The position numbers were made by a program, and so were the translations under genes. DNA of 64,000 nt from Janthinobacterium lividum. GTDB lineage: Bacteria > Pseudomonadota > Gammaproteobacteria > Burkholderiales > Burkholderiaceae_D. The DNA lies in contig NZ_CP139976.1 in NCBI RefSeq assembly GCF_034424625.1, positions 2,914,001-2,978,000 of the forward strand, in the 5' to 3' direction. The first letter of the stretch is position 1, and each line of letters opens with the position of its first letter. The notes under the pieces are model-generated. The model did not search any database. It had not been told where the DNA came from and saw nothing but the letters and a program-made list of their open reading frames with translations. This document shows positions 1 through 64,000 of this stretch, piece by piece.

Positions 1-28
1 GATTCCAGACCCAACCCTGGAGTTAATA

Positions 29-781
29 ATGTCCGTAACAATGCGCGAAATGCTGGAAGCCGGTGTCCACTTTGGTCACCAAACCCGTTTTTGGAATCCA
101 AAAATGGCACCGTTCATCTTCGGCCATCGCAACAAGATCCACATCATCAACCTGGAAAAAACCATGGCGATGTACCAGGACGCAATGAAGCACGTGCGTC
201 AACTGGCTGCAAACCGTGGCACCATCCTGATGGTTGGCACCAAGCGTCAAGCTCGCGAAATCATCGCTGCTGAAGCACAACGCGCTGGCGTGCCTTTCGT
301 TGATCAACGTTGGTTGGGCGGCATGCTGACCAACTTCAAAACGATCAAAACCTCGATCAAGCGTCTGAAAGACATGGAAGTGATGATCGAAGATGGTTCG
401 ATCGAGAAGCTGTCGAAAAAAGAAGCGCTGATGTTCTCCCGCGAAATGATCAAGCTGCAAAAATCGATCGGCGGCATCAAGGACATGGGCGGCATTCCTG
501 ACGCAATCTTCGTCGTCGACGTCGGCTACCACAAAGGTGCGATCACCGAAGCAGCTAAACTGGGTATCCCGGTCATCGGCGTTGTCGATACCAACCACTC
601 CCCAGAAGGCGTGAACTTCGTGATCCCAGGTAACGATGACTCCTCGAAAGCCATCATGTTGTACGCTCGCGGTGTTGCTGATGCAATCATCGAAGGCCGT
701 GCAGCTGCCGGTAACGAAGTTGTTGAAATGGTTAAAGCAGCCGCTGGCGACGAATTCGTCGAAGTAAACGAACAGGCTTAA
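29..781 (+). CDS. rpsB: 30S ribosomal protein S2
   Basis: Small-subunit ribosomal protein uS2, needed to place S1 on the ribosome. The 250-residue product opens [20 protein letters not shown], the family's N-terminal signature, and has its usual length. A GGAG sequence lies about 7 bases before the ATG. It heads the rpsB-tsf-pyrH-frr cluster found in most bacteria. The promoter and any S2-binding autoregulatory leader lie upstream of the window. Two hairpins follow the stop and separate it from tsf. Confidence 0.98.
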
Positions 782-787
782 TGGCCA

Positions 788-805
788 GGCTATCGCAAGA
801 TAGCC
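788..805 (+). other. Hairpin with GCAA tetraloop after rpsB
   Basis: GGCTATC and GATAGCC form a perfect 7-bp stem around a GCAA (GNRA) tetraloop just after the rpsB stop. It has no U tract, so it is more likely a 3'-end stabiliser or processing structure than a terminator. Confidence 0.5.
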
Positions 806-828
806 GTTTGTAAGCACAGCAGTAAGGG

Positions 829-860
829 AAAAGGGGTGGCAGCAGCTCCCCCTTTTTTTT
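829..860 (+). terminator. Probable terminator or attenuator between rpsB and tsf
   Basis: AAAAGGGG pairs with a C-run that leads into eight T residues (853-860), with a loop of about 11 bases. This is the layout of an intrinsic terminator and would lower tsf readthrough relative to rpsB. That is inferred from structure only. Confidence 0.6.
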
Positions 861-939
861 AACAAAAAAACGATAGTGACCGCTGGCGAGGCATGCATGC
901 CCGGCCGCGACTATCGACTCACCGAATCAGGAGAAACAC

Positions 940-1851
940 ATGGCAGCGATTACAGCAGCGATGGTAGGCGAATTGCGCGGCAAAACCGACGCACCAATGA
1001 TGGAATGCAAAAAAGCACTGACCGAAGCCGATGGCGACATGGCTCGTGCGGAAGAGATCCTGCGCGTCAAACTGGGCGGCAAGGCATCGAAAGCATCGGC
1101 ACGCATCACCGCTGAAGGCGTCGTGGCAACCTACATCGCCAATGGCGTAGGCGCCCTGGTCGAAGTGAACTCGGAAACCGACTTTGTTGCGAAAAACGAC
1201 GATTTCCTGGCACTGGCCAACAACGCTGCCCGTCTGGTAGCAGAACACAACCCGGCTGACGTAGCTGCCCTGCTGGCCCTGCCACTCGATGGCAAGACCC
1301 TGGAAGACGTGCGCGCTGCCCTGATCGGCAAAATCGGCGAAAACATGACCATCCGCCGCTTCCAGCGTTTCGAAACCAGCAACAAGCTGGCTTCGTACCT
1401 GCACGGTTCGCGCATTGGCGTGATCGTCGAATTCGACGGCGCCGATGAGCAAGTCGGCAAAGACGTGGCCATGCACATCGCTGCCATGAAGCCAGTGTCG
1501 CTGTCCTCGAACGAAGTTCCTGCGGAACTGATCGAAAAAGAGCGTTCGGTTGCACAACTGAAAGCCGAAGAAGACGCAGCCAAAGCGGCCGCCGAAGGCA
1601 AGCCAGCGCAATCGCCGGAAATCCTGGCCAAGCGCCTGGAAGGTTCCGTACAGAAGTTCCTGAAAGAAGTTTCCCTGCTGAACCAAGCTTTCGTGAAAAA
1701 CGACAAGCTGTCGGTTGAGCAAATGCTGAAGGCGGCTAACACCAGCGTCAAAGGTTTCGCCATGTACGTAGTGGGCGAGGGCATCGAGAAGAAGCAAGAC
1801 GACTTCGCAGCAGAAGTCGCAGCACAGATGGCTGCCTCCCAGGGAGCGTAA
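940..1851 (+). CDS. tsf: Translation elongation factor Ts
   Basis: Guanine-nucleotide exchange factor for EF-Tu in the cytoplasm. The 303-residue product starts [20 protein letters not shown], contains the [16 protein letters not shown] N-terminal signature and the dimerisation region, and is close to the usual betaproteobacterial length. AGGAGA precedes the ATG by a normal distance. It lies downstream of rpsB and is followed by a strong terminator. Confidence 0.98.
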
Positions 1852-1857
1852 GTAAAG

Positions 1858-1880
1858 CGGGCCGAGAGGCCCGTTTTTTT
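1858..1880 (+). terminator. Intrinsic terminator after tsf
   Basis: CGGGCC-GAGA-GGCCCG forms a perfect 6-bp GC stem with a GAGA tetraloop, followed at once by seven T residues. It separates tsf from pyrH. Confidence 0.85.
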
Positions 1881-1998
1881 GGCCCGCCCGCACCTGTCGT
1901 GCCGGGCGGCGGCATGGGCAGCCCCGCGCGCCTATCCGGCGCTGCAAGGCGCTGCGCCATGTCATACTCGAATAACCTCATTTATGGAGCCCCAGCTC

Positions 1999-2715
1999 AT
2001 GTCAAAACCAGCCTACAAGCGCGTCCTCCTCAAGTTGTCCGGCGAAGCCCTGATGGGTGATGATCCCTACGGCATCAACCGCGCCACGATCGAGCGCATG
2101 GTGGCCGATGTGGCCGAGGTGGCGAAGTTGGGTGTGGAACTGGCAATCGTGATTGGCGGCGGCAATATCTTCCGCGGCGTCGCGCCTGGTGCGCAAGGCA
2201 TGGACCGTGCCACCGCCGACTACATGGGCATGCTTGCCACGGTGATGAATGCACTGGCCCTGGCCGATGCCATGCGCCACGTCGGCATTACCGCGCGCGT
2301 CATGTCGGCCATCGGCATCGAACAAGTGGTCGAGCCGTACGTCCGCCCGAAAGCCCTGCAATACCTGGAAGAAGGTAAAGTGGTGGTCTTCGCCGCCGGC
2401 ACCGGCAATCCATTCTTCACCACCGACACGGCAGCTGCCCTGCGCGGTTCCGAGATCAGCGCCGAGATCGTCCTGAAGGCCACCAAGGTCGACGGCGTCT
2501 ACACGGCCGATCCGAAGAAGGATCCGAACGCCACCCTGTTCCACACGATTACGTTCGACGACGCCATCGCCAAGCACCTGCAAGTGATGGATGCCACGGC
2601 ATTCGCCCTGTGCCGCGACCAGAAACTGCCGATCAAGGTGTTTTCGATCACCAAGCCGGGCGCGCTGATGCGCGTCATCATGGGTGAAGACGAAGGCACC
2701 CTGGTACACGTATAA
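1999..2715 (+). CDS. pyrH: UMP kinase
   Basis: Phosphorylates UMP to UDP in pyrimidine nucleotide synthesis. The product is a 238-residue amino-acid-kinase fold protein starting [27 protein letters not shown], the IGGGNIFRG loop and the TDTAAALR segment are visible. The ATG at 1999 was chosen over an in-frame upstream start at 1879 because the family begins just before the [12 protein letters not shown] segment and a GGAGC lies about 9 bases upstream. A 165-base structured spacer separates it from frr. Confidence 0.97.
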
Positions 2716-2753
2716 GGGAAGCGGAGCGCCGAGAAACCGCCCATGGCTGCGTT

Positions 2754-2783
2754 GCAGCGCCTCGCCGTACATTAAGGCGCTGC
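2754..2783 (+). other. Hairpin in the pyrH-frr spacer
   Basis: GCAGCGCCT (2754-2762) and AGGCGCTGC (2775-2783) are perfect 9-base arms around a 12-base loop. Outer sequences (GCGCCGAGAAACCG and CGGTTTTCGGCAC) also nearly pair, so the spacer can fold into a nested structure. No U tract follows, so it may be an mRNA processing or stability element. Confidence 0.45.
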
Positions 2784-2880
2784 GCCTTGCCCTGAACGGT
2801 TTTCGGCACTCCCGGCTGCGGTACCATTCAAGCCGCAAGCGCAATAGAATATTCATTATTATCAAGACAAGGAGTAGGTA

Positions 2881-3441
2881 ATGTCCTTAGCTGACGTTAA
2901 AAAGAACACCCAGGAACGCATGACGAAGTCGCTGGAAACACTGCGGGCCGATCTGGCCAAAGTGCGTACCGGCCGCGCCCATACGGGTATCCTGGACCAC
3001 GTGATGGTCGATTACTACGGTTCGCCGACGGCGCTGACCCAGGTCGCCAACGTGACCCTGATCGACGCGCGCACCATCGGTGTGCAGCCGTACGAAAAGA
3101 AGATGGCCAACACCATCGAGAAAGCCATCCGCGACGCCGACCTGGGCTTGAACCCATCGGCACAGGGCGACCTGATCCGCGTTCCGACGCCGCCGCTGAC
3201 GGAAGAGCGCCGCAAGGAAATGGTCAAGCTGGTCAAGAGCGAGGCGGAAGACGCGAAGATTGCCGTGCGTAATATTCGCCGCGATGCGAACGAGTCGCTG
3301 AAGAAACTGGTCAAGGAAAAAGCCTGCTCCGAGGACGATGAGCGCCGCTCGTCGGAAGAAGTGCAGAAACTGACGGACAAGTTTATTGCTGACATCGACA
3401 AGATGGTCGTCGACAAAGAAAAAGAAGTACTGACGGTCTAG
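2881..3441 (+). CDS. frr: Ribosome recycling factor
   Basis: Works with EF-G to split the post-termination ribosome. The 186-residue length is standard. The N-terminal helix runs into a KVRTGRAH segment, and the [33 protein letters not shown] family block is present around residues 105-145. AAGGAG lies 7 bases before the ATG. It is the last gene of the rpsB-tsf-pyrH-frr group and is followed by a long perfect hairpin. Confidence 0.98.
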
Positions 3442-3457
3442 TTTTCAGTCCTTTTGA

Positions 3458-3492
3458 CACTGCCCGGGAAAGCATGGCTTTTCCGGGCAGTG
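3458..3492 (+). other. Long hairpin between frr and uppS
   Basis: The arms 3458-3473 and 3477-3492 pair over 16 consecutive bases, with one G-T wobble and a 3-base loop (ATG). It sits 16 bases after the frr stop. The stem is followed by CTATTTGG rather than a U run, so termination is uncertain and an RNase III-type processing or 3'-protection role is equally possible. Confidence 0.6.
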
Positions 3493-3540
3493 CTATTTGG
3501 CGCATAATAGCTATCTTTTATTTTTGGTATTCGTGTTTTC

Positions 3541-4308
3541 ATGATCTATTCGAGTTCGACAACGGCAGTACCTGAGGTGGGCACGGTGCCGCGCCATGTG
3601 GCAATCATTATGGATGGCAATGGTCGCTGGGCAACCAAGCGCTTCCTGCCCCGCGTGGCTGGCCACGTCAAGGGCGCCGACGCCGTGCGCGGCATCGTCG
3701 AGACTTGCCTCGACCGCGGTGTCGAATATCTGACCCTGTTTGCCTTCAGTTCGGAAAACTGGCGCCGCCCGGAAGAAGAGGTGTCGATGCTGATGCGCCT
3801 GTTCGTCACGATGCTGGAACGTGAAGTGGTCAAGATGCATGCCAGCGACATCCGCCTGAAGGTGGTGGGCGACCTGTCGCGCTTCAATGGCGAGCTGCAA
3901 ACCCTGATCGCCAATGCGGAGCGCAAGACGGCGAACAACACGCGCCTGACGGTATCCATCTGCGCCAATTACGGCGGCCGCTGGGACATCATGCAGGCAG
4001 TCAACAAAATGACGGCCGAGGCGGCAGCCAATGGCCAGCCCGCCGCGCACGCTTATACGGAAGAGCAACTGGCGCCGCACCTGGCCATGGCCTACGCGCC
4101 CGAGCCCGACCTGTTCATCCGCACGGGCGGCGAGCAGCGCATTTCCAATTTCCTCCTGTGGCAACTGGCGTACACTGAGTTGTTTTTCACCGAGACTTTC
4201 TGGCCCGACTTCAATGACGAGTGCCTCGACGCGGCAATCGCGTCTTACCAGCAGCGCGAACGGCGCTTTGGCCGTACCAGCGCGCAATTAACTGAAAAGA
4301 CAAACTGA
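3541..4308 (+). CDS. uppS: Undecaprenyl diphosphate synthase (cis-prenyltransferase)
   Basis: Condenses isopentenyl diphosphate with farnesyl diphosphate to make the C55 lipid carrier for peptidoglycan and O-antigen. The 255-residue protein has the catalytic Asp25 in MDGNGRW (residues 24-30), the SSENWRRP segment and the C-terminal [15 protein letters not shown] block. No clear Shine-Dalgarno precedes the ATG, so the exact start is less certain than the gene. Its last base overlaps cdsA, implying translational coupling. Confidence 0.96.
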
Positions 4309-5141
4309 TGCTGAAAACACGGATAATCACCGCCCTGGTCTTGTTGGCGGTCTTGCTGCCGGTTCTGTATCTGAATTATTTCCCCGCCTTCGCCGTGATC
4401 GCCACGGCGTTCTTCGGCGCCGCCGTCTGGGAAAGCTTCCGCATTTTCAAAAATCGCCATGCGCTCGTGATTGCCGCCGTCTGGACTGCCGCCTTCGCGT
4501 ATACGTTCTTTGCCGGTAACGGCATGGCGCAGCTCAATTTCTGGTTCGCCCTGTGCGTGGCCATCTGGCTGATCCGCTTCGTGCCCTCGCTGGCGACGGG
4601 CTTGCCGCCTACCGAAGGCCTGGGCAATACCTTGCTCAGCCTCGTGTATCCGGTGACCATCGTCGGCTGCTTCGTCGCCATCATCGCCCTGTTCCTGCAT
4701 AGCCCCTTGTTCCTGCTGTCCGTCATGGCCCTCGTGTGGATCGCCGATATCGGCGCCTATTTCTCGGGCAAGGCTTTCGGCAAGCGCAAGCTGGCGCCAA
4801 GCATTTCCCCAGGTAAATCCTGGGAAGGTGCCATTGGCGGCGGCATCGCCGTGCTGGTCATTGCCGCCATCACCATCGTGGCCGCGCCATCGCTGCCGGT
4901 CTTGCAAGACACCTTTGCCGTGCAGCTGCAATTGCGCCGCGGTTGGCTGGTGGCCCTGCTGGTGCTGCTGCTGATCGTCGCCGCCAGCATCGTCGGCGAC
5001 CTGTTCGAATCCCAATTGAAGCGCCGCGCCGGCATCAAGGACAGCAGCAGCCTGCTGCCTGGCCATGGCGGCGTACTCGACCGTATCGACGCGTTGATCC
5101 CGGTCCTGCCATTTGCCGCCCTCGTGGCCAGCTGGCTTTAA
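4308..5141 (+). CDS. cdsA: Phosphatidate cytidylyltransferase
   Basis: Makes CDP-diacylglycerol from phosphatidate and CTP at the inner membrane. The 277-residue polytopic protein has several hydrophobic segments and the C-terminal family signature, seen as [12 protein letters not shown], then [12 protein letters not shown] and [12 protein letters not shown]. The ATG overlaps the uppS stop by one base, and dxr follows 8 bases downstream. Confidence 0.96.
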
Positions 5142-5149
5142 GGAAACTC

Positions 5150-6334
5150 ATGCAATACATCACCATTCTTGGCGCGACCGGTTCGGTCGGCGTGTCCACC
5201 CTGGACGTGCTCGCGCGTCATCCGGAGCAATACAGCGTGTATGCGCTGAGCGCGCATACGCGTGTGGCCGAGCTGGCCGCCCAGTGCCTGCAATTTCGTC
5301 CCCAGCGCGCCGTCGTCGGCACGGCGGACGCCGCCCTTGAACTGACGCGCTTGCTGCGCGGGCAGGGCGTCGATACGCAAGTCGAGTACGGCGAGGAAGC
5401 CCTGTGCGCCATCGCCAGCGCGCCGCAAGTGACGGGCGTGATGGCGGCCATCGTCGGCGCGGCCGGCCTGGCGCCCACCCTGGCGGCGGCGCGTGCCGGA
5501 AAGAAAGTATTGCTGGCCAATAAAGAAGCGCTCGTCATGTCCGGCCAGCTGTTCATCGATGCCGTGCACGATAACGGCGCCGTGCTGCTGCCGATCGATA
5601 GCGAACATAATGCCATCTTCCAATGCATGCCGCACGCCCATGGCCGCGCGCCAGGCGCCGCAGGCGTGGCAAAAATCGTGCTCACCGCTTCCGGCGGCCC
5701 CTTCCTCACGCGTGACGTCGAAACGCTCGACTCGGTCACGCCGGACCAGGCGTGCAAGCATCCGACCTGGGCCATGGGGCGCAAGATTTCCGTCGATTCG
5801 GCCACCATGATGAACAAGGGCCTGGAAGTGATCGAGGCGCACTGGCTGTTCGGTGCCCCTGCCGAGCAGATCGAGGTACTGATCCACCCGCAAAGCGTGA
5901 TCCATTCGATGGTGTCGTATGTCGATGGTTCCGTGCTGGCCCAGCTGGGCAATCCGGACATGCGCACGCCGATCGCGCATGCGCTGGCATATCCGCAGCG
6001 TATCGCTTCCGGCGTGGCGCAACTGGACCTGGCGCAAGTGGCTACCCTGCAGTTCGAGCGCCCCGACTTCCGCCGTTTCCCTTGCCTGGCGCTGGCGTTC
6101 GACGCCCTGCGCGCGGGCGGCACGGCGCCGGCCCTGCTGAACGCGGCCAATGAAGTGGCCGTGCAAGCCTTCCTCGACGAACAGATCGGCTTCCGCCAGA
6201 TCGACCGGGTCATCGCGCACGTGATCCAGACGGTGCCGCATGGCGCCGCTTCCAGCATCGAGGCCGTGATGGAGCAGGACCGCCTGGCCAGAGCGGCTGC
6301 GCGAGCATACATCGCCCAGAGGCTGGCTGCATGA
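5150..6334 (+). CDS. dxr: 1-deoxy-D-xylulose 5-phosphate reductoisomerase
   Basis: Second step of the MEP isoprenoid pathway, converting DXP to MEP with NADPH. The 394-residue protein has the N-terminal Rossmann motif GATGSVG (residues 8-14), the [12 protein letters not shown] segment, the [12 protein letters not shown] active-site stretch and ATMMNKGLE. The ATG at 5150 was chosen over longer in-frame openings because AAGGAA lies before it and the family starts at this point. It overlaps rseP by 4 bases. The neighbouring uppS consumes the pathway's product. Confidence 0.97.
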
Positions 6335-7692
6335 CGCTCATCACCACGTTACTGGCCTTTATTGTCGCGCTCGGTTCACTGATTACCCTGCACGAGCTGG
6401 GCCACTACCTGGTGGCGCGCTGGTGCGGCGTAAAGGTGCTGCGTTTCTCGATCGGCATGGGAAAAGTGGTGTATTCGCGCAAGTTTGGCAAGGACCAGAC
6501 GGAATGGGCTATTTCCGCGCTGCCGCTGGGCGGCTATGTGAGCATGCTCGACAGCCGCGCGCAAGACCTCAGCGACTTGCCGGAAAGCGAATTGCGCCGC
6601 GAATTCACGCGCCAGAGCGTGTGGCGCCGCATCGCCATCGTGGCCGCCGGCCCGCTGGCCAATTTCCTCGTCGCCATCGTGCTGTACGCGGGCCTGTTCA
6701 TGCATGGCATCGAAGAGCCGTCGAGCAAGCTCGGCCCCGTGGCCGAGCAGACGGCCGCCTATGCGGCCGGCTTGCGCAGCGGCGATACGGTCGAAGCGGT
6801 GAATGGCAAGGCTGTGGCCAGCTGGTCCGAGCTGCGCTGGGAGCTGATCCAGGCCACGCTCGATAAGCAGCCGGCCCGCATCGAAGTGCGCCGGCCTGAC
6901 CGCGGCGAGCAGGAAGCGACCTTGCCGACGGCCAGCCTGACGGAAACGGACCTGGAAGGCGATGTGCTGGGCAAGCTGGGCCTGACCCTGGCCCGTTCCG
7001 CGCCCACCCTGATGGAAATCATGCCCGGTGGCGCCGCTGCGCGCGCCGGCTTGCAGAAAGACGACCAGATCCTGGCCATCGACGAGCAGCCCGTGCACGA
7101 CGTGGCGGCCGTTATCGCCACCCTGAGCCAGGCGCCGGGCCGGACCTTGCAATTGCAACTCTTGCGCCAGGGCCAGGACCTGACCCTGCCCATTACGCCG
7201 GACGCCGTGCCGGGCGCCGGGGCAGAGGGAGCTGTAACAGTTGGTAAGATACAGGCAAAGCTGGGGCAGGTGCCGGATATGATCACCGTGGCATCCGGAC
7301 CGTTCGCCGCCGTGGGCAAGGCGTCCGCCAAGGTCTGGGATACCAGTGTCATGAGCCTGAAAATGCTGGGCAAGATGATCACCGGCCAGGTCTCGCTGAA
7401 GAATGTGACGGGACCCATTACCATCGCCGATTACGCGGGCCAGACGGCGCGCATCGGCCTGGTAAGCTACCTGAGCTTCATTGCCTTCATCAGTATCAGT
7501 CTGGGCGTGATGAATTTGCTACCCATTCCTGTTCTGGATGGCGGGCATTTGCTGTATTATTCGCTGGAAGTTTTGACCGGACGCCCCTTGCCGGAGCGCG
7601 TAGGCGAGATTGCCCAGCGCCTGGGGATCGGTTTGTTGCTGACCTTGATGGTGCTAGCCGTCTTTAATGACGTGTTGCGATTGCTGAATTAG
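6331..7692 (+). CDS. rseP: Site-2 zinc metalloprotease RseP
   Basis: Inner-membrane intramembrane protease that cleaves anti-sigma-E factor and leftover signal peptides. The 453-residue protein has the zinc motif HELGH (H21, E22, H25) in the first membrane segment, two PDZ-like domains in the middle, and the C-terminal [12 protein letters not shown] motif that supplies the third zinc ligand. It starts inside the end of dxr (4-base overlap) and precedes bamA, a pairing common in proteobacteria. Confidence 0.97.
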
Positions 7693-7775
7693 GGCGGTGG
7701 TTGATGCCATTGCGTGAGTCGCACAAGCAATCTTTTGTGTATGTTGTCCATTGATTTACCCATTGAATAACCCCA

Positions 7776-10112
7776 ATGAAATTACATTCTGCTCGTTTTG
7801 CCTTGCCTTCCTTTCGCCGCAGCCTGATCGGCGCCGCCGTCATGGCCTTCTGTTCCGGCCACGCGCTGGCCGTCCAGCCATTTACTGTCAAGGACATCCG
7901 GGTCGAAGGGATCCAGCGTACTGAAGCGGGCACCGTGTTTGCCTACCTGCCGGTGCGGGTCGGCGAAACGTTCTCCGACGAGAAGAGCGTGGCCGCCATC
8001 AAGGCCCTGTACGCGACGGGCATGTTCAAGGATGTGCGCCTGGAAGCCGATGGCGACGTGCTGGTGGTGCTGGTCGAGGAACGTCCGGCCATCGCCACCG
8101 TGGAATTTACGGGTACCAAGGAATTTGAAAAGGATGTGCTGGTCAAGGCCCTGAAGGAAATCGGCGTCGGTGAAGCCAAGATTTTCGACAAGGCGTCCGT
8201 TGACCGCGCGGAACAGGAACTCAAGCGCCAGTACCTGTCGCATGGCCTGTACGGCGTGAAGATCACCACCACCGTCACGCCGATCGAGCGTAACCGCGTC
8301 AACGTGGTGTTCGCCGTCGACGAGGGCGACGTGGCCCGCATCAAGCAGATCAACATCGTCGGCAACAAGGCCTTCACCGACAAGGAACTGCGCGAGCAGC
8401 TGGCCCTGAACACGGGCGGCTGGTTCAGCTGGTACACCAAGGCCGACCAATATTCGAAGACCAAGCTGACGGGCGACATCGAGTCGCTCAAGTCCTACTA
8501 CCTGGACCGCGGCTATATCGAGATGCAGGTCGACTCGACGCAAGTGTCGATCACGCCCGATAAAAAAGACATTTACCTGACGATCAATATCACCGAAGGC
8601 GAGAAGTACAAGATCGCCGGCACCAAGTTCGAAGGCGAGATGTTTGGCCGCGAAGAAGAGCTGAAAGCGCTGAACCTGATGCGCGAAGGCGAGATCTATT
8701 CGGGCGCGCGCCTGACGGCGACGAACAAGCGCATCCAGGATCGCCTGGCCACGTTCGGCTATGCATTTGCCAACGTCAACGCGAATCCGGAAATCAACCG
8801 TGAAAAGCATGAAGTGGGCTTTACCTTCTTCATCGATCCGGGCAAGCGCGTGTACGTGCGCCACATGAATATCGCTGGCAACACCACCACGCGCGATGAA
8901 GTCATCCGCCGCGAATTCCGCCAGTTCGAATCGTCCTGGTATGACAGCAACAAGATCAAGCTGTCGCGCGACCGTGTCGACCGCCTTGGCTACTTCAAGG
9001 ACGTGACCATCGACACGCCGGAAGCGCAGGGCACGACCGACCAGGTCGACGTCAACGTGACGGTGGTGGAAAAACCAACCGGTAACTTCCTGATCGGCGG
9101 CGCTTTCTCGCAATCGGAAAAATTCACCCTGTCGGCATCGATTTCGCAGGCCAACTTTGCCGGTAGCGGCAACACGGTCGGCATCGAACTCAATACCAGC
9201 CATTACAGCCGCACGATCGCGTTTTCGCAAACCAATCCGTACTACACGGACGATGGCATTTCGCGCAGCTTTGAGGTCTACCTGCGTACGACGGAACCGC
9301 CGGCGCTGAACATCGGCAGCTACAAGATCAAGCAAACCGGTGGCCGCGTCAGTTTCGGCGTGCCGTTCTCGGAAGTCGACACCGTCTTCTTCGGTATCGG
9401 CGCCGAGCGCTCGCGCATCGAAACCGACATCACCAGCCCGATCCGCTTCAAGCAATACGTGGTTGACAATGGCGGCCCGTCCGACGGTATCGGTTCGGCT
9501 ACCACCAATTCCATCCCGCTGACGGCGGCATGGCAGCGCGACAGCCGCGACAGCGCCCTGACGCCGTCGATTGGCCGCTACCAGCGCGTCAACCTGGAGG
9601 CTGACCTGATCGGCGACCAGAAGTACTTCCGTGCCATCTATGAGCACCAGTATTTCCGTCCGCTGTTCAGCAAGGTCACCCTGGCGCTGAAGGGCGAACT
9701 CGATTACGGCCACGGCATCGGCAAGCACGTGTATCCGGTCTTCAAGAACTTCTACGGCGGCGGTATCGGTTCGGTGCGCGGCTACCTGAGTTCTTCGCTG
9801 GGCGCGGTCGAACCGAGCACCAACGATGCCTTGGGCGGCGCTTCGCGCCTGATCGGTAACGCGGAACTGCAGATGCCATTCCCCGGTTCGGGCAATGACC
9901 GCAGCTTGCGCTGGTTCGGTTTCCTTGACGGCGGCCAGGTCTACCAGGAAGGCGAAAAAATGCGTTTGTCGCAATTGCGCTATTCTGCTGGCTTGGGCAT
10001 CAGCTGGATTTCCCCGGTGGGCCCGCTCAAGCTGAGCTATGCCAAGCCGCTGAACGCCAAGCCGACGGACCGCCTGGAGCGCTTCCAGTTCCAGATGGGC
10101 ACCGGTTTCTGA
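7776..10112 (+). CDS. bamA: Outer membrane protein assembly factor BamA
   Basis: Core of the BAM complex that folds beta-barrel proteins into the outer membrane. The 778-residue precursor has a signal peptide ending near residue 33 (GHALA), five POTRA domains to about residue 430, and a C-terminal barrel ending in the typical aromatic Phe (QFQMGTGF). The barrel contains the GSVRGY segment. It lies 83 bases after rseP and is followed by skp. Confidence 0.97.
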   Translation: MKLHSARFALPSFRRSLIGAAVMAFCSGHALAVQPFTVKDIRVEGIQRTEAGTVFAYLPVRVGETFSDEKSVAAIKALYATGMFKDVRLEADGDVLVVLVEERPAIATVEFTGTKEFEKDVLVKALKEIGVGEAKIFDKASVDRAEQELKRQYLSHGLYGVKITTTVTPIERNRVNVVFAVDEGDVARIKQINIVGNKAFTDKELREQLALNTGGWFSWYTKADQYSKTKLTGDIESLKSYYLDRGYIEMQVDSTQVSITPDKKDIYLTINITEGEKYKIAGTKFEGEMFGREEELKALNLMREGEIYSGARLTATNKRIQDRLATFGYAFANVNANPEINREKHEVGFTFFIDPGKRVYVRHMNIAGNTTTRDEVIRREFRQFESSWYDSNKIKLSRDRVDRLGYFKDVTIDTPEAQGTTDQVDVNVTVVEKPTGNFLIGGAFSQSEKFTLSASISQANFAGSGNTVGIELNTSHYSRTIAFSQTNPYYTDDGISRSFEVYLRTTEPPALNIGSYKIKQTGGRVSFGVPFSEVDTVFFGIGAERSRIETDITSPIRFKQYVVDNGGPSDGIGSATTNSIPLTAAWQRDSRDSALTPSIGRYQRVNLEADLIGDQKYFRAIYEHQYFRPLFSKVTLALKGELDYGHGIGKHVYPVFKNFYGGGIGSVRGYLSSSLGAVEPSTNDALGGASRLIGNAELQMPFPGSGNDRSLRWFGFLDGGQVYQEGEKMRLSQLRYSAGLGISWISPVGPLKLSYAKPLNAKPTDRLERFQFQMGTGF

Positions 10113-10163
10113 CCGGCCATCTGAACCGGGGCGACAGCTTTTACTTTTTGACCATGGAGTATC

Positions 10164-10682
10164 ATGAACACCGCATCCGCTACCCTGCCCAAGACCCTTG
10201 CCGTGATCGCATTGTGCTGGAGTTCGCTGTTGCCGGTGCAGGCGCAGGCTCAGGAGTCGAAGATCGCCTGGATCAGCAGCGAACGTATTTATAACGAATC
10301 GAGGCTGGCCAAGCTGGCCAGCGCCAAGCTGGCCGAAGAGTTCCGCTCGCGTGAAAAAGCCGTGCAGGAACTGGCCAGCCGCTTCAAGGTCGCCAACGAA
10401 GCCCTGGAAAAGGACATGCCGACCCTGAGCGAGGCGGAGCGCGCCAAGCGCCAGCGCGAGTTTTTCGAGCTGGACAAGGAGCTGCAACGCCGCCAGCGCG
10501 AATTTCGCGAAGACCTGAGCCAGCGTACGAACGAAGAGCGCAGCGCCATCGCGGAAAAAGCCAACACCATCATCCAGCAGATGGCGCATATCGAAGGATA
10601 TGACATCGTGCTGCAGGAAGCCCTGTGGGCCAGCCCGCGCATCGACATTACCGACAAGGTATTGAAGGCGCTGGACAAGTAA
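10164..10682 (+). CDS. skp: Periplasmic chaperone Skp (OmpH family)
   Basis: Holds unfolded outer-membrane proteins in the periplasm on their way to BamA. The 172-residue protein has a signal peptide (cleavage near QAQAQ, about residue 29) and a long charged coiled-coil region, as in the jellyfish-shaped Skp trimer. GGAG lies upstream of the ATG. Its place between bamA and lpxD is the conserved one. Confidence 0.95.
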   Translation: MNTASATLPKTLAVIALCWSSLLPVQAQAQESKIAWISSERIYNESRLAKLASAKLAEEFRSREKAVQELASRFKVANEALEKDMPTLSEAERAKRQREFFELDKELQRRQREFREDLSQRTNEERSAIAEKANTIIQQMAHIEGYDIVLQEALWASPRIDITDKVLKALDK

Positions 10683-10696
10683 CTGTAATAGTTTTT

Positions 10697-10814
10697 ACGC
10701 CTGACAGTGCCGTGGCGAGCGGAGGTGAGTTGTGGTTGAGAAGCGGAGCTGTGCTGGAGCACTGTGAGCATCGGAGACCGCAAATCGCGCCGCGCAGCAG
10801 GCATAGTCAGGCGT
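10697..10814 (+). repeat. Intergenic inverted repeat between skp and lpxD (copy 1 of a dispersed element)
   Basis: ACGCCTGAC (10697-10705) and GTCAGGCGT (10806-10814) are perfect 9-base inverted arms enclosing about 100 bases. The right end, CGCGCAGCAGG-N5-GTCAGGCGTTCT, closely matches a second copy at 17028-17054. The body between the arms shows no reading frame of interest. Confidence 0.45.
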
Positions 10815-10831
10815 TCTTATAAAGGTAAAAG

Positions 10832-11887
10832 ATGGGCACTCGACTAGGAGACTTGGTCGAACGCTTCGGCGGGCAGTTGGCGGGCGATCCCAACCTGGAA
10901 GTTTCAGGCATCGCACCGCTGGCCGACGCCGGCGCTTCGCACATCAGCTTTCTCAGCAACAGCAAATTCCGCGCACAGGCCGCCCAGAGCGGCGCCGCGG
11001 CGCTGATCCTCACGCCGGCCGACGACGCGCTGATCGGCGGCGACTACGCCGGCGCGCGTATCGTCACCCCGAATCCCTATGTGTATTTCGCGCGCGCGGC
11101 GCAGTATTTCGCCGCCCTGCACGAGATCAAGGCCCCGGTCGGCATCCATCCGGGCGCCTTTGTCGACGCCAGCGCGCAGGTTGACGCCAGCGCCTCCGTC
11201 GGCGTGCATGCGGTGATCGAAGCGGGCGCCGTGATCGGTGCCGGCTGCGTCATCGGCGCCGGCTGCGTGGTGGGCCGCGACGCCGTCATCGGCGCCGGTA
11301 CCCAGCTGTTCGCCAACGTGACCTTCCACGCGCGCTGCGTGATCGGCCAGCGCGGCATCATCCATTCGGGCGCCGTGATCGGCACCGACGGATTCGGCTT
11401 CGCCAACGAAGGCGGCGTGTATATCAAGATTCCGCAGACGGGCAGGGTGGTGATCGGTGACGATGTCGATATCGGCGCCAACACCACCATCGACCGTGGC
11501 GCACTGGCCGACACCATCATCGAAGATGGCGTCAAGCTCGATAACCAGATCCAGATCGGCCACAACTGCCATATCGGCGCGCACACGGCCATGGCCGGCT
11601 GCGTCGGCGTGGCCGGCAGCGCCATCATCGGCAAGTATTGCACCTTTGGCGGTGCCGCCATGGTGCTGGGCCACCTGACCATTGCCGACCGCGTCCACGT
11701 GGGCTCGGGCAGCATGGTTTCGCGTTCGATCCTGGAAGCGGGCCAGTACACGGGCTTCTATCCGCTGGCCAAGAACGCCGACTGGGAAAAGAGCGCCGCC
11801 ATCGTGCGCAACCTGTCAAGCATGCGCGAGAAGATACGCGCGCTTGAAAAAACAATTAAAACACTGACCACGCAAGACGAAAAATGA
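10832..11887 (+). CDS. lpxD: UDP-3-O-(3-hydroxyacyl)glucosamine N-acyltransferase
   Basis: Third step of lipid A synthesis, adding the second hydroxyacyl chain to UDP-acylglucosamine. The 351-residue protein has an N-terminal uridine-binding domain and then a long left-handed beta-helix of hexapeptide repeats (many VIGAG and CVIG-type units). The [11 protein letters not shown] active-site region carries the catalytic His. It overlaps fabZ by 4 bases. Confidence 0.97.
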
Positions 11888-12378
11888 CTACTGAAAAAAA
11901 GACCCTCGACATCCTCGCCATCAAATCGCTGCTGCCGCACCGTTACCCGCTGCTGCTGGTTGACCGCGTGCTGGACTGGGAAGCGAACAAAACCATCACC
12001 GCCATCAAGAACGTGACGGTCAACGAAGAGTTTTTCCAGGGCCATTTCCCGCACAAGCCAGTCATGCCTGGCGTGCTGATGATCGAAGCGCTGGCGCAGA
12101 CGGCGGCCTTGCTGTCGTTCCTGACGATGGGCGTGAAGCCGGACGAAAATTCGGTGGTGTACTTTGTCGGCATCGACAATGCGCGCTTCAAGCGTCCTGT
12201 CGAGCCGGGCGACCAGCTGAAGATGGATGTGGAAATCCTGCGCGTCTCGCGCGGCATCTGGAAATACAAGGCCGTCGGTACGGTCGACGGCAAGCTGGCG
12301 GTGGAAGCGGAACTGATGTGCACCATCCGCAGCGCGCAGGATGCGAGCCAGTCTGCGAGCCAGCCAGCGGGGCAGTAA
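11884..12378 (+). CDS. fabZ: 3-hydroxyacyl-[acyl-carrier-protein] dehydratase FabZ
   Basis: Dehydrates 3-hydroxyacyl-ACP in fatty acid elongation and competes with LpxA and LpxD for the same substrate. The 164-residue hot-dog protein has [14 protein letters not shown] near the N terminus and the catalytic pair His54 ([11 protein letters not shown]) and Glu68. The C-terminal tail is Ser/Gln-rich and longer than in many homologues. It lies inside the lpxD-fabZ-lpxA-lpxB block. Confidence 0.97.
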
Positions 12379-12379
12379 C

Positions 12380-13171
12380 ATGGCGGCCATCCACTCCACG
12401 GCAGTCATCGACCCGAAGGCCGAGCTCGACAGTTCGGTCGAGGTGGGTCCGTACACCATCATCGGTCCGCACGTGCGCATCGGCGCCGGTACCAAGGTTG
12501 GCCCGCACGTGGTGATCGACGGGCACACGACGATCGGCAGCGATAACCACCTGTTCCAGTTTTCCTCCATCGGCGCGCAGCCGCAGGACAAAAAATGGGC
12601 GGGCGAGGCGACGCGCCTGGAAATCGGCGACCGCAACACCATCCGCGAATTCTGCACCTTCAACACGGGCACCGTGCAGGGCGGCGGCGTGACGCGCCTG
12701 GGCAATGACAACTGGATTTCGGCGTATGTGCACCTGGCGCACGACTGCCTGGTGGGCAACAACACGATTTTTTCGAACAACGCGCAGCTGGCGGGCCACG
12801 TGGAGATCGGCGACTGGGTCATCATGAGCGGCTTCGCCAATGTGCACCAGTTCTGCAAGATCGGCGCGCACGCTTTTGTCGGCATGAGCACCAGCCTGAC
12901 GCAGGACGTGCCACCGTTCGTCCTGTTGAACGGCAATCCGGCGCAGGCGCATGGCGTCAATATCGAGGGCTTGAAACGCCGCGGCTTTACGCGCGAGCAG
13001 ATCAACGGCATCCGCACCGCGTATAAACTCATCTACCGCTCGGGACTGACCCTGGAAGAATCCAAGGCTGCCCTGTTCGAAGAAGAGGCGGCATCGTCGC
13101 CCGAGGTGGCGCAACACATTCGTGCCATGCGCGAATTCCTTGGCGTGGCGTCGCGTGGCATCGTCCGCTGA
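12380..13171 (+). CDS. lpxA: UDP-N-acetylglucosamine O-acyltransferase
   Basis: First step of lipid A synthesis. The 263-residue protein is a left-handed beta-helix of hexapeptide repeats with the catalytic His at about residue 121 (AHDCLVGN) and a helical C-terminal domain. The ATG at 12380, just after the fabZ stop, gives the family's normal N terminus (MAAIHSTAVIDPKA). It overlaps the start of lpxB. Confidence 0.97.
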   Translation: MAAIHSTAVIDPKAELDSSVEVGPYTIIGPHVRIGAGTKVGPHVVIDGHTTIGSDNHLFQFSSIGAQPQDKKWAGEATRLEIGDRNTIREFCTFNTGTVQGGGVTRLGNDNWISAYVHLAHDCLVGNNTIFSNNAQLAGHVEIGDWVIMSGFANVHQFCKIGAHAFVGMSTSLTQDVPPFVLLNGNPAQAHGVNIEGLKRRGFTREQINGIRTAYKLIYRSGLTLEESKAALFEEEAASSPEVAQHIRAMREFLGVASRGIVR

Positions 13172-14339
13172 CCAGTTCGGCGGCCGGCCGGTCGCCAATG
13201 TCGCCATCGTCGCCGGCGAGGTGTCGGGCGACCTGCTGGCCAGCCGGCTGCTGTCCGGCCTCGTGCCGCAGCTGCCCGGTGCCCGCTTTCACGGCATCGG
13301 CGGCGAGCACATGGCCAGGCAGGGTTTCGTGTCCGACTGGCCGCTCGACAAGCTGACCGTGCGGGGCCTGTTCGAGATCATTCCCCGCTACCGCGAAATC
13401 AAGGGCATCCAGAACGCGCTGCGCGACCAGTTGCTGGCCGAACGGCCCGCCGTCTTCATCGGCGCCGACTACCCGGGCTTCAACCTGGGACTGGAACAGC
13501 AGCTCAAGGAAGGCGGCATCCCCACCGTGCACTACATCGGGCCGCAGATATGGGCCTGGCGCGGTGGCCGCATCAAGAAAATCATCAAGGCCGTCTCGCA
13601 CATGCTGGTGATCTTCCCCTTCGAGGAAGAGATCTACCGCAAGGCGGGCGTGCCCGTCACCTATGTCGGCCATCCGCTGGCTGAAATGATTCCGTTGCAG
13701 CCCGACGAAGCGGCCGCGCGCCGCACTTTGGGCTTGCCGGAAGACGCGAATGTCGTGACCCTGATGCCAGGCAGCCGCATGGGCGAACTCAAATACAATA
13801 CGGTGGCCTTTGTCGGTGCCTGCAAGCTGCTGCTGGCGCGCGACCGCTCCCTGCGTTTCGTCGCGCCCATGGCCGGTGAAAAGCAGCGCCAGTACTTCCT
13901 GCAATTGATTGCGGAAGCAGGCTTGCAGGACGTCGAGATCCTGCTCACCGACGGCGGCTCGCACACTGCCATCTGCGCCGCCGATGCGGTGCTGGTGGCG
14001 TCCGGCACGGCCTCGCTGGAAGTGGCGCTGTACAAGAAGCCCATGGTCATCGCCTACAAGATGATGCGCGCGTCGTGGGAAATCATGCGTCACATGGGTT
14101 ACCAGCCGTGGATTGGTTTGCCCAACATCCTGGCGCGCGATTACCTGGTGCCCGAGCTGCTGCAAAACGCGGCCAGCCCCGAATCGCTGGCCGAGGCCAT
14201 GTGGCAGCAGCTGAGCGACGTGCCGGGCCGCCTGCGCCTGGTGCAGCGCTTCACGGACATGCACCACAGCCTGCTGCGCGACAGCGCGCGAGAGAGCGCC
14301 AACGCCGTCATGCAAGTCATCGCCGCCACTCGCAAGTAA
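13155..14339 (+). CDS. lpxB: Lipid-A-disaccharide synthase
   Basis: Glycosyltransferase that joins UDP-diacylglucosamine and lipid X. The conserved N terminus is [13 protein letters not shown], and [23 protein letters not shown] and [10 protein letters not shown] follow. The start is unsure: the GTG at 13155 gives a short leader before VAIVAGE, while an in-frame ATG at 13122 would add 11 residues. Both overlap lpxA. There is no strong Shine-Dalgarno before either, consistent with coupling to lpxA. Confidence 0.93.
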
Positions 14340-14383
14340 GCCCCGATCACCGCTTCAACCGCAGTACCAACCAAAGATTCAAC

Positions 14384-15022
14384 GTGAAAAATATCTATCC
14401 CGGCCTGTTTGATGACTTGCCATTCTCGCTCGATGAAATCGTCTGCGGCGTCGACGAGGCAGGACGCGGTCCGCTGGCCGGCCCCGTGTTCGCCGCCGCC
14501 GTGATCCTCGACCCGAACCAGCCTATCGACGGCTTGCGCGACTCGAAAAAACTCAGCGAAACCAGGCGCGACTTGCTGGCGCCGCAGATCAAGGCCAAGG
14601 CTCTGGCCTGGGCCATCGCCGAAGCGTCGGAAGAAGAGATCGACCGCCTGAATATTTTGCAGGCGTCGATGCTGGCCATGCGCCGCGCCGTCGAGGCGTT
14701 GGCTACCGTGCCGACCCTGGCCCTGATCGACGGCAACCGCTGCCCCGTGATGCCGATACGCGGCATGGCCATCATTGGTGGCGACGACAAGGTCGATTCG
14801 ATCTCCGCCGCCTCGATCCTGGCCAAGACGGCGCGCGACGCGGCCCTGGTACACCTGCATGCGGCCTATCCCGAATACTGCTTCGACCAGCACAAGGGCT
14901 ACGGCACCAAGCTGCACCTCGAGCGCCTGCACCTGCACGGCGCCTCGCCCGTGCACCGCCGCTCGTTCGCGCCCGTGCGCAACGTGATCGCCCTGTTTGG
15001 CGGACAGGAGGTGGCGGCATGA
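14384..15022 (+). CDS. rnhB: Ribonuclease HII
   Basis: Removes RNA from RNA-DNA hybrids and misincorporated ribonucleotides. The 212-residue protein has the catalytic DEAGRG motif (Asp24, Glu25) and the later [15 protein letters not shown] block. A GTG at 14384 is the best start, giving VKNIYPGLF before the core; the only upstream in-frame option lies inside lpxB. It overlaps the next gene by 4 bases. Confidence 0.95.
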
Positions 15023-15804
15023 AGACGATTACCTCGCGCGACAATGCGCAATACAAGGATTTGCTGAAGCTGGCGGGCAGTTCGCAGGCGCGCCGCAAGT
15101 CGGGCCGCACCCTGCTCGACGGCGTGCACCTGTGCCAGTCCTACCTGCAGCTGCGCGGCATGCCGGAGCAATGTATCGTCAGCGAAAGCGCCTTGCAGAA
15201 CGGGGAAGTGGCGGACATCGTCGGCCAGCTGGAAAGCCAGCGCGCGCACGTGCTGGGCTTGCCCGACGCGCTGTATAACGCCGTGAGCCAGGTCGAACAT
15301 GGCGTGGGCGTGATGTTCCTCATCGAGACGCCGGAACGGGCCGTCACGCAGCCCCTGGGCGTGTCGGCCGTGCTGCTCGATAACCTGCAAGACCCGGGCA
15401 ACGTGGGCTCCATCCTGCGCAGCGCGGCCGCCGCCGGCATCATGCAGGTGTACTGCAGCGCCGGCACGGCCTTCTGCTGGTCGCCGAAGGTGCTGCGTGC
15501 GGCGATGGGCGCGCATTTCGTGCTCGACATCTTTGAAAACGTCGACCTGGCGGCGCTGGTGGCGGGCGCCAAGGTGGCGACCCTCGCCACCAGCGGCTAT
15601 GCCACGCAGCGCCTGTACGACGTCGACCTGCGCCAGCCCGTCGCGTGGCTGTTCGGCCATGAAGGGCAGGGCGTCGCCGACGACCTGCTGTCGATGGCCA
15701 CGCACCAAGTGGTCATTCCCCACCTGGGCCAGATCGAATCGCTGAACGTGGCTGCCTGCGCCGCCGTCTGCTTCTTCGAGCAGCTGCGCCAGGGCCAGGC
15801 CTGA
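15019..15804 (+). CDS. TrmH/SpoU-family RNA 2'-O-methyltransferase
   Basis: S-adenosylmethionine-dependent methyltransferase acting on rRNA or tRNA ribose. The 261-residue protein has an N-terminal substrate-binding domain ([23 protein letters not shown]) and the C-terminal knotted SPOUT domain with [26 protein letters not shown] and [15 protein letters not shown]. Which nucleotide it modifies cannot be told from sequence. It overlaps rnhB by 4 bases. Confidence 0.93.
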
Positions 15805-15815
15805 ACAGGGTAGCC

Positions 15816-17018
15816 ATGTCTTTCGCCCTGCTCGCCGACGGTGCCGCACGTGACGAGGCCTGGTGGCGCCAGGTGGCCGCGTTGTATCCCGCGCCGCCGG
15901 ACGCCATCGTCAATCTCGAGCATGGCTATTTCGGCGCCATGGCCGCGCCCGTGCAAGCCGCCTTCGAGCAGGCCGTGCGCTACACCAACGAGCAACTGAG
16001 TCCTTTCGTGCGCGGCGAGTTCACGCGCACGCATGTGGATATTCTGCGCCAGCGCGTCGCTGCGCTGATCCACGCGGAGCCGCGCGAGATACTGCTGACC
16101 CGCAGCGGCACCGAGTCGATGCAGGTGCTGATCACGCAATACCACGGCCTGGCGCCCGGTGATACGGTACTGTGGAGCAATCTCGACTATCCGGCCATGC
16201 GCACGGCCATGCGCTGGCTGGCGCAGCGCCGTGGCGTCACCAGCACGCAAGTCACATTGCACTTGCCCATCAGCGATGACGAGATCGTCGCCAGTTACGC
16301 GCAAGCCATGCGCCAGGCCGTCAAGCCCAAGTTGCTGCTGCTGTCGCAGGTGGCGCCGGCCAACGGCCAGCAACTGCCAGTGCAAGCCATCATGGCGCTG
16401 GCGCGCGAGCACGGCATCGACGTGCTGCTCGATAGCGCCCATGCGCTGGGGCAGGTCGACGTGGACGTGCAAGCCATGGGCGTCGATTTTGCCGGCTTCA
16501 ATCTGCACAAATGGCTGGGGGCGCCGGCGGGACTGGGTATCGTGTATATCCGCGCATCGCAGCTGCACAAGATCGAACCACACTTTGGCGACGATGATTA
16601 TCCGCCCGACGATATCCGCGGCCGCCTGCACATGGGCATGCCGCCGATCGGCGCCATCCTGGCCGCGCCTGCCGCATTGGACTTCCATGCGCGTATGGGC
16701 GGCACGCCGGCGAAGAATGAACGCCTGGCCTGGCTGCGCCATTACTGGGTCAGCCGCGTCGCGCAACTGCCTGGCGTGCGCATGTTGTCTCCGCTCGATG
16801 CCAGGCGTGGCACGGCGCTGGTGGCCTTTGCCGTCGATGGCATGCGTGCGCGGGAACTGCAGCAGGTTTTATTGCACCGCTTCGGCGTGTTTACCGTCGA
16901 ACGCAATATCGGCGATACCGATGTCGTGCGCGCAACGGTGGCCGTCACGACGCAGACCAGCGAACTCGATCAACTGGTCGCCGCGCTGACGGTGCTTTCG
17001 AGCGAAACGAACGCCTGA
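15816..17018 (+). CDS. PLP-dependent aminotransferase class V-fold protein
   Basis: Pyridoxal-phosphate enzyme related to cysteine desulfurases and isopenicillin N epimerases. The 400-residue protein has the cofactor aspartate in LLDSAHALGQ (Asp206, His209) and the Schiff-base Lys232 in NLHKWLGAPAG, spaced as in class V. AGGGTAG lies upstream of the ATG. The substrate is unknown. The desulfurase active-site cysteine loop is not evident, so an epimerase or lyase type is more likely. It converges on ppsR. Confidence 0.88.
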   Translation: MSFALLADGAARDEAWWRQVAALYPAPPDAIVNLEHGYFGAMAAPVQAAFEQAVRYTNEQLSPFVRGEFTRTHVDILRQRVAALIHAEPREILLTRSGTESMQVLITQYHGLAPGDTVLWSNLDYPAMRTAMRWLAQRRGVTSTQVTLHLPISDDEIVASYAQAMRQAVKPKLLLLSQVAPANGQQLPVQAIMALAREHGIDVLLDSAHALGQVDVDVQAMGVDFAGFNLHKWLGAPAGLGIVYIRASQLHKIEPHFGDDDYPPDDIRGRLHMGMPPIGAILAAPAALDFHARMGGTPAKNERLAWLRHYWVSRVAQLPGVRMLSPLDARRGTALVAFAVDGMRARELQQVLLHRFGVFTVERNIGDTDVVRATVAVTTQTSELDQLVAALTVLSSETNA

Positions 17019-17054
17019 CAAAACCGACGCGCAGCAGGTTTGGTCAAGCGTTCT
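17009..17054. terminator. Likely bidirectional terminator (copy 2 of the dispersed inverted repeat)
   Basis: AACGCCTGACAAAACC and GGTTTGGTCAAGCGTT pair at 14 of 16 positions around an 11-base loop, spanning the stops of two convergent genes. The segment CGCGCAGCAGG-N5-GTCAAGCGTTCT (17028-17054) matches the copy ending at 10817. It probably blocks readthrough in both directions. Confidence 0.5.
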
Positions 17055-17901
17055 AGTACTCGCGGCGGTTCGGCTTGATCTCCTGCAGGATCGTCGTGGA
17101 GATCTCTTCGATCGACTTGGTGGTCGACGACAGCCAGCGGATGCCCTCGCGTTTCATCATTTTTTCCGCCTCGTTGACCTCGTAACGGCAGTTTTCGATG
17201 GCCGCATACTTGCTTCCAGCGCGTCTTTCGTTGCGTATTTCCGACAAACGTTCGGGCGTAATGCTCAATCCGAAAATTTTATTCTTAAATTCCAGCAGCG
17301 CCGATGGCAGCTTGTCGCGCTCGAAATCGTCGGGAATCAGCGGATAATTGGCCGCCTTGATACCGTATTGCATGGCCAGATACAGGCTGGTCGGGGTCTT
17401 GCCAGAGCGTGACACACCCACCAGAATGACATCGGCCGAGGACAGGTTCTTGTGCGACTGGCCATCGTCGTGCGCCAGCGAATAGTTGATCGCCTCGATG
17501 CGGTTCTTGTATTCCTCGCTGTCGACGATATTGTGCGAGCGCCCGATGGTATGGGTCGACATGACGCCCAGTTCCTGCTCCAGTGGGGCGACAAAGGTCT
17601 GGATCAGGTCCATGTGCATGCCGCTGGACTTGCGGATCACGGCCGACAGGTCGTTCTTCACCAGGGTGGAGAAAATGATCGGGCGCTGGCCATCGGTGGC
17701 GAACGCTTCGTTGATCTTGCGCGCCGCCTCGTAGGCCTTGTCCATGGTATCGATGAAGGGCAGGCGGATCTGGCGGAAGCGCAGATCGAACTGCGTCAGC
17801 ACCGAGTGGCCGAACGTCTCGGCGGTGATGCCGGTGCCGTCGGAAACGAAGAAGACGGTGCGGGCCGCGGAGGGCAGAGGGGGGCGTGGATCTTGTGTCA
17901 T
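17053..17901 (-). CDS. ppsR: Phosphoenolpyruvate synthase regulatory protein (kinase/pyrophosphorylase)
   Basis: Bifunctional regulator that inactivates PEP synthase by ADP-dependent phosphorylation and reactivates it by phosphate-dependent dephosphorylation. The 282-residue protein of the DUF299 family opens with [16 protein letters not shown] and carries the P-loop [17 protein letters not shown] 17901 was chosen; an in-frame TTG at 17916 would add five residues. It is divergent from ppsA, its target, and the 152-base gap must hold both promoters. Confidence 0.94.
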
Positions 17902-18053
17902 GGGTTTTCGGATCAAGATTGTGCGTCGTCAATTTGCGCCGCACAAGGTAAAATGGCTGCAACGGTATGATTGTGCTGCACGACGCCAAGAATAACAAGA
18001 AGACTGTCTGTGCGCCGCGCGTAAAGATTTCTATCATCAGTAAGGGTGTCATT

Positions 18054-20486
<2,433 letters not shown>

Positions 20487-20505
20487 GCATCTTTCCCGCC
20501 CTTTG

Positions 20506-20542
20506 AAAACCCGCTGCCGCTCACCCGGCAGCGGGTTTTTTT
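20506..20542 (+). terminator. Intrinsic terminator after ppsA
   Basis: CCCGCTGCCG and CGGCAGCGGG form a perfect 10-bp stem with a 6-base loop, followed by seven T residues. Confidence 0.9.
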
Positions 20543-20632
20543 ATGCCTGCCACGCGGCGCACGGCAGTATTCGATGGGCTTGCTCCAGATCAGCTAAAAT
20601 GATTTCACCAATACATTGAAACAGGAGTTCAC

Positions 20633-21130
20633 ATGGCAAGCAAGAAACCGAGCAAAGTGGCAAAGATCGATATCGGCATTTCCGAAGCGGACCGCGCGAA
20701 GATTGCGGAAGGCCTGTCCGGCCTGCTGGCCGACAGCTACACCTTGTACCTGATGACCCATAATTTTCACTGGAACGTCAAGGGGCCGATGTTCAACACC
20801 CTGCACCTGATGTTCATGACGCAATACACGGAGCAGTGGGCCGCGCTGGACCTGATCGCCGAGCGCATCCGCGCTCTCGGCTACCCGGCGCCCGGTACCT
20901 ACAAGGAATTCGTCAAGCTGGCCTCGATCAAGGAAATCGACGGCGTGCCGCCGGCGCTGGACATGGTCAGCCACCTGGTATCGGCACAGGAAGCAACTGC
21001 GCGCACGGCGCGCCGCCTGTTCCCGCTGCTGGAAAAGGCCAATGACCAGCCGACGGCCGACCTGATCACGCAGCGCCTGGATTTGCATGAAAAGACGGCG
21101 TGGATGCTGCGCAGCCTGCTCGAGGAATAA
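20633..21130 (+). CDS. dps: Dps-family ferritin-like DNA protection protein
   Basis: Iron-storing dodecamer that protects DNA under starvation and oxidative stress. The 165-residue protein has the Dps ferroxidase signature HNFHWNVKGP, followed by FMTQYTEQWAALDLIAERIRALG, with ligands contributed across the dimer interface. A Lys-rich N-terminal tail (ASKKPSKVAK) may bind DNA. AGGAG lies before the ATG. It is monocistronic, between two terminators. Confidence 0.94.
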   Translation: MASKKPSKVAKIDIGISEADRAKIAEGLSGLLADSYTLYLMTHNFHWNVKGPMFNTLHLMFMTQYTEQWAALDLIAERIRALGYPAPGTYKEFVKLASIKEIDGVPPALDMVSHLVSAQEATARTARRLFPLLEKANDQPTADLITQRLDLHEKTAWMLRSLLEE

Positions 21131-21243
21131 AGGCCGGGCCTGCGGCGCTAATTCGCCCCCGCCTATTGACGTCATCAGGAATTGCGTTAGACTGCTTGTA
21201 TATAGGTGTTTGGCAAGAATAATATCAGGCAGTAATACGCATT

Positions 21244-21278
21244 AAACCCCGTCGCTTATATAGGCTACGGGGTTTTTT
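21244..21278 (+). terminator. Intrinsic terminator upstream of the nfeD gene
   Basis: AACCCCGT and ACGGGGTT pair across a 14-base loop and run into six T residues. It lies 110 bases after dps and just before the nfeD-like gene. Confidence 0.7.
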
Positions 21279-21307
21279 ATTTTCGGATTCGCAAAGATGG
21301 AGGCATC

Positions 21308-21724
21308 ATGGCTGAATGGGTAGGCTGGTTTGTGGCAGCTGGCGCGGTATTGATCCTGGAGCTGTTTACGGGTACGTTTTATTTGCTGATGATTGCCATC
21401 GGCATCAGTGCCGGAGGACTGGTGGCGCTGGCGGGCGGCAATGGCGGCTGGCAAGCCCTGACGGCCGCCATTGTCGGCGTGGCGGCCACCCTGTTATTGC
21501 GGCGCAGCCGTTTTGGCAAGGCGGCGCGGCGCGATGCGGCGCAGGACCCGAATGTGAATCTCGATATCGGCCAAAGCGTAGCGGTCGCGCATTGGGTCGA
21601 TGGCGCGGCGCGCGTCATGTACCGCGGCGCCTTGTGGGATGTGGAGCTGATTCCCGGTGGCGATACGCAAGCCGGCCATTACACCATACATGCCGTGCGT
21701 GGCAGCCGTTTGATTGTTGGATAA
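21308..21724 (+). CDS. NfeD-like membrane protein
   Basis: Short NfeD protein, usually paired with a stomatin-type SPFH protein in membrane quality control. The 138-residue protein has three hydrophobic segments (about 5-30, 35-50, 52-65) and a C-terminal OB-like domain (GQSVAVAHWVDGAARVMYRGALWDVEL). GGAGG precedes the ATG. It lies 15 bases before its usual partner, the SPFH gene. Confidence 0.88.
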   Translation: MAEWVGWFVAAGAVLILELFTGTFYLLMIAIGISAGGLVALAGGNGGWQALTAAIVGVAATLLLRRSRFGKAARRDAAQDPNVNLDIGQSVAVAHWVDGAARVMYRGALWDVELIPGGDTQAGHYTIHAVRGSRLIVG

Positions 21725-21739
21725 CCTGGAGAGTAGATT

Positions 21740-22684
21740 ATGGAAGTAAGCACTGGTAGCGTGTCGCTGATCTTGTTATTGCTGGCATTGGTATTTGTCT
21801 TCAAGACGGTCAATGTGGTGCCGCAGCAGCATGCCTGGGTGGTGGAGCGTCTGGGCAAGTTTCACGCGGTATTGGGTCCTGGCCTGAATATTGTCGTGCC
21901 TTTTGTCGACCGTATCGCCTACAAGCACGTGCTCAAGGAAATTCCGCTCGACGTGCCGCCGCAGGTGTGCATCACCCGCGACAATACGCAATTGCAGGTC
22001 GATGGCATTCTGTATTTCCAGATTACCGATGCCATGCGTGCTTCATATGGCTCGTCGAATTATATTGCCGCCATTACGCAACTGGCGCAAACGACCTTGC
22101 GTTCGGTGATCGGTAAAATGGAACTCGACAAGACATTTGAAGAACGCGACCATATCAATACGGCCATCGTGAATGCCATCGATGAATCGGCGGCGAATTG
22201 GGGCGTCAAGGTATTGCGCTATGAAATCAAGGATTTGACGCCGCCCAAGGAAATCCTGCATGCGATGCAGGCACAGATTACGGCCGAACGCGAAAAGCGC
22301 GCCCTGATTGCCGCCTCGGAAGGGCGCAAGCAGGAACAGATCAATATCGCCAGCGGTGAGCGCGAAGCGGCCATTGCCCGCTCCGAAGGCGAGAAGCAGG
22401 CCTCGATCAACCGTGCCGAAGGCCAGGCCACGGCCATCGTCGCGCTGGCGCAAGCCAGTGCTGAGGCGCTGCGCCAGGTGGGTGCCGCCATTCGCGAACC
22501 GGGCGGGGAAGATGCCGTGAACCTGAAAGTAGCCGAGCAGTATGTGGGCGCGTTCGCACAATTGGCGAAAACCAATAACTCGATTATCGTGCCGGCGAAT
22601 CTGGGCGATATGAGCGGTTTGATCGCCACGGCGATGCAGGTGGTGAAAACGCAGAAGCCGAAAGGCAGCGTGGCGATTCCCTGA
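21740..22684 (+). CDS. SPFH/stomatin-family protein (QmcA-like)
   Basis: Membrane-anchored SPFH (band 7) scaffold that forms microdomain cages. The 314-residue protein has one N-terminal transmembrane helix (about 8-25), then the band-7 domain with VVPQQHAWVVERLGKFHAVLGPGLN, and an Ala/Glu-rich coiled coil (AEREKRALIAASEGRKQ, NRAEGQATAIVALAQASAEAL). It forms a two-gene unit with nfeD and is closed by a terminator. Confidence 0.92.
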   Translation: MEVSTGSVSLILLLLALVFVFKTVNVVPQQHAWVVERLGKFHAVLGPGLNIVVPFVDRIAYKHVLKEIPLDVPPQVCITRDNTQLQVDGILYFQITDAMRASYGSSNYIAAITQLAQTTLRSVIGKMELDKTFEERDHINTAIVNAIDESAANWGVKVLRYEIKDLTPPKEILHAMQAQITAEREKRALIAASEGRKQEQINIASGEREAAIARSEGEKQASINRAEGQATAIVALAQASAEALRQVGAAIREPGGEDAVNLKVAEQYVGAFAQLAKTNNSIIVPANLGDMSGLIATAMQVVKTQKPKGSVAIP

Positions 22685-22723
22685 TTGCCTGGTGAATAGC
22701 AAACTCGTAGCAGGTTTGTCTTT

Positions 22724-22753
22724 AAAACTGCCCGCCATATCGCGGGCAGTTTT
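22724..22753 (+). terminator. Intrinsic terminator after the SPFH gene
   Basis: AAAACTGCCCGC and GCGGGCAGTTTT form a 12-bp stem around a 6-base loop. With its A- and T-rich ends it can work in both directions. Confidence 0.8.
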
Positions 22754-23313
22754 CAATTGCGCCATTGGAATATATGCTGGCAGACGGGCTGGAGTATCTG
22801 CGCTTGAATCCATAACGTTGAAATCTTTTCTTTATGCTATGCTGTGCGCACTTTCGGGCTTATATGCTGTCGTGCGACGCTTATCTTTTTGATTAAGTAG
22901 AATCTGCGGCTCATGCATGGCTATGATTGCGCCGATATCCGCGACGGATACTTGAGAGGAATTTTGGAGTTGATGCATAAGGGCGATAGTATTGCTCCCA
23001 TGTATATTTTGAATTGCAATTTATAATTACTATAAATTGCAATGAAACAAAAAGTACTGCAAAATAAATACTGCCGATGGCGCTGTATTGAACCGCAGCC
23101 GTACAAAGCGGAGACGCTTGCACAGGCAGTTCATGCGCGATGCCGGTTCCCCATGCTGGAAGGATTACACTGTTTGAAAGCCAGGGAAGCAGGTTTTTTG
23201 GTAAAAGAATTGTAAAAAACAATCAAATCTGAAGAAAAATCACCTCAGTCGCGTTACAATTGGATAGAATTTAACTGTTCAGTTATATTTTTCAACTCAC
23301 ACAAGGAAATATC
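22754..23313. other. AT-rich region upstream of the H-NS-like gene
   Basis: About 560 bases without a supportable gene, clearly richer in A and T than the rest of the window. It contains a perfect inverted repeat at 23014-23042 and a TAGAAT (23265-23270) that could be a -10 element 49 bases before the next ATG, without a recognisable -35. One minus-strand frame of 103 codons (22911-23222) has no coding character. Confidence 0.6.
23014..23042. promoter_or_regulatory. Perfect AT-rich palindrome upstream of the H-NS-like gene
   Basis: TTGCAATTTATA (23014-23025) and TATAAATTGCAA (23031-23042) are perfect 12-base arms with a 5-base spacer (ATTAC), 271 bases before the start codon. AT-rich curved DNA and such inverted repeats are typical sites for H-NS-type binding, so autoregulation is a reasonable guess. 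A cruciform or other operator is possible. Confidence 0.45.
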
Positions 23314-23622
23314 ATGGATCTGTCCAGCTTATCCCTGTCCGAACTGCGCACCTTGCAGGACGACATCAAGAAGCAAATGAAGAAACGCGAACAGGACGAT
23401 CTGTCCAAAGCGCGCGAGCAAATCCTGGCAATCGCCCAGAGCGTTGGCGTTTCCGTAAAAGATCTGGTTGGTACGGGGATCCGCGCTAAAACCGGCACGG
23501 TCGCAGTACGCTATCGCAATCCGGATGACGCGACGCAGCAATGGACTGGCCGTGGCCGTCAGCCGAAATGGGTCAAAGAGTGGACCGATTCGGGCAAGTC
23601 GCGTGATCTGCTGAAGGTTTGA
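23314..23622 (+). CDS. H-NS-family histone-like nucleoid protein
   Basis: Nucleoid protein that silences AT-rich, often foreign, DNA. The 102-residue protein has an N-terminal coiled-coil oligomerisation part (about 1-50) and the C-terminal DNA-binding motif YRNPDDATQQWTGRGRQPKW, which is the H-NS core. AAGGAA precedes the ATG. The AT-rich upstream region suggests autoregulation. Confidence 0.93.
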   Translation: MDLSSLSLSELRTLQDDIKKQMKKREQDDLSKAREQILAIAQSVGVSVKDLVGTGIRAKTGTVAVRYRNPDDATQQWTGRGRQPKWVKEWTDSGKSRDLLKV

Positions 23623-23868
23623 TTCTGAAGGTTTAAAAACCGTTCATTCGGATGCTTGTCCTGTGCAGTGATACAGGTGTAGTACAAGGCAGCATGCAAG
23701 CATCCGGAACTTTCCTGATTTATCGTCTTTGGCCAGGCAGGCAAAGCTGATTCATTCGCTTATCTCCATAGTGTTTTCACCAATACCAGTTTTTTCCCGC
23801 CGTATCTCTTTCCATTCCCTGTTTTTATCCCATTGCGCTGTGCGTTTCCGCTTGCCGCAGGCACCGGC
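23623..23868. other. Spacer between the H-NS-like gene and the smpB terminator, with a structured segment
   Basis: No gene is supported here. At 23647-23709, TTCGGATGCTTG and CAAGCATCCGGAA form an outer stem (one bulged C) enclosing a second stem, CCTGT/ACAGG. No U tract follows. The rest is T-rich with no recognisable signal. Confidence 0.4.
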
Positions 23869-23895
23869 AAAATAAAACCCGGCATATAGCCGGGC
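23869..23895 (-). terminator. Intrinsic terminator of smpB
   Basis: Read on the minus strand, CCCGGC-TATAT-GCCGGG is followed by TTTTATTTT, a standard terminator 40 bases after the smpB stop. Confidence 0.85.
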
Positions 23896-23934
23896 TTGAT
23901 GGTATCGGCGCAGCACGCTGCGCGTAGCGCCGGA

Positions 23935-24384
23935 TCAGCGGCGGTGCGACTTCATCGCCGCCTGGACTTCGCGCGCGCCGTCGCGGTCGCGTTCCGCTGC
24001 CCGCTTGTCGTGCTGCTTCTTGCCCTTGGCCAGGCCGATTTCGCATTTCACGCGGCCGCCCTTGTAGTGCAGGTTGAGCGGCACCAGGGTATAGCCGGAG
24101 CGTTCCACCTTGCCGATCAGTTTATCCATTTCCGCACGGTGCAGCAGCAGCTTGCGCGTGCGCACGGCTTCCGGATGGATATGGGTGGAGGCGGTCGGCA
24201 GGGCGCTGATATGCGCACCGAACAGGAAGAGTTCATCGCCGCGGACGACGACGTAGGCTTCCTTGATTTGTACGCGGGCGTCGCGGATGGCTTTGACTTC
24301 CCAGCCTTCCAGCACGATGCCGGCTTCGTAGCGATCCTCGATAAAGTAGTCGTGGAAGGCTTTTCTGTTGTCTGCTATGGTCAT
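23935..24384 (-). CDS. smpB: SsrA (tmRNA)-binding protein
   Basis: Delivers tmRNA to stalled ribosomes for trans-translation. The 149-residue protein has the OB-fold core ([20 protein letters not shown], then [15 protein letters not shown]) and the basic C-terminal tail (KGKKQHDKR) that enters the mRNA channel. It is divergent from ratA, as in many beta- and gammaproteobacteria. tmRNA itself is not in the window. Confidence 0.97.
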
Positions 24385-24477
24385 GAGATGGTAAATGTGC
24401 GCGGGTCGGTTAAACTACTGTCTCGCGCAAGCGCGATAAAATCAAATGTATCCAACATCATAGCAAATGGTTCTTCA

Positions 24478-24909
24478 ATGGCAGTAGTACATAAATCAGT
24501 TTTTCTCGGCTATAGCGCCGAACAAATGTTCGCGCTGGTGGCGGCGGTGGAGGATTATCCCAAATTCCTGCCCTGGTGCGGTGCGGTCGAGATTCGCGAG
24601 CGGAGCGAGAACACGGTTGTCGCCAGCGTGGGCATACATTACCACGGCGTGCGCCAAAGCTTCACCACGTCCAACGAGAACGTGCCGCCGACTTCCATCA
24701 AGATGAAGCTGGTGGACGGTCCTTTCAAGACCCTCGACGGCGTGTGGACCTTCAAGGCCCTGCGCGAAGATGCGTGCAAGATCGAACTGGACCTGCACTA
24801 CGAGTTTTCCAGCCGCGTACTGGAACAGATCATCGGCCCCGTCTTCGGCATGATCGCCAACAGCATGGTCGATTCCTTCTGCAAGCGCGCGGAGACGGTG
24901 TATGGCTGA
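24478..24909 (+). CDS. ratA: RatA-like START/coenzyme Q-binding domain protein
   Basis: Member of the polyketide cyclase/START family related to E. coli RatA and to Coq10, with proposed roles in ribosome association or ubiquinone handling. The 143-residue protein has VVHKSVFLGYSAEQMFALVA, EDYPKFLPWCGA and the C-terminal GMIANSMVDSFCKRAE segment. The ATG at 24478 was chosen because the preceding in-frame sequence overlaps smpB and lacks similarity. It overlaps rnfH by 8 bases. Confidence 0.93.
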   Translation: MAVVHKSVFLGYSAEQMFALVAAVEDYPKFLPWCGAVEIRERSENTVVASVGIHYHGVRQSFTTSNENVPPTSIKMKLVDGPFKTLDGVWTFKALREDACKIELDLHYEFSSRVLEQIIGPVFGMIANSMVDSFCKRAETVYG

Positions 24910-25198
24910 AGCAGGCATCACGGTGCAAGTATGCCACGCGCTGCCCGACAGCACGTTCCTGCGCTCCTTGAGCGTGCCTGCCGGCACCACCATCGAGCAG
25001 GCGGTGGCGCTGAGCGGACTGCTGCGGGAAATCCCCGCCATCGACCTGGCCGTGAACATGGTCGGTATCTACGGCAAGAAGAAGCCGTTGGATACCGTCC
25101 TGCGCGAGCATGATCGGGTGGAAGTCTACCGTCCCTTGCAGGCAGACCCGAAAGAAGCGCGCCGCCGGCGTGCCAGCGGCAAGCCCGCCAAGACCTGA
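24902..25198 (+). CDS. rnfH: RnfH-family ubiquitin-like protein
   Basis: Small beta-grasp protein (UPF0125, also called RatB) with no firm biochemical role, conserved next to ratA and smpB. The 98-residue protein has VQVCHALPDSTFLRSLSVPAG near the N terminus, IGIYGKK-type VGIYGKKKPLD in the middle and DRVEVYRPLQADPKEARRRRA at the end, all diagnostic of the family. Its start lies inside the end of ratA, so the two are translationally coupled. Confidence 0.93.
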   Translation: MAEAGITVQVCHALPDSTFLRSLSVPAGTTIEQAVALSGLLREIPAIDLAVNMVGIYGKKKPLDTVLREHDRVEVYRPLQADPKEARRRRASGKPAKT

Positions 25199-25309
25199 CG
25201 GGTCTGGAAGAGGGCAGGGCTGCGGCTTGCGGCTGGCCTTGGCGGGACTTTTTTTTGCTATTTCCAAATATCTTTTTTATGCTGCAAGGACGGAGGGCGC
25301 TTTTTTCTG

Positions 25310-26802
<1,493 letters not shown>

Positions 26803-26820
26803 GCGGTAACGAAAGTCCAG

Positions 26821-26844
26821 ACCGGCGCCCAGTGCGCCGGTTTT
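26821..26844 (+). terminator. Weak terminator or attenuator between guaB and guaA
   Basis: ACCGGCGC and GCGCCGGT form a perfect 8-bp stem with a 5-base loop, followed by only four T residues. It may reduce but not stop guaA transcription. Confidence 0.55.
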
Positions 26845-26872
26845 GCAATTGACCCTGAATAAAGCTCCGACC

Positions 26873-28483
26873 ATGCACTCTAAAATCCTCATTCTCGATT
26901 TCGGTTCCCAAGTCACCCAGTTGATCGCCCGCCGCGTGCGCGATTCCGGCGTGTTTTCCGAAGTCTTCCCGTATGACGTCAGCGATGAATTCGTGCGCAA
27001 CTATGGCGCCGCCGGCGTGATCCTGTCGGGCAGCCACAATTCCACGCTGGATGGCGACTCGCCGCGCGCGCCGCAAGCCGTGTTCGAGCTGGGCGTGCCC
27101 GTGCTGGGCATCTGCTACGGCATGCAAACCATGGCGGCCCAGCTGGGCGGCAAGGTGGAAAACGGCCTGGTGCGCGAATTCGGCTACGCCGAAGTGCGCG
27201 CCCGCAGCCACACCAAGTTGCTCAACGGTATTGCCGACTTCGTCACCGACGAAGGCCACGGCATGCTGAAAGTGTGGATGAGCCATGGCGACAAGGTGCT
27301 GGAAATGCCGCCAGGCTTCAAGTTGATGGGCAACACCCCGAGCTGCCCGATCGCGGCCATGGCCGACGAAGAGCGCCAGTTCTACGGCGTGCAATTCCAC
27401 CCGGAAGTGACGCACACGGTGCAGGGCAAGGCCATGATCGGCCGTTTCGTGCATGAAATCTGCGGCTGCAAGTCGGACTGGAACATGCCCGACTACATCA
27501 GCGAAGCGGTGGAAAAAATCCGCGCGCAAGTCGGTAGCGATGACGTCATCCTGGGCCTGTCCGGCGGCGTCGATTCGTCCGTGGCTGCTGCCCTGATCCA
27601 CCGCGCTATCGGCGACCAGCTGACCTGCGTCTTTGTCGACCACGGCCTGCTGCGCCTGGACGAAGGCAAGATGGTGATGGACATGTTCGCCAAGAACCTG
27701 GGCGTGAAAGTCATCCGCGTCGATGCGGAAGACCAGTTCATGGGCCACCTGGCCGGCGTTACCGATCCCGAGCAAAAGCGCAAGATCATCGGCCGCGAAT
27801 TCGTCGAAGTCTTCCAGGTCGAGTCGGGCAAGCTGGTCAACGCCAAATGGCTGGCGCAAGGCACGATCTACCCGGACGTCATCGAATCGGCCGGTAAAGG
27901 TAAAAAAGGCCAGACCATCAAGAGCCACCACAACGTGGGCGGCTTGCCGGACACCATGAAGCTCAAGTTGCTTGAGCCTTTGCGCGAACTGTTCAAGGAC
28001 GAAGTGCGCAAACTGGGCGTCGCCCTGGGCTTGCCGCATGACATGGTCTACCGCCACCCGTTCCCGGGCCCGGGCCTGGGCGTGCGCATCCTCGGCGAAG
28101 TCAAGAAAGACTACGCCGACCTGCTGCGCCGCGCCGACGCCATCTTCATCGAAGAACTGCGCAACACGCCGTACGAATTCGTCGCCGGCCAGGCCGTCGA
28201 CCCGGACGCGCTGCCAGCGAACTGGTATGAAGCGACGAGCCAGGCTTTCGCCGTCTTCCTGCCCGTCAAATCGGTGGGCGTGATGGGCGATGGCCGTACC
28301 TACGAATACGTGGTGGCCTTGCGCGCCGTGCAAACGCAGGACTTCATGACGGCCCACTGGGCGCACCTGCCGCACAGCTTGCTGGGCAAGGTCTCCAACC
28401 GCATCATCAATGAAGTGCGCGGCATCAACCGCGTCGTCTACGATATCTCGGGCAAGCCGCCGGCGACCATCGAGTGGGAGTGA
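26873..28483 (+). CDS. guaA: GMP synthase (glutamine-hydrolysing)
   Basis: Amidates XMP to GMP using glutamine and ATP. The 536-residue protein has an N-terminal class I amidotransferase domain with nucleophile Cys81 (GICYGMQTM) and the HPEVTHT His/Glu pair, then an ATP-pyrophosphatase domain with the P-loop [13 protein letters not shown] and the C-terminal dimerisation domain ending KPPATIEWE. The ATG at 26873 was preferred to 26843 because [13 protein letters not shown] is the family start. Confidence 0.98.
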
Positions 28484-28537
28484 GTTTCCCTAGGGGAGCA
28501 TTTTCATCGTCATGCTCATCATGGTGATTCAGTAAGC

Positions 28538-28566
28538 AGGGCCCTGTTTTTACAGGGCCTTTTTTT
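28538..28566 (+). terminator. Intrinsic terminator after guaA
   Basis: GGCCCTGT and ACAGGGCC form an 8-bp stem with a TTTT loop, followed by seven T residues. It isolates the housekeeping block from the regulator and eCIS region. Confidence 0.85.
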
Positions 28567-28647
28567 ATGGCGCTGGACTGTTATACCCGGACAGCCGGTA
28601 GCCCATGCCGCCAGGCGGCTCGGATTGCATGGCAAATCTGGCCCGGC

Positions 28648-29388
28648 TCAGGAGGGGATCAGGAAGCCGGCCTTGATGGCCTTGAGGACGGCTTGCTGGC
28701 GCGTCTGTACATTGAATTTCTTCTTCGCATTGGAGACATGAAAATTGATGGTGCCTTCGGAACGCAGCAGGATGCGCGAAATTTCCCACGAGGACTTGCC
28801 CGCCATGATCCACTGCAGGCATTCCATTTCGCGCGTGGTCAGCGGATTGGCGCCAGGCACGGGTGGCGCGTCGTGCTTGATGAAGCGGGCGGACGATTCG
28901 ATCACGTAGTCGCGGATCAGGGCCAGCTGCGCAATCGTGGCGAAGCTGTCGCGTTCCGCATCCATCGGCGGCGCGTTGCGGATAAAACTCAACATGCCCG
29001 TTTCACCGCTTGCGCCGTGCACCGGGAAGCAAAAACCGGAGCGCATGCCGTGCTGGCACGCCTGTTCATAGAAGGCGCGCTGTGCGGGACTGGTGAAACT
29101 TTCCGGCCGCCATAGCAGCGGCATGGTATTGGCCAGGCAGTGGGAGATGCTGGGATCGCTTTCATGCAGGCGTTCCGATACATACAGCGCGCGCCAGGAC
29201 GGCGGATAGTTGCTCACGACAAAGGACGCCTCCGGTGCCGGCCAGTGAAAAGCCACCGTCTTTTCCGGCGCGACGCCGTAATACACATGCTCGTAGCCGC
29301 ATTGTGCGCCGATGCTGAACAGGAGACGGGTCCAGTCCGCTTCGGTTTGGCATCGCACCAGGCTAAACAGGTCATCCAGCAGCAGCAT
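28648..29388 (-). CDS. LuxR-type transcriptional regulator with autoinducer-binding domain
   Basis: Quorum-sensing-type activator. The 246-residue protein has an N-terminal autoinducer domain in which the invariant residues of the family are visible (Trp65, Tyr69, Asp78-Pro79, Trp93, Gly118), and a C-terminal LuxR helix-turn-helix (about 180-245: LTTREMECLQWI, then SEGTINFHVSNAKKKF). ATG 29388 was chosen because GAGGAG lies 7 bases before it; an in-frame upstream start adds only a His-rich stub. No luxI synthase is in the window, so it is a solo or its partner is distant. It is divergent from the injection-system operon. Confidence 0.92.
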   Translation of the reverse strand: MLLLDDLFSLVRCQTEADWTRLLFSIGAQCGYEHVYYGVAPEKTVAFHWPAPEASFVVSNYPPSWRALYVSERLHESDPSISHCLANTMPLLWRPESFTSPAQRAFYEQACQHGMRSGFCFPVHGASGETGMLSFIRNAPPMDAERDSFATIAQLALIRDYVIESSARFIKHDAPPVPGANPLTTREMECLQWIMAGKSSWEISRILLRSEGTINFHVSNAKKKFNVQTRQQAVLKAIKAGFLIPS

Positions 29389-29904
29389 GGAATACTCCTC
29401 GGGTTGATGATGGTGGTTCGTAACGCCAACATGCAAGACGCGTCCCGGCGATCACGGTGTCGTCGCAATCGCTGCCTGTCATCAGGCGCGGTGGCAGGGG
29501 CGGGCGCAGCATCACAATACGAAGGTTAAACGAAGGGCAGATTTGTATGTTGCAGGATTTGAGCATTAGCAACACCTAGTAAAAATAATAGTTTTCTAGC
29601 AATCGTTACATTGTCACAAGCAGAGGCCGTATAAGGTTTCTGATGATGCAAGTAATGCGGAGAAACCCCTCTTTTTGTCCCGCTCGCCGGTGAGAATGCG
29701 TGATTATCTGGCCCATCGCCGGCCCGGCTCGCGCGGCGTGTCGCGGATACACCAAAGCCATGCCAGCGCAAACTGGCACATTTGTCAGGTGACTCACGCC
29801 GGGCCAGCGTGGCTTAATGTCGTTGCTGACCAATGCATTGTCAGTCGACTTGAAAAAACGGACGCGTGCAGTTCAACGAATTTTTACTCTTAGAGGAATG
29901 CATC
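29389..29904. other. Divergent control region between the LuxR-type gene and the eCIS operon
   Basis: 516 bases without a supportable gene. It includes an AT-rich segment (29541-29610) with a spaced inverted repeat TGTTGC-N15-GCAACA (29548-29574), the lux-type box described separately, and a CAATGCATTG palindrome (29831-29840). The AGAGGA at 29892-29897 is the ribosome-binding site of the first operon gene. Confidence 0.6.
29771..29790 (+). promoter_or_regulatory. Candidate lux-type box upstream of the eCIS operon
   Basis: AACTGGCACATTTGTCAGGT fits the CTGNCA-N4-TGNCAG pattern of LuxR/LasR/RhlR operators at every fixed position (core 29773-29788). Its centre is at 29780.5. A TAATGT at 29815-29820 could be the -10 of a promoter with the box near -42, as in class II activation. 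It lies 115 bases before the first structural-operon ATG and in the same gap as the LuxR gene. That this regulator binds it is inference. Confidence 0.55.
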
Positions 29905-30318
29905 ATGACATCTGAGTACAAGTACGCCACGGCGGAAATCAGTGTGCAAAACGCCCAGCCTGGCCAGCGCATCTCGGTCACACTGGACATCGAAACGAAA
30001 TCGGACACCCTGTGCTGGAGCACCGGCGATCCATCGGAAGACAGCAATTCAGGCATCACCATTAACGCCTCGGGCGGCGTGGCCCTGCCGTTGAGCAGCC
30101 TGAGCGTCAATGGCGTCCTGATCGACCTGCAGATCAGCGCCGGCGGTTCGGATTCGGTAACCTTCAACATTTCGCCTTGCCTGACGGCCAATGGCAGCCT
30201 GTCGCTGCTGAAGATCAAGTCGACCAGCGATAGCGGTCCCGTGCTGACCTTCAATTTCGATGGCAAGAAGCCGATCACGCTGAGCCAGAACTTTGTCATC
30301 CTGGAGTGGCCGAATTAA
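29905..30318 (+). CDS. Hypothetical beta-rich protein A of the eCIS operon
   Basis: Function unknown. The 137-residue product is rich in Ser, Thr and hydrophobic beta-like segments, with no signal peptide or membrane helix. It aligns by eye with the C-terminal half of the gene product at 31429-32277: both have a VQNAxPGxRI segment, then a Trp followed by a Gly/Ser/acidic patch (here CWSTGDPSEDSNSGI). ATG 29905 was chosen for AGAGGA 7 bases upstream. It is the first gene after the regulatory region, so it is probably strongly expressed. Confidence 0.75.
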   Translation: MTSEYKYATAEISVQNAQPGQRISVTLDIETKSDTLCWSTGDPSEDSNSGITINASGGVALPLSSLSVNGVLIDLQISAGGSDSVTFNISPCLTANGSLSLLKIKSTSDSGPVLTFNFDGKKPITLSQNFVILEWPN

Positions 30319-30405
30319 GCCTTGCTGAAGCTGGCGCATCGGCACCCGTGTGAATGCCCGCCCGCGGCAGGGCATTCATCTTTTTTGGCTCTTCGAGGAA
30401 TTACC

Positions 30406-30792
30406 GTGCAAGAATATTCGATCGCATTCATCTTTGAAGTCAGGTCCGACAATACGGTCCCGCTGAACGCCGTCCTGTCGATCACCGATGCCAACAGGAT
30501 TTCGCTAACCGGAACACCGGTGCAGATCCAGCCCTGGGGCGGCGCGCCTGCCACGCCTCCGCTGGTCTACCTGAACGTGAAGGAAAATGGCATCAACCTG
30601 CAGGCAGGCGCCAATCCATCGGGCGACCAGCAAGCGCTGGAAGTGGTGGTCGGCGTGGTCCCGGCCGGCGCCAGCATGACCGTCAACTTCACCTATGTCG
30701 ATGTGAGCGTGCTGGGCTATTACAAATTTCTCGGCGGCAGTAGCCAGGTGCCCTTGAAAGTGGGCAAGAATACCATCACCTTCCCGGAATAA
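30406..30792 (+). CDS. Hypothetical beta-rich protein B of the eCIS operon
   Basis: Function unknown. The 128-residue product starts at a GTG with CGAGGAA 5 bases upstream (VQEYSIAFIFEVRSDN). It is a soluble, beta-strand-like protein without Cys. It lies between two members of the A/C/D family but lacks the Trp-Gly-Gly patch, so membership is doubtful. It is 7 bases before the next gene. Confidence 0.7.
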   Translation: MQEYSIAFIFEVRSDNTVPLNAVLSITDANRISLTGTPVQIQPWGGAPATPPLVYLNVKENGINLQAGANPSGDQQALEVVVGVVPAGASMTVNFTYVDVSVLGYYKFLGGSSQVPLKVGKNTITFPE

Positions 30793-30799
30793 ACGCGCG

Positions 30800-31429
30800 A
30801 TGAGCAAGCGGACTACGGGCGGTACCGACCTGGCGGCGACGACGCTTGCGGAGCATACGCCGGCCGCCGCGCCGCGCAAGCGCTCCGCGTCCGTCAGCAA
30901 GCCGGCCGGCCAGGCGCTCGCGCAGGCCGAGGCAAAGCTGGTCATGGCGCGCATCCAGATCGATGCCCTGGCCTTGAATCCGCATGAATTGCAGCACCTG
31001 CAATCGCACCTGCTGAGCAACCCGCTGCACGCGCTCAACGAGCAGTGCTACCACGAGGTGACGACGTTTCGCCAGCTGAGCATCCGTTTTTTCCAGTTGC
31101 GTGCCAACAGCAAGGCCTTCCTGACCATCCGCCCCGACCAGAAGGCGATCTGGAGCGAAGGCGGCGAGGACAGCCGCATGGTGGGACTGTGCATGTCCAG
31201 CAACGCGCCCGCCATGTATCTGAGCAGCTTGCTCATCAATGCGCGCGAAATCATCCTCGAAACCTACCAGGATTGCGACGAGGTCAGCATCGAACTGTAC
31301 GTGCAGACCAGCCAGCCGCAGCTGCAGGGCCGGGTCGACCTGCCGCCCGGTGCCAGCGTCTGCCTGCAATCGCGCGGCGACCGCAGCACGGTCATCGGCC
31401 TGAGTTCATTTGCGATCGATCTTGCCTGA
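30800..31429 (+). CDS. Hypothetical protein C of the eCIS operon (A/D paralogue)
   Basis: Function unknown. In the 209-residue product the first 45 residues are Ala/Arg/Lys-rich and probably disordered. The rest aligns by eye with proteins A and D, including the IWSEGGEDSRMVGL patch and an LINAREIILETYQ strand matching YGTRVLEFETSQ in D. Its stop overlaps the next ATG. Confidence 0.7.
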   Translation: MSKRTTGGTDLAATTLAEHTPAAAPRKRSASVSKPAGQALAQAEAKLVMARIQIDALALNPHELQHLQSHLLSNPLHALNEQCYHEVTTFRQLSIRFFQLRANSKAFLTIRPDQKAIWSEGGEDSRMVGLCMSSNAPAMYLSSLLINAREIILETYQDCDEVSIELYVQTSQPQLQGRVDLPPGASVCLQSRGDRSTVIGLSSFAIDLA

Positions 31430-32277
31430 TGAATACTCCAACGCTCCAGCTTGACACCGCACACGGCCAGCGCATGCAAGGCGACCCCTTGCCGGTAGTG
31501 CTGATATTCAAGAATATCGCGGCCGACTCGAACATCAATTTCACGTTCACCACGGCCGGCACCGAATGGTCGCTGGGCGCGCGCTCGGGCGACAGCATGG
31601 GTTTCACGGTGGTGGCCGATCAGAACGGCGGCCAGCGCCAGTCATGCATCCGCTCGGTTGAATTTTCCGGCGGCTTGCTGGCCATCCGCACCGCCAGCGG
31701 CGGCGCCGCGCTCAATGCCTTTACCATGACCCTGTTCCTGCGCGTGGCCCCCGGCGTCGATTATCTGCAAGGCTATTGCACGCTCAACAACGAAGCGAGC
31801 GTGATGGCGTTTTTCGGTTCGCAGCGCGCGATGGAGTGGCGCAACGGGCGCATCAGCGCAGTCCTGCGCGATCCCGACGCCAATTCGCGCAGCGTGATCG
31901 TGTCGGTGCAGAATGCCTATCCGGGTGACCGCATCGCCCTCGAACTGTCGACCAAGAAGGGTCTGGGACTGGCCACCTGGTGTCTGGGACCGGGAGGAGA
32001 AGAGTCGGGTGGCATCCGCCTGGCCGGCGCCCAGCCCAGCGTGCCGCTCAAGTTCTTTGCGTACGGCACCCGCGTGCTGGAATTCGAGACGAGCCAGAGC
32101 GCCGACGCCGGCGCCACGCTGGACTTCTTCATGCAGGCTTACCTGAGCTGGCAGCCGCACGATCTGCCGTACATCTACCTCAAGGCCACCTGCGACCCCA
32201 ACGTGAGCCTGTTTGCCCACATCGGCAACCGCCAGCCGCAACTGGTCAGCCAGACCTTCACCGTGTTTACGCTCTAG
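31429..32277 (+). CDS. Hypothetical two-domain protein D of the eCIS operon
   Basis: Function unknown. The 282-residue product appears to hold two beta-rich halves. Residues about 145-282 resemble protein A (VQNAYPGDRI, then TWCLGPGGEESGGI). The ATG at 31429 overlaps the previous stop (TGATG), so translation is coupled. The family occupies the head of the operon, ahead of all recognisable tail genes; it could coat the particle, bind a target or be co-released cargo, but nothing in the sequence decides this. Confidence 0.72.
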   Translation: MNTPTLQLDTAHGQRMQGDPLPVVLIFKNIAADSNINFTFTTAGTEWSLGARSGDSMGFTVVADQNGGQRQSCIRSVEFSGGLLAIRTASGGAALNAFTMTLFLRVAPGVDYLQGYCTLNNEASVMAFFGSQRAMEWRNGRISAVLRDPDANSRSVIVSVQNAYPGDRIALELSTKKGLGLATWCLGPGGEESGGIRLAGAQPSVPLKFFAYGTRVLEFETSQSADAGATLDFFMQAYLSWQPHDLPYIYLKATCDPNVSLFAHIGNRQPQLVSQTFTVFTL

Positions 32278-32279
32278 CC

Positions 32280-32909
32280 ATGGGACCGGCGACCATCGAT
32301 TCCGGACAGGTGCTGCGCTGCGTGAGCGAGTCGCTGCGCTCGCTGATCCGCGCGCACATCCCGGAATTCGCAAACGAATCGGCGGTCGTGTTCGACTCGC
32401 CCGCCGAGATCGACAGCCAGGGCGCGACCATGCTCTCGCTCTACCTCTACAACATCGAGATCAATCCCTACCTGCGCAACCTGCCGCCCACGCTCACCCG
32501 CGGCCAGGGCAAGGGCGGGCCGAACTCGCTGGCCGTGACGCCGCCGCCGCTGGTGTCGGACCTGCTCTACATGATGGTGCCGTATGCGCGCTCGGCCGAA
32601 CTCGAACTGGTGCTGGTGGACAAGCTGGTGCGCCTGTTCCACGACGTGCCGGCGCTCGCGGGCGCCTGGCTACACCCCCAGCTCAAGGCCAGCGGCAACG
32701 ATTCGATCGCCATCGTGCCCGACGCCAGTCCGATCCTGACCTTGCACAATATCTGGAGCGGCTTTCCGAACAAGCCCTACAAGCTTACCAAGCTGTACAC
32801 GCTGTCGCCGGTGCGCATCGCCTCGGCCCTGCAGCCGAGCGCCGAAATGGTTGCCGACAGCACATTGGAAACGACGCGGCGCGCCATCGCCGGGGCGGGA
32901 GCGGCATGA
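32280..32909 (+). CDS. DUF4255 protein, tail terminator-like (Pvc16/Afp16 type)
   Basis: DUF4255 proteins in Afp and PVC particles cap the tail tube and sheath. The 209-residue product has the family features: an N-terminal helical part, LYLYNIEINPYLRN around residue 57, PPPLVSDLLYMMVPYA, and a C-terminal strand region (NIWSGFPNKPYKLTKLYTLSPVRI). It starts 2 bases after the previous stop and overlaps the next gene by 4 bases. Confidence 0.87.
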   Translation: MGPATIDSGQVLRCVSESLRSLIRAHIPEFANESAVVFDSPAEIDSQGATMLSLYLYNIEINPYLRNLPPTLTRGQGKGGPNSLAVTPPPLVSDLLYMMVPYARSAELELVLVDKLVRLFHDVPALAGAWLHPQLKASGNDSIAIVPDASPILTLHNIWSGFPNKPYKLTKLYTLSPVRIASALQPSAEMVADSTLETTRRAIAGAGAA

Positions 32910-33484
32910 AGCTGAGCGCCGTGATCCAGCTGATCGACGGTTTCAGCATGGCGCCGGCAGTGGGCGCGCGCGCGCATTTCCTGCTGAACGACAAACCGAT
33001 TGTGCCGCAGGACAAGGCGCAGGCCTTTTACGCCTTTGCCGGCCTCGACGACGGCAGCTACCGGCTCGACGTACTCAGTGCCGACCACCGCTACTTTGAC
33101 CAGCAGCTGACGTTCGAGGTGCCGCTCAAGGAGCCGCTGGCCGACGCCATCGTCGCCTGCGTGCTGGCGCCCAGTCCCCTCTATCCGTATCCCGAGGGGA
33201 CCACGCTGATCCGCGGCAAGATCGTCGACGCCGCCGCGCAACCGCTGGCCCAGGTCGCCATCAGTGCCGGCTACCAGGGCGCGCGCGCCAGGGCGCAGGC
33301 AGTGGCGGGCGCCTCGTCCGGCTACGGCCGCTATGCGGGCCGATACGCGCTGGCGCTGCGCGGCAAGCTGGACGCTCCAACCACGGTCGCGCTCGGCTTT
33401 AGCAAGGCCGGCCACGCCAAGGTCAGCAGGCAGGTCAGCGTGCAACCAGGTTCCATGCTGTTCCTTGACATCGAGATGCCGTAA
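32906..33484 (+). CDS. Carboxypeptidase-regulatory-like beta-sandwich protein of the eCIS operon
   Basis: The 192-residue protein has two beta-sandwich parts. The second (about 95-192, TLIRGKIVDAAAQPLAQVAIS) looks like the carboxypeptidase regulatory or Ig-like fold often used for decorating or anchoring. No signal peptide is present, so it is assembled in the cytoplasm like other eCIS parts. The ATGA overlap with the DUF4255 gene indicates coupling. Its role in the particle is not known. Confidence 0.7.
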   Translation: MKLSAVIQLIDGFSMAPAVGARAHFLLNDKPIVPQDKAQAFYAFAGLDDGSYRLDVLSADHRYFDQQLTFEVPLKEPLADAIVACVLAPSPLYPYPEGTTLIRGKIVDAAAQPLAQVAISAGYQGARARAQAVAGASSGYGRYAGRYALALRGKLDAPTTVALGFSKAGHAKVSRQVSVQPGSMLFLDIEMP

Positions 33485-33503
33485 TCCACACGAGAGACTT
33501 ATT

Positions 33504-35162
33504 TTGGCCACTTATAACCATCCCGGTATTTATATTCAGGAAGTGCCAGGCACCCGCAGCATCCAGGGCGCTTCCACATCGACCCCGGCTTTCGTCGGCG
33601 TGACGGAAACGGGGCCGTACATGCAGCCCATCCTGCTCACCAGCTGGGCCGCCTACCAGCGCACGTTCGGCCAGCTGGCCTGGTATGCGATGGTGTCGTG
33701 GTCGGTCTACGAATTCTTCAACGAAGGGGGCGCCGCCTGCTATGTGGTGCGCGCCAGCGACAAGGCAAGCGCCAAGTGTGCCAGCGCCAAACAGCCGCTG
33801 GCCGTCACGGCCGTCACACCGGGACCCTGGGGCAACGCCATCAGCATCATGATCAGCAACGCCAGCGCGACCGACCCGAGCATCACGCCGGCGCCCACCA
33901 CGCCCGTCTTCAATGTCACCGTGATGGTGGCGGCGGCGCTGATGGGCACGCCCGCCGCGCCCGTGGTGGCGACCATGCCGAACTTGCTGCTGCAGCAATA
34001 CATCGTGCAAAACAGCCTCAGCCCGCAAACCTTCGGCACGGCCTCCTATTACGTACTGGAGCAGTTCAACGGCTTCACGGCCAACAGCATGATCAACGAG
34101 GCCAACAAGCCCAGCTCGCTGGCGACGCAGATCAACGCCAATTCCATGTTCATTCGCGTGGCGGTCAACAGCACCGCTTCGCCCACGCCGCCAGTGCGGC
34201 CACCGAATGGCGGGCCGACGGCGCTGAGCAACGGCGGGAATCCGAATTACGACCTGACCGATGCCACCAAGCTGCTCGACAAGGTGCAGGGCCTGAGCCT
34301 GCTGTCCGTGCCCGACACCGTCACGGCCACCGACAACAGCGGCAAGCAGTCGCTGGCGCTGCAGGGCACCCTGATCAATGCCGGCCTGATGTTCTGCATC
34401 GACAAACGCAACCTGTTCTATGTGATCGATCCGCCGTTCGGCCAGAGCGTGCAGGACATCCTGTCATTCAAGTCCGGCCAGGGCCAGGCGCCGAAAGGCA
34501 ATCCGAACGCGCTCAACTCCGACTTCGGCGCACTGTATTACCCATGGGTCTACATCTACAATCCGATCGCCGGGGCCAACGTGCCGATCCCGCCATCCGG
34601 TCCGGTGCTCGGCCGCTACGCGTATACCGATATCAATGTGGGGGTGTTCAAGTCGCCTGCCGGGGTCAATGACGGCGCCTTGATGAGCGCGGTGCTGCTC
34701 GACCAGTCCCTGACCGATGCCGACCAGGACTTGCTGAACCCCGAAGGCATCAACGCGGTGCGCAATTTCATCAACTACGGCAACGTGATCTGGGGCGCGC
34801 GCACGCTGGCGCTCAACACGGAATGGACCTATGTGAGCGTGCGGCGCCTGTTCATCTATGTCGAGCAAAGCCTGCGCCAAAGCCTGATGTGGGTGGTGTT
34901 CGAACCCAACGACCAGCAGCTTTGGTCATCCATCTCGCGCGACGTCAGCGCTTTCCTGACCACCCTGTGGCAGCAGGGCGGCCTGTTCGGCGCGACGGCC
35001 GCCGAAGCGTTTTTCGTCACCTGCGACGAATCGAACAATCCGCTCGAGACGCGCATGCTGGGGCAGCTGTACATCGACATCGGCCTGGCGGCAGTGTATC
35101 CGGCCGAGTTCGTCATCCTGCGCCTGACCCAAAAAACCAGCGCGCCCGATTCCGGCAGCTGA
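33504..35162 (+). CDS. Contractile tail sheath protein
   Basis: Forms the outer contractile cylinder that drives the tube into the target. The 552-residue product begins ATYNHPGIYIQEVPGTRSI, the sheath N-terminal handshake region, and has the conserved C-terminal sheath domain (TLWQQGGLFGATAAEAFFVTCDE, then LYIDIGLAAVYPAEFVILRLTQ). The start is a TTG at 33504 with GAGAG upstream; no ATG fits the family N terminus. Only one sheath gene is present, whereas Afp and PVC carry three. Confidence 0.93.
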   Translation: MATYNHPGIYIQEVPGTRSIQGASTSTPAFVGVTETGPYMQPILLTSWAAYQRTFGQLAWYAMVSWSVYEFFNEGGAACYVVRASDKASAKCASAKQPLAVTAVTPGPWGNAISIMISNASATDPSITPAPTTPVFNVTVMVAAALMGTPAAPVVATMPNLLLQQYIVQNSLSPQTFGTASYYVLEQFNGFTANSMINEANKPSSLATQINANSMFIRVAVNSTASPTPPVRPPNGGPTALSNGGNPNYDLTDATKLLDKVQGLSLLSVPDTVTATDNSGKQSLALQGTLINAGLMFCIDKRNLFYVIDPPFGQSVQDILSFKSGQGQAPKGNPNALNSDFGALYYPWVYIYNPIAGANVPIPPSGPVLGRYAYTDINVGVFKSPAGVNDGALMSAVLLDQSLTDADQDLLNPEGINAVRNFINYGNVIWGARTLALNTEWTYVSVRRLFIYVEQSLRQSLMWVVFEPNDQQLWSSISRDVSAFLTTLWQQGGLFGATAAEAFFVTCDESNNPLETRMLGQLYIDIGLAAVYPAEFVILRLTQKTSAPDSGS

Positions 35163-35196
35163 GCCCATCCACACCGATTGATTGCGGAGAACGCGC

Positions 35197-35643
35197 ATGG
35201 CCACACAATTAACCGATCCCTACCGGGGATTCCGCTTCCGGGTCGAGATTGCCGGCATCCAGATCGCCGCGTTTTCCGAGGCGAGCGTACCCGACAGCAC
35301 GATCGAGGCGGTCGAATACCGCGAAGGCACCGACCCGGTCTACAAGCGTTCGCTGTCGGGGCTCACCAGCTACGGCAAGCTGAGCCTGAAGAAGGGCCTG
35401 ACCGACTCGATGGACCTGTACAACTGGTACCAGCTGGTGTCGACCCAGGGTTCGGGCGCGAAGGGGGCGCAAAAGAACGTTTCGCTGATACTCATGGATG
35501 CAGGCGGCGCCGACAAGGCGCGCTGGAACGTGATCAGCGCCTGGGCCAGCAAGTACGAAAGCTCGGGCCTCAACGCGGCCAGCAGCGACGTGATGATCGA
35601 GACGTTCGAACTGACGATGCAATACATGACGCGCGTGTCGTAA
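35197..35643 (+). CDS. Tail tube protein 1 (gp19-like)
   Basis: Inner tube subunit of the injection system. The 148-residue product opens with DPYRGFRFRVEIAGIQIAAFSEASV and has GLTSYGKLSLKKGL and EIFELTMQYMTR-like ETFELTMQYMTR, matching the T4 gp19/Afp1-type fold. GCGGAGA precedes the ATG. It follows the sheath gene directly, as in P2-like tails, and has a paralogue at 36202-36714. Confidence 0.9.
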   Translation: MATQLTDPYRGFRFRVEIAGIQIAAFSEASVPDSTIEAVEYREGTDPVYKRSLSGLTSYGKLSLKKGLTDSMDLYNWYQLVSTQGSGAKGAQKNVSLILMDAGGADKARWNVISAWASKYESSGLNAASSDVMIETFELTMQYMTRVS

Positions 35644-35664
35644 CGCGTACAAGGGGAAGCGGCA

Positions 35665-36048
35665 ATGAGCGTGATCTGTACCGAAATCGAATTTATCCTG
35701 CCCTTGGGTTACCGCGACGGCGACGGCAACCTGCACCGCAATGGCGTGATGCGCCTGGCCACCGCCGGCGACGAGATCCTGCCGCTCAAGGACCATCGCG
35801 TCCAGAGCAACCCGGCCTACCTGATCATCATCGTGCTGTCGCGCGTGATCGTGCGTCTGGGCAGCCTTGAAATGGTCAGCACCAAGGTGGTCGAGGAGCT
35901 GTTCGCGGCCGACTTCTTCCACCTGCAGCAGCTGTACAACAAGATCAACCAGGTCGATACCGACGACGCCGGCTTGCCGGGGGAGGCGCAGGGCGCCCTG
36001 GGAAAGCCGGGCTTGCTCCAGTTTCCGACCAGCTTTACGCAGAGATAG
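35665..36048 (+). CDS. Phage-tail-type assembly protein (chaperone, P2 gpE-like position)
   Basis: The 127-residue product of the unshifted frame resembles the phage tail assembly chaperone group (P2 E, Mu gp41) by size, position after the tube gene and character (EFILPLGYRDGDGNLHRNGVMRLATAGDE, a VVEELFAADFFHLQQLYNKIN helix). Its last 14 codons overlap a -1 frame that continues for 152 bases. A slippery GGGAAAG at codons 113-114 would let a minority of ribosomes make a 178-residue extended form, as for lambda G/GT and P2 E/E'. Confidence 0.85.
   Translation: MSVICTEIEFILPLGYRDGDGNLHRNGVMRLATAGDEILPLKDHRVQSNPAYLIIIVLSRVIVRLGSLEMVSTKVVEELFAADFFHLQQLYNKINQVDTDDAGLPGEAQGALGKPGLLQFPTSFTQR
35979..36006 (+). 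other. Candidate programmed -1 ribosomal frameshift site
   Basis: The heptamer G-GGA-AAG occupies 36000-36006 in the correct phase (codons CTG GGA AAG), identical to the lambda G/T slip site. GGGGGAGG (35979-35986), a strong Shine-Dalgarno-like sequence with no usable start codon after it, ends 13 bases upstream, similar to the stimulator in dnaX. The new frame stays open to 36200. Confidence 0.7.
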
Positions 36049-36200
36049 CCTTCCTCGCCTATCACTTTCACTGGTCCCATGAAGACCTGATGGCGATGGA
36101 ACACGCCGAGCGGCGCCGCTGGTGCGGCGAAATCAGCAAGATCAACCAGACGATGAATGCCGACGAGCGGCACAAGTCGATGCATAACCTGGGAGCATGA
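36006..36200 (+). CDS. Frameshift extension of the tail assembly protein (DUF6760-like)
   Basis: 64 codons in the -1 frame relative to the tail assembly gene. The segment LYAEIAFLAYHFHWSHEDLM followed by AMEHAERRRWCGEISKIN looks like the short eCIS protein family I know as DUF6760. No ATG, GTG or TTG lies in this frame between about 35910 and the start of the conserved part (ATA at 36045); the first ATG (36090) is inside it. Expression by frameshift from the upstream gene is therefore favoured over independent initiation. The next gene starts 1 base after its stop. Confidence 0.7.
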   Translation, partial: AGLAPVSDQLYAEIAFLAYHFHWSHEDLMAMEHAERRRWCGEISKINQTMNADERHKSMHNLGA

Positions 36201-36201
36201 G

Positions 36202-36714
36202 ATGGTGGTCGGTGTCAATGCAGTCATGGGTGCCGCGCAGCGCCAACTGGGCCTGCGTATCGACCCGTTCAAGGCCTACAATTTTTTTGTCGAAGTTGAA
36301 GGCATCCTGGTGGGCGGCTTCATGTCCGTCGATGGGCTCGAATCGAAGACCGAGGTGCGCACCGTGCGCCAGGGCGGCGTCAACGACATCGAGTACAAAC
36401 TGCCCGGCCAGGTGACCTGTTCCGACCTGGTGCTCAAGGCCGGCATCACGGCGCTCGACCCGATGTGGCTGTGGTACCAGTCGACGCTGAGCGGTGCCAT
36501 CCGGCGCCGGAACGGCTCCATCTACCTGTTGGATGACCGCGGCTTGCCCAGCGTCTGGTGGGATTTCTACAATGCCTGGCCCGTGCAGTGGCAGGGGCCA
36601 AGCCTGGATGCGGGCGGCAGCCTGGTGGCATGCCAGTCGTTTACGCTGGCGCACGAAGGCATCCGCAAGAGCCTCGCGAGCAGCGTGTATTCGGCAGCGG
36701 CGGGGATACTCTGA
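36202..36714 (+). CDS. Tail tube protein 2 (gp19-like paralogue)
   Basis: The 170-residue product has the gp19/tube features LRIDPFKAYNFFVEVEGILVGGF, then VDGLESKTEVRTVRQGG and SDLVLKAGITALDPMWLWYQ, and a C-terminal FTLAHEGIRKSLA. Afp and PVC also have more than one tube protein, one of them starting the tube on the baseplate; this copy, nearer the baseplate genes, may be that adaptor. GGGAG lies before the ATG, and the next gene overlaps its stop. Confidence 0.88.
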   Translation: MVVGVNAVMGAAQRQLGLRIDPFKAYNFFVEVEGILVGGFMSVDGLESKTEVRTVRQGGVNDIEYKLPGQVTCSDLVLKAGITALDPMWLWYQSTLSGAIRRRNGSIYLLDDRGLPSVWWDFYNAWPVQWQGPSLDAGGSLVACQSFTLAHEGIRKSLASSVYSAAAGIL

Positions 36715-37859
36715 TGCGCGCTATGCGCCTTGGCTGCGCTGGCCTGGCACAGCGCTTCCATGCGGCGCGCGGCGCACCGCTGTGGCGTTTCGCCCATTCC
36801 GGCGCGCCGCTGCAGCTGCGCATGGCACATGGCGGAGGGGCAGGCCGGCACACGACGTCGGTGTTGCATTATTGGCAGCAATTTCGCTCGACCATGGGGC
36901 TGGTGGTGCGCATGCAGGGCATGGCGCGCAAGGCGGACATGGCCGAACGCATCGAGGTACGCCTGCTGGAATTGCGGGCCAAGCTGATGCAGGCGCACGC
37001 GCGGCAGCAAACCCTCGTGCGCCTGGTGCTGCCGCGCCTGGAGCGCGGCGTGGCGCAGGCGCAGCAGGCCAGGGCCGCGACCATCGCCTGGCTGGCGCGC
37101 GGTGCGGAGCAGCCAGCCCTGGCGCTGGCCGTGCGCCATTTCGCCGCGCAGCCGGCAGCGGGGCAGCGGGGCGCCGCAGCGTTGGCGCGTGCCGTCGCGC
37201 GTTGCTCCAGCCTGCGCGCCATAGCGGCGGCGTCTTCGCCGGCGCCGGCCCGGACAGCCATCCGGCGCGCGCAGCCGGCGGTACACAGGGCGGCTTCGCA
37301 ACCGGCCGCTGGCGGCACGGCCAGCCCCACGCCACGCCAGGCGGCGCGACGAAGCGGCATGGCCAGACGTGCGCCGACCCGCAATGGCGTTGCCGGGCCC
37401 GGCACGCCGTTCCTGCGTCCCGCATCGCATCCGGTACACTTTCCGCGCGCAACGCGCCCGGCCGTGCCAACCCTGCAGGCAGGCGCCTGGCGCCCCCCGG
37501 TGCAAGCCGTGCCGGCGCCATTGCCCGCGCCGGCCGCGCACGCCGCCATCGTCCTCGGACGCTACCAGGGCCGCCAGCCCGTGCGGCGCGACATGCGCCA
37601 GGCGGCGCCCGCTGCCACGGCCGAGCTGCAAAGCCGCGTCGAGCATATTGTCGATACGCGCATGCTCGGCGTGGAACGCGCGGTGCAGACCAGGGTAGTG
37701 CATGAAATCGTCCATGGCGGGCAGTCGCAGGAGCAGTTGCGCAAGGTGCTGGCCGAGACGCTGTTTTCCGCGCCCGTACTGGCCTCGCTGACCGACCGCA
37801 TGGCAAGCGCCATCGCGCGCCGCAGCGCCACCGAGCGCTATCGCCGGGGAGGCGCCTGA
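36714..37859 (+). CDS. Ala/Arg-rich helical protein, possible tape measure
   Basis: Function unknown. The 381-residue product is extremely rich in Ala, Arg, Pro and Gln. It has a predicted helical N-terminal part (about 45-145), a long low-complexity middle (150-290) and a helical C-terminal part (about 300-375, LQSRVEHIVDTRMLGVERAV). Its place between the assembly chaperone/tube genes and the LysM gene equals that of the P2 tape measure gene T. The length would be short for a full-length tape measure, so the assignment is tentative. Confidence 0.6.
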   Translation: MRAMRLGCAGLAQRFHAARGAPLWRFAHSGAPLQLRMAHGGGAGRHTTSVLHYWQQFRSTMGLVVRMQGMARKADMAERIEVRLLELRAKLMQAHARQQTLVRLVLPRLERGVAQAQQARAATIAWLARGAEQPALALAVRHFAAQPAAGQRGAAALARAVARCSSLRAIAAASSPAPARTAIRRAQPAVHRAASQPAAGGTASPTPRQAARRSGMARRAPTRNGVAGPGTPFLRPASHPVHFPRATRPAVPTLQAGAWRPPVQAVPAPLPAPAAHAAIVLGRYQGRQPVRRDMRQAAPAATAELQSRVEHIVDTRMLGVERAVQTRVVHEIVHGGQSQEQLRKVLAETLFSAPVLASLTDRMASAIARRSATERYRRGGA

Positions 37860-38500
37860 TGCTGGAAATGGCCAAGATCGTCGTGCATGCGACGCGCGAG
37901 GAAATCCCCGTGATGTACAACCCGACCGAACTGTCGCTGAACAAGACCGTGATGGTGCAGGGCGAGGGCTCGAACATCCAGTTCCAGCGGGTCAATAATG
38001 ACGACCTGACCGTGTCGCTGTTTTTCGATACCTACGAGCGCCAGGTCGATGTGCGCAGCAAGACCAACAAGATCGTCGCGCTCACCGTGCCCAGCGTGGG
38101 CACGAATGTGCGCAAGGAGCCGCCGGTGCTGGTGTTTACCTGGGCCGGTCCGCTGTTTACGGGCATTATCGTCAAGCTCGACCAGAAATTCACGATGTTC
38201 CTCAGTTCCGGCATTCCCGTGCGCGCCGAGCTGAACGTGACGTTCAAGTCGGTGCTGACGGAAGAGGAGGACTTGCAGTCGCGCGGCTATTTCAATTGCC
38301 GCCAGCTGTGGCAGGTCAAGCAGGGCGACCGCCTGTACCTGATCGCGCAAGCGACCCTGGGCGACCCGAACCAGTGGCGCCTGATCGCCGCCCAGAACAG
38401 CATCGAGGATGCCTTGAATTTCCCGCAGCGCAAGGATATCGGCCGCAATCTGGTCATTCCCGACGTGCATGCCGGCACCGCGGGAGCCGTGTATGCTTAG
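37859..38500 (+). CDS. LysM-domain baseplate hub protein (Afp7/Pvc7-like)
   Basis: The 213-residue product has a beta-rich N-terminal part with VMYNPTELSLNKTVMVQ, typical of contractile-tail hub or tube-initiator proteins. A C-terminal LysM-like region follows at about residues 145-206 (LWQVKQGDRLYLIAQATLGDP, NLVIPDV). LysM here probably links baseplate parts rather than binding peptidoglycan during delivery. It overlaps its neighbours on both sides. Confidence 0.87.
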   Translation: MLEMAKIVVHATREEIPVMYNPTELSLNKTVMVQGEGSNIQFQRVNNDDLTVSLFFDTYERQVDVRSKTNKIVALTVPSVGTNVRKEPPVLVFTWAGPLFTGIIVKLDQKFTMFLSSGIPVRAELNVTFKSVLTEEEDLQSRGYFNCRQLWQVKQGDRLYLIAQATLGDPNQWRLIAAQNSIEDALNFPQRKDIGRNLVIPDVHAGTAGAVYA

Positions 38501-39539
38501 CGTCCAGACCGGGGCATTCAAGATCCTGAAGAACCGCAGCCCCTTGCCATCCTCGATCGTGGCCGCCATCCACAACGTGCGCGTGCACGATGAAATCAAT
38601 GTGCCGGCCATGTTCAGCTTCACGCTCGACATGGTGAAGGCGGACGGCGCCTGGCAGGACGTCGACCTCGACGTATTCAAGCCGGGCGACCAGATCACGA
38701 TTTTCCTGGGCCTGAACCAGTTGCATCAACTGATCAGCGGCGATATCACGGCCATCGAACCGAGTTTCAGCACGGCATCCTCGGCCGCCACGATACGCGG
38801 TTTCGACCGCATGTACCGGCTCAAGTTCGGCACCCGCACCAAGACCTACAGCTTGCTCAACGATAACGAGATCGTCAGCGACGTGGCGCGCGCGGCACGT
38901 TTGCCGGTCACGCTGGAGGGCCAGCCGGACACCATCAACCAGTACGTCATCCAGAACAATGTCTCCAACTACGCCTTCCTGATGGAGCGCTGCAAGCAGC
39001 TCGACTATGAACTGCTCATGGCCGACACGACGCTCGTGTTCCGTCCCTCGGCCGAGGGCAACGGCGCCATCAAGACGCTCAGTTATCCGCGCGACCTGAG
39101 TGCGGTGAGCCTGAACCTGAAAGTGCCGACCATGGGCCAGAAGGTGACGGCCATCGGCTACGACGTCGAAACGAATGCCGTCATCACGGCCGTGGCGCAG
39201 TCCGGCACCAGCCAGGACAAGATGGGCGGCAGCGAAACGGGCTACGAGGCGGCGGAAGATTTTCCCAGTTCGGAAATGACGCTGCAATGTCCCGGCATCA
39301 GCGATCCGGCCGCGCTGCAGGCGGTGGCCGACGCGCAGTTCCAGAGCCAGCTGCAAAGCTTTATCGAAGGCCAGGCCAGCTTGGTGGGCGACAGCGACCT
39401 GGTGGCTGGCGTGAACATCAAGATCACCGGGCTGAGCGAGCGTTTTGACGGCACCTATTACGTCACCTCGAGCACCCACGACTATGACGACAGCAGCGGC
39501 TACAAGACGGACATCAACGTGCGCAGGACGGGTATATGA
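38493..39539 (+). CDS. Baseplate hub protein (gp27/gpD-like part of a split spike)
   Basis: The 348-residue protein resembles phage late-control D/gp27 and the N-terminal half of VgrG: a DEINVPAMFSFTLDM strand, the FLGLNQLHQLISGDI region and IRGFDRMYRLKFGTRTKTY. It lacks the OB/beta-helix spike, which is encoded by the next gene. ATG 38493 lies 8 bases inside the LysM gene. In PVC (Pvc8) and in VgrG the two parts are usually fused. Confidence 0.87.
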   Translation: MLSVQTGAFKILKNRSPLPSSIVAAIHNVRVHDEINVPAMFSFTLDMVKADGAWQDVDLDVFKPGDQITIFLGLNQLHQLISGDITAIEPSFSTASSAATIRGFDRMYRLKFGTRTKTYSLLNDNEIVSDVARAARLPVTLEGQPDTINQYVIQNNVSNYAFLMERCKQLDYELLMADTTLVFRPSAEGNGAIKTLSYPRDLSAVSLNLKVPTMGQKVTAIGYDVETNAVITAVAQSGTSQDKMGGSETGYEAAEDFPSSEMTLQCPGISDPAALQAVADAQFQSQLQSFIEGQASLVGDSDLVAGVNIKITGLSERFDGTYYVTSSTHDYDDSSGYKTDINVRRTGI

Positions 39540-40132
39540 ACGGCAACGCATCCGGGGTCGCGCTCGGCAAGGTCAGCAACACCGAAGACCCCAAGGGCCT
39601 GGGACGCATCCGTGTTTTTTTGACGCTGAGTGGCGCCACCATCGAGTCGGACTGGCTGCAGGTGATGAGCTTTTTCGCCGGCCCCGGCTATGGCGCCTTT
39701 TTCCTGCCGAGGAAAGACGATTCGGCCTTGCTGGCCTTCGCCGACGGCGACCCGAACCAGCCGTATGTGCTGGGCTTCCTGTGGAACGGCGTGCAAAAGC
39801 CGCCCGTCGAGGCGGCCCGGCAGCAGGAAGTGCGCATGCTCAGGACGCAGTTGGGCAAGACCATCGTGCTCGACGATAGTGCGCAGGGCAAGATCACCAT
39901 CATCGACGAAAAGAACAACCAGATCGAGCTCGATACCGCCAACAACAAGATCAGCATCAGCAGCGAAGGCGACCTGGCGATCAGCGCCAAGGGCACGCTG
40001 ACCATCAGCGCGCCCCACGTGGTGCTGCAGACTACGGACGGCAGCGTCAAGGCCGATTTGTCGGCCGAGGGCATGCAGTTGCAGGGCGCAAAGGCGCTCA
40101 AGCTGCAGGCCGCCATGATCGATCTGAACTGA
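39536..40132 (+). CDS. Baseplate spike protein (gp5/gpV-like, OB plus beta-helix)
   Basis: The 198-residue protein has an N-terminal OB fold (ALGKVSNTEDPKGLGRIRVFL, DWLQVMSFFAGPGYGAFFLPR, PYVLGFLWNG) and a C-terminal repeat region (KTIVLDDSAQGKITIIDEKN and similar) that would form the triangular beta-helix of the spike. It completes the hub encoded by the preceding gene and is followed by the PAAR-like tip. The gene overlaps both neighbours. Confidence 0.9.
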   Translation: MNGNASGVALGKVSNTEDPKGLGRIRVFLTLSGATIESDWLQVMSFFAGPGYGAFFLPRKDDSALLAFADGDPNQPYVLGFLWNGVQKPPVEAARQQEVRMLRTQLGKTIVLDDSAQGKITIIDEKNNQIELDTANNKISISSEGDLAISAKGTLTISAPHVVLQTTDGSVKADLSAEGMQLQGAKALKLQAAMIDLN

Positions 40133-40545
40133 TGGGCATGGGCGCAGCCAAGGCGGGCGACAGTATCGTCAACGCCGCCGACATCCACATCGTACTGGTG
40201 CCGAGCCCGGGCGGACCGGTGCCGACCCCGCAGCCGTTCCCGTTTTCCGGCAAGATCGCCAGCAATACCAGTATGAACGTGCGCATCAACGGCAGGCCTG
40301 CGGCGACCGTCGGTTCGATGGCCAACAATGTGCCGCCGCATATCGCCGCCAGCGGCCAGTTCCAGGTGCCGCCCACCAATCTCGGGCAGGTGATGCTTGG
40401 CAGCTTGACGGTCCGCATCAACGGCAAGGGCGCCGCGCGCGCGGGCGACCTGTGCGAAACCTGCCACGACCTGCCGCCGGCCGGTCCGCAGGCGCCGCCG
40501 CCGACCGTGCAGGTGGCCGGCATGAGCACCGTGAGGATGGGCTAG
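40132..40545 (+). CDS. PAAR-like spike tip protein
   Basis: The 137-residue protein sharpens the spike and can carry cargo. PAAR-like features are present: AAKAGDSIVNAADIHIV at the start, repeated Gly/Asn-rich strands (NVRINGRPAATVGSMANN, LTVRINGKGAARAGD) and paired His/Cys residues (PPHIAAS, ETCHD) that may bind a metal. ATG 40132 overlaps the spike gene's stop. Confidence 0.85.
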   Translation: MGMGAAKAGDSIVNAADIHIVLVPSPGGPVPTPQPFPFSGKIASNTSMNVRINGRPAATVGSMANNVPPHIAASGQFQVPPTNLGQVMLGSLTVRINGKGAARAGDLCETCHDLPPAGPQAPPPTVQVAGMSTVRMG

Positions 40546-40547
40546 CG

Positions 40548-40937
40548 ATGGCCACCGGCGCCGATTTCTTGGGCCAGGGCTGGGCGTTCCCCGTGCAGAC
40601 CAGCGGCGGGCGCGTGCTGTTCGCGGCCGGCGCCGACGACATCGCCGAAGCCATCCTGATCATCCTGCAGACGGCGCCAGGCGAAAGAGTGATGCTGCCG
40701 GCCTTCGGCTGCCGCATCAATGAGCTGGTGTTCTCGGCCGGCAATGCCAGCGCCAGCAGCCTGGCGCAGCTGTACGTGAAGCAGGCGCTGGACCGCTGGG
40801 AGCCGCGCATCCAGGTCACCGGCGTGGCCGCCCTCATCGACGCGCAACAGCCCAATTGCCTGCAGGTGTCGGTCGATTACCTGATCCGCTCGCACAACCA
40901 GCCGGCCAATCTGGTCTACCCATTCTTTCTCAAATAA
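40548..40937 (+). CDS. Baseplate wedge protein (gp25-like)
   Basis: The 129-residue protein matches the gp25/GpW lysozyme-related fold of contractile tails: ADDIAEAILIILQTAPGERVMLPAFGCRI with the EPR segment later (RWEPRIQVTGV). It nucleates sheath assembly in the baseplate. ATG lies 2 bases after the PAAR stop. Confidence 0.9.
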   Translation: MATGADFLGQGWAFPVQTSGGRVLFAAGADDIAEAILIILQTAPGERVMLPAFGCRINELVFSAGNASASSLAQLYVKQALDRWEPRIQVTGVAALIDAQQPNCLQVSVDYLIRSHNQPANLVYPFFLK

Positions 40938-40951
40938 GCCAGGACATATGC

Positions 40952-41149
40952 ATGGACATACAATTGATCAACGACCGCCTTGCCGAATTGAAAAGCAACG
41001 AAAGTGCGGGACAAGCGCAGCTGCAGGCGCTGCAGGACGAATTCAACGAGCGCAAACGCCAGCTCCAGGCAACCTTGCTGCGCATCAGCGGCGCCATCCA
41101 GGTGCTTGAAGAGCTGCGCGCGGAAGCGGCAGGCGAGCCGCGTCCATGA
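40952..41149 (+). CDS. Small coiled-coil protein of the eCIS operon
   Basis: Function unknown. The 65-residue product (MDIQLINDRLAELKSNES...) is almost entirely charged amphipathic helix with heptad-like Leu spacing, so it probably forms a coiled coil. AGGA lies 7 bases upstream, and the stop overlaps the gp6-like gene by 4 bases, which supports real translation. It may be a baseplate assembly factor. Confidence 0.7.
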   Translation: MDIQLINDRLAELKSNESAGQAQLQALQDEFNERKRQLQATLLRISGAIQVLEELRAEAAGEPRP

Positions 41150-44100
41150 CTTCCCCGACGCTCGACTTCCGCGACGCCGAGCAGTTTTATGCGCAGACGC
41201 TGGCGCTGGCCAAGGCCTACGTTCCCGAATGGAGCGGCTACTGGAATACGCTGCCGCCAAGTGCGTCGGACGTCGACCAGGATCCGGGGCTGGTGCTGCT
41301 GAAGCTGTTTTCGCAGCTGGCCGCGTACACGGCCGATATCGAGAACGCCATGCCGGAGCAGCGCCGCCTGGGGTTTTTCCAGTTCATGAACATGCAGTTG
41401 CGCGCGCCGCTGGCGGCGCAGGCGCCGCTGCGCTTCCTGCTCAAGGCAGGCCAGCCGGCGGCGACGGTGCCGGCCCAGTGCGCGGTGCTCGATGCGCAAG
41501 ACCAGACGATCCGCTTCCAGACCAACGAGGCGCTGCTGGTGCTGCCCGCCACGCTGTCGGCGGCGCTGACGGTCATTCCGGCGCAGGACCAGTTCATCGA
41601 TGCTTTGCCCAGCCTGCTCGGGGACCAGGCCGGGGTGCCGATCTTCGTGGCCAGCCAGCTGGTCGATCCGGCCGAACAGCCGCTCGGGCACTGGTTCATG
41701 ATGGGCGATCCGGCCCTGTTCAAGCCTGACGACGCGCTGCAGAGCATCACCGTCACCCTGACCGGCAAGCAGCTGTACCCTGAATATTTCGGACAATGGT
41801 TCGATGGCGCGCTGACGCCGCTGACGACGCAGTTGACGAGTTCATCGTCGGAGCGGCAGCTCGACATCGTGCTGGGCATGCCGCCGCGCGCGGCCGCCGT
41901 GCCGCTGGCGCAGCTCCAGCGGCAGTTGTACCGGGCGGGCGAGCCGGGCGCCGGTTTCGACGCCGCGCCCTTGAGCGGGCAGGATGGCGAAGCGCAATAC
42001 TGGCTGCTGGTCAAGCCCGCGCCGCAAGTCAAGGTGCTGGCCTCGCTGGCCCAGCAATTGCCCGTCATCACGGGGTTGAACTGCACCTTCAAGGGCAAGG
42101 CCATCGTGCCGCAGCAGGCCGCCTGCAATGGCGTGCTGCTCGATATCGCCAATGGCGCCTATCCGTTCGGCGAAACGCCGAAAACCAACGATGCGTTCTA
42201 CCTGCGCTCGGACAGCGTGTTCGCCAGGACCGGCGCCCTGGTGACGGTCTATTTCACACTGACGACCTTGGAATATACCTTTCCGGTGCGGCTGGTCTGG
42301 CAATTCTGGGACGGCTTGCAATGGAGCGCCTTCAACGCCACCACCACGGACGCCAGCACCTACCAGTTCGTCGACAGGATCAACAATTTTCAGTCCGATA
42401 GCCCGGACGGCCCCACCTGCATCCAGTTCGCCTGCCCGAAGTTCGGTCCGGGCACCGTGGCCGGTTCCGAAGGGCTGTGGATACGCTGCGTGATCGCCGA
42501 AGGCGGTTACGGGCAGCAGGGCGGCATTGCCAGCACCAGCGTCAGCACCACCATCGACGCCATCCCCGTGGATGTGCTGGGCCAGGCGCAAAAACTGGGA
42601 GTGAGCAAATACCTCAACGACGTGGCCGGCGTCAATTTCAGCTACACGATTTCCCAGCCGAGCTACTACCCGCCCTTCGTGCTCTCGGCGCGTATCGAAT
42701 ACAGCTTCGCGGCCAAGCCGCAGAGCTTCTGGAGCTACAACGCCTTCACCCTGAGCCGTTTCCTGTTCAGCCCGTTCAAACCGGTCGACGCGCTGCTGAC
42801 CGGCTTCTATTTTGCCTTCGACGATGCGGGATTCGCCGCCGCCTGCGTCGGCAACAAGCTGGTCCTGTATTTCTATCTGCAGCAGGAACAGGCCGCCCCC
42901 GGGCGCACCCTGCAGTGGGAATACCACGACGGCCAGCAGTGGCGGGCGCTGGCGGTGGACGATGCCACCTACGGCTTGAGCCGCTCTGGCCTGGTCGGCT
43001 TCGTGGTTCCGGCCGCGATGCAGGCGGCCTACCTGTTTTCGCAGATGGCATTCTGGTTCCGCATCAACAATGCCCATGTCGACCGTACCATCCGTCTGTA
43101 TGGCATGTATCCGAACACGGTCATGGCGTCGAACCTGACCACCCTGGTCGATGAAGTGCTCGGATCGAGCAACGAGCAGATGTTCCAGCAGTTCACGCTC
43201 GACTATCCCCCCGTGCTGGCCGACCTGCTGCTGTGCGTGATCGAACCTGCCGGGCTGATGGCGGGGCAGGACCCTGGCGCGGCCGAATTTGCCGATGCGG
43301 AGCTGGCGGACGTGCGCGTGGGCGCCGGCGAGGTGGCACGGCGCTGGACCCAGGTCGAGAGCTTCGCCTTCAGCGGTCCGACCGACCGCGTGTATACGCT
43401 CGACTATGCAAACGGGCTGCTGACATTTGGCGATGGCTACAACGGCATGATCCCGCCGCCTGGCCACAACAATATCGTCGCCATCCGCTACCACCATACG
43501 CAAGGGCTGGCGGGCAATGTGGGCGCTGGCGCGCTGACGGTGCTGCGTCCCGGCATCGCCAACATCGCCGCAGTGGCCAATCCGGCCCCGGCGGCCGGCG
43601 GGGTCGGCTGCGCTACGCGGGCAGAACTGGCGGCCACCAGTCCCGCGCTGGTGCGTGCGGGTGGCTGGGCCGTGCAACTGCAGGATTTCACGGCCCTGGC
43701 CGGTGCCGCCAGCGCCCAGGTGGCACAGGCACGCGCCGTGGAGGCCGAAGGCAATACCATTCGCATCGCGGTGCTGCCCCTGTCCACCGATCCGCTGCCG
43801 TACGCCAGCCCGGCGCTGCTGGACCAGGTGGGCGCGTATGTCAGGCAATACTGCCTGGCGGCGCTGGTCGGACGCATCGGCATCGAGGCGGCGCGCTATG
43901 TGCCGGTGTCCGTCACGGCGCAGCTGGCGGCCCGCGTCGCGCCCGACCAGGTGCAAGCCGAACAGGCGCGCATCGCGGCGCTGCTGCGCGCCTATTTCCA
44001 GCCGGTGTATGGCGGTCCTCCCGGGCAGGGCTGGCGTTTCGGCCAGACCGTGCAGGCGTCCGCCATCCATGTGCTGCTGCGCAGCCTGCCTGGCGTGACC

Positions 44101-44208
44101 GGCGTGCTCAGCCTGAACGTGAATGGGCGCCAGGATGGCAATGTCGTGCTGGCGCCCACCGAGCTGCCCGTCGCTGGCAGCATGCTCGTGTATATCTCGG
44201 CGGTGTAG
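41146..44208 (+). CDS. Large baseplate wedge protein (gp6/baseplate J-like, Afp11/Pvc11 type)
   Basis: The 1020-residue protein has an N-terminal DQDPGLVLLKLFSQLAAYTADIENAMP segment, typical of gp6-like wedges, and a C-terminal baseplate J-like region (GLAGNVGAGALTVLRPG, AARVAPDQVQAEQARIAALLRAYFQP, RSLPGVTGV). It forms the rim around the hub. The length fits the large eCIS homologues. It starts inside the preceding small gene and is followed 2 bases later by a shorter relative. Confidence 0.9.
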   Translation: MTSPTLDFRDAEQFYAQTLALAKAYVPEWSGYWNTLPPSASDVDQDPGLVLLKLFSQLAAYTADIENAMPEQRRLGFFQFMNMQLRAPLAAQAPLRFLLKAGQPAATVPAQCAVLDAQDQTIRFQTNEALLVLPATLSAALTVIPAQDQFIDALPSLLGDQAGVPIFVASQLVDPAEQPLGHWFMMGDPALFKPDDALQSITVTLTGKQLYPEYFGQWFDGALTPLTTQLTSSSSERQLDIVLGMPPRAAAVPLAQLQRQLYRAGEPGAGFDAAPLSGQDGEAQYWLLVKPAPQVKVLASLAQQLPVITGLNCTFKGKAIVPQQAACNGVLLDIANGAYPFGETPKTNDAFYLRSDSVFARTGALVTVYFTLTTLEYTFPVRLVWQFWDGLQWSAFNATTTDASTYQFVDRINNFQSDSPDGPTCIQFACPKFGPGTVAGSEGLWIRCVIAEGGYGQQGGIASTSVSTTIDAIPVDVLGQAQKLGVSKYLNDVAGVNFSYTISQPSYYPPFVLSARIEYSFAAKPQSFWSYNAFTLSRFLFSPFKPVDALLTGFYFAFDDAGFAAACVGNKLVLYFYLQQEQAAPGRTLQWEYHDGQQWRALAVDDATYGLSRSGLVGFVVPAAMQAAYLFSQMAFWFRINNAHVDRTIRLYGMYPNTVMASNLTTLVDEVLGSSNEQMFQQFTLDYPPVLADLLLCVIEPAGLMAGQDPGAAEFADAELADVRVGAGEVARRWTQVESFAFSGPTDRVYTLDYANGLLTFGDGYNGMIPPPGHNNIVAIRYHHTQGLAGNVGAGALTVLRPGIANIAAVANPAPAAGGVGCATRAELAATSPALVRAGGWAVQLQDFTALAGAASAQVAQARAVEAEGNTIRIAVLPLSTDPLPYASPALLDQVGAYVRQYCLAALVGRIGIEAARYVPVSVTAQLAARVAPDQVQAEQARIAALLRAYFQPVYGGPPGQGWRFGQTVQASAIHVLLRSLPGVTGVLSLNVNGRQDGNVVLAPTELPVAGSMLVYISAV

Positions 44209-44210
44209 CC

Positions 44211-45332
44211 ATGGCCTTCGAGCTGCCCGACCTCGACCGCAAGAGCTACCAGGAACTGGCAGCCGACCTGGTGCGCCGGATCCCGCAGTACACGCGCCAG
44301 TGGACGGACTATAACGATAGCGATCCGGGCATCACCCTGCTGCAATTGCTGGCCTGGCTGGACGAGTCGCTGCTGTACCAGGCCAATGCGATTCCCGTGC
44401 AGACGGACGAGAACTACCTGCGCTGGGTGCTGGGCCTGGCCTTTTCCGGCAACCAGACCGCCTACAGCCTGGCCGCCAAGGCCAACCATGACGCCGCCTT
44501 CCTGGCCTTGCAGCAGGTGCTGGCGCAGATCGAACAGGGCGCCGTGCTGAACAAGCCGACGCTGCAGCAATATGTGCTGGCCTATGTCGGCCGTCCCTAC
44601 ATGGCGCTGACCCTGCCGAACATCGACACGCTGGCGCTGGAAACCAACCAGGTCATCGCGCAGCAGGCTGCCGGCGGCACGGGCGCCACGCCGCTGCTGG
44701 TGCGGCGCGCGTATGCGCAAAGCGCGGGGGAGGGCAGCGTTGCCTGGATACTCAGCGATGCGCAATGGCGCTACCAGTATCCGCCGTATCCGAACCAGGC
44801 CGGCAACGGCAAAAGCAATAGCACCACGCGGCGCAAGGTGCTGATGATCGAGGCCGCCGACGACGCGACCGCCGAGCGTACCTTGCTCACGGCCGTAAAC
44901 AAATACCTGGCCCCGCGCGTGATCGCAGGCAACCGGGTGCAGGCGCGTGCGGCGCAGTTCACCGACATCAACGTGACGCTGGTCGCCGGCTGCGTGCCGA
45001 CGGTGCGCCTGGATGTCACGCTGGGCCTGCTGTTCGCGCGCCTCTTCGCCTACTTCCTGCCCTGCGAGGGAGGGCCGGCCGGTCAGGGTTGGCCATATGA
45101 CGAGGCGCCCACCGAAGCGGCGCTGCGCCAACTGGTCCTGGCCATGCCGGGCATCGATGCCATCGACGAGCTGGTCTTCGATTTCATCCCCACCCTGGCG
45201 CTCGACCGGATGGCCGTGCTGGACGTCAACGCCCAGCTTGCCGATCTGCCGCCCGGCACGCCCGCGATGTTTTACCGGGGATTGCCGCGCCTGCGCTGCC
45301 TCGATGTCAGCGTCAGGAGCAATGCCGCATGA
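44211..45332 (+). CDS. Second baseplate wedge protein (gp6-like paralogue)
   Basis: The 373-residue protein shares with the preceding gene the YNDSDPGITLLQLLAWLDESL segment near residue 30 and the C-terminal J-like end (AALRQLVLAMPGIDAIDELVF). It is therefore a shorter wedge homologue. Afp and PVC carry Afp11/Afp12-like pairs here. ATG 44211 is 2 bases after the previous stop, and it overlaps the next gene by 4 bases. Confidence 0.83.
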   Translation: MAFELPDLDRKSYQELAADLVRRIPQYTRQWTDYNDSDPGITLLQLLAWLDESLLYQANAIPVQTDENYLRWVLGLAFSGNQTAYSLAAKANHDAAFLALQQVLAQIEQGAVLNKPTLQQYVLAYVGRPYMALTLPNIDTLALETNQVIAQQAAGGTGATPLLVRRAYAQSAGEGSVAWILSDAQWRYQYPPYPNQAGNGKSNSTTRRKVLMIEAADDATAERTLLTAVNKYLAPRVIAGNRVQARAAQFTDINVTLVAGCVPTVRLDVTLGLLFARLFAYFLPCEGGPAGQGWPYDEAPTEAALRQLVLAMPGIDAIDELVFDFIPTLALDRMAVLDVNAQLADLPPGTPAMFYRGLPRLRCLDVSVRSNAA

Positions 45333-46306
45333 GCGCGCCGTCAAGCTACCTGCGCTACCTGCCTGCCGTGTACAGCACCACGCAGCCGGCTTTTCTGGCG
45401 CAGTACCTGAAGATTTTTGAAAAGATATTGACCGGCATCGGCGACGCGGAGCTGGGCGGGCGCAAGGGCATCCATGAGCTGCTGCAGGCGGACGTCATTG
45501 GCAATCTGTTCTATCCGCGCCTGAGTTTCCTGTTTCCCCCTTCGGACACGAGTTTCATGCCGCCCATCTCAGGCGCGACGGCAAAGCAGGAAACGGCCAT
45601 CCTGGCCGACCTCGACACCTATATCCAGGTGCCCGCGCCCGACGATCCGCTGGCCGGCTACGTGGCCGCCGCGCCGGGCGCATCGGACCCGAACGCGCCC
45701 ATCGAAGCCTGGCTCGACGATTTTCTCGACTGGCTCGGCGGCTGGGTCGCGCTGGCCGTCGACAACGACTGGGACATCGACCAGAAGCGCACCGTGATCG
45801 CGGAAATCATGGCCCTGTACCGCATGCGCGGAACCTTGCAGGGCCTGAGCATGCTGGCCAACCTGCTGCTCGGGCTGCCCATGGCCATGCACGGCCAGCA
45901 ACTGGACGACAGTGGCAAGTGGATTGCCATCGACGGCACCGTGTCGGTAAACATCAGCGCGCCGTCCCCACCCGACATCGTGGCAAGCGACCTGGCCGGC
46001 AGCGCCTTCATCGTGCGCGACGCTTACGTTAGCGGCGCGCCCGTCGTGGCGGGCTACCTGCCGTGGCTGTTCAATGTGCAGATGGTGCTGCCGAACGCGC
46101 ACAACCCGCTGTTCATCCTGACGGCTTCCAACGTGGCGCAGATCCAGGCGCTGTATGGCCGGCTCGAGCAGTTCCTGCGCGTCATGAAGCCTGCCGCCAG
46201 CAACTACATCATCACGATCGTACCCAGCATGCAGTTGCAGGCGCAAGGCTATGCCAGCGCGCTGGGCGTCAATACCTTACTCGGCCAACAAGGAATCCAG
46301 ACATGA
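45329..46306 (+). CDS. Phage tail protein I-like baseplate protein
   Basis: The 325-residue protein has the phage tail protein domain (TIGR02242-like): SYLRYLPAVYSTTQPAFLAQYLKIFEKIL at the start, and WLDDFLDWLGGWVALAVDNDWDIDQKRTVIAEIMALYRMRGT in the middle. Such proteins connect wedge and fibres. Both ends overlap neighbours (ATGA). Confidence 0.85.
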   Translation: MSAPSSYLRYLPAVYSTTQPAFLAQYLKIFEKILTGIGDAELGGRKGIHELLQADVIGNLFYPRLSFLFPPSDTSFMPPISGATAKQETAILADLDTYIQVPAPDDPLAGYVAAAPGASDPNAPIEAWLDDFLDWLGGWVALAVDNDWDIDQKRTVIAEIMALYRMRGTLQGLSMLANLLLGLPMAMHGQQLDDSGKWIAIDGTVSVNISAPSPPDIVASDLAGSAFIVRDAYVSGAPVVAGYLPWLFNVQMVLPNAHNPLFILTASNVAQIQALYGRLEQFLRVMKPAASNYIITIVPSMQLQAQGYASALGVNTLLGQQGIQT

Positions 46307-47112
46307 GCACCATCATCAAGGCGGACGTCGCCGACCACCTGAACTACCATACCGGCATGTTCCTGACGTCGGACTACATGACGCTCGAGCAGAATTACTT
46401 CAGCAACTGGTTCTGGCTGCAAAACCAGTACCTGTTCTCGCCCGGCGTGCTGAACGGCATGCTGGTGAGCCAGGCCGGCAATACGCTGGCCGTCAGCCAG
46501 GGCGTGGCCTTCGACGATGCAGGCCGTTTCCTGATCCTGCCGTCCGGTGGGACGCCGCTCACGCTGCCGTCGGATGCCAGCAATCCCATGCTGGTGTACG
46601 CCTATTATCCCGACACCAGCGCGTCGACCGCCAACGTGGTCAGCGAGGCGGCCCAGCTGCTGGCCGCGAAGAGGGTGCCCGCGAATGGCGTGCTGCTGGC
46701 CACCGTCACGCTCGACGCCAACAAGGCCATCGTCAGCGTGACGGACAGCCGGATTCCTGTGACGAGCCGGCTGCCGGCCGCGCTGGGGGACGCGAGGGCA
46801 AGCGCCGCGCTCGACACCTTCCTGCAGGGCACGTTGACGGTGCCGGCGGCCCAGCTGCAAGGCGCGGGCGCCAGCACCAGCGTCACCGTCCATTTCTATG
46901 ATACGCAACAGGATGCCTTCAGCGCGCCGCCCACCGTGATGGTGACGGTGGGCGGCAGCGTTCCGTACGCCACCGCCGTCGCCTCCGGCACGGCGCAGTT
47001 CGTCGTCACGCTGCTGGCGCTGCAGGCCGCTGGCGGTGATGCCGATATCACACTGTCGTGGATCGCCATCGCCAGTGCCGCTTCCAATACCATGACCCGG
47101 GAAAAAGCATGA
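46303..47112 (+). CDS. Fibre or baseplate-attachment protein, short relative of the large fibre
   Basis: The 269-residue protein shares its N-terminal layout with the next, much larger gene: NYHTGMFLTSDYMTLEQNYF, a GMLVS segment and LAVSQGVAFDDAGRFLIL correspond to NYFSGEALLTDDFRCEQQY, GLEVA and LEVSRGMAIDALGRQIIL there. The C-terminal half is beta-rich. It is probably a baseplate-attached fibre base. Function beyond that is unknown. Confidence 0.72.
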   Translation: MSTIIKADVADHLNYHTGMFLTSDYMTLEQNYFSNWFWLQNQYLFSPGVLNGMLVSQAGNTLAVSQGVAFDDAGRFLILPSGGTPLTLPSDASNPMLVYAYYPDTSASTANVVSEAAQLLAAKRVPANGVLLATVTLDANKAIVSVTDSRIPVTSRLPAALGDARASAALDTFLQGTLTVPAAQLQGAGASTSVTVHFYDTQQDAFSAPPTVMVTVGGSVPYATAVASGTAQFVVTLLALQAAGGDADITLSWIAIASAASNTMTREKA

Positions 47113-50100
47113 AACAGCCACGTGTCGAACGGCCCAACTATTTCTCGGGCGAAGCCTTGCTGACGGACGATTTCCGCTGCGAGCAGCAGTATCAGATGGA
47201 TATGCTGGCGGCGCGCAATGTCAGCCTGTACCTGTATGGCATCGCGCATGGCCTCGAGGTTGCCGCCTCGGCGGATGGGCAACCGAGCCAGCTCGAAGTA
47301 TCGCGCGGCATGGCGATCGACGCCCTGGGCCGGCAGATCATCCTGCTCGAGCCGGCCGTGCTGATGTTCGATAAGCTGGACCCCGGCGCGACCTATTTCA
47401 TTACCATCAACTATTTCGAGGTGTTCGCCGACCTCAGCGACGAGAGCGGCACGGCCGGCTACAAGCGCATCGTGCAGCAACCGCAGATCCAGTACTTGCG
47501 CAATCTCGACCAGCCCGGCACGAACATTTTACTGGCGGTCATTTCCCTGACCACCGAGGGCAGCATCAACAGCCTGACCTACAAATCCGGGCGCAACGAG
47601 CGCCGCTATGTGGGCAGCAGCGTCGGTTCGGTCAATTTCGTCACGGAAGGGGCCGGCGTGAACCAGGCCTTTTCCGCGCCATCCAACATTGCCGGCGCCA
47701 CGGTGCCGGCGGACTACGCCAGCATCAGCGCGCGCCGCGAGGGCAGCCGCGCCGATGACTATTACCTGGAGTTCGACGCCCCGCGCGGGCAGTTCATGGG
47801 TCTGCTGACGGCGCGCAACAACCTCGGCGTGGGGACCGACAATCCGGTCGCCAACCTGCAGGTCGACGCCGTGACCATCAAGGGCAAGGGCACGATCAGC
47901 TGGGACAACCAGCTGGTCACCTTCTCGGATGCGCCCGCGCCGTTCCTGCAAGTGGGCGACCAGCTCATCGCGGACCCTTCGGTGCGCATGGGTACGGCCC
48001 AGTGGCGCACCGTCAGCAAGATCGTCCAGGATGGTTTGCAAGTCGAGATCGACGCTGCCTTTTCGCCCACCACGATGCCGGCGCCCGGATCGGGCTACAC
48101 CTACATGCGTTCGGCCCTGGCCCGTTTTTCGCGCAGCGACGGCACCTTGCTGCAGGTAAGCCTGGACGGCACCGTCGGCCTGGGGGTGCAGGCGCTGGCC
48201 AAGGGGGGCTCCGCCAGCGCCGGGCCGAATGCGCTGGTCATCGGGCGGGACCGCAACGTCGGCATCGGCCTGAACGAAGGCGCGCCGCGCGCCGCCCTCG
48301 ACGTGCAGGGGCAGATCCTGGCCGACAGCCTGACTGCCAGCGGCGCCATCAAGGCCCAGAGTTTCGAGGGCAACGGCTCCAAGCTGCAGGGCATGGCCAT
48401 GCTCAGCTACTGGACCAAGGAGTCGCCGGGGCAGGCGGCGAGCCGGCTGTTCTACGATGGCGGCAACGTCGGCATCTTCGACCGCAGCCCGGCCGCCTCG
48501 CTGAGCGTGGGCGGCGGCAGCGCCTTCATCGGCAATGGCGTCATCAGCTCGATCAGCGCCGATGTCGTGCAGGGTTACAACACCACGTTCCAGGACCAGG
48601 TCAAGGTGGGCGACCTGATCGCCATCGGCACCCTGAACCAGCAGCAGGCGGTGCTGGCCAAGACGCCTGCCAGCGATACGGAACTGGTCCTGACGACGCA
48701 GTTTGAAATCCCCGTCATCAATTCGCCCTACAGCTACCTGGTGTCGGGCACGGTTGAACCGGTCACCGGCCCCGGCAAGGTCAGCAGTAACGGCACGACC
48801 ATTACCGGCACGGAGGGCACCAAGTTTACTGCCTTGTCGGCCGGCGATACCCTCCTGATTCCCCGTTTCACTCCGGCGGCAGTGCAGGTACAGAGCGTTG
48901 CGCAGGTTGCCAGCGATACGCAACTGACCTTGTCCGCGCCGTATGCGGGGAAGGTCGACAGCCTGCCTTACCAGCTGCAGGGGGCCGACGGCGCGAAGAC
49001 GGACGGGGCAGGGACCATCAGCATCGATCCGGCCACGCCGACCGTGGTCACGGGCACTGGCACCGCCTTCCTGAGCGCGGCGAAGGCGGGCGACCAGCTG
49101 TTTGCCGCGGCCGATCCGCAGACACTGCCGCGGCTGCTGCGCGTCAAGTCGGTCGATAGCCAGACCCAGCTGACCTTGCTGGAAGGCGGTGCCGCCACGT
49201 CCCCGTTCGCGGCTGCCACGTCGGCCTACATGGTCAGCGCGGGCCTGCTGGCCCAGTTCAAGGCCAACGACGACAATGCCATCCTGGCACCCGCAGAAGA
49301 GGCGGGGCTGCCGCCGGCCATGCTCATCGTCAGCAATAGCGAGCCGCCCAACTGCAACACGGTCGCCATCAATCTCGCGCTCACCGACGTCGACACGCAA
49401 TACGCCCTGCAGGTAAACGGCCCCGTCAGTTTTGCCAGCGGCGCGGCGACCTTCAGCGATTTGACGGCCGACACCATCTGGGCCCAGGAGTCGGTGGCGA
49501 TCGGTGGCACCGGCTTTGCCGCCGGCGCCAATCTGCTCAGTGTGGCTGCGGTGGGCGGCGCGGCGCCCACGCTGGCCGTTACGCCTGCGGAAGTGGCGGT
49601 GACTGGCAATATCAATGTCGCCGGCAACGTCACGGCGACGGGCGAGGTGCAGGGGGATACTTTGATCGGCAAGATCATTGGCGACCGTACTCTTTTCAAT
49701 CAACCCGTCTTGCCACTGAGCCAGACAGCAGCTTCCGATGGCACGCTCGTGGCCTACGTCGGCAATACCGATTTCACCCAGCCGCCGTTGGCTCCGTTCT
49801 ACGGTATTTTGCAAGGCAGTACGGTTGGCGCATCCGGTACGACCTGTGCTTTGCAAGTGACCGCTTCTTGCATTCCGATCACTGTTTCAACGGGAAAGAA
49901 GACCGCCAAACAATACTGGCTTCCGTTGCCGGGCACGTTTTCGATGCCGGTGAGAAAGGGGGAGGAATGGACTATCGATCTCATTACCGATCCTAATGCG
50001 GGTGCGTCACCGCAGGTGTACTGCTATTGGGTGCCGTTTGCGGCCCAGGACGCGCAGCTCGTTTCCCCAGAGCCCGTGACGCCGGAACATGATCTGCATG

Positions 50101-50627
50101 GCCAGTTAATCGGTGGCTTCAACCTGCTGCGTGAGCGCATGGTCAGCGGGCAGCTGCAAGGCAGCGTTGCGGCCAATGCCCAGGAAGTGATCGATGGGCG
50201 CGTCAACGACCTGACCCAGATCTTTGGCGACCTTACCCACATGAGCGCCGACGAGGAAGAGCGGGCGCAGTTCGTGCGCGACCTGCAAAAGATCGTCTGC
50301 TCGCCAGCCTTGCCCGGCGAAGCCGAAGTCGTCAAGCCGCTCGATCCGCAGGCGGTCCAGGATTTGATCGACACCTTCGGCAAGGCCAGCGGCCACAGCT
50401 TTACCGACGAGCAGCGCGGCCTGCTCCAGGCCGGCGTCGAGGCGCTGGTGCAAATCAACGATAGCGAGGCCAGCCGGGCCGACCTGGGATTGATCAAGAA
50501 GAATATCGGCATGTTCATCGGCAACGTGCAGCAGGTGCTGGGCATCGAGTTCAGCAGCACCGACACGCGGCTGCTGACACGGGCGCTGGTGCGGCTGGTC
50601 GGCGACGGCAGGCAGAACGCTATGTGA
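47109..50627 (+). CDS. Large tail-fibre-like protein with internal repeats
   Basis: Likely receptor-binding fibre. In the 1172-residue protein, residues 1-140 are an attachment domain shared with the previous gene. At least four modules of about 70 residues (near 258, 477, 556 and 635) repeat a pattern of a GTISI/GVISS-type strand, GDxLI and a V-SD-TQL-L strand. A beta-rich region follows, and residues from about 870 to the end form a domain also encoded alone by the next gene. The GDQL-rich repeats suggest a trimeric fibre shaft. No chaperone gene is recognised. Confidence 0.8.
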   Translation: MKQPRVERPNYFSGEALLTDDFRCEQQYQMDMLAARNVSLYLYGIAHGLEVAASADGQPSQLEVSRGMAIDALGRQIILLEPAVLMFDKLDPGATYFITINYFEVFADLSDESGTAGYKRIVQQPQIQYLRNLDQPGTNILLAVISLTTEGSINSLTYKSGRNERRYVGSSVGSVNFVTEGAGVNQAFSAPSNIAGATVPADYASISARREGSRADDYYLEFDAPRGQFMGLLTARNNLGVGTDNPVANLQVDAVTIKGKGTISWDNQLVTFSDAPAPFLQVGDQLIADPSVRMGTAQWRTVSKIVQDGLQVEIDAAFSPTTMPAPGSGYTYMRSALARFSRSDGTLLQVSLDGTVGLGVQALAKGGSASAGPNALVIGRDRNVGIGLNEGAPRAALDVQGQILADSLTASGAIKAQSFEGNGSKLQGMAMLSYWTKESPGQAASRLFYDGGNVGIFDRSPAASLSVGGGSAFIGNGVISSISADVVQGYNTTFQDQVKVGDLIAIGTLNQQQAVLAKTPASDTELVLTTQFEIPVINSPYSYLVSGTVEPVTGPGKVSSNGTTITGTEGTKFTALSAGDTLLIPRFTPAAVQVQSVAQVASDTQLTLSAPYAGKVDSLPYQLQGADGAKTDGAGTISIDPATPTVVTGTGTAFLSAAKAGDQLFAAADPQTLPRLLRVKSVDSQTQLTLLEGGAATSPFAAATSAYMVSAGLLAQFKANDDNAILAPAEEAGLPPAMLIVSNSEPPNCNTVAINLALTDVDTQYALQVNGPVSFASGAATFSDLTADTIWAQESVAIGGTGFAAGANLLSVAAVGGAAPTLAVTPAEVAVTGNINVAGNVTATGEVQGDTLIGKIIGDRTLFNQPVLPLSQTAASDGTLVAYVGNTDFTQPPLAPFYGILQGSTVGASGTTCALQVTASCIPITVSTGKKTAKQYWLPLPGTFSMPVRKGEEWTIDLITDPNAGASPQVYCYWVPFAAQDAQLVSPEPVTPEHDLHGQLIGGFNLLRERMVSGQLQGSVAANAQEVIDGRVNDLTQIFGDLTHMSADEEERAQFVRDLQKIVCSPALPGEAEVVKPLDPQAVQDLIDTFGKASGHSFTDEQRGLLQAGVEALVQINDSEASRADLGLIKKNIGMFIGNVQQVLGIEFSSTDTRLLTRALVRLVGDGRQNAM

Positions 50628-50691
50628 AGCATTTTCGCACTTGCCTCACGGGGCAAGACATTTTGATGTTGCATCCAACCATGGAGTTGTC

Positions 50692-51636
50692 ATGAACCGT
50701 AAGCATAAACATAGCAATGACTTTGGCGCGCGCACCACTTATTCGCAGGCCGACCTGGTCGAAGGCGTTTTCAGCACGGTGGCCATCAGCGACGGCTTCG
50801 TCATGGCCAGCATCGGGCAGCCGACCATTACCGCCGCCTACCTGGGCATGCTCGAGGGCAGCACCATCGATGCTGGCGGCAGCGTAACCAGCCATACCTA
50901 TGCCACCGGTTGCACCCAGGCGGTCACCGCATCGTCCGGCAAGAAAGGAGCGCACACGTATTTCATCCCCATGCCAGGGAACTTCACGATGACGGTGCGG
51001 GCCGGCGAAACCTGGAAGATCCAGTTGACGGCCGAACCGGCGATCGGTCCCGCACCCCTGGTGGAGTTCGTCTGGACGCCGGAAAACGCCAGCTCCATCG
51101 CGCTGGAAACGCGTCCCAGCCCCACGGCTGCGGCAATGGCGCAGTTGCGCGAGGAAGTCGCGTCGGGGCGCTTGCAGGAAAACCTGCTGGCTTCGGCCCA
51201 GCGCACGATCGATGAACGGGTGGGCGACTTTGCCCATGTGTTTGGCGACGCCACGAAGATGAGCAATGACGAGGGCGACCGGACGCGCTTCGTGCAGGGC
51301 CTGCAAAAAATCGTCTGCAGTGCCAGGCCCGCCGGCCAGCCCATCGATAACCGGGTCGACGATGCCGACCTGGTCGGTCTGGTCGCCGCCTTCGGGCAGG
51401 CTACCGGGCGCAACTTCGGCGTGCAACAGCAGGATTTGCTCAAGGAAGGCATCCGCGCGCTTGTGAAAATCAATGAAAATGCGGCCAACCGGGGCGACCT
51501 CGGCCTGATCGATGCGAATGTCCGCCTGTTCCTCGACAATGTGCAGCGCGCCACGGATATCAGCCTCGGCAATTCTGACCGGCGCCTGCTCACGCGTGCC
51601 CTGGTGCGCCTGGTGGGCGACGGACGCCACGGCTGA
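50692..51636 (+). CDS. Stand-alone copy of the fibre C-terminal domain
   Basis: The 314-residue protein aligns by eye with residues about 870-1172 of the preceding fibre: YLGMLEGSTIDAGG versus FYGILQGSTVGASG, SSGKKGAHTYFIPMPGNFTM versus STGKKTAKQYWLPLPGTFSM, and the same ending RRLLTRALVRLVGDGR. The N terminus is a short basic tail (MNRKHKHSNDFGARTTY). GGAG precedes ATG 50692. It could cap the fibre, form mixed trimers or be an alternative receptor-binding head. It has a 64-base spacer, unlike most of the operon. Confidence 0.77.
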   Translation: MNRKHKHSNDFGARTTYSQADLVEGVFSTVAISDGFVMASIGQPTITAAYLGMLEGSTIDAGGSVTSHTYATGCTQAVTASSGKKGAHTYFIPMPGNFTMTVRAGETWKIQLTAEPAIGPAPLVEFVWTPENASSIALETRPSPTAAAMAQLREEVASGRLQENLLASAQRTIDERVGDFAHVFGDATKMSNDEGDRTRFVQGLQKIVCSARPAGQPIDNRVDDADLVGLVAAFGQATGRNFGVQQQDLLKEGIRALVKINENAANRGDLGLIDANVRLFLDNVQRATDISLGNSDRRLLTRALVRLVGDGRHG

Positions 51637-52280
51637 TGCCCGTTCCGCTCTTCCCTTTGCTGGACGAGGCCGCCTGTGACGATTGGGTCTTGCGGCTGTC
51701 GCTGCTGGCACGCCACTGGCGGCGGCGCCATGCCGAAGTGCCCTTTTATTCATTGGGACTGGCGGCCTACCTCGACGCCGGCGCGGGCCCGGCCGGCCTC
51801 TACTGGAACCGGCCGGAGCGCGAACGCAGCAACCGCCTGCTCGCGGCCCATTTTGGCGCGCTGCTGCAACTGGTGCTCGATTGCCTGGAGTTCCATTGCG
51901 GGCTGCCGGCCCGGTTGGCGCCCGAGGCCGCCTGGCCCGGCTTTCATATCTACCTGCCGCACCCGGCATTCGCCGAGCCGGTGGCCAGCGTGCACCGCGA
52001 CTTGCAATACCGCGACGTGTTTGCAGGCCGGCATTTTGGCGCGCAGGACTTGCTGAGCTTTACCCTGCCGCTGAGCGTGCCGGCGGGCAGCGGCCTGCAT
52101 CTGTGGCGGCGCGAGGATGGTCAACCCGATTTCATCGCCTACCGCCACGGACAGATGATCGTGCACGACGGGCTGGCGATACACCAGGCGGTGCTGGCCT
52201 GCGGCAAAGGCGGCCTCGAGCGCATCACCATGCAGGGCCATGCGGTCCGCCTGGATGGACAACTTCTTTTGTATTGGTAA
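51636..52280 (+). CDS. Fe(II)/2-oxoglutarate oxygenase-like protein, paralogue 1
   Basis: The 214-residue protein carries an HxD...H...R set spaced as in 2-oxoglutarate oxygenases: His120 and Asp122 (VHRDLQ), His183 (AIHQAV) and Arg196 (ERITMQGH), with Arg 13 residues after the distal His. It aligns with the next gene over PGFHI-HPA, HxD, LHLW, IHQA and RIT(M/L)QGHAV and ends in the same aromatic tail. The substrate is unknown; a fibre or cargo protein is an inference from position. It overlaps the previous stop. Confidence 0.65.
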   Translation: MPVPLFPLLDEAACDDWVLRLSLLARHWRRRHAEVPFYSLGLAAYLDAGAGPAGLYWNRPERERSNRLLAAHFGALLQLVLDCLEFHCGLPARLAPEAAWPGFHIYLPHPAFAEPVASVHRDLQYRDVFAGRHFGAQDLLSFTLPLSVPAGSGLHLWRREDGQPDFIAYRHGQMIVHDGLAIHQAVLACGKGGLERITMQGHAVRLDGQLLLYW

Positions 52281-52284
52281 GAGC

Positions 52285-53052
52285 ATGAATCCTGACCACA
52301 GCGCTGAAGCGATCGCATCGTTCCACCTGCCCGTGCTGACGCCGCAGCAATGCGCGGACGTCGTCGAGCGCCTGCTCGACCTGGAACCGTTCTGGCTCAG
52401 GCGTACCCGGCATTTCCCGATCCACACCCTGGGGGCCACGTATTACTACGATATCGTGGGCATGCCGGCGCGTCCGTACGAACGGCTGGCCCGCCAATAT
52501 AATCCTTTTCTGCTGGATCATTTCGGCGAAGTCTATGACGCCTTGCTGGCGTCCCTGGGCGCCGCGCTGGGCCAGCCTGTCGTTTATCACCCGGCGCTCG
52601 CCTTGCCCGGTTTTCACATGTTCGGCGGCCATCCCGCCCTGCGTGCCTCGGAAGACCTCGACCTGGTGCACGAGCAATGGCAGGGCGGGCGCGAGACGGC
52701 CGACTTTCCGGGCAATCCCATCCACCTCGACCGCGGCCACCTGGCTGTCGGCCTGGGCGCGGCGCCGACGCTATCGGTGACCTTGCTGATCGCCGCTGCG
52801 GGGCGGGGCGCCGGCATGAAAATGTGGCCGTTCGGACTCGAACGCACGGGCAATCTGGATGAAAGCGAGATCCTGGCGCTGCTGCAGCGCGAACCGTTCG
52901 AGCAGATCCATTACCAGACCGGGGCCGCTTTCATCCATTCCGGCCGTCGCTATCACCAGGCCCGCGGCTTCGACGGCGCGCCCGGAGACTATCGCATCAC
53001 TTTGCAGGGCCATGCCGTTTGGCAGGGCGGGCAATGGCAACTTTTTTGGTGA
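52285..53052 (+). CDS. Fe(II)/2-oxoglutarate oxygenase-like protein, paralogue 2
   Basis: The 255-residue protein has His147 and Asp149 (NPIHLDRGH), His224 (RRYHQARGF) and Arg237 (DYRITLQGH) in the same order and with the same 13-residue His-to-Arg spacing as the previous gene. It is about 40 residues longer, with an extra segment around 185-205. A typical short spacer (4 bases) joins the two. They are probably duplicates that diverged in substrate. Confidence 0.65.
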   Translation: MNPDHSAEAIASFHLPVLTPQQCADVVERLLDLEPFWLRRTRHFPIHTLGATYYYDIVGMPARPYERLARQYNPFLLDHFGEVYDALLASLGAALGQPVVYHPALALPGFHMFGGHPALRASEDLDLVHEQWQGGRETADFPGNPIHLDRGHLAVGLGAAPTLSVTLLIAAAGRGAGMKMWPFGLERTGNLDESEILALLQREPFEQIHYQTGAAFIHSGRRYHQARGFDGAPGDYRITLQGHAVWQGGQWQLFW

Positions 53053-53056
53053 CACC

Positions 53057-53548
53057 ATGTTCTTTCGCAATGACCAGTTCTCCTTTACGGCCCGCCTCGA
53101 GCAAGGCTGGGAAAGCGTGCTCGACGAATGCCTGGCGCTGCCGCATGCCGAGTTCGACGCCTGGCCTGAAACGGGCTTGTACAACCGCGGCTGGGATGTC
53201 TACGGCCTGGTGCTCGAAGGCCGTCCCATGCTCGAGAACGCCATCTTCTGTCCGCGCACGCTGGCCTTGCTTAGCTGCATTCCGGGTCTGGTGACAGCGG
53301 GCTTTTCGCGCCTGGCGCCCGGCACCGAGATCGCGCCGCACGTCGGTTATACGGACCGGGTGCTGCGCCTGCACCTGGGCCTGCGCAGTTCGCCCGACTG
53401 CGCCTTGCGGGTGGGTGCGGCCGTGCGCCATTGGCAGCCCGGGCGCTGCCTGGTCTTCGACGACACGCAGGAACATGCGGCCTGGAACCGCGGAGCTACC
53501 GACCGCCTGGTGCTGCTCGCCGATTTCACCAAGCCGGACGGGGTGTGA
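53057..53548 (+). CDS. Aspartyl/asparaginyl beta-hydroxylase-type oxygenase
   Basis: Small 163-residue member of the Asp/Arg hydroxylase family. His95 (IAPHVGYTDRVLRLHLGL) and Arg104, then His140 (FDDTQEHAAWNRG) and Arg150, reproduce the spacing I know for AspH (His679/Arg688 and His725/Arg735). AspH uses two His without the usual acidic ligand. Relatives hydroxylate Asp or Asn side chains or lipid acyl chains. No membrane segment is present, so a soluble protein substrate is more likely. Confidence 0.8.
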   Translation: MFFRNDQFSFTARLEQGWESVLDECLALPHAEFDAWPETGLYNRGWDVYGLVLEGRPMLENAIFCPRTLALLSCIPGLVTAGFSRLAPGTEIAPHVGYTDRVLRLHLGLRSSPDCALRVGAAVRHWQPGRCLVFDDTQEHAAWNRGATDRLVLLADFTKPDGV

Positions 53549-53552
53549 AACG

Positions 53553-55805
53553 ATGAGCGCCCAGCCAGCCACGGCCGCCACCGACAGCGGCGCCTATGCG
53601 GACAACGCGGCCCTGCAGCAGGCGCTGCGCACGCTGGCCGACAATATGATCGAGCTGGCCCTGCTGGCACGCCAGGCGGAGGCGTCCGCACCACCCGAAG
53701 CGGCGTCCGGCGCCGCCCTCGAGCGCCTGTACCGGCAAGCCAGCCAGCTGGGCGCGGGGAGCGCGGGCGGCGCCGATGCGGCCGCGCGGCTGGGCGCGCG
53801 CATCGAACAGCAGTGGCAATTGCTGGGCCAGCGTGCGGCAGCCACCGTCGAGGCGCAGATTTTTATTCCCTGGATCCATGTCTGCGCCCTGTTCAACCTG
53901 GACCGGCCGCAACAGGAAGTCTTGCTGTTCGGTTTGCTCAGCGAAATCGAATGGCGCTATGGCGCCATCGTGCGCGCTTTCGGCAGCGCCGCCAGCGCCG
54001 AGGGCAGCGAAGGCTGGATCGACCTGGCCGGCCTGGATGCCATGCTCGCCGCGTGCCGCGGCACGCGCCCGGGCTTGCAGCGCTGCCTGCTGGCCGATGC
54101 CGCCTTGCTGCACTGGGAACTGATCGTGCTGGCGCCCAATACCAGCCTGGCCGGACTGGACGGCGGTTATCGCCTGAGCGAGCCGATTGCCGCGTATCTG
54201 CTGGCCCAGTCCGCGCCGCGCCTGTGTCTCGAGCGCCCGCTGACCAGTCTGGACAGCACGCTGGCGCTCGACGAGCACCTGGCCGATGCCCAGGCCCTCG
54301 CGCAGCTGGCGCGTTTCATCGGGCACTGCGGCCCGGCGCAGGCGCGCGCGGCCAGCCATGTGCTGCAATTGCAAGGGCCGGACCTGTGGCTGGCCCGCAG
54401 CCTGTGCGCGGCGACGTTTGCGACGATGGGCATGGCATGCGTCGAACTCGACGGCAAGGAAATCTGGCAAGCCTATCTGAATGGGCAAAAGAACCGCCGC
54501 ACCTTGCTGGCGCGCCTGCGCCTGCTGTGCCGCGACGCGTTGTTGTGCAACCGCATTTTCGTGCTCCTGCATTGCCACTGGCTCGGCACGCAGGAGGGCG
54601 CCGACGACGACCTGCTTGACGAGGTCATGCAGGTACTGTTCGAGAGCCAGCCCTACCTGGCGGTCTTGAACGGTCCCGCGCGGCGGCTGTCCGACCTTGC
54701 TTTTCGGTATGCCCGGCACGAGGTGGCGGCCGTCCTGGTGCGCGTCCCGGCGCCGGACAGCCGCTTGCGGCGCGCCAGCTGGCTGCGCCATGCGGGTACT
54801 TTCGGCGTGGACATCGACGATGCCTTGCTCGCCAGGCTGGTCAATCAATATCTGCTGACGCAGGAGCAGATCGTGCTGGCGCTGAAGGAAACGGCGAGCC
54901 GGCGCATGCTGCAGGCCGAGGGCGAAGAGGGCAGCGCCGGCGAAATGCTGCTCGACGCCTGCCGCGCGCAGAGCAACCGTGAACAGATGAGCGTTGCCCA
55001 TGAAGTCAAGACCACCTACCGCTTCGGCGATATCGTCCTGCCGGATACCACGCGGCAGTGGCTGCAGGAAGTACTGCAATATGCGCAGCAGCGCCATCAG
55101 GTCATCGAGGAATGGGGTTTCAACCGCAAGAACGAACATGGCAGCAACCTGTGCATCCTGTTCTATGGTCCGTCCGGGACGGGCAAGACCATGGCCGCGT
55201 CGATCATTGCCAATGAACTGGGACTGGGCCTGTACCGCATCGACCTGGCCAGCATCGTCAGCAAATACATCGGCGAGACGGAAAAACACCTGGCCCAATT
55301 GTTCGACCAGGCCGAGGCGATGAATATCGTGCTGTTCTTCGACGAGGCCGAAAGCCTGTTTTCGAAACGCACGGAAACGAAGGATGCGCACGACCGCTAT
55401 GCCAACCTGCAAACCGGTTATTTGCTGCAGCGCATCGAAAGCTACACGGGGATCGTCATCCTGTCGACCAACCTGATGGCGAATATGGACAAGGCCTTTA
55501 CGCGGCGCTTCAAGTTCATGATCGAATATCCGTTTCCCGGAGGCGCGCAGCGCCTGCAATTGTGGCGCAGCGCCTTTCCGCCCGCCGTGCCGCTGGCCGG
55601 CGACATCGATTTCGAGCTGCTGGCCGAACGCGCGCCCCTGAGCGGCGCAAATATCAACAGCATCGCCGTGAACGCCGCCTTTCTCGCGGCGGCCGAGCAG
55701 CAGGCGGTGGGGCAGCGGCACTTGCTCAAGGCGACGGAGCGCGAGTACCACAAGCTGGGCAAGGTGTTTGCGCCCGATGATTTTCGCTGGGACGATGATG
55801 CGTAG
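53553..55805 (+). CDS. eCIS-associated AAA+ ATPase (Afp15/Pvc15 type)
   Basis: ATPase needed for particle assembly or cargo loading in Afp and PVC systems. The 750-residue protein has an Ala-rich helical N-terminal half of unknown fold and one C-terminal AAA module: Walker A GPSGTGKT (Lys545), Walker B VLFFDEAES (Asp597, Glu598), a NLMANMDKAFTRRF sensor and arginine-finger region. ATG 53553 follows the hydroxylase stop by 4 bases. Placed between the structural and the cargo genes, it could feed cargo into the tube. Confidence 0.9.
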   Translation: MSAQPATAATDSGAYADNAALQQALRTLADNMIELALLARQAEASAPPEAASGAALERLYRQASQLGAGSAGGADAAARLGARIEQQWQLLGQRAAATVEAQIFIPWIHVCALFNLDRPQQEVLLFGLLSEIEWRYGAIVRAFGSAASAEGSEGWIDLAGLDAMLAACRGTRPGLQRCLLADAALLHWELIVLAPNTSLAGLDGGYRLSEPIAAYLLAQSAPRLCLERPLTSLDSTLALDEHLADAQALAQLARFIGHCGPAQARAASHVLQLQGPDLWLARSLCAATFATMGMACVELDGKEIWQAYLNGQKNRRTLLARLRLLCRDALLCNRIFVLLHCHWLGTQEGADDDLLDEVMQVLFESQPYLAVLNGPARRLSDLAFRYARHEVAAVLVRVPAPDSRLRRASWLRHAGTFGVDIDDALLARLVNQYLLTQEQIVLALKETASRRMLQAEGEEGSAGEMLLDACRAQSNREQMSVAHEVKTTYRFGDIVLPDTTRQWLQEVLQYAQQRHQVIEEWGFNRKNEHGSNLCILFYGPSGTGKTMAASIIANELGLGLYRIDLASIVSKYIGETEKHLAQLFDQAEAMNIVLFFDEAESLFSKRTETKDAHDRYANLQTGYLLQRIESYTGIVILSTNLMANMDKAFTRRFKFMIEYPFPGGAQRLQLWRSAFPPAVPLAGDIDFELLAERAPLSGANINSIAVNAAFLAAAEQQAVGQRHLLKATEREYHKLGKVFAPDDFRWDDDA

Positions 55806-55864
55806 CGCGAGGACGCATGCGCGCGGGCGGCTGCCTGCCGGCATGCCGGAAGGGGGCGCAGCCG

Positions 55865-58654
55865 ATGGAGCATGAGCGCCTGCGGCATAAACCGCGTTCG
55901 ACGGCGCACACGGCAGCGCGCAGCGGGCCGGACACGCCGCAACTGCGCGTTGCCGATGGCGGTACGCCGATGCAGCAGTACCGCTATGCGCGCAGCCCGG
56001 CCAGCTTGCTGCGGCAGCCAGGCCCGGCGGCGTCCATGGGGGCGCAGGGATCGTCCGCATTCCGGGCCATCGCGGCGGCGATGGGCGAGCAGCATGGCGT
56101 CGACACCTCGACGCTGCGCGCCACGCATAATTCCCCGTTTCCCGCCACCGTGGAGGCCGATGCAACCTTGCAGGGTAACAAGATCCATTTCGCGCCCGGC
56201 AAGGATAGCGAGCCGAACATCAAGCACGAGGTCGGGCATCACATCATCAATGTCTTGCGGGGCACGCCGCCCCGGACCGATGGCCGCGTCAATGGGCAAG
56301 CCGTCAACACGAGCGATGAAGCCGGCGCTGATCGCCTGATGCGGCAGCCGCTGCAACGCAGGGCAGCGCCGCCCCAGCCGCTCGCAGCAAGCGGCCAGGA
56401 GCATGATAACGGCCCCGTGCAGTGCACCATCGGCTCTGCGAACCGCTATATCAGTGACAACGAGCTGTGGAGGAATGGCCGCAACGACGTGTTTTCCCTG
56501 CTGGCAGAGCTGTACTGGGAAGGATCTGACGAGTATGACGAAATCTACCGGGAGTTGATGCAGGACCTGCCTGAATTTCCCGGTCCGGCGACGGATGGCT
56601 GGGATCCCGTGACCTCTGTTGACGCGGAAATGTTCTTGGCGGAGGAAATCGAGAAATTGGGTGCCATGTATGGCGACATGCCGGATGGCGTGCGCGACAG
56701 AGTCATTGAATGGAATGGCAAGGTTTCGCGGCAGGGACTGGCACGCAGGAAAGAAAAGAGCTCGGATGCCGCCAGAAAACGCTCCAAGGTGATGAATGCC
56801 GCAGGCGACAGCCTGAAGCTATACCATGCCAAGACCGCCCCGACGAAGAACAAGCAGCCGCCGGGAGGCCAGGGGAAGAGCGTTTTTTTCAATCAGAATC
56901 AGTTCGATTACTTCCGTTCCAGCGCAGCCAATGTACAAAGGGATATTCTTGGACTGACAGGAGATACCAAGCGTGGTGACGCAGCGTTTGTTAATCAGTT
57001 GAGCCAGATCTACAAACCCGCCAGTTCGACGCTTGCAAATGAAGAGGAAGAGCAAACGGCACTGCTGAAAGCTGATGTCGAGCCGGATGAGGGCAGTCCG
57101 CTCGGTATCATCGGGTATCGGAATCCGGGTGGGCAAGGACATCCCGGTCCTAAATTGGGCGCCGAGGTCAACAGCTTTACTTACAATCTGCTGCTGAAAA
57201 ACTCGACAACCAGGACCTACGCACCCGCGAAAAAAATCGGCGTTCCCAAGCAGTACCTTAATTCCAAAAAATACCGTACTGAGGCAAGGAAGCTGGTGCA
57301 TCACGACTTCGATACTCCAGAAGACTATGAGGCGGAGTTGTTCAGGCATTATCGGCAAATCGTGTCCGGGGCAAAGCGGATTTACGGGGATAACGAGTGC
57401 ATGTTCGATTCATATGCGTTGAAACTGGTGTATGCCGGCATGGCTGGCGAGACGAGTTTCTTTACCTATCCGGCCCTTATTTTTGAAATTCAGGACAAGA
57501 ACAACCTTGGTATCGATGTTCCAAAGATCAAACAGGGGATTCTTGATAAATGGAATGCTGTCAGCGATGTAACAATGACCGAGCGGCAAAGTTTTGGTTT
57601 TTTGTATCCCGCCATCAGCGACCTCGAAAAATCGATCCGGATATGGCCAGGGCAGTATGACATCGAGGGGTTTCTCGCCACGCTGCAGAAGGTGATATCA
57701 CCTCACGCCGATGTGGCGCGCAGCCGCCGCAGGCGGGGCGGCCGCTTGTCCCTGCTGCAAAACACGCTCAAGCGCAGCATGAATCTTGCAAAGGGCGCAG
57801 TAAATCGGGTGGCAGTGGGAAACGACAAGGTCAAAGTGTTGCTCAATCGTATAGCGAGTAACTATGGCAAAGGATTGCAAATATTGCAGCAGTGGCGCAG
57901 CTGGCGGACCGACGTGTTGTTTGCAGAGGCGACGCAAGTCATTGAAAACCTCAATGAGGCGGCACTCCACCTGTCGACGGAGTATGAGCAGAGCGAGGCC
58001 AGGGGGAAAATGGAAGCCGCTGTTTTGCGCCATTACACGGGCCCCGTCCAGGGTACCGGCTATACCATTGCATCGTTCTACCTTACCCACAGCGGGCAGC
58101 AAGGTTCGAGCAGCGCGATGATGTTTCACGGGGCCGACGCGGCCTTCGTGAAAAAAAAGGTCAAGGACAGGGGGCCGGTGTACTTTGAAACCATGACCTC
58201 CACGGCGGGGCCCAAGTCGCTCAGCCTGGTCGATCCTGCCTATAACTTTACCACCAGAGAAGAACTGGCTGACTTTGGAAAGCAAAATACCGGTGATGCG
58301 CAAATCTACGACATGACGAATATGGACCCTGCCGCGCTGCCTGGCCTGTTGGGGAAAAATACGCATGCCAAGGTCACGCTGTATGCAAGCCTTTCGAAAC
58401 ACTTCCAGTTCGGAACCGACAGCACCAACCTGGGCTTCGTCATGCATTTGCAAAAGGCCGGGGATGAAGCGCCAGTCGGCAGCTATTTGCCGAAGGGCGC
58501 GGTGTGGGATATGGGGGCAACAAGGGTGTCAAAAAAACCAGCCTATGTGCCAGCCGTGCCGTCTGCGCTCTACCATCATGCATCGTTGTTGCTCGATGCA
58601 CAAACCGGCACGAGTAAGGTCGCAGGCAAGCGCAAGCGCAAGGAGGATTCGTGA
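55865..58654 (+). CDS. Large DUF4157-type cargo/effector protein
   Basis: Candidate toxin of the injection system. The 929-residue protein (ATG 55865, chosen because MEHERLRHKP aligns with the next gene's MTHEPLRHRP and because GGAAGGGGG lies upstream) has an N-terminal leader ending in RYARSPA, then a divergent DUF4157 region with HEVGHH (His121-Glu122, His125) and SDEAGADRLM. The last 750 residues match nothing I recognise. The segment coded by about 56900-57700 is visibly lower in GC than its neighbours, suggesting separate acquisition. The protein ends in a basic cluster, KRKRKEDS. Confidence 0.75.
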   Translation: MEHERLRHKPRSTAHTAARSGPDTPQLRVADGGTPMQQYRYARSPASLLRQPGPAASMGAQGSSAFRAIAAAMGEQHGVDTSTLRATHNSPFPATVEADATLQGNKIHFAPGKDSEPNIKHEVGHHIINVLRGTPPRTDGRVNGQAVNTSDEAGADRLMRQPLQRRAAPPQPLAASGQEHDNGPVQCTIGSANRYISDNELWRNGRNDVFSLLAELYWEGSDEYDEIYRELMQDLPEFPGPATDGWDPVTSVDAEMFLAEEIEKLGAMYGDMPDGVRDRVIEWNGKVSRQGLARRKEKSSDAARKRSKVMNAAGDSLKLYHAKTAPTKNKQPPGGQGKSVFFNQNQFDYFRSSAANVQRDILGLTGDTKRGDAAFVNQLSQIYKPASSTLANEEEEQTALLKADVEPDEGSPLGIIGYRNPGGQGHPGPKLGAEVNSFTYNLLLKNSTTRTYAPAKKIGVPKQYLNSKKYRTEARKLVHHDFDTPEDYEAELFRHYRQIVSGAKRIYGDNECMFDSYALKLVYAGMAGETSFFTYPALIFEIQDKNNLGIDVPKIKQGILDKWNAVSDVTMTERQSFGFLYPAISDLEKSIRIWPGQYDIEGFLATLQKVISPHADVARSRRRRGGRLSLLQNTLKRSMNLAKGAVNRVAVGNDKVKVLLNRIASNYGKGLQILQQWRSWRTDVLFAEATQVIENLNEAALHLSTEYEQSEARGKMEAAVLRHYTGPVQGTGYTIASFYLTHSGQQGSSSAMMFHGADAAFVKKKVKDRGPVYFETMTSTAGPKSLSLVDPAYNFTTREELADFGKQNTGDAQIYDMTNMDPAALPGLLGKNTHAKVTLYASLSKHFQFGTDSTNLGFVMHLQKAGDEAPVGSYLPKGAVWDMGATRVSKKPAYVPAVPSALYHHASLLLDAQTGTSKVAGKRKRKEDS

Positions 58655-58678
58655 AAATATCCGCCAGCAAAGCTGATC

Positions 58679-59881
58679 ATGACGCATGAGCCATTGCGGC
58701 ACAGGCCGCCCATGCAGCCCGCCACGGACACGCGCCGCGCGCTTCCTGTCGCCCAGCGGCAGGGCGGGCACGGCGGCACAGCCATGGCGAACTTTCGCTA
58801 TGCGCGCAGCCCGGCCGGCGGGCCTGCGCCCGATGCCAGGCGCGCGCCGCTGCCATCGGCGCTCAGGACCGGCATCGAGCAGCTGTCGGGCATAGCGATG
58901 GACCGGGTAACGGTCCACTATAATTCGCACCAGCCTGGCCTGGTGCAGGCGCATGCCTATGCGCAAGGCGGCGATATTCATCTGGGACCTGGCCAGGAGC
59001 GACACTTGCCGCATGAAGCCTGGCATGTGCTGCAGCAAAGGCAAGGCAGGGTGAAGCCCACGATGGCGGCGCATGGCATGGCGATCAACGATGACCGCGC
59101 GCTCGAGCAGGAGGCAGACCGGATGGGAAGCCGGGCCATGAACGCGATGCCCGCGCGATCGGCAAGCCTGCAGGTTCCCGCGCCAGCCGCCGCCGCGCCG
59201 GGGGCAATGGTGGCGCAACGGGTCATCTTCAATGGCACCGATTACAAGGACGATCCGAAACACAATAATAGAACGATCATCAGCGATGCGCTGGACGCCA
59301 TCATCGAGGCGCAAAATGGCACGGTGCTCGATCCGGACAGCTGGATCAGCTGGGTCGATTCGATCAATGTCAAGCTGCAGGCCAGTGGCCCCACCAAGGC
59401 GATATTGAAGGAAATCTCGCTGTTTTATCAGCAAGTGGCGGAGCTCAGCTTCAAGGTCAATCCGGTGCTGGCCGAGGCATGGCGGCGTTGCCGGGACGCC
59501 ACGTCGAACTGGAAAGATTACAGCTTGGTGGGCGGAAAATTCAAGGACAAGTTTACTGAGTTGCTGGACGAAATCAGCACGGACTTCCCTACGCTGGCGG
59601 CCAAGGCGAGCACCGTCACGACCTTCAAGGTCAACAAGGAGCACATGGTCAACAAGGGCGCGAAATTTGGTGGCGGGCAAACCGATTTCGATAATCTGAT
59701 GTATGCGGCCGCTCCACCAACAGGCTCGACAGCGACTTTGTCGGAGTTTCACAAGTCCCTCCATGCGATGAAACCAGGCACCGGGAAGGTGAACTACAAT
59801 GCGCTGCATCCGGATATCCGCAAGGTGATCGAGGATGAACAAAAGAAATACAATGAACACCTGATGGGCAAATTTATTTAG
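58679..59881 (+). CDS. DUF4157-domain cargo/effector protein
   Basis: Second candidate cargo. In the 400-residue protein, residues 1-47 match the leader of the preceding protein (HE-LRH-P, then NFRYARSPA). Residues about 60-137 are a textbook DUF4157 domain (LPSALRTGIEQLSGIAMDRV, GDIHLGPGQE, HEAWHVLQQ with His112-Glu113 and His116, RGRV-like QGRVKPTM). The C-terminal 200 residues are unknown and mostly helical. No Shine-Dalgarno precedes the ATG; a strong one (AAGGAGG) serves a 12-codon frame at 58651-58689 that overlaps it, so translation may be coupled. Confidence 0.8.
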   Translation: MTHEPLRHRPPMQPATDTRRALPVAQRQGGHGGTAMANFRYARSPAGGPAPDARRAPLPSALRTGIEQLSGIAMDRVTVHYNSHQPGLVQAHAYAQGGDIHLGPGQERHLPHEAWHVLQQRQGRVKPTMAAHGMAINDDRALEQEADRMGSRAMNAMPARSASLQVPAPAAAAPGAMVAQRVIFNGTDYKDDPKHNNRTIISDALDAIIEAQNGTVLDPDSWISWVDSINVKLQASGPTKAILKEISLFYQQVAELSFKVNPVLAEAWRRCRDATSNWKDYSLVGGKFKDKFTELLDEISTDFPTLAAKASTVTTFKVNKEHMVNKGAKFGGGQTDFDNLMYAAAPPTGSTATLSEFHKSLHAMKPGTGKVNYNALHPDIRKVIEDEQKKYNEHLMGKFI

Positions 59882-59904
59882 ATCGATTGGAAAGCGGCCT
59901 AGCC

Positions 59905-60552
59905 ATGAACACCATCCCTTCTGACGTGGCGCTGGCGCGCCTGGATCGTTCGGTTCGTCATCTGACATCATTGGGCCTGCCGCTTCCCCCAGGCCAATTG
60001 CCTTTGCCACCGACATTGAGCGGTGCCGTGCGCAGCGCACGCGACACGGCAGGGCGCGCCATTTGCCTGTGCATGTGCGCCTCGCGCGCCGAAGGACTCG
60101 CGCCGGAGCTTGCCTCCGACCTGATCGCGGACCTGGGCGCCGCGTCCGCATTACGTCCCCTCGAAGCCGCATTTCTCGACCCGCAGACCGATCCGGCACA
60201 GCGGGGTCCCGTGTTCCAGTGGGGCTTCGAAGCGTGCTGGGCGCTGTTATGGGCCTTGGGCAAGGTTGGCAGTCTGGAGACGCCGACGGCCACTTGCGAC
60301 CCGCAGCGCATCGCCGCCATGATCACGGGTGCCGGCTCGATCGATGCGCTGGCTGAGCCGTTGCGCGGCGATGGGGAACTTCTCGATGCGCTTGACCTGA
60401 ACACGCGCCTGCTGGCCGTGTGCCAGCAAGCGCGCTTCGTCGACGTTCCAGGGGGATTGATCGGGCAGGTCATCGCGCAGCGCCAGTTTGCCTTGCTGTG
60501 GCTGCTGGATCCGGCAGCTGTGCCGTGGGAGGAGATCGAAGTGGCTGTTTGA
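59905..60552 (+). CDS. DUF4272-like protein at the end of the eCIS operon
   Basis: The 215-residue protein resembles DUF4272: an SARDTAGRAICLCMCASRAEGL segment, LRPLEAAFLDPQTD, FQWGFEACWALLWALGKVGSL and TATCDPQRIAAMI. Members are often found near secretion and toxin genes but have no established activity. ATG 59905 was chosen with GGAAAG upstream; a TTG at 59887 would add six residues. Being last after the cargo genes, it could be a cargo adaptor or protect the producer. Confidence 0.72.
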   Translation: MNTIPSDVALARLDRSVRHLTSLGLPLPPGQLPLPPTLSGAVRSARDTAGRAICLCMCASRAEGLAPELASDLIADLGAASALRPLEAAFLDPQTDPAQRGPVFQWGFEACWALLWALGKVGSLETPTATCDPQRIAAMITGAGSIDALAEPLRGDGELLDALDLNTRLLAVCQQARFVDVPGGLIGQVIAQRQFALLWLLDPAAVPWEEIEVAV

Positions 60553-60583
60553 GCCGGCTCGCGGTCGCTGCCTCAGGCGTCCG

Positions 60584-60601
60584 GCGAAACGCTTGTTTCG
60601 C
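60584..60601. other. Hairpin between the convergent eCIS and VgrG-linked genes
   Basis: GCGAAAC-GCTT-GTTTCGC is a perfect 7-bp stem with a tetraloop, 32 bases after the operon's last stop and 27 bases beyond the end of the opposing gene. There is no U tract on either strand, so termination would be weak or Rho-dependent. Confidence 0.4.
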
Positions 60602-60627
60602 ACAACACCATCCGCACCAGCATCGTC

Positions 60628-61131
60628 TTACTCCTCTTTTTCAAAGATGCGGATCTTCGCGCCGCCCTGGTAGTCCTGCAACTCCGCTTCGCCATCGATG
60701 CGTATGTCGCCCTTCAATATCACTTCCACGCTGATATCGACTTTTTTGATGCGAAACGTTTCAATGTCGGTTGGATGCACGTCGATTTCCATGGAAATCG
60801 AGGCGCCTGGCGCAATCGTGGTGAATTGCGTTTTCAGCGCCGGATTGGCCAGGCCACGGCGGGCGTAGGTGACGGCGCCGGTATCGGTATCGATGAATTT
60901 GACGATCGGGCCCGACTTGCGCAGGTAGTCGAGCGGAAAACCGATATCGCGGCTGCCATCGTTGCGGATGGTAACCAGCAGGTCGATCGGCTTGCGCTCA
61001 TAGACGCAGCCAGCGTTGCCCAGGCATTGCAGGGAGATGGAGAGGGGCGCGTGGGTGCTCGTCATGGTGTTTGCTTTCAATGGTAGTGCCATCAGCATGG
61101 CATAGATAAGCAGGGTCAGACAATATCGCAT
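60628..61131 (-). CDS. Exported protein, candidate immunity partner of the VgrG-linked protease
   Basis: The 167-residue precursor starts MRYCLTLLIYAMLMALPLKA, a clear signal peptide with cleavage near residue 20, so it works in the periplasm or outer membrane. The mature part is a beta-rich domain with one Cys pair (QCLGNAGCVY). The ATG has AGGA 9 bases upstream and lies 16 bases inside the end of the VgrG gene, a typical toxin-immunity arrangement. Upstream in-frame codons to 61371 were ignored because they lie within vgrG. Confidence 0.75.
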   Translation of the reverse strand: MRYCLTLLIYAMLMALPLKANTMTSTHAPLSISLQCLGNAGCVYERKPIDLLVTIRNDGSRDIGFPLDYLRKSGPIVKFIDTDTGAVTYARRGLANPALKTQFTTIAPGASISMEIDVHPTDIETFRIKKVDISVEVILKGDIRIDGEAELQDYQGGAKIRIFEKEE

Positions 61132-64000
61132 CGTATTTTCCTGCCGATTTTTTTGCTCAGTAATTCCTGCGCCTCGATCGCGATATTCCAGCCGTGGCGT
61201 TTCAGGATCCGCGCGCCTTCTGCGTACGACATGATCGATTGCGTCAGGTCTTCCGGCGAGGTGCCGTTGACGTGGCAGACGATGGGCTCGTCGAGCGTGC
61301 CGTCGGGCTTGAAATAGCGTACCGTTTCTTCGAATTCCGTGTACGAGTATTCGTCGGGCATGCCGACGCAATGCCCGAATTCATGCGCATACGTGGTCAG
61401 TGCCGTTGCCAGCGACACGTTCATGACGTCGCCGGTCACGTTTTCGCGGTCATAGCGCTTGTGGATCTGCAGCGTGTAATGCTGATTCTCGTCGACCCAG
61501 AGGACGCGGAAAACTACGGGCAACACTTTTTGTCCGCATTGCGGATCATTGATTTCAAGCCGGAACTTGTTGTTCCAGTTGCCTTCGATGCCGGCCGTCG
61601 CGTTTTTCTTCGCCAGCGCCACCACGTTGGCGCGCTGCTTGACGCGCAGCGCCGCCGATTCCGTGCCCTTGTCGCTCTCTTCCAGCGCCTGTCCTGCGGC
61701 GTCCAGTACCGTGATGGCCTTGAAGCGCACTTCCACCACCACCGGACCGTCCGATTTTGACGGCACGTACAGCTTGAACCAGATCCTGTCCTTGTATTTG
61801 TGCGGCGTGCCGTCGTGCTGGTAAGGCTGCGCATAGCGGCCATACGAGGGACCGGCGATTTCCTTTTCGTAGTCCTCGATCCAGCAGGCCGGCAGCTTGA
61901 CCAGCACTTCCTTGCGGCGCTTGTTGTCCACCGGCGTGGTGCTGGAGTCGCCTGCCGGTTTGTATTTCGGTTCCGGCGGGGTGCTGGCCCTGGCTGCCGG
62001 CTGCCCTGGCGAACCTGGCACCGGCGCCGGTGCGGAAGAGGGGGCGGATGCCGGTGCCGGTGCCGAATCCTGGCCGCCCACGGTTTTCAGCAGCTCGATC
62101 ACCAGCGCCTCGGTGGCGGCGGCCGCAATCACATGCGTCAAGCCCTTTTCGTCGGTCATGCCGCTCTCATAGCTGCCATCTTCGCGCTTGATGCGGTAGG
62201 GCTGGCGCGGCATCGCTTCGCCCGTGTCGCGGTCGCGCAGCACGAAGCCTTCATCGAACAGCTTGATGCGCGTGTCCGGCAGCGCCGGCAGCACGCCCGC
62301 CGCGCTGGCGCCGCCGTTGAACACGTGCTGGCCGCCCTTGACCGTGAAGTTGCCGGGACAGGTAAACGTGATATTGCCGCCTTCAAGCGTGATCGACGAT
62401 TGCCCGGCCTGCAGCGTGATCTTCTGATTGGCCTTGATGTCGATGCAGTCGTTGACCGAGATCACGGTAATGGCCTTGTCGGCCAGGATTTCCAGTTGCC
62501 CCGTATGCGCCTGCAGCGATACGGGGCCGTTGGCGGCAATTGCCTGGATGCCGCCGGCGTGGGTAAACAGTCCTTGCGCGCTGGCCGACACGGATGAATA
62601 GGTGTGGCCGGCCGTCATGTGCAAGTCCGCTTGCATCGTCCAGTGCAACTGCTGGGCGGCAAACACCACGGTCGAGCCGGGCGTGGCCCAGTTGATGCTG
62701 GCAGGCGCTTCCATCAGTACCAGCGGCTGGCCGAACTTTTCCACCGGCTGGTCGGCGGCCAGCTTGCGCTCGCCTGCGCTGGCCTTCAGTGCTTCCTGAC
62801 CGCCCACGCTCGCTTGGTATTTGCCATCATGCTGCGGATCGATCTGCTTGATCAAGTCCAGCTGGGCCTGTTTCGCGTCCTGGCTGAACAGGGCGGTTTG
62901 TTGCTGTGCGGCCTCGGCCAGCGACTTGTTCAGTTCGGCCGCGCCTTTCAGCTGGGCCAGCGCTTCCATGGTGTCGAGCTGGGTAGAAGCAACGCCCGCG
63001 CCAGTCTGTGCGCGGGTGGTGGTCGAGATGAGCACGCCTTCGCCGCCGCGCAGCACCGTCCAGGCATCGGTGCGCAGTTCGAAACCGCTGCCGCGGTAAC
63101 TGCCGCGCTGGGCCGTGTTGGGGCCCTGCTGGACCAGGTAGCCGAGGTTCAGCTGCGTGGCTGCGCTGCTCGTCGCCAGGCGGGTGCGCAACTGGCCCGG
63201 CGTGTCGTCGATCACCCACTGGTTATAGCCGCCGCCATCGAAATTGTGGCTGTGGATGCCGGAAATGACGCCGGCGTGATTGACGTCCGAGCCGACGCCG
63301 GCCGCATACGGCGGCGCGTCGCTGCCGGTATAGAGCTGGGCCACTACCAGCGGACGGTCCATGTCGCCTTCGATGAAGTCGACCAGCACTTCGGTGCCGA
63401 TGCGCGGCGTAAATTGCGAACCCCAGTTCGGGCCGGCCAAGGCTTCGGCAACGCGCACCCAGGTGCCTGACGCTTCATTGCCGGGTGCGTTGCCCTGTTG
63501 ATCCGTGTTGTGCCCCATGCCGCCCGGATTGGCGGCGCCGCCCCGTTGCCAGGCGAACTGGATGCGTACCTGGTGGTCGCGCCCGGTGGTCGCCACGCTG
63601 TCGGGCAGGCCGACCACCAGCGCCGTTTGCGGCCCCAGCGCGCTGCTGGCCACGCGCGCGGCGGTGGCGAGCGGCACGATGGCCACGCTGGTCCGCGCGC
63701 AAGCGAAGGTATTGCGGTAGGTGCCGGCCTCGAGCTGGCCATCGAGCAGGCTGGCGACGTCGCTCAGGCTGGCCACTGCCGACAGTTTCGACAGTAGCGC
63801 CGTCAGCGCGCCGCCGGCTGGCCCCAGGTTGTTGCGTGCTTCGTGCTCGACCCAGAGCACGGTGAACTGGTTGGCGCCATCGGCATAGTGCTCGTGCTGC
63901 AGCAGGTTAAAGGCGTGGCCGGCCGCCATGCGCCGCACCGCGCCAGCGCCCGTGAATTGCTTGTTCTCCAGTTCCAGCGCCTGTAGCATGCGCAGGCCGT
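61116..64000 (-). CDS. vgrG: Type VI secretion VgrG spike with C-terminal metzincin-like protease (partial)
   Basis: The 3' 960 codons of a vgrG that starts beyond the window. Visible parts in order are the end of the gp27-like region (VLWVEHEARNNL), the gp5 OB fold (RVAEALAGPNWGSQFTPRIGTEVLVDFIEGDMDRPLV), the DUF2345-type extension, a Pro/Ala-rich linker, and a C-terminal domain with HEFGHCVGMPDE (His869, Glu870, His873 counted from the in-frame ATG at 63989) and a SIMSY Met-turn about 47 residues later. This is a metzincin zinc-protease pattern, making it an evolved VgrG that delivers its own toxin. No other type VI gene is in the window. Confidence 0.9.
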   Translation of the reverse strand, partial: GLRMLQALELENKQFTGAGAVRRMAAGHAFNLLQHEHYADGANQFTVLWVEHEARNNLGPAGGALTALLSKLSAVASLSDVASLLDGQLEAGTYRNTFACARTSVAIVPLATAARVASSALGPQTALVVGLPDSVATTGRDHQVRIQFAWQRGGAANPGGMGHNTDQQGNAPGNEASGTWVRVAEALAGPNWGSQFTPRIGTEVLVDFIEGDMDRPLVVAQLYTGSDAPPYAAGVGSDVNHAGVISGIHSHNFDGGGYNQWVIDDTPGQLRTRLATSSAATQLNLGYLVQQGPNTAQRGSYRGSGFELRTDAWTVLRGGEGVLISTTTRAQTGAGVASTQLDTMEALAQLKGAAELNKSLAEAAQQQTALFSQDAKQAQLDLIKQIDPQHDGKYQASVGGQEALKASAGERKLAADQPVEKFGQPLVLMEAPASINWATPGSTVVFAAQQLHWTMQADLHMTAGHTYSSVSASAQGLFTHAGGIQAIAANGPVSLQAHTGQLEILADKAITVISVNDCIDIKANQKITLQAGQSSITLEGGNITFTCPGNFTVKGGQHVFNGGASAAGVLPALPDTRIKLFDEGFVLRDRDTGEAMPRQPYRIKREDGSYESGMTDEKGLTHVIAAAATEALVIELLKTVGGQDSAPAPASAPSSAPAPVPGSPGQPAARASTPPEPKYKPAGDSSTTPVDNKRRKEVLVKLPACWIEDYEKEIAGPSYGRYAQPYQHDGTPHKYKDRIWFKLYVPSKSDGPVVVEVRFKAITVLDAAGQALEESDKGTESAALRVKQRANVVALAKKNATAGIEGNWNNKFRLEINDPQCGQKVLPVVFRVLWVDENQHYTLQIHKRYDRENVTGDVMNVSLATALTTYAHEFGHCVGMPDEYSYTEFEETVRYFKPDGTLDEPIVCHVNGTSPEDLTQSIMSYAEGARILKRHGWNIAIEAQELLSKKIGRKIRCDIV

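Follow-up and report, generated by a model that had tools for sequence, protein, structure and literature searches.

A predicted frameshift fusion in a contractile injection cluster

A tail assembly chaperone homologue encoded in a contractile injection cluster of Janthinobacterium lividum is very probably made in two forms: sequence comparisons suggest that programmed -1 frameshifting yields, beside the chaperone itself, a 178-residue fusion of the chaperone with DUF6760, a reading to which we give a probability of roughly 0.88. The gene lies in a window of 64,000 nucleotides (contig NZ_CP139976.1, positions 2,914,001 to 2,978,000), the whole stretch of DNA analysed here, and in the window's own genome the locus DNA and the chaperone protein each have a single match. 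The parts of the gene are:

35665..36048, + strand: chaperone homologue, 0-frame open reading frame (ORF) of 127 aa (PHROG 508 'tail assembly chaperone', 2.6e-6)
35871..36200, + strand: entire open stretch of the -1 frame, from the sequence, with its stop codon at 36198-36200
35979..35986, + strand: Shine-Dalgarno (SD)-like GGGGGAGG, 13 nt 5' of the heptamer
36000..36006, + strand: slippery heptamer G GGA AAG (GGGAAA is in phase in 8/8 DUF6760-bearing clusters of the window's clade)
36006..36200, + strand: -1 extension, DUF6760, 64 aa and stop (PF20546, 2e-20)

An earlier note on this DNA had placed an in-phase G-GGA-AAG at 36000-36006, and both coordinates and phase are borne out, the heptamer beginning at the third codon position of the 0 frame; the SD-like sequence that it saw ending 13 bases upstream is the one listed at 35979-35986. 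Its further claims, of a -1 frame open to 36200 that lacks an ATG, GTG or TTG start, of a DUF6760-like short protein and of a predicted fusion of 178 residues, likewise stand: none of these codons occurs in the -1 frame from 35871 onward ahead of the conserved core, Pfam assigns the -1 segment to DUF6760, and the predicted length agrees. The earliest ATG of this frame, at 36090, lies 3' of the YHFHW segment, and the sole near-start codon ahead of the first-ATG region is an ATA at 36045. This anatomy, along with the phase, the absence of starts, the recurrence of motif and frame, the constraint on the overlap and the homology of the parts to those of phage tail chaperones, is directly computed.

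In the proposed mechanism, ribosomes approaching the end of the chaperone gene would encounter G GGA AAG. The majority would go on to the TAG at 36046-36048 and release the 127-residue chaperone, and a minority would shift by -1 at the heptamer and continue as far as 36200, giving the 178-residue fusion with the predicted junction peptide ...GALGK-AGLAPVSDQLYAE... The upstream GGAGG would stimulate the slip, and the short and fused forms together would act on a tape-measure-like protein and on tube subunits, as lambda gpG and gpGT do. The slipping itself and the slip rate are what we infer.

Genomic context and domain affinities

The following neighbouring genes mark a contractile injection cluster, in which the chaperone gene sits between the two gp19-family tube genes:

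33480..35162, + strand: sheath protein (Phage_sheath_1C, 2.7e-15; ORF listed from GTG 33264, scanned from 33480)
35182..35643, + strand: tube protein, T4 gp19 family (Pfam, 1.6e-38)
36202..36714, + strand: second gp19-family tube protein (Pfam, 1.6e-35), starting just past the -1 frame stop
37859..38500, + strand: CIS_tube family protein (Pfam, 3.1e-21)
39536..40132, + strand: spike-type protein with a Phage_base_V domain (Pfam, 1.5e-20)
40132..40545, + strand: PAAR-motif protein (Pfam, 6.4e-11)
41146..44208, + strand: Baseplate J-like protein (Pfam, 2.7e-5)
45329..46306, + strand: Tail_P2_I family protein (Pfam, 1.5e-5)
53415..55805, + strand: AAA ATPase of the cluster (Pfam, 1e-27)

No tape measure was recognised by Pfam among the cluster genes scanned. 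At 29866-32277 of the window, 5' of the sheath gene, there are several consecutive ORFs, with listed lengths between about 150 and 410 residues and no family assigned.

The identity of the 0-frame protein as a chaperone is drawn from PHROG 508, which matches 43 of the 44 aligned 0-frame proteins; a Pfam scan of the window's own copy returned no family. Its AlphaFold model (mean pLDDT 74.5) has the HK97 tail assembly chaperone 2ob9 as its top match in the PDB, a weak one (E 0.21, TM 0.44/0.51). Matches in a viral structure library are weak too (best 3.4e-3), and there is a weak fold match to T4-like baseplate hub assembly proteins; the T4_baseplate family of Pfam is found in 2/44 chaperone homologues (best 0.034). 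T4-like phages themselves reportedly, to go by the title of a 2022 study by Vladimirov, have been suggested to use a mechanism other than frameshifting. The model of DUF6760 (pLDDT 86.6) gave no clear match to viral folds (best 2.9e-2). In a single hhalign comparison the DUF6760 profile could be aligned to the E' portion of gpE+E' from P2 (probability 83%, E 8.7e-6), and the Pfam family PF06528 (Phage_P2_GpE) weakly matches 8/33 DUF6760 segments (best 0.019), the window's falling below the cut-off. The profile of the chaperone 0 frame found no match in P2 gpE.

Recurrence of the -1 frame and the slip motif

The set compared comprises 66 chaperone genes from 64 records, which form 53 clusters at an identity of 85%. 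DUF6760 lies downstream in 51 of these genes; it occupies the -1 frame in 50, and the exception is a gene with an apparent one-base indel (L053). The 50 genes span Pseudomonadota, Bacillota, Cyanobacteriota, Actinomycetota, the archaeon Haloferax and IMG/VR contigs. An in-phase motif of the form G5[AG]N or GGGAAAN stands towards the 3' end of the chaperone ORF in 48 of these 50 genes, and ATG, GTG and TTG are all absent between slip site and conserved core in 22 of the 38 clusters. On these three counts the earlier note's claim that DUF6760 is made as a frameshift fusion is supported at the sequence level.

Taken by cluster, the in-phase motif falls within the last 30 codons in 36/38, against 4.5 expected under synonymous recoding with local codon use; in the two other phases it occurs in 5 and 1 clusters, and the other genes of the loci contain 25 in-phase motifs per 50,226 codons. 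The nominal P (2e-37) should not be taken at face value, because the motif set was fixed after the junctions had been inspected and the clusters are not phylogenetically independent. The 38 clusters divide into GGGGGAA (13), GGGGGAG (9), GGGAAAG (7), GGGGGGA (5), GGGAAAA (1), GGGAAAC (1) and two outside the motif set, with GGAAAAG in L022 and CCCGGGG in L040. Of 15 chaperone homologues without DUF6760, one has the motif (L009), and both DUF6760 and the motif are missing from L007, although it shares at least 85% identity with L002, a member of the window's clade. The comparison of junctions for which the earlier note had called thus reveals slip heptamers and overlap recurring across relatives, and the arrangement that it took to speak against a fusion, DUF6760 with its own ATG and with neither overlap nor slip motif, is not the pattern found in them.

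The distance from heptamer to stop in the window's clade is 2, 6, 15 or 20 codons; it is therefore the heptamer, and not its spacing, that is conserved. The overlap was compared over the last 8 codons before the stop in the five long-overlap loci of this clade (ten pairs): 1-7 of the 8 residues differ per pair in the 0 frame and 1-4 in the -1 frame, with one pair equal, and the base changes fall mostly at third positions of the -1 codons. The -1 frame in the overlap is under coding constraint.

Some side observations concern particular loci. In the Azospirillum locus L009 (3280-3320) GGGGGAG is in phase, with no recognisable DUF6760 on its 3' side. The Kovacikia plasmid locus L053 (1480-2500) carries two tandem chaperone genes, the apparent one-base indel lying ahead of DUF6760. 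Chaperone genes of Deinococcus and Treponema are without DUF6760 by profile; in three Deinococcus loci the chaperone gene is followed by a different small ORF that starts at an ATG or GTG of its own (L062 1962-2147, L064 1881-2060, L066 2087-2263), and these ORFs, which are not DUF6760 by profile, have in common a VY-x-L-x-L segment near the end. A CPxC pair (half of a zinc ribbon) appears 5' of the slip site, at alignment columns ~107-115, in the rows that do not belong to the window's clade; the clade itself lacks it.

Two designs of the slip site

The junctions fall into two designs, GGGAAA in the window's clade, with no unusually stable downstream hairpin, and GGGGGAR or GGGGGGA (hereafter G5). 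When the fold of the 54 bases 3' of the slip site was compared with that of synonymous recodings, it proved more stable than 95% of recodings in 18/27 G5 clusters and than 99% in 15/27 (median z -2.8), an unusually stable fold being absent in 9/27. The same test found such a fold in 0/9 GGGAAA clusters (median z +1.25), and in the window no unusual hairpin lies 3' of the heptamer.

The G5 stem pairs GGCUACC with GGUAGCC. Over 19 rows, 84.7% of cells pair, against 80.3% in shuffled rows (0/500 as high) and 31-50% when the register is slid, a count that leans towards the stem, since the rows were chosen after the folds had been seen, with L032, L047, L048, L049, L050, L054, L057, L059 and L060 omitted. 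The covariation score is 0.211, against 0.162 in shuffled rows (3/500), and 4 pairs are changed on both sides, against a shuffled mean of 2.8 and 4 at one slid register. RNAalifold, run on 28 G5-type rows, did not find this stem, and most rows of Streptomycetaceae either pair in a different register or fail to pair, L015 being an exception.

In the window's clade the candidate stimulator lies upstream: an SD-like GGAGG stands 13 nt from the heptamer in 6/8 clusters, inside the 9-14 nt range for -1 shifts given in PMC5009743. Set against synonymous recoding, the GGAGG ranks 15/200 in the window and 13 to 118 in the other eight GGGAAA clusters, and is thus not clearly unusual. The pattern is no more than suggestive of a conserved SD-like stimulator; given that no unusual structure lies downstream, stimulation in this clade would therefore rest on that weakly supported site. 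Within the SD-like stretch of the window, GGGGGAG occurs in slip phase at 35979-35985, the same type of motif that stands at the junction in most relatives, and it may be either a second slip site or a relic whose present role is that of an SD-like stimulator. The eight GGGAAA clusters from proteobacteria group with L009 (99/92) in a tree with unsettled bootstrap values, and the GGGAAAC of Haloferax is placed elsewhere.

Start codons at the junction and alternative explanations

The same arrangement could in principle reflect termination and reinitiation, in which a separate small DUF6760 protein is made from a codon, often non-canonical, that overlaps the chaperone stop, with the G-rich stretch as its ribosome-binding site. 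A canonical start does stand at the chaperone stop in 9/38 clusters; ATG or GTG is absent there in 30/38, and the slip motif is still kept. The stop-overlapping codon is most commonly ATA (14 of 38 clusters), followed by GTA, CTG and GTG (5 each) and by CTA, TTA and ATG (3 each), and in plasmid records DUF6760 is given a gene model of its own that begins at ATA (L044), CTG (L047) or TTG (L046), all of which would suit reinitiation. So would the position of the G run, which ends exactly 4 nt 5' of the stop-overlapping codon in 21/27 G5 clusters, and for this reason the phase test cannot on its own tell slipping and reinitiation apart among the G5 clusters; in the remaining six clusters, however, the spacing is 0, 0, 3, 3, 16 and 24 nt, and the G5 stem, where present, would bury the start. 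The constant spacing does not hold for the window's clade. In 17/38 clusters, the window included, the whole open part of the -1 frame ahead of the core is free of ATG, GTG and TTG. The window's heptamer lies 15 codons from the stop, and the stop itself is inside the conserved core, so that a start at the ATA would remove the conserved QLYAE residues. We accordingly keep reinitiation as an improbable rival, with a small residual chance left to it in the relatives.

A mixture of both products, the fusion and a free DUF6760 protein, is conceivable in those lineages where a canonical start coincides with the stop (several Streptomycetaceae, Rhizobium, Haloferax and one Pseudomonadota genome). Slip motif and start co-occur in L032, L048, L050, L051, L054, L057, L059 and L061, and we would put the chance of such a dual mode at somewhat over one in three; it concerns the relatives alone, whose products are predicted, and is inapplicable to the window, which has no start. 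Slippage of the RNA polymerase on the G run, producing a fusion mRNA, might be invoked for the runs of five or six G found in 27/38 clusters, but the window's GGGAAAG has no long homopolymer, and transcriptional slippage was rejected on that ground as very improbable. That a sequencing error or gene decay has split a once-single ORF is barely credible: one relative (L053) does show an apparent indel, elsewhere in the gene, but 50 genes, whose records come from several phyla, have the identical -1 relation, and this explanation too was rejected. Programmed frameshifting at the ribosome is thus the reading that we prefer for the window.

Comparison with known frameshift systems

Frameshifting is established in phage tail chaperones, as set out in PMC5009743 and PMC3091744. 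The earlier note had pointed to E/E' of phage P2, and a frameshift in E/E+E' is indeed annotated in the P2 database record and described in PMC3091744. P2 resembles the window in that the gene lies 3' of the sheath and tube genes and has a -1 extension that can be aligned with DUF6760; it differs in its slip sequence, TTTTTTG according to PMC3091744, and in its 0-frame protein, which does not align. P2, moreover, is a phage, whereas the window holds an injection-system cluster, known here from its genes. The alignment of DUF6760 with the P2 E' extension would be in keeping with the earlier note's suggestion that extracellular injection systems keep the frameshift logic of phage chaperones.

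The GGGGGAA found identically in 13/38 clusters here is the 'fivetwo' motif of PRFect and belongs, according to PMC10885494, to about a thousand SEA-PHAGES frameshifts. The SEA-PHAGES chaperones differ in that the window uses GGGAAAG and that the hosts of the motif here are injection-system loci. The phage Mu gp41 family (PF23746) has a weak, non-significant match in 4/44 chaperone homologues (best 0.016). Mu also frameshifts in its tail chaperone genes. Lambda G/G-T has the same design as the window, with a slip heptamer that we take to be the same GGGAAAG. The two lambda products are made at a ratio of ~30:1 and bind the tape measure, as described in PMC5009743.

No report of frameshifting in injection systems, DUF6760 or tailocins was found by title in a mostly open-access literature. 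The word 'frameshift' is absent from the system papers PMC10066040, PMC10598620, PMC8213781, PMC11126660, PMC8894136 and PMC8894135, and frameshift terms in passages of PMC13222765, PMC8528098, PMC8718954, PMC9022992 and PMC10269795 have other meanings or belong to reference entries. The predicted recurrence in injection-system loci of an event known from phage tail chaperones appears broader than the earlier note thought, and is computationally strong.

Implications for injection systems

Frameshifting might be a general and ancient feature of injection systems with a chaperone-DUF6760 pair, in bacteria and at least one archaeon, with the dose of the fusion deciding the length of the injector or the loading of tape-measure-like cargo, including in systems described as having no typical tape measure; one clade would then have exchanged the G5 site and hairpin for GGGAAAG, the old site possibly persisting as an SD-like stimulator. 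We put forward this wider scheme tentatively, as one that is rather doubtful as a whole. Two Streptomyces clusters without a typical tape measure are reported in PMC10066040, and a tape-measure-related effector in PMC11126660; that the ratio of chaperone forms bears on length or cargo in Streptomyces or effector systems is speculation.

DUF6760 is a family of unknown function, which some public records show as a stand-alone gene, even from an ATA or CTG. Should it instead form the frameshifted portion of a chaperone, such stand-alone gene models are wrong, and recoding of this gene could lose a needed product. Length control and assembly would become testable through the ratio of the two forms, and a recoding event known from phages would have outlived the phage.

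Assembly of the set of relatives

A scan of species genomes gave 21 loci, and searches at the family, order and phylum levels found matches in 7/195, 6/399 and 3/398 genomes, the window's own genome being counted each time. A plasmid search with the L013 homologue returned 41 records, of which 25 were used, with only the best place in each; the 16 left out comprise 15 of S. clavuligerus and one of S. cattleyicolor. The same homologue found no match among phage records. A scan of viral contigs added 7 loci.

Repeats of one place (L001, L023, L030, L031, L068, L069, L074) were removed before counting, and near-identical loci from different genomes (e.g. L005, L024-L026) were kept in the 66 and merged only in clusters. 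At a threshold of 1e-8, L073 (E 6.6e-5) was excluded. L042 is cut by a contig end and is nonetheless counted among the 15 without DUF6760; the second copy in L053 (frame 0, apparent indel) was excluded from the -1 count. When 299 genomes of the phylum were searched with the DUF6760 family, 6 matches were obtained, of which 3 passed the cut-off; the weak matches L033, L034 and L035 were dropped, there being no chaperone gene within ~3 kb around them. Contigs filed as 'viral' in IMG/VR (L036-L041) bear the chaperone-DUF6760 pair, and some of them may therefore be misfiled injection-system loci.
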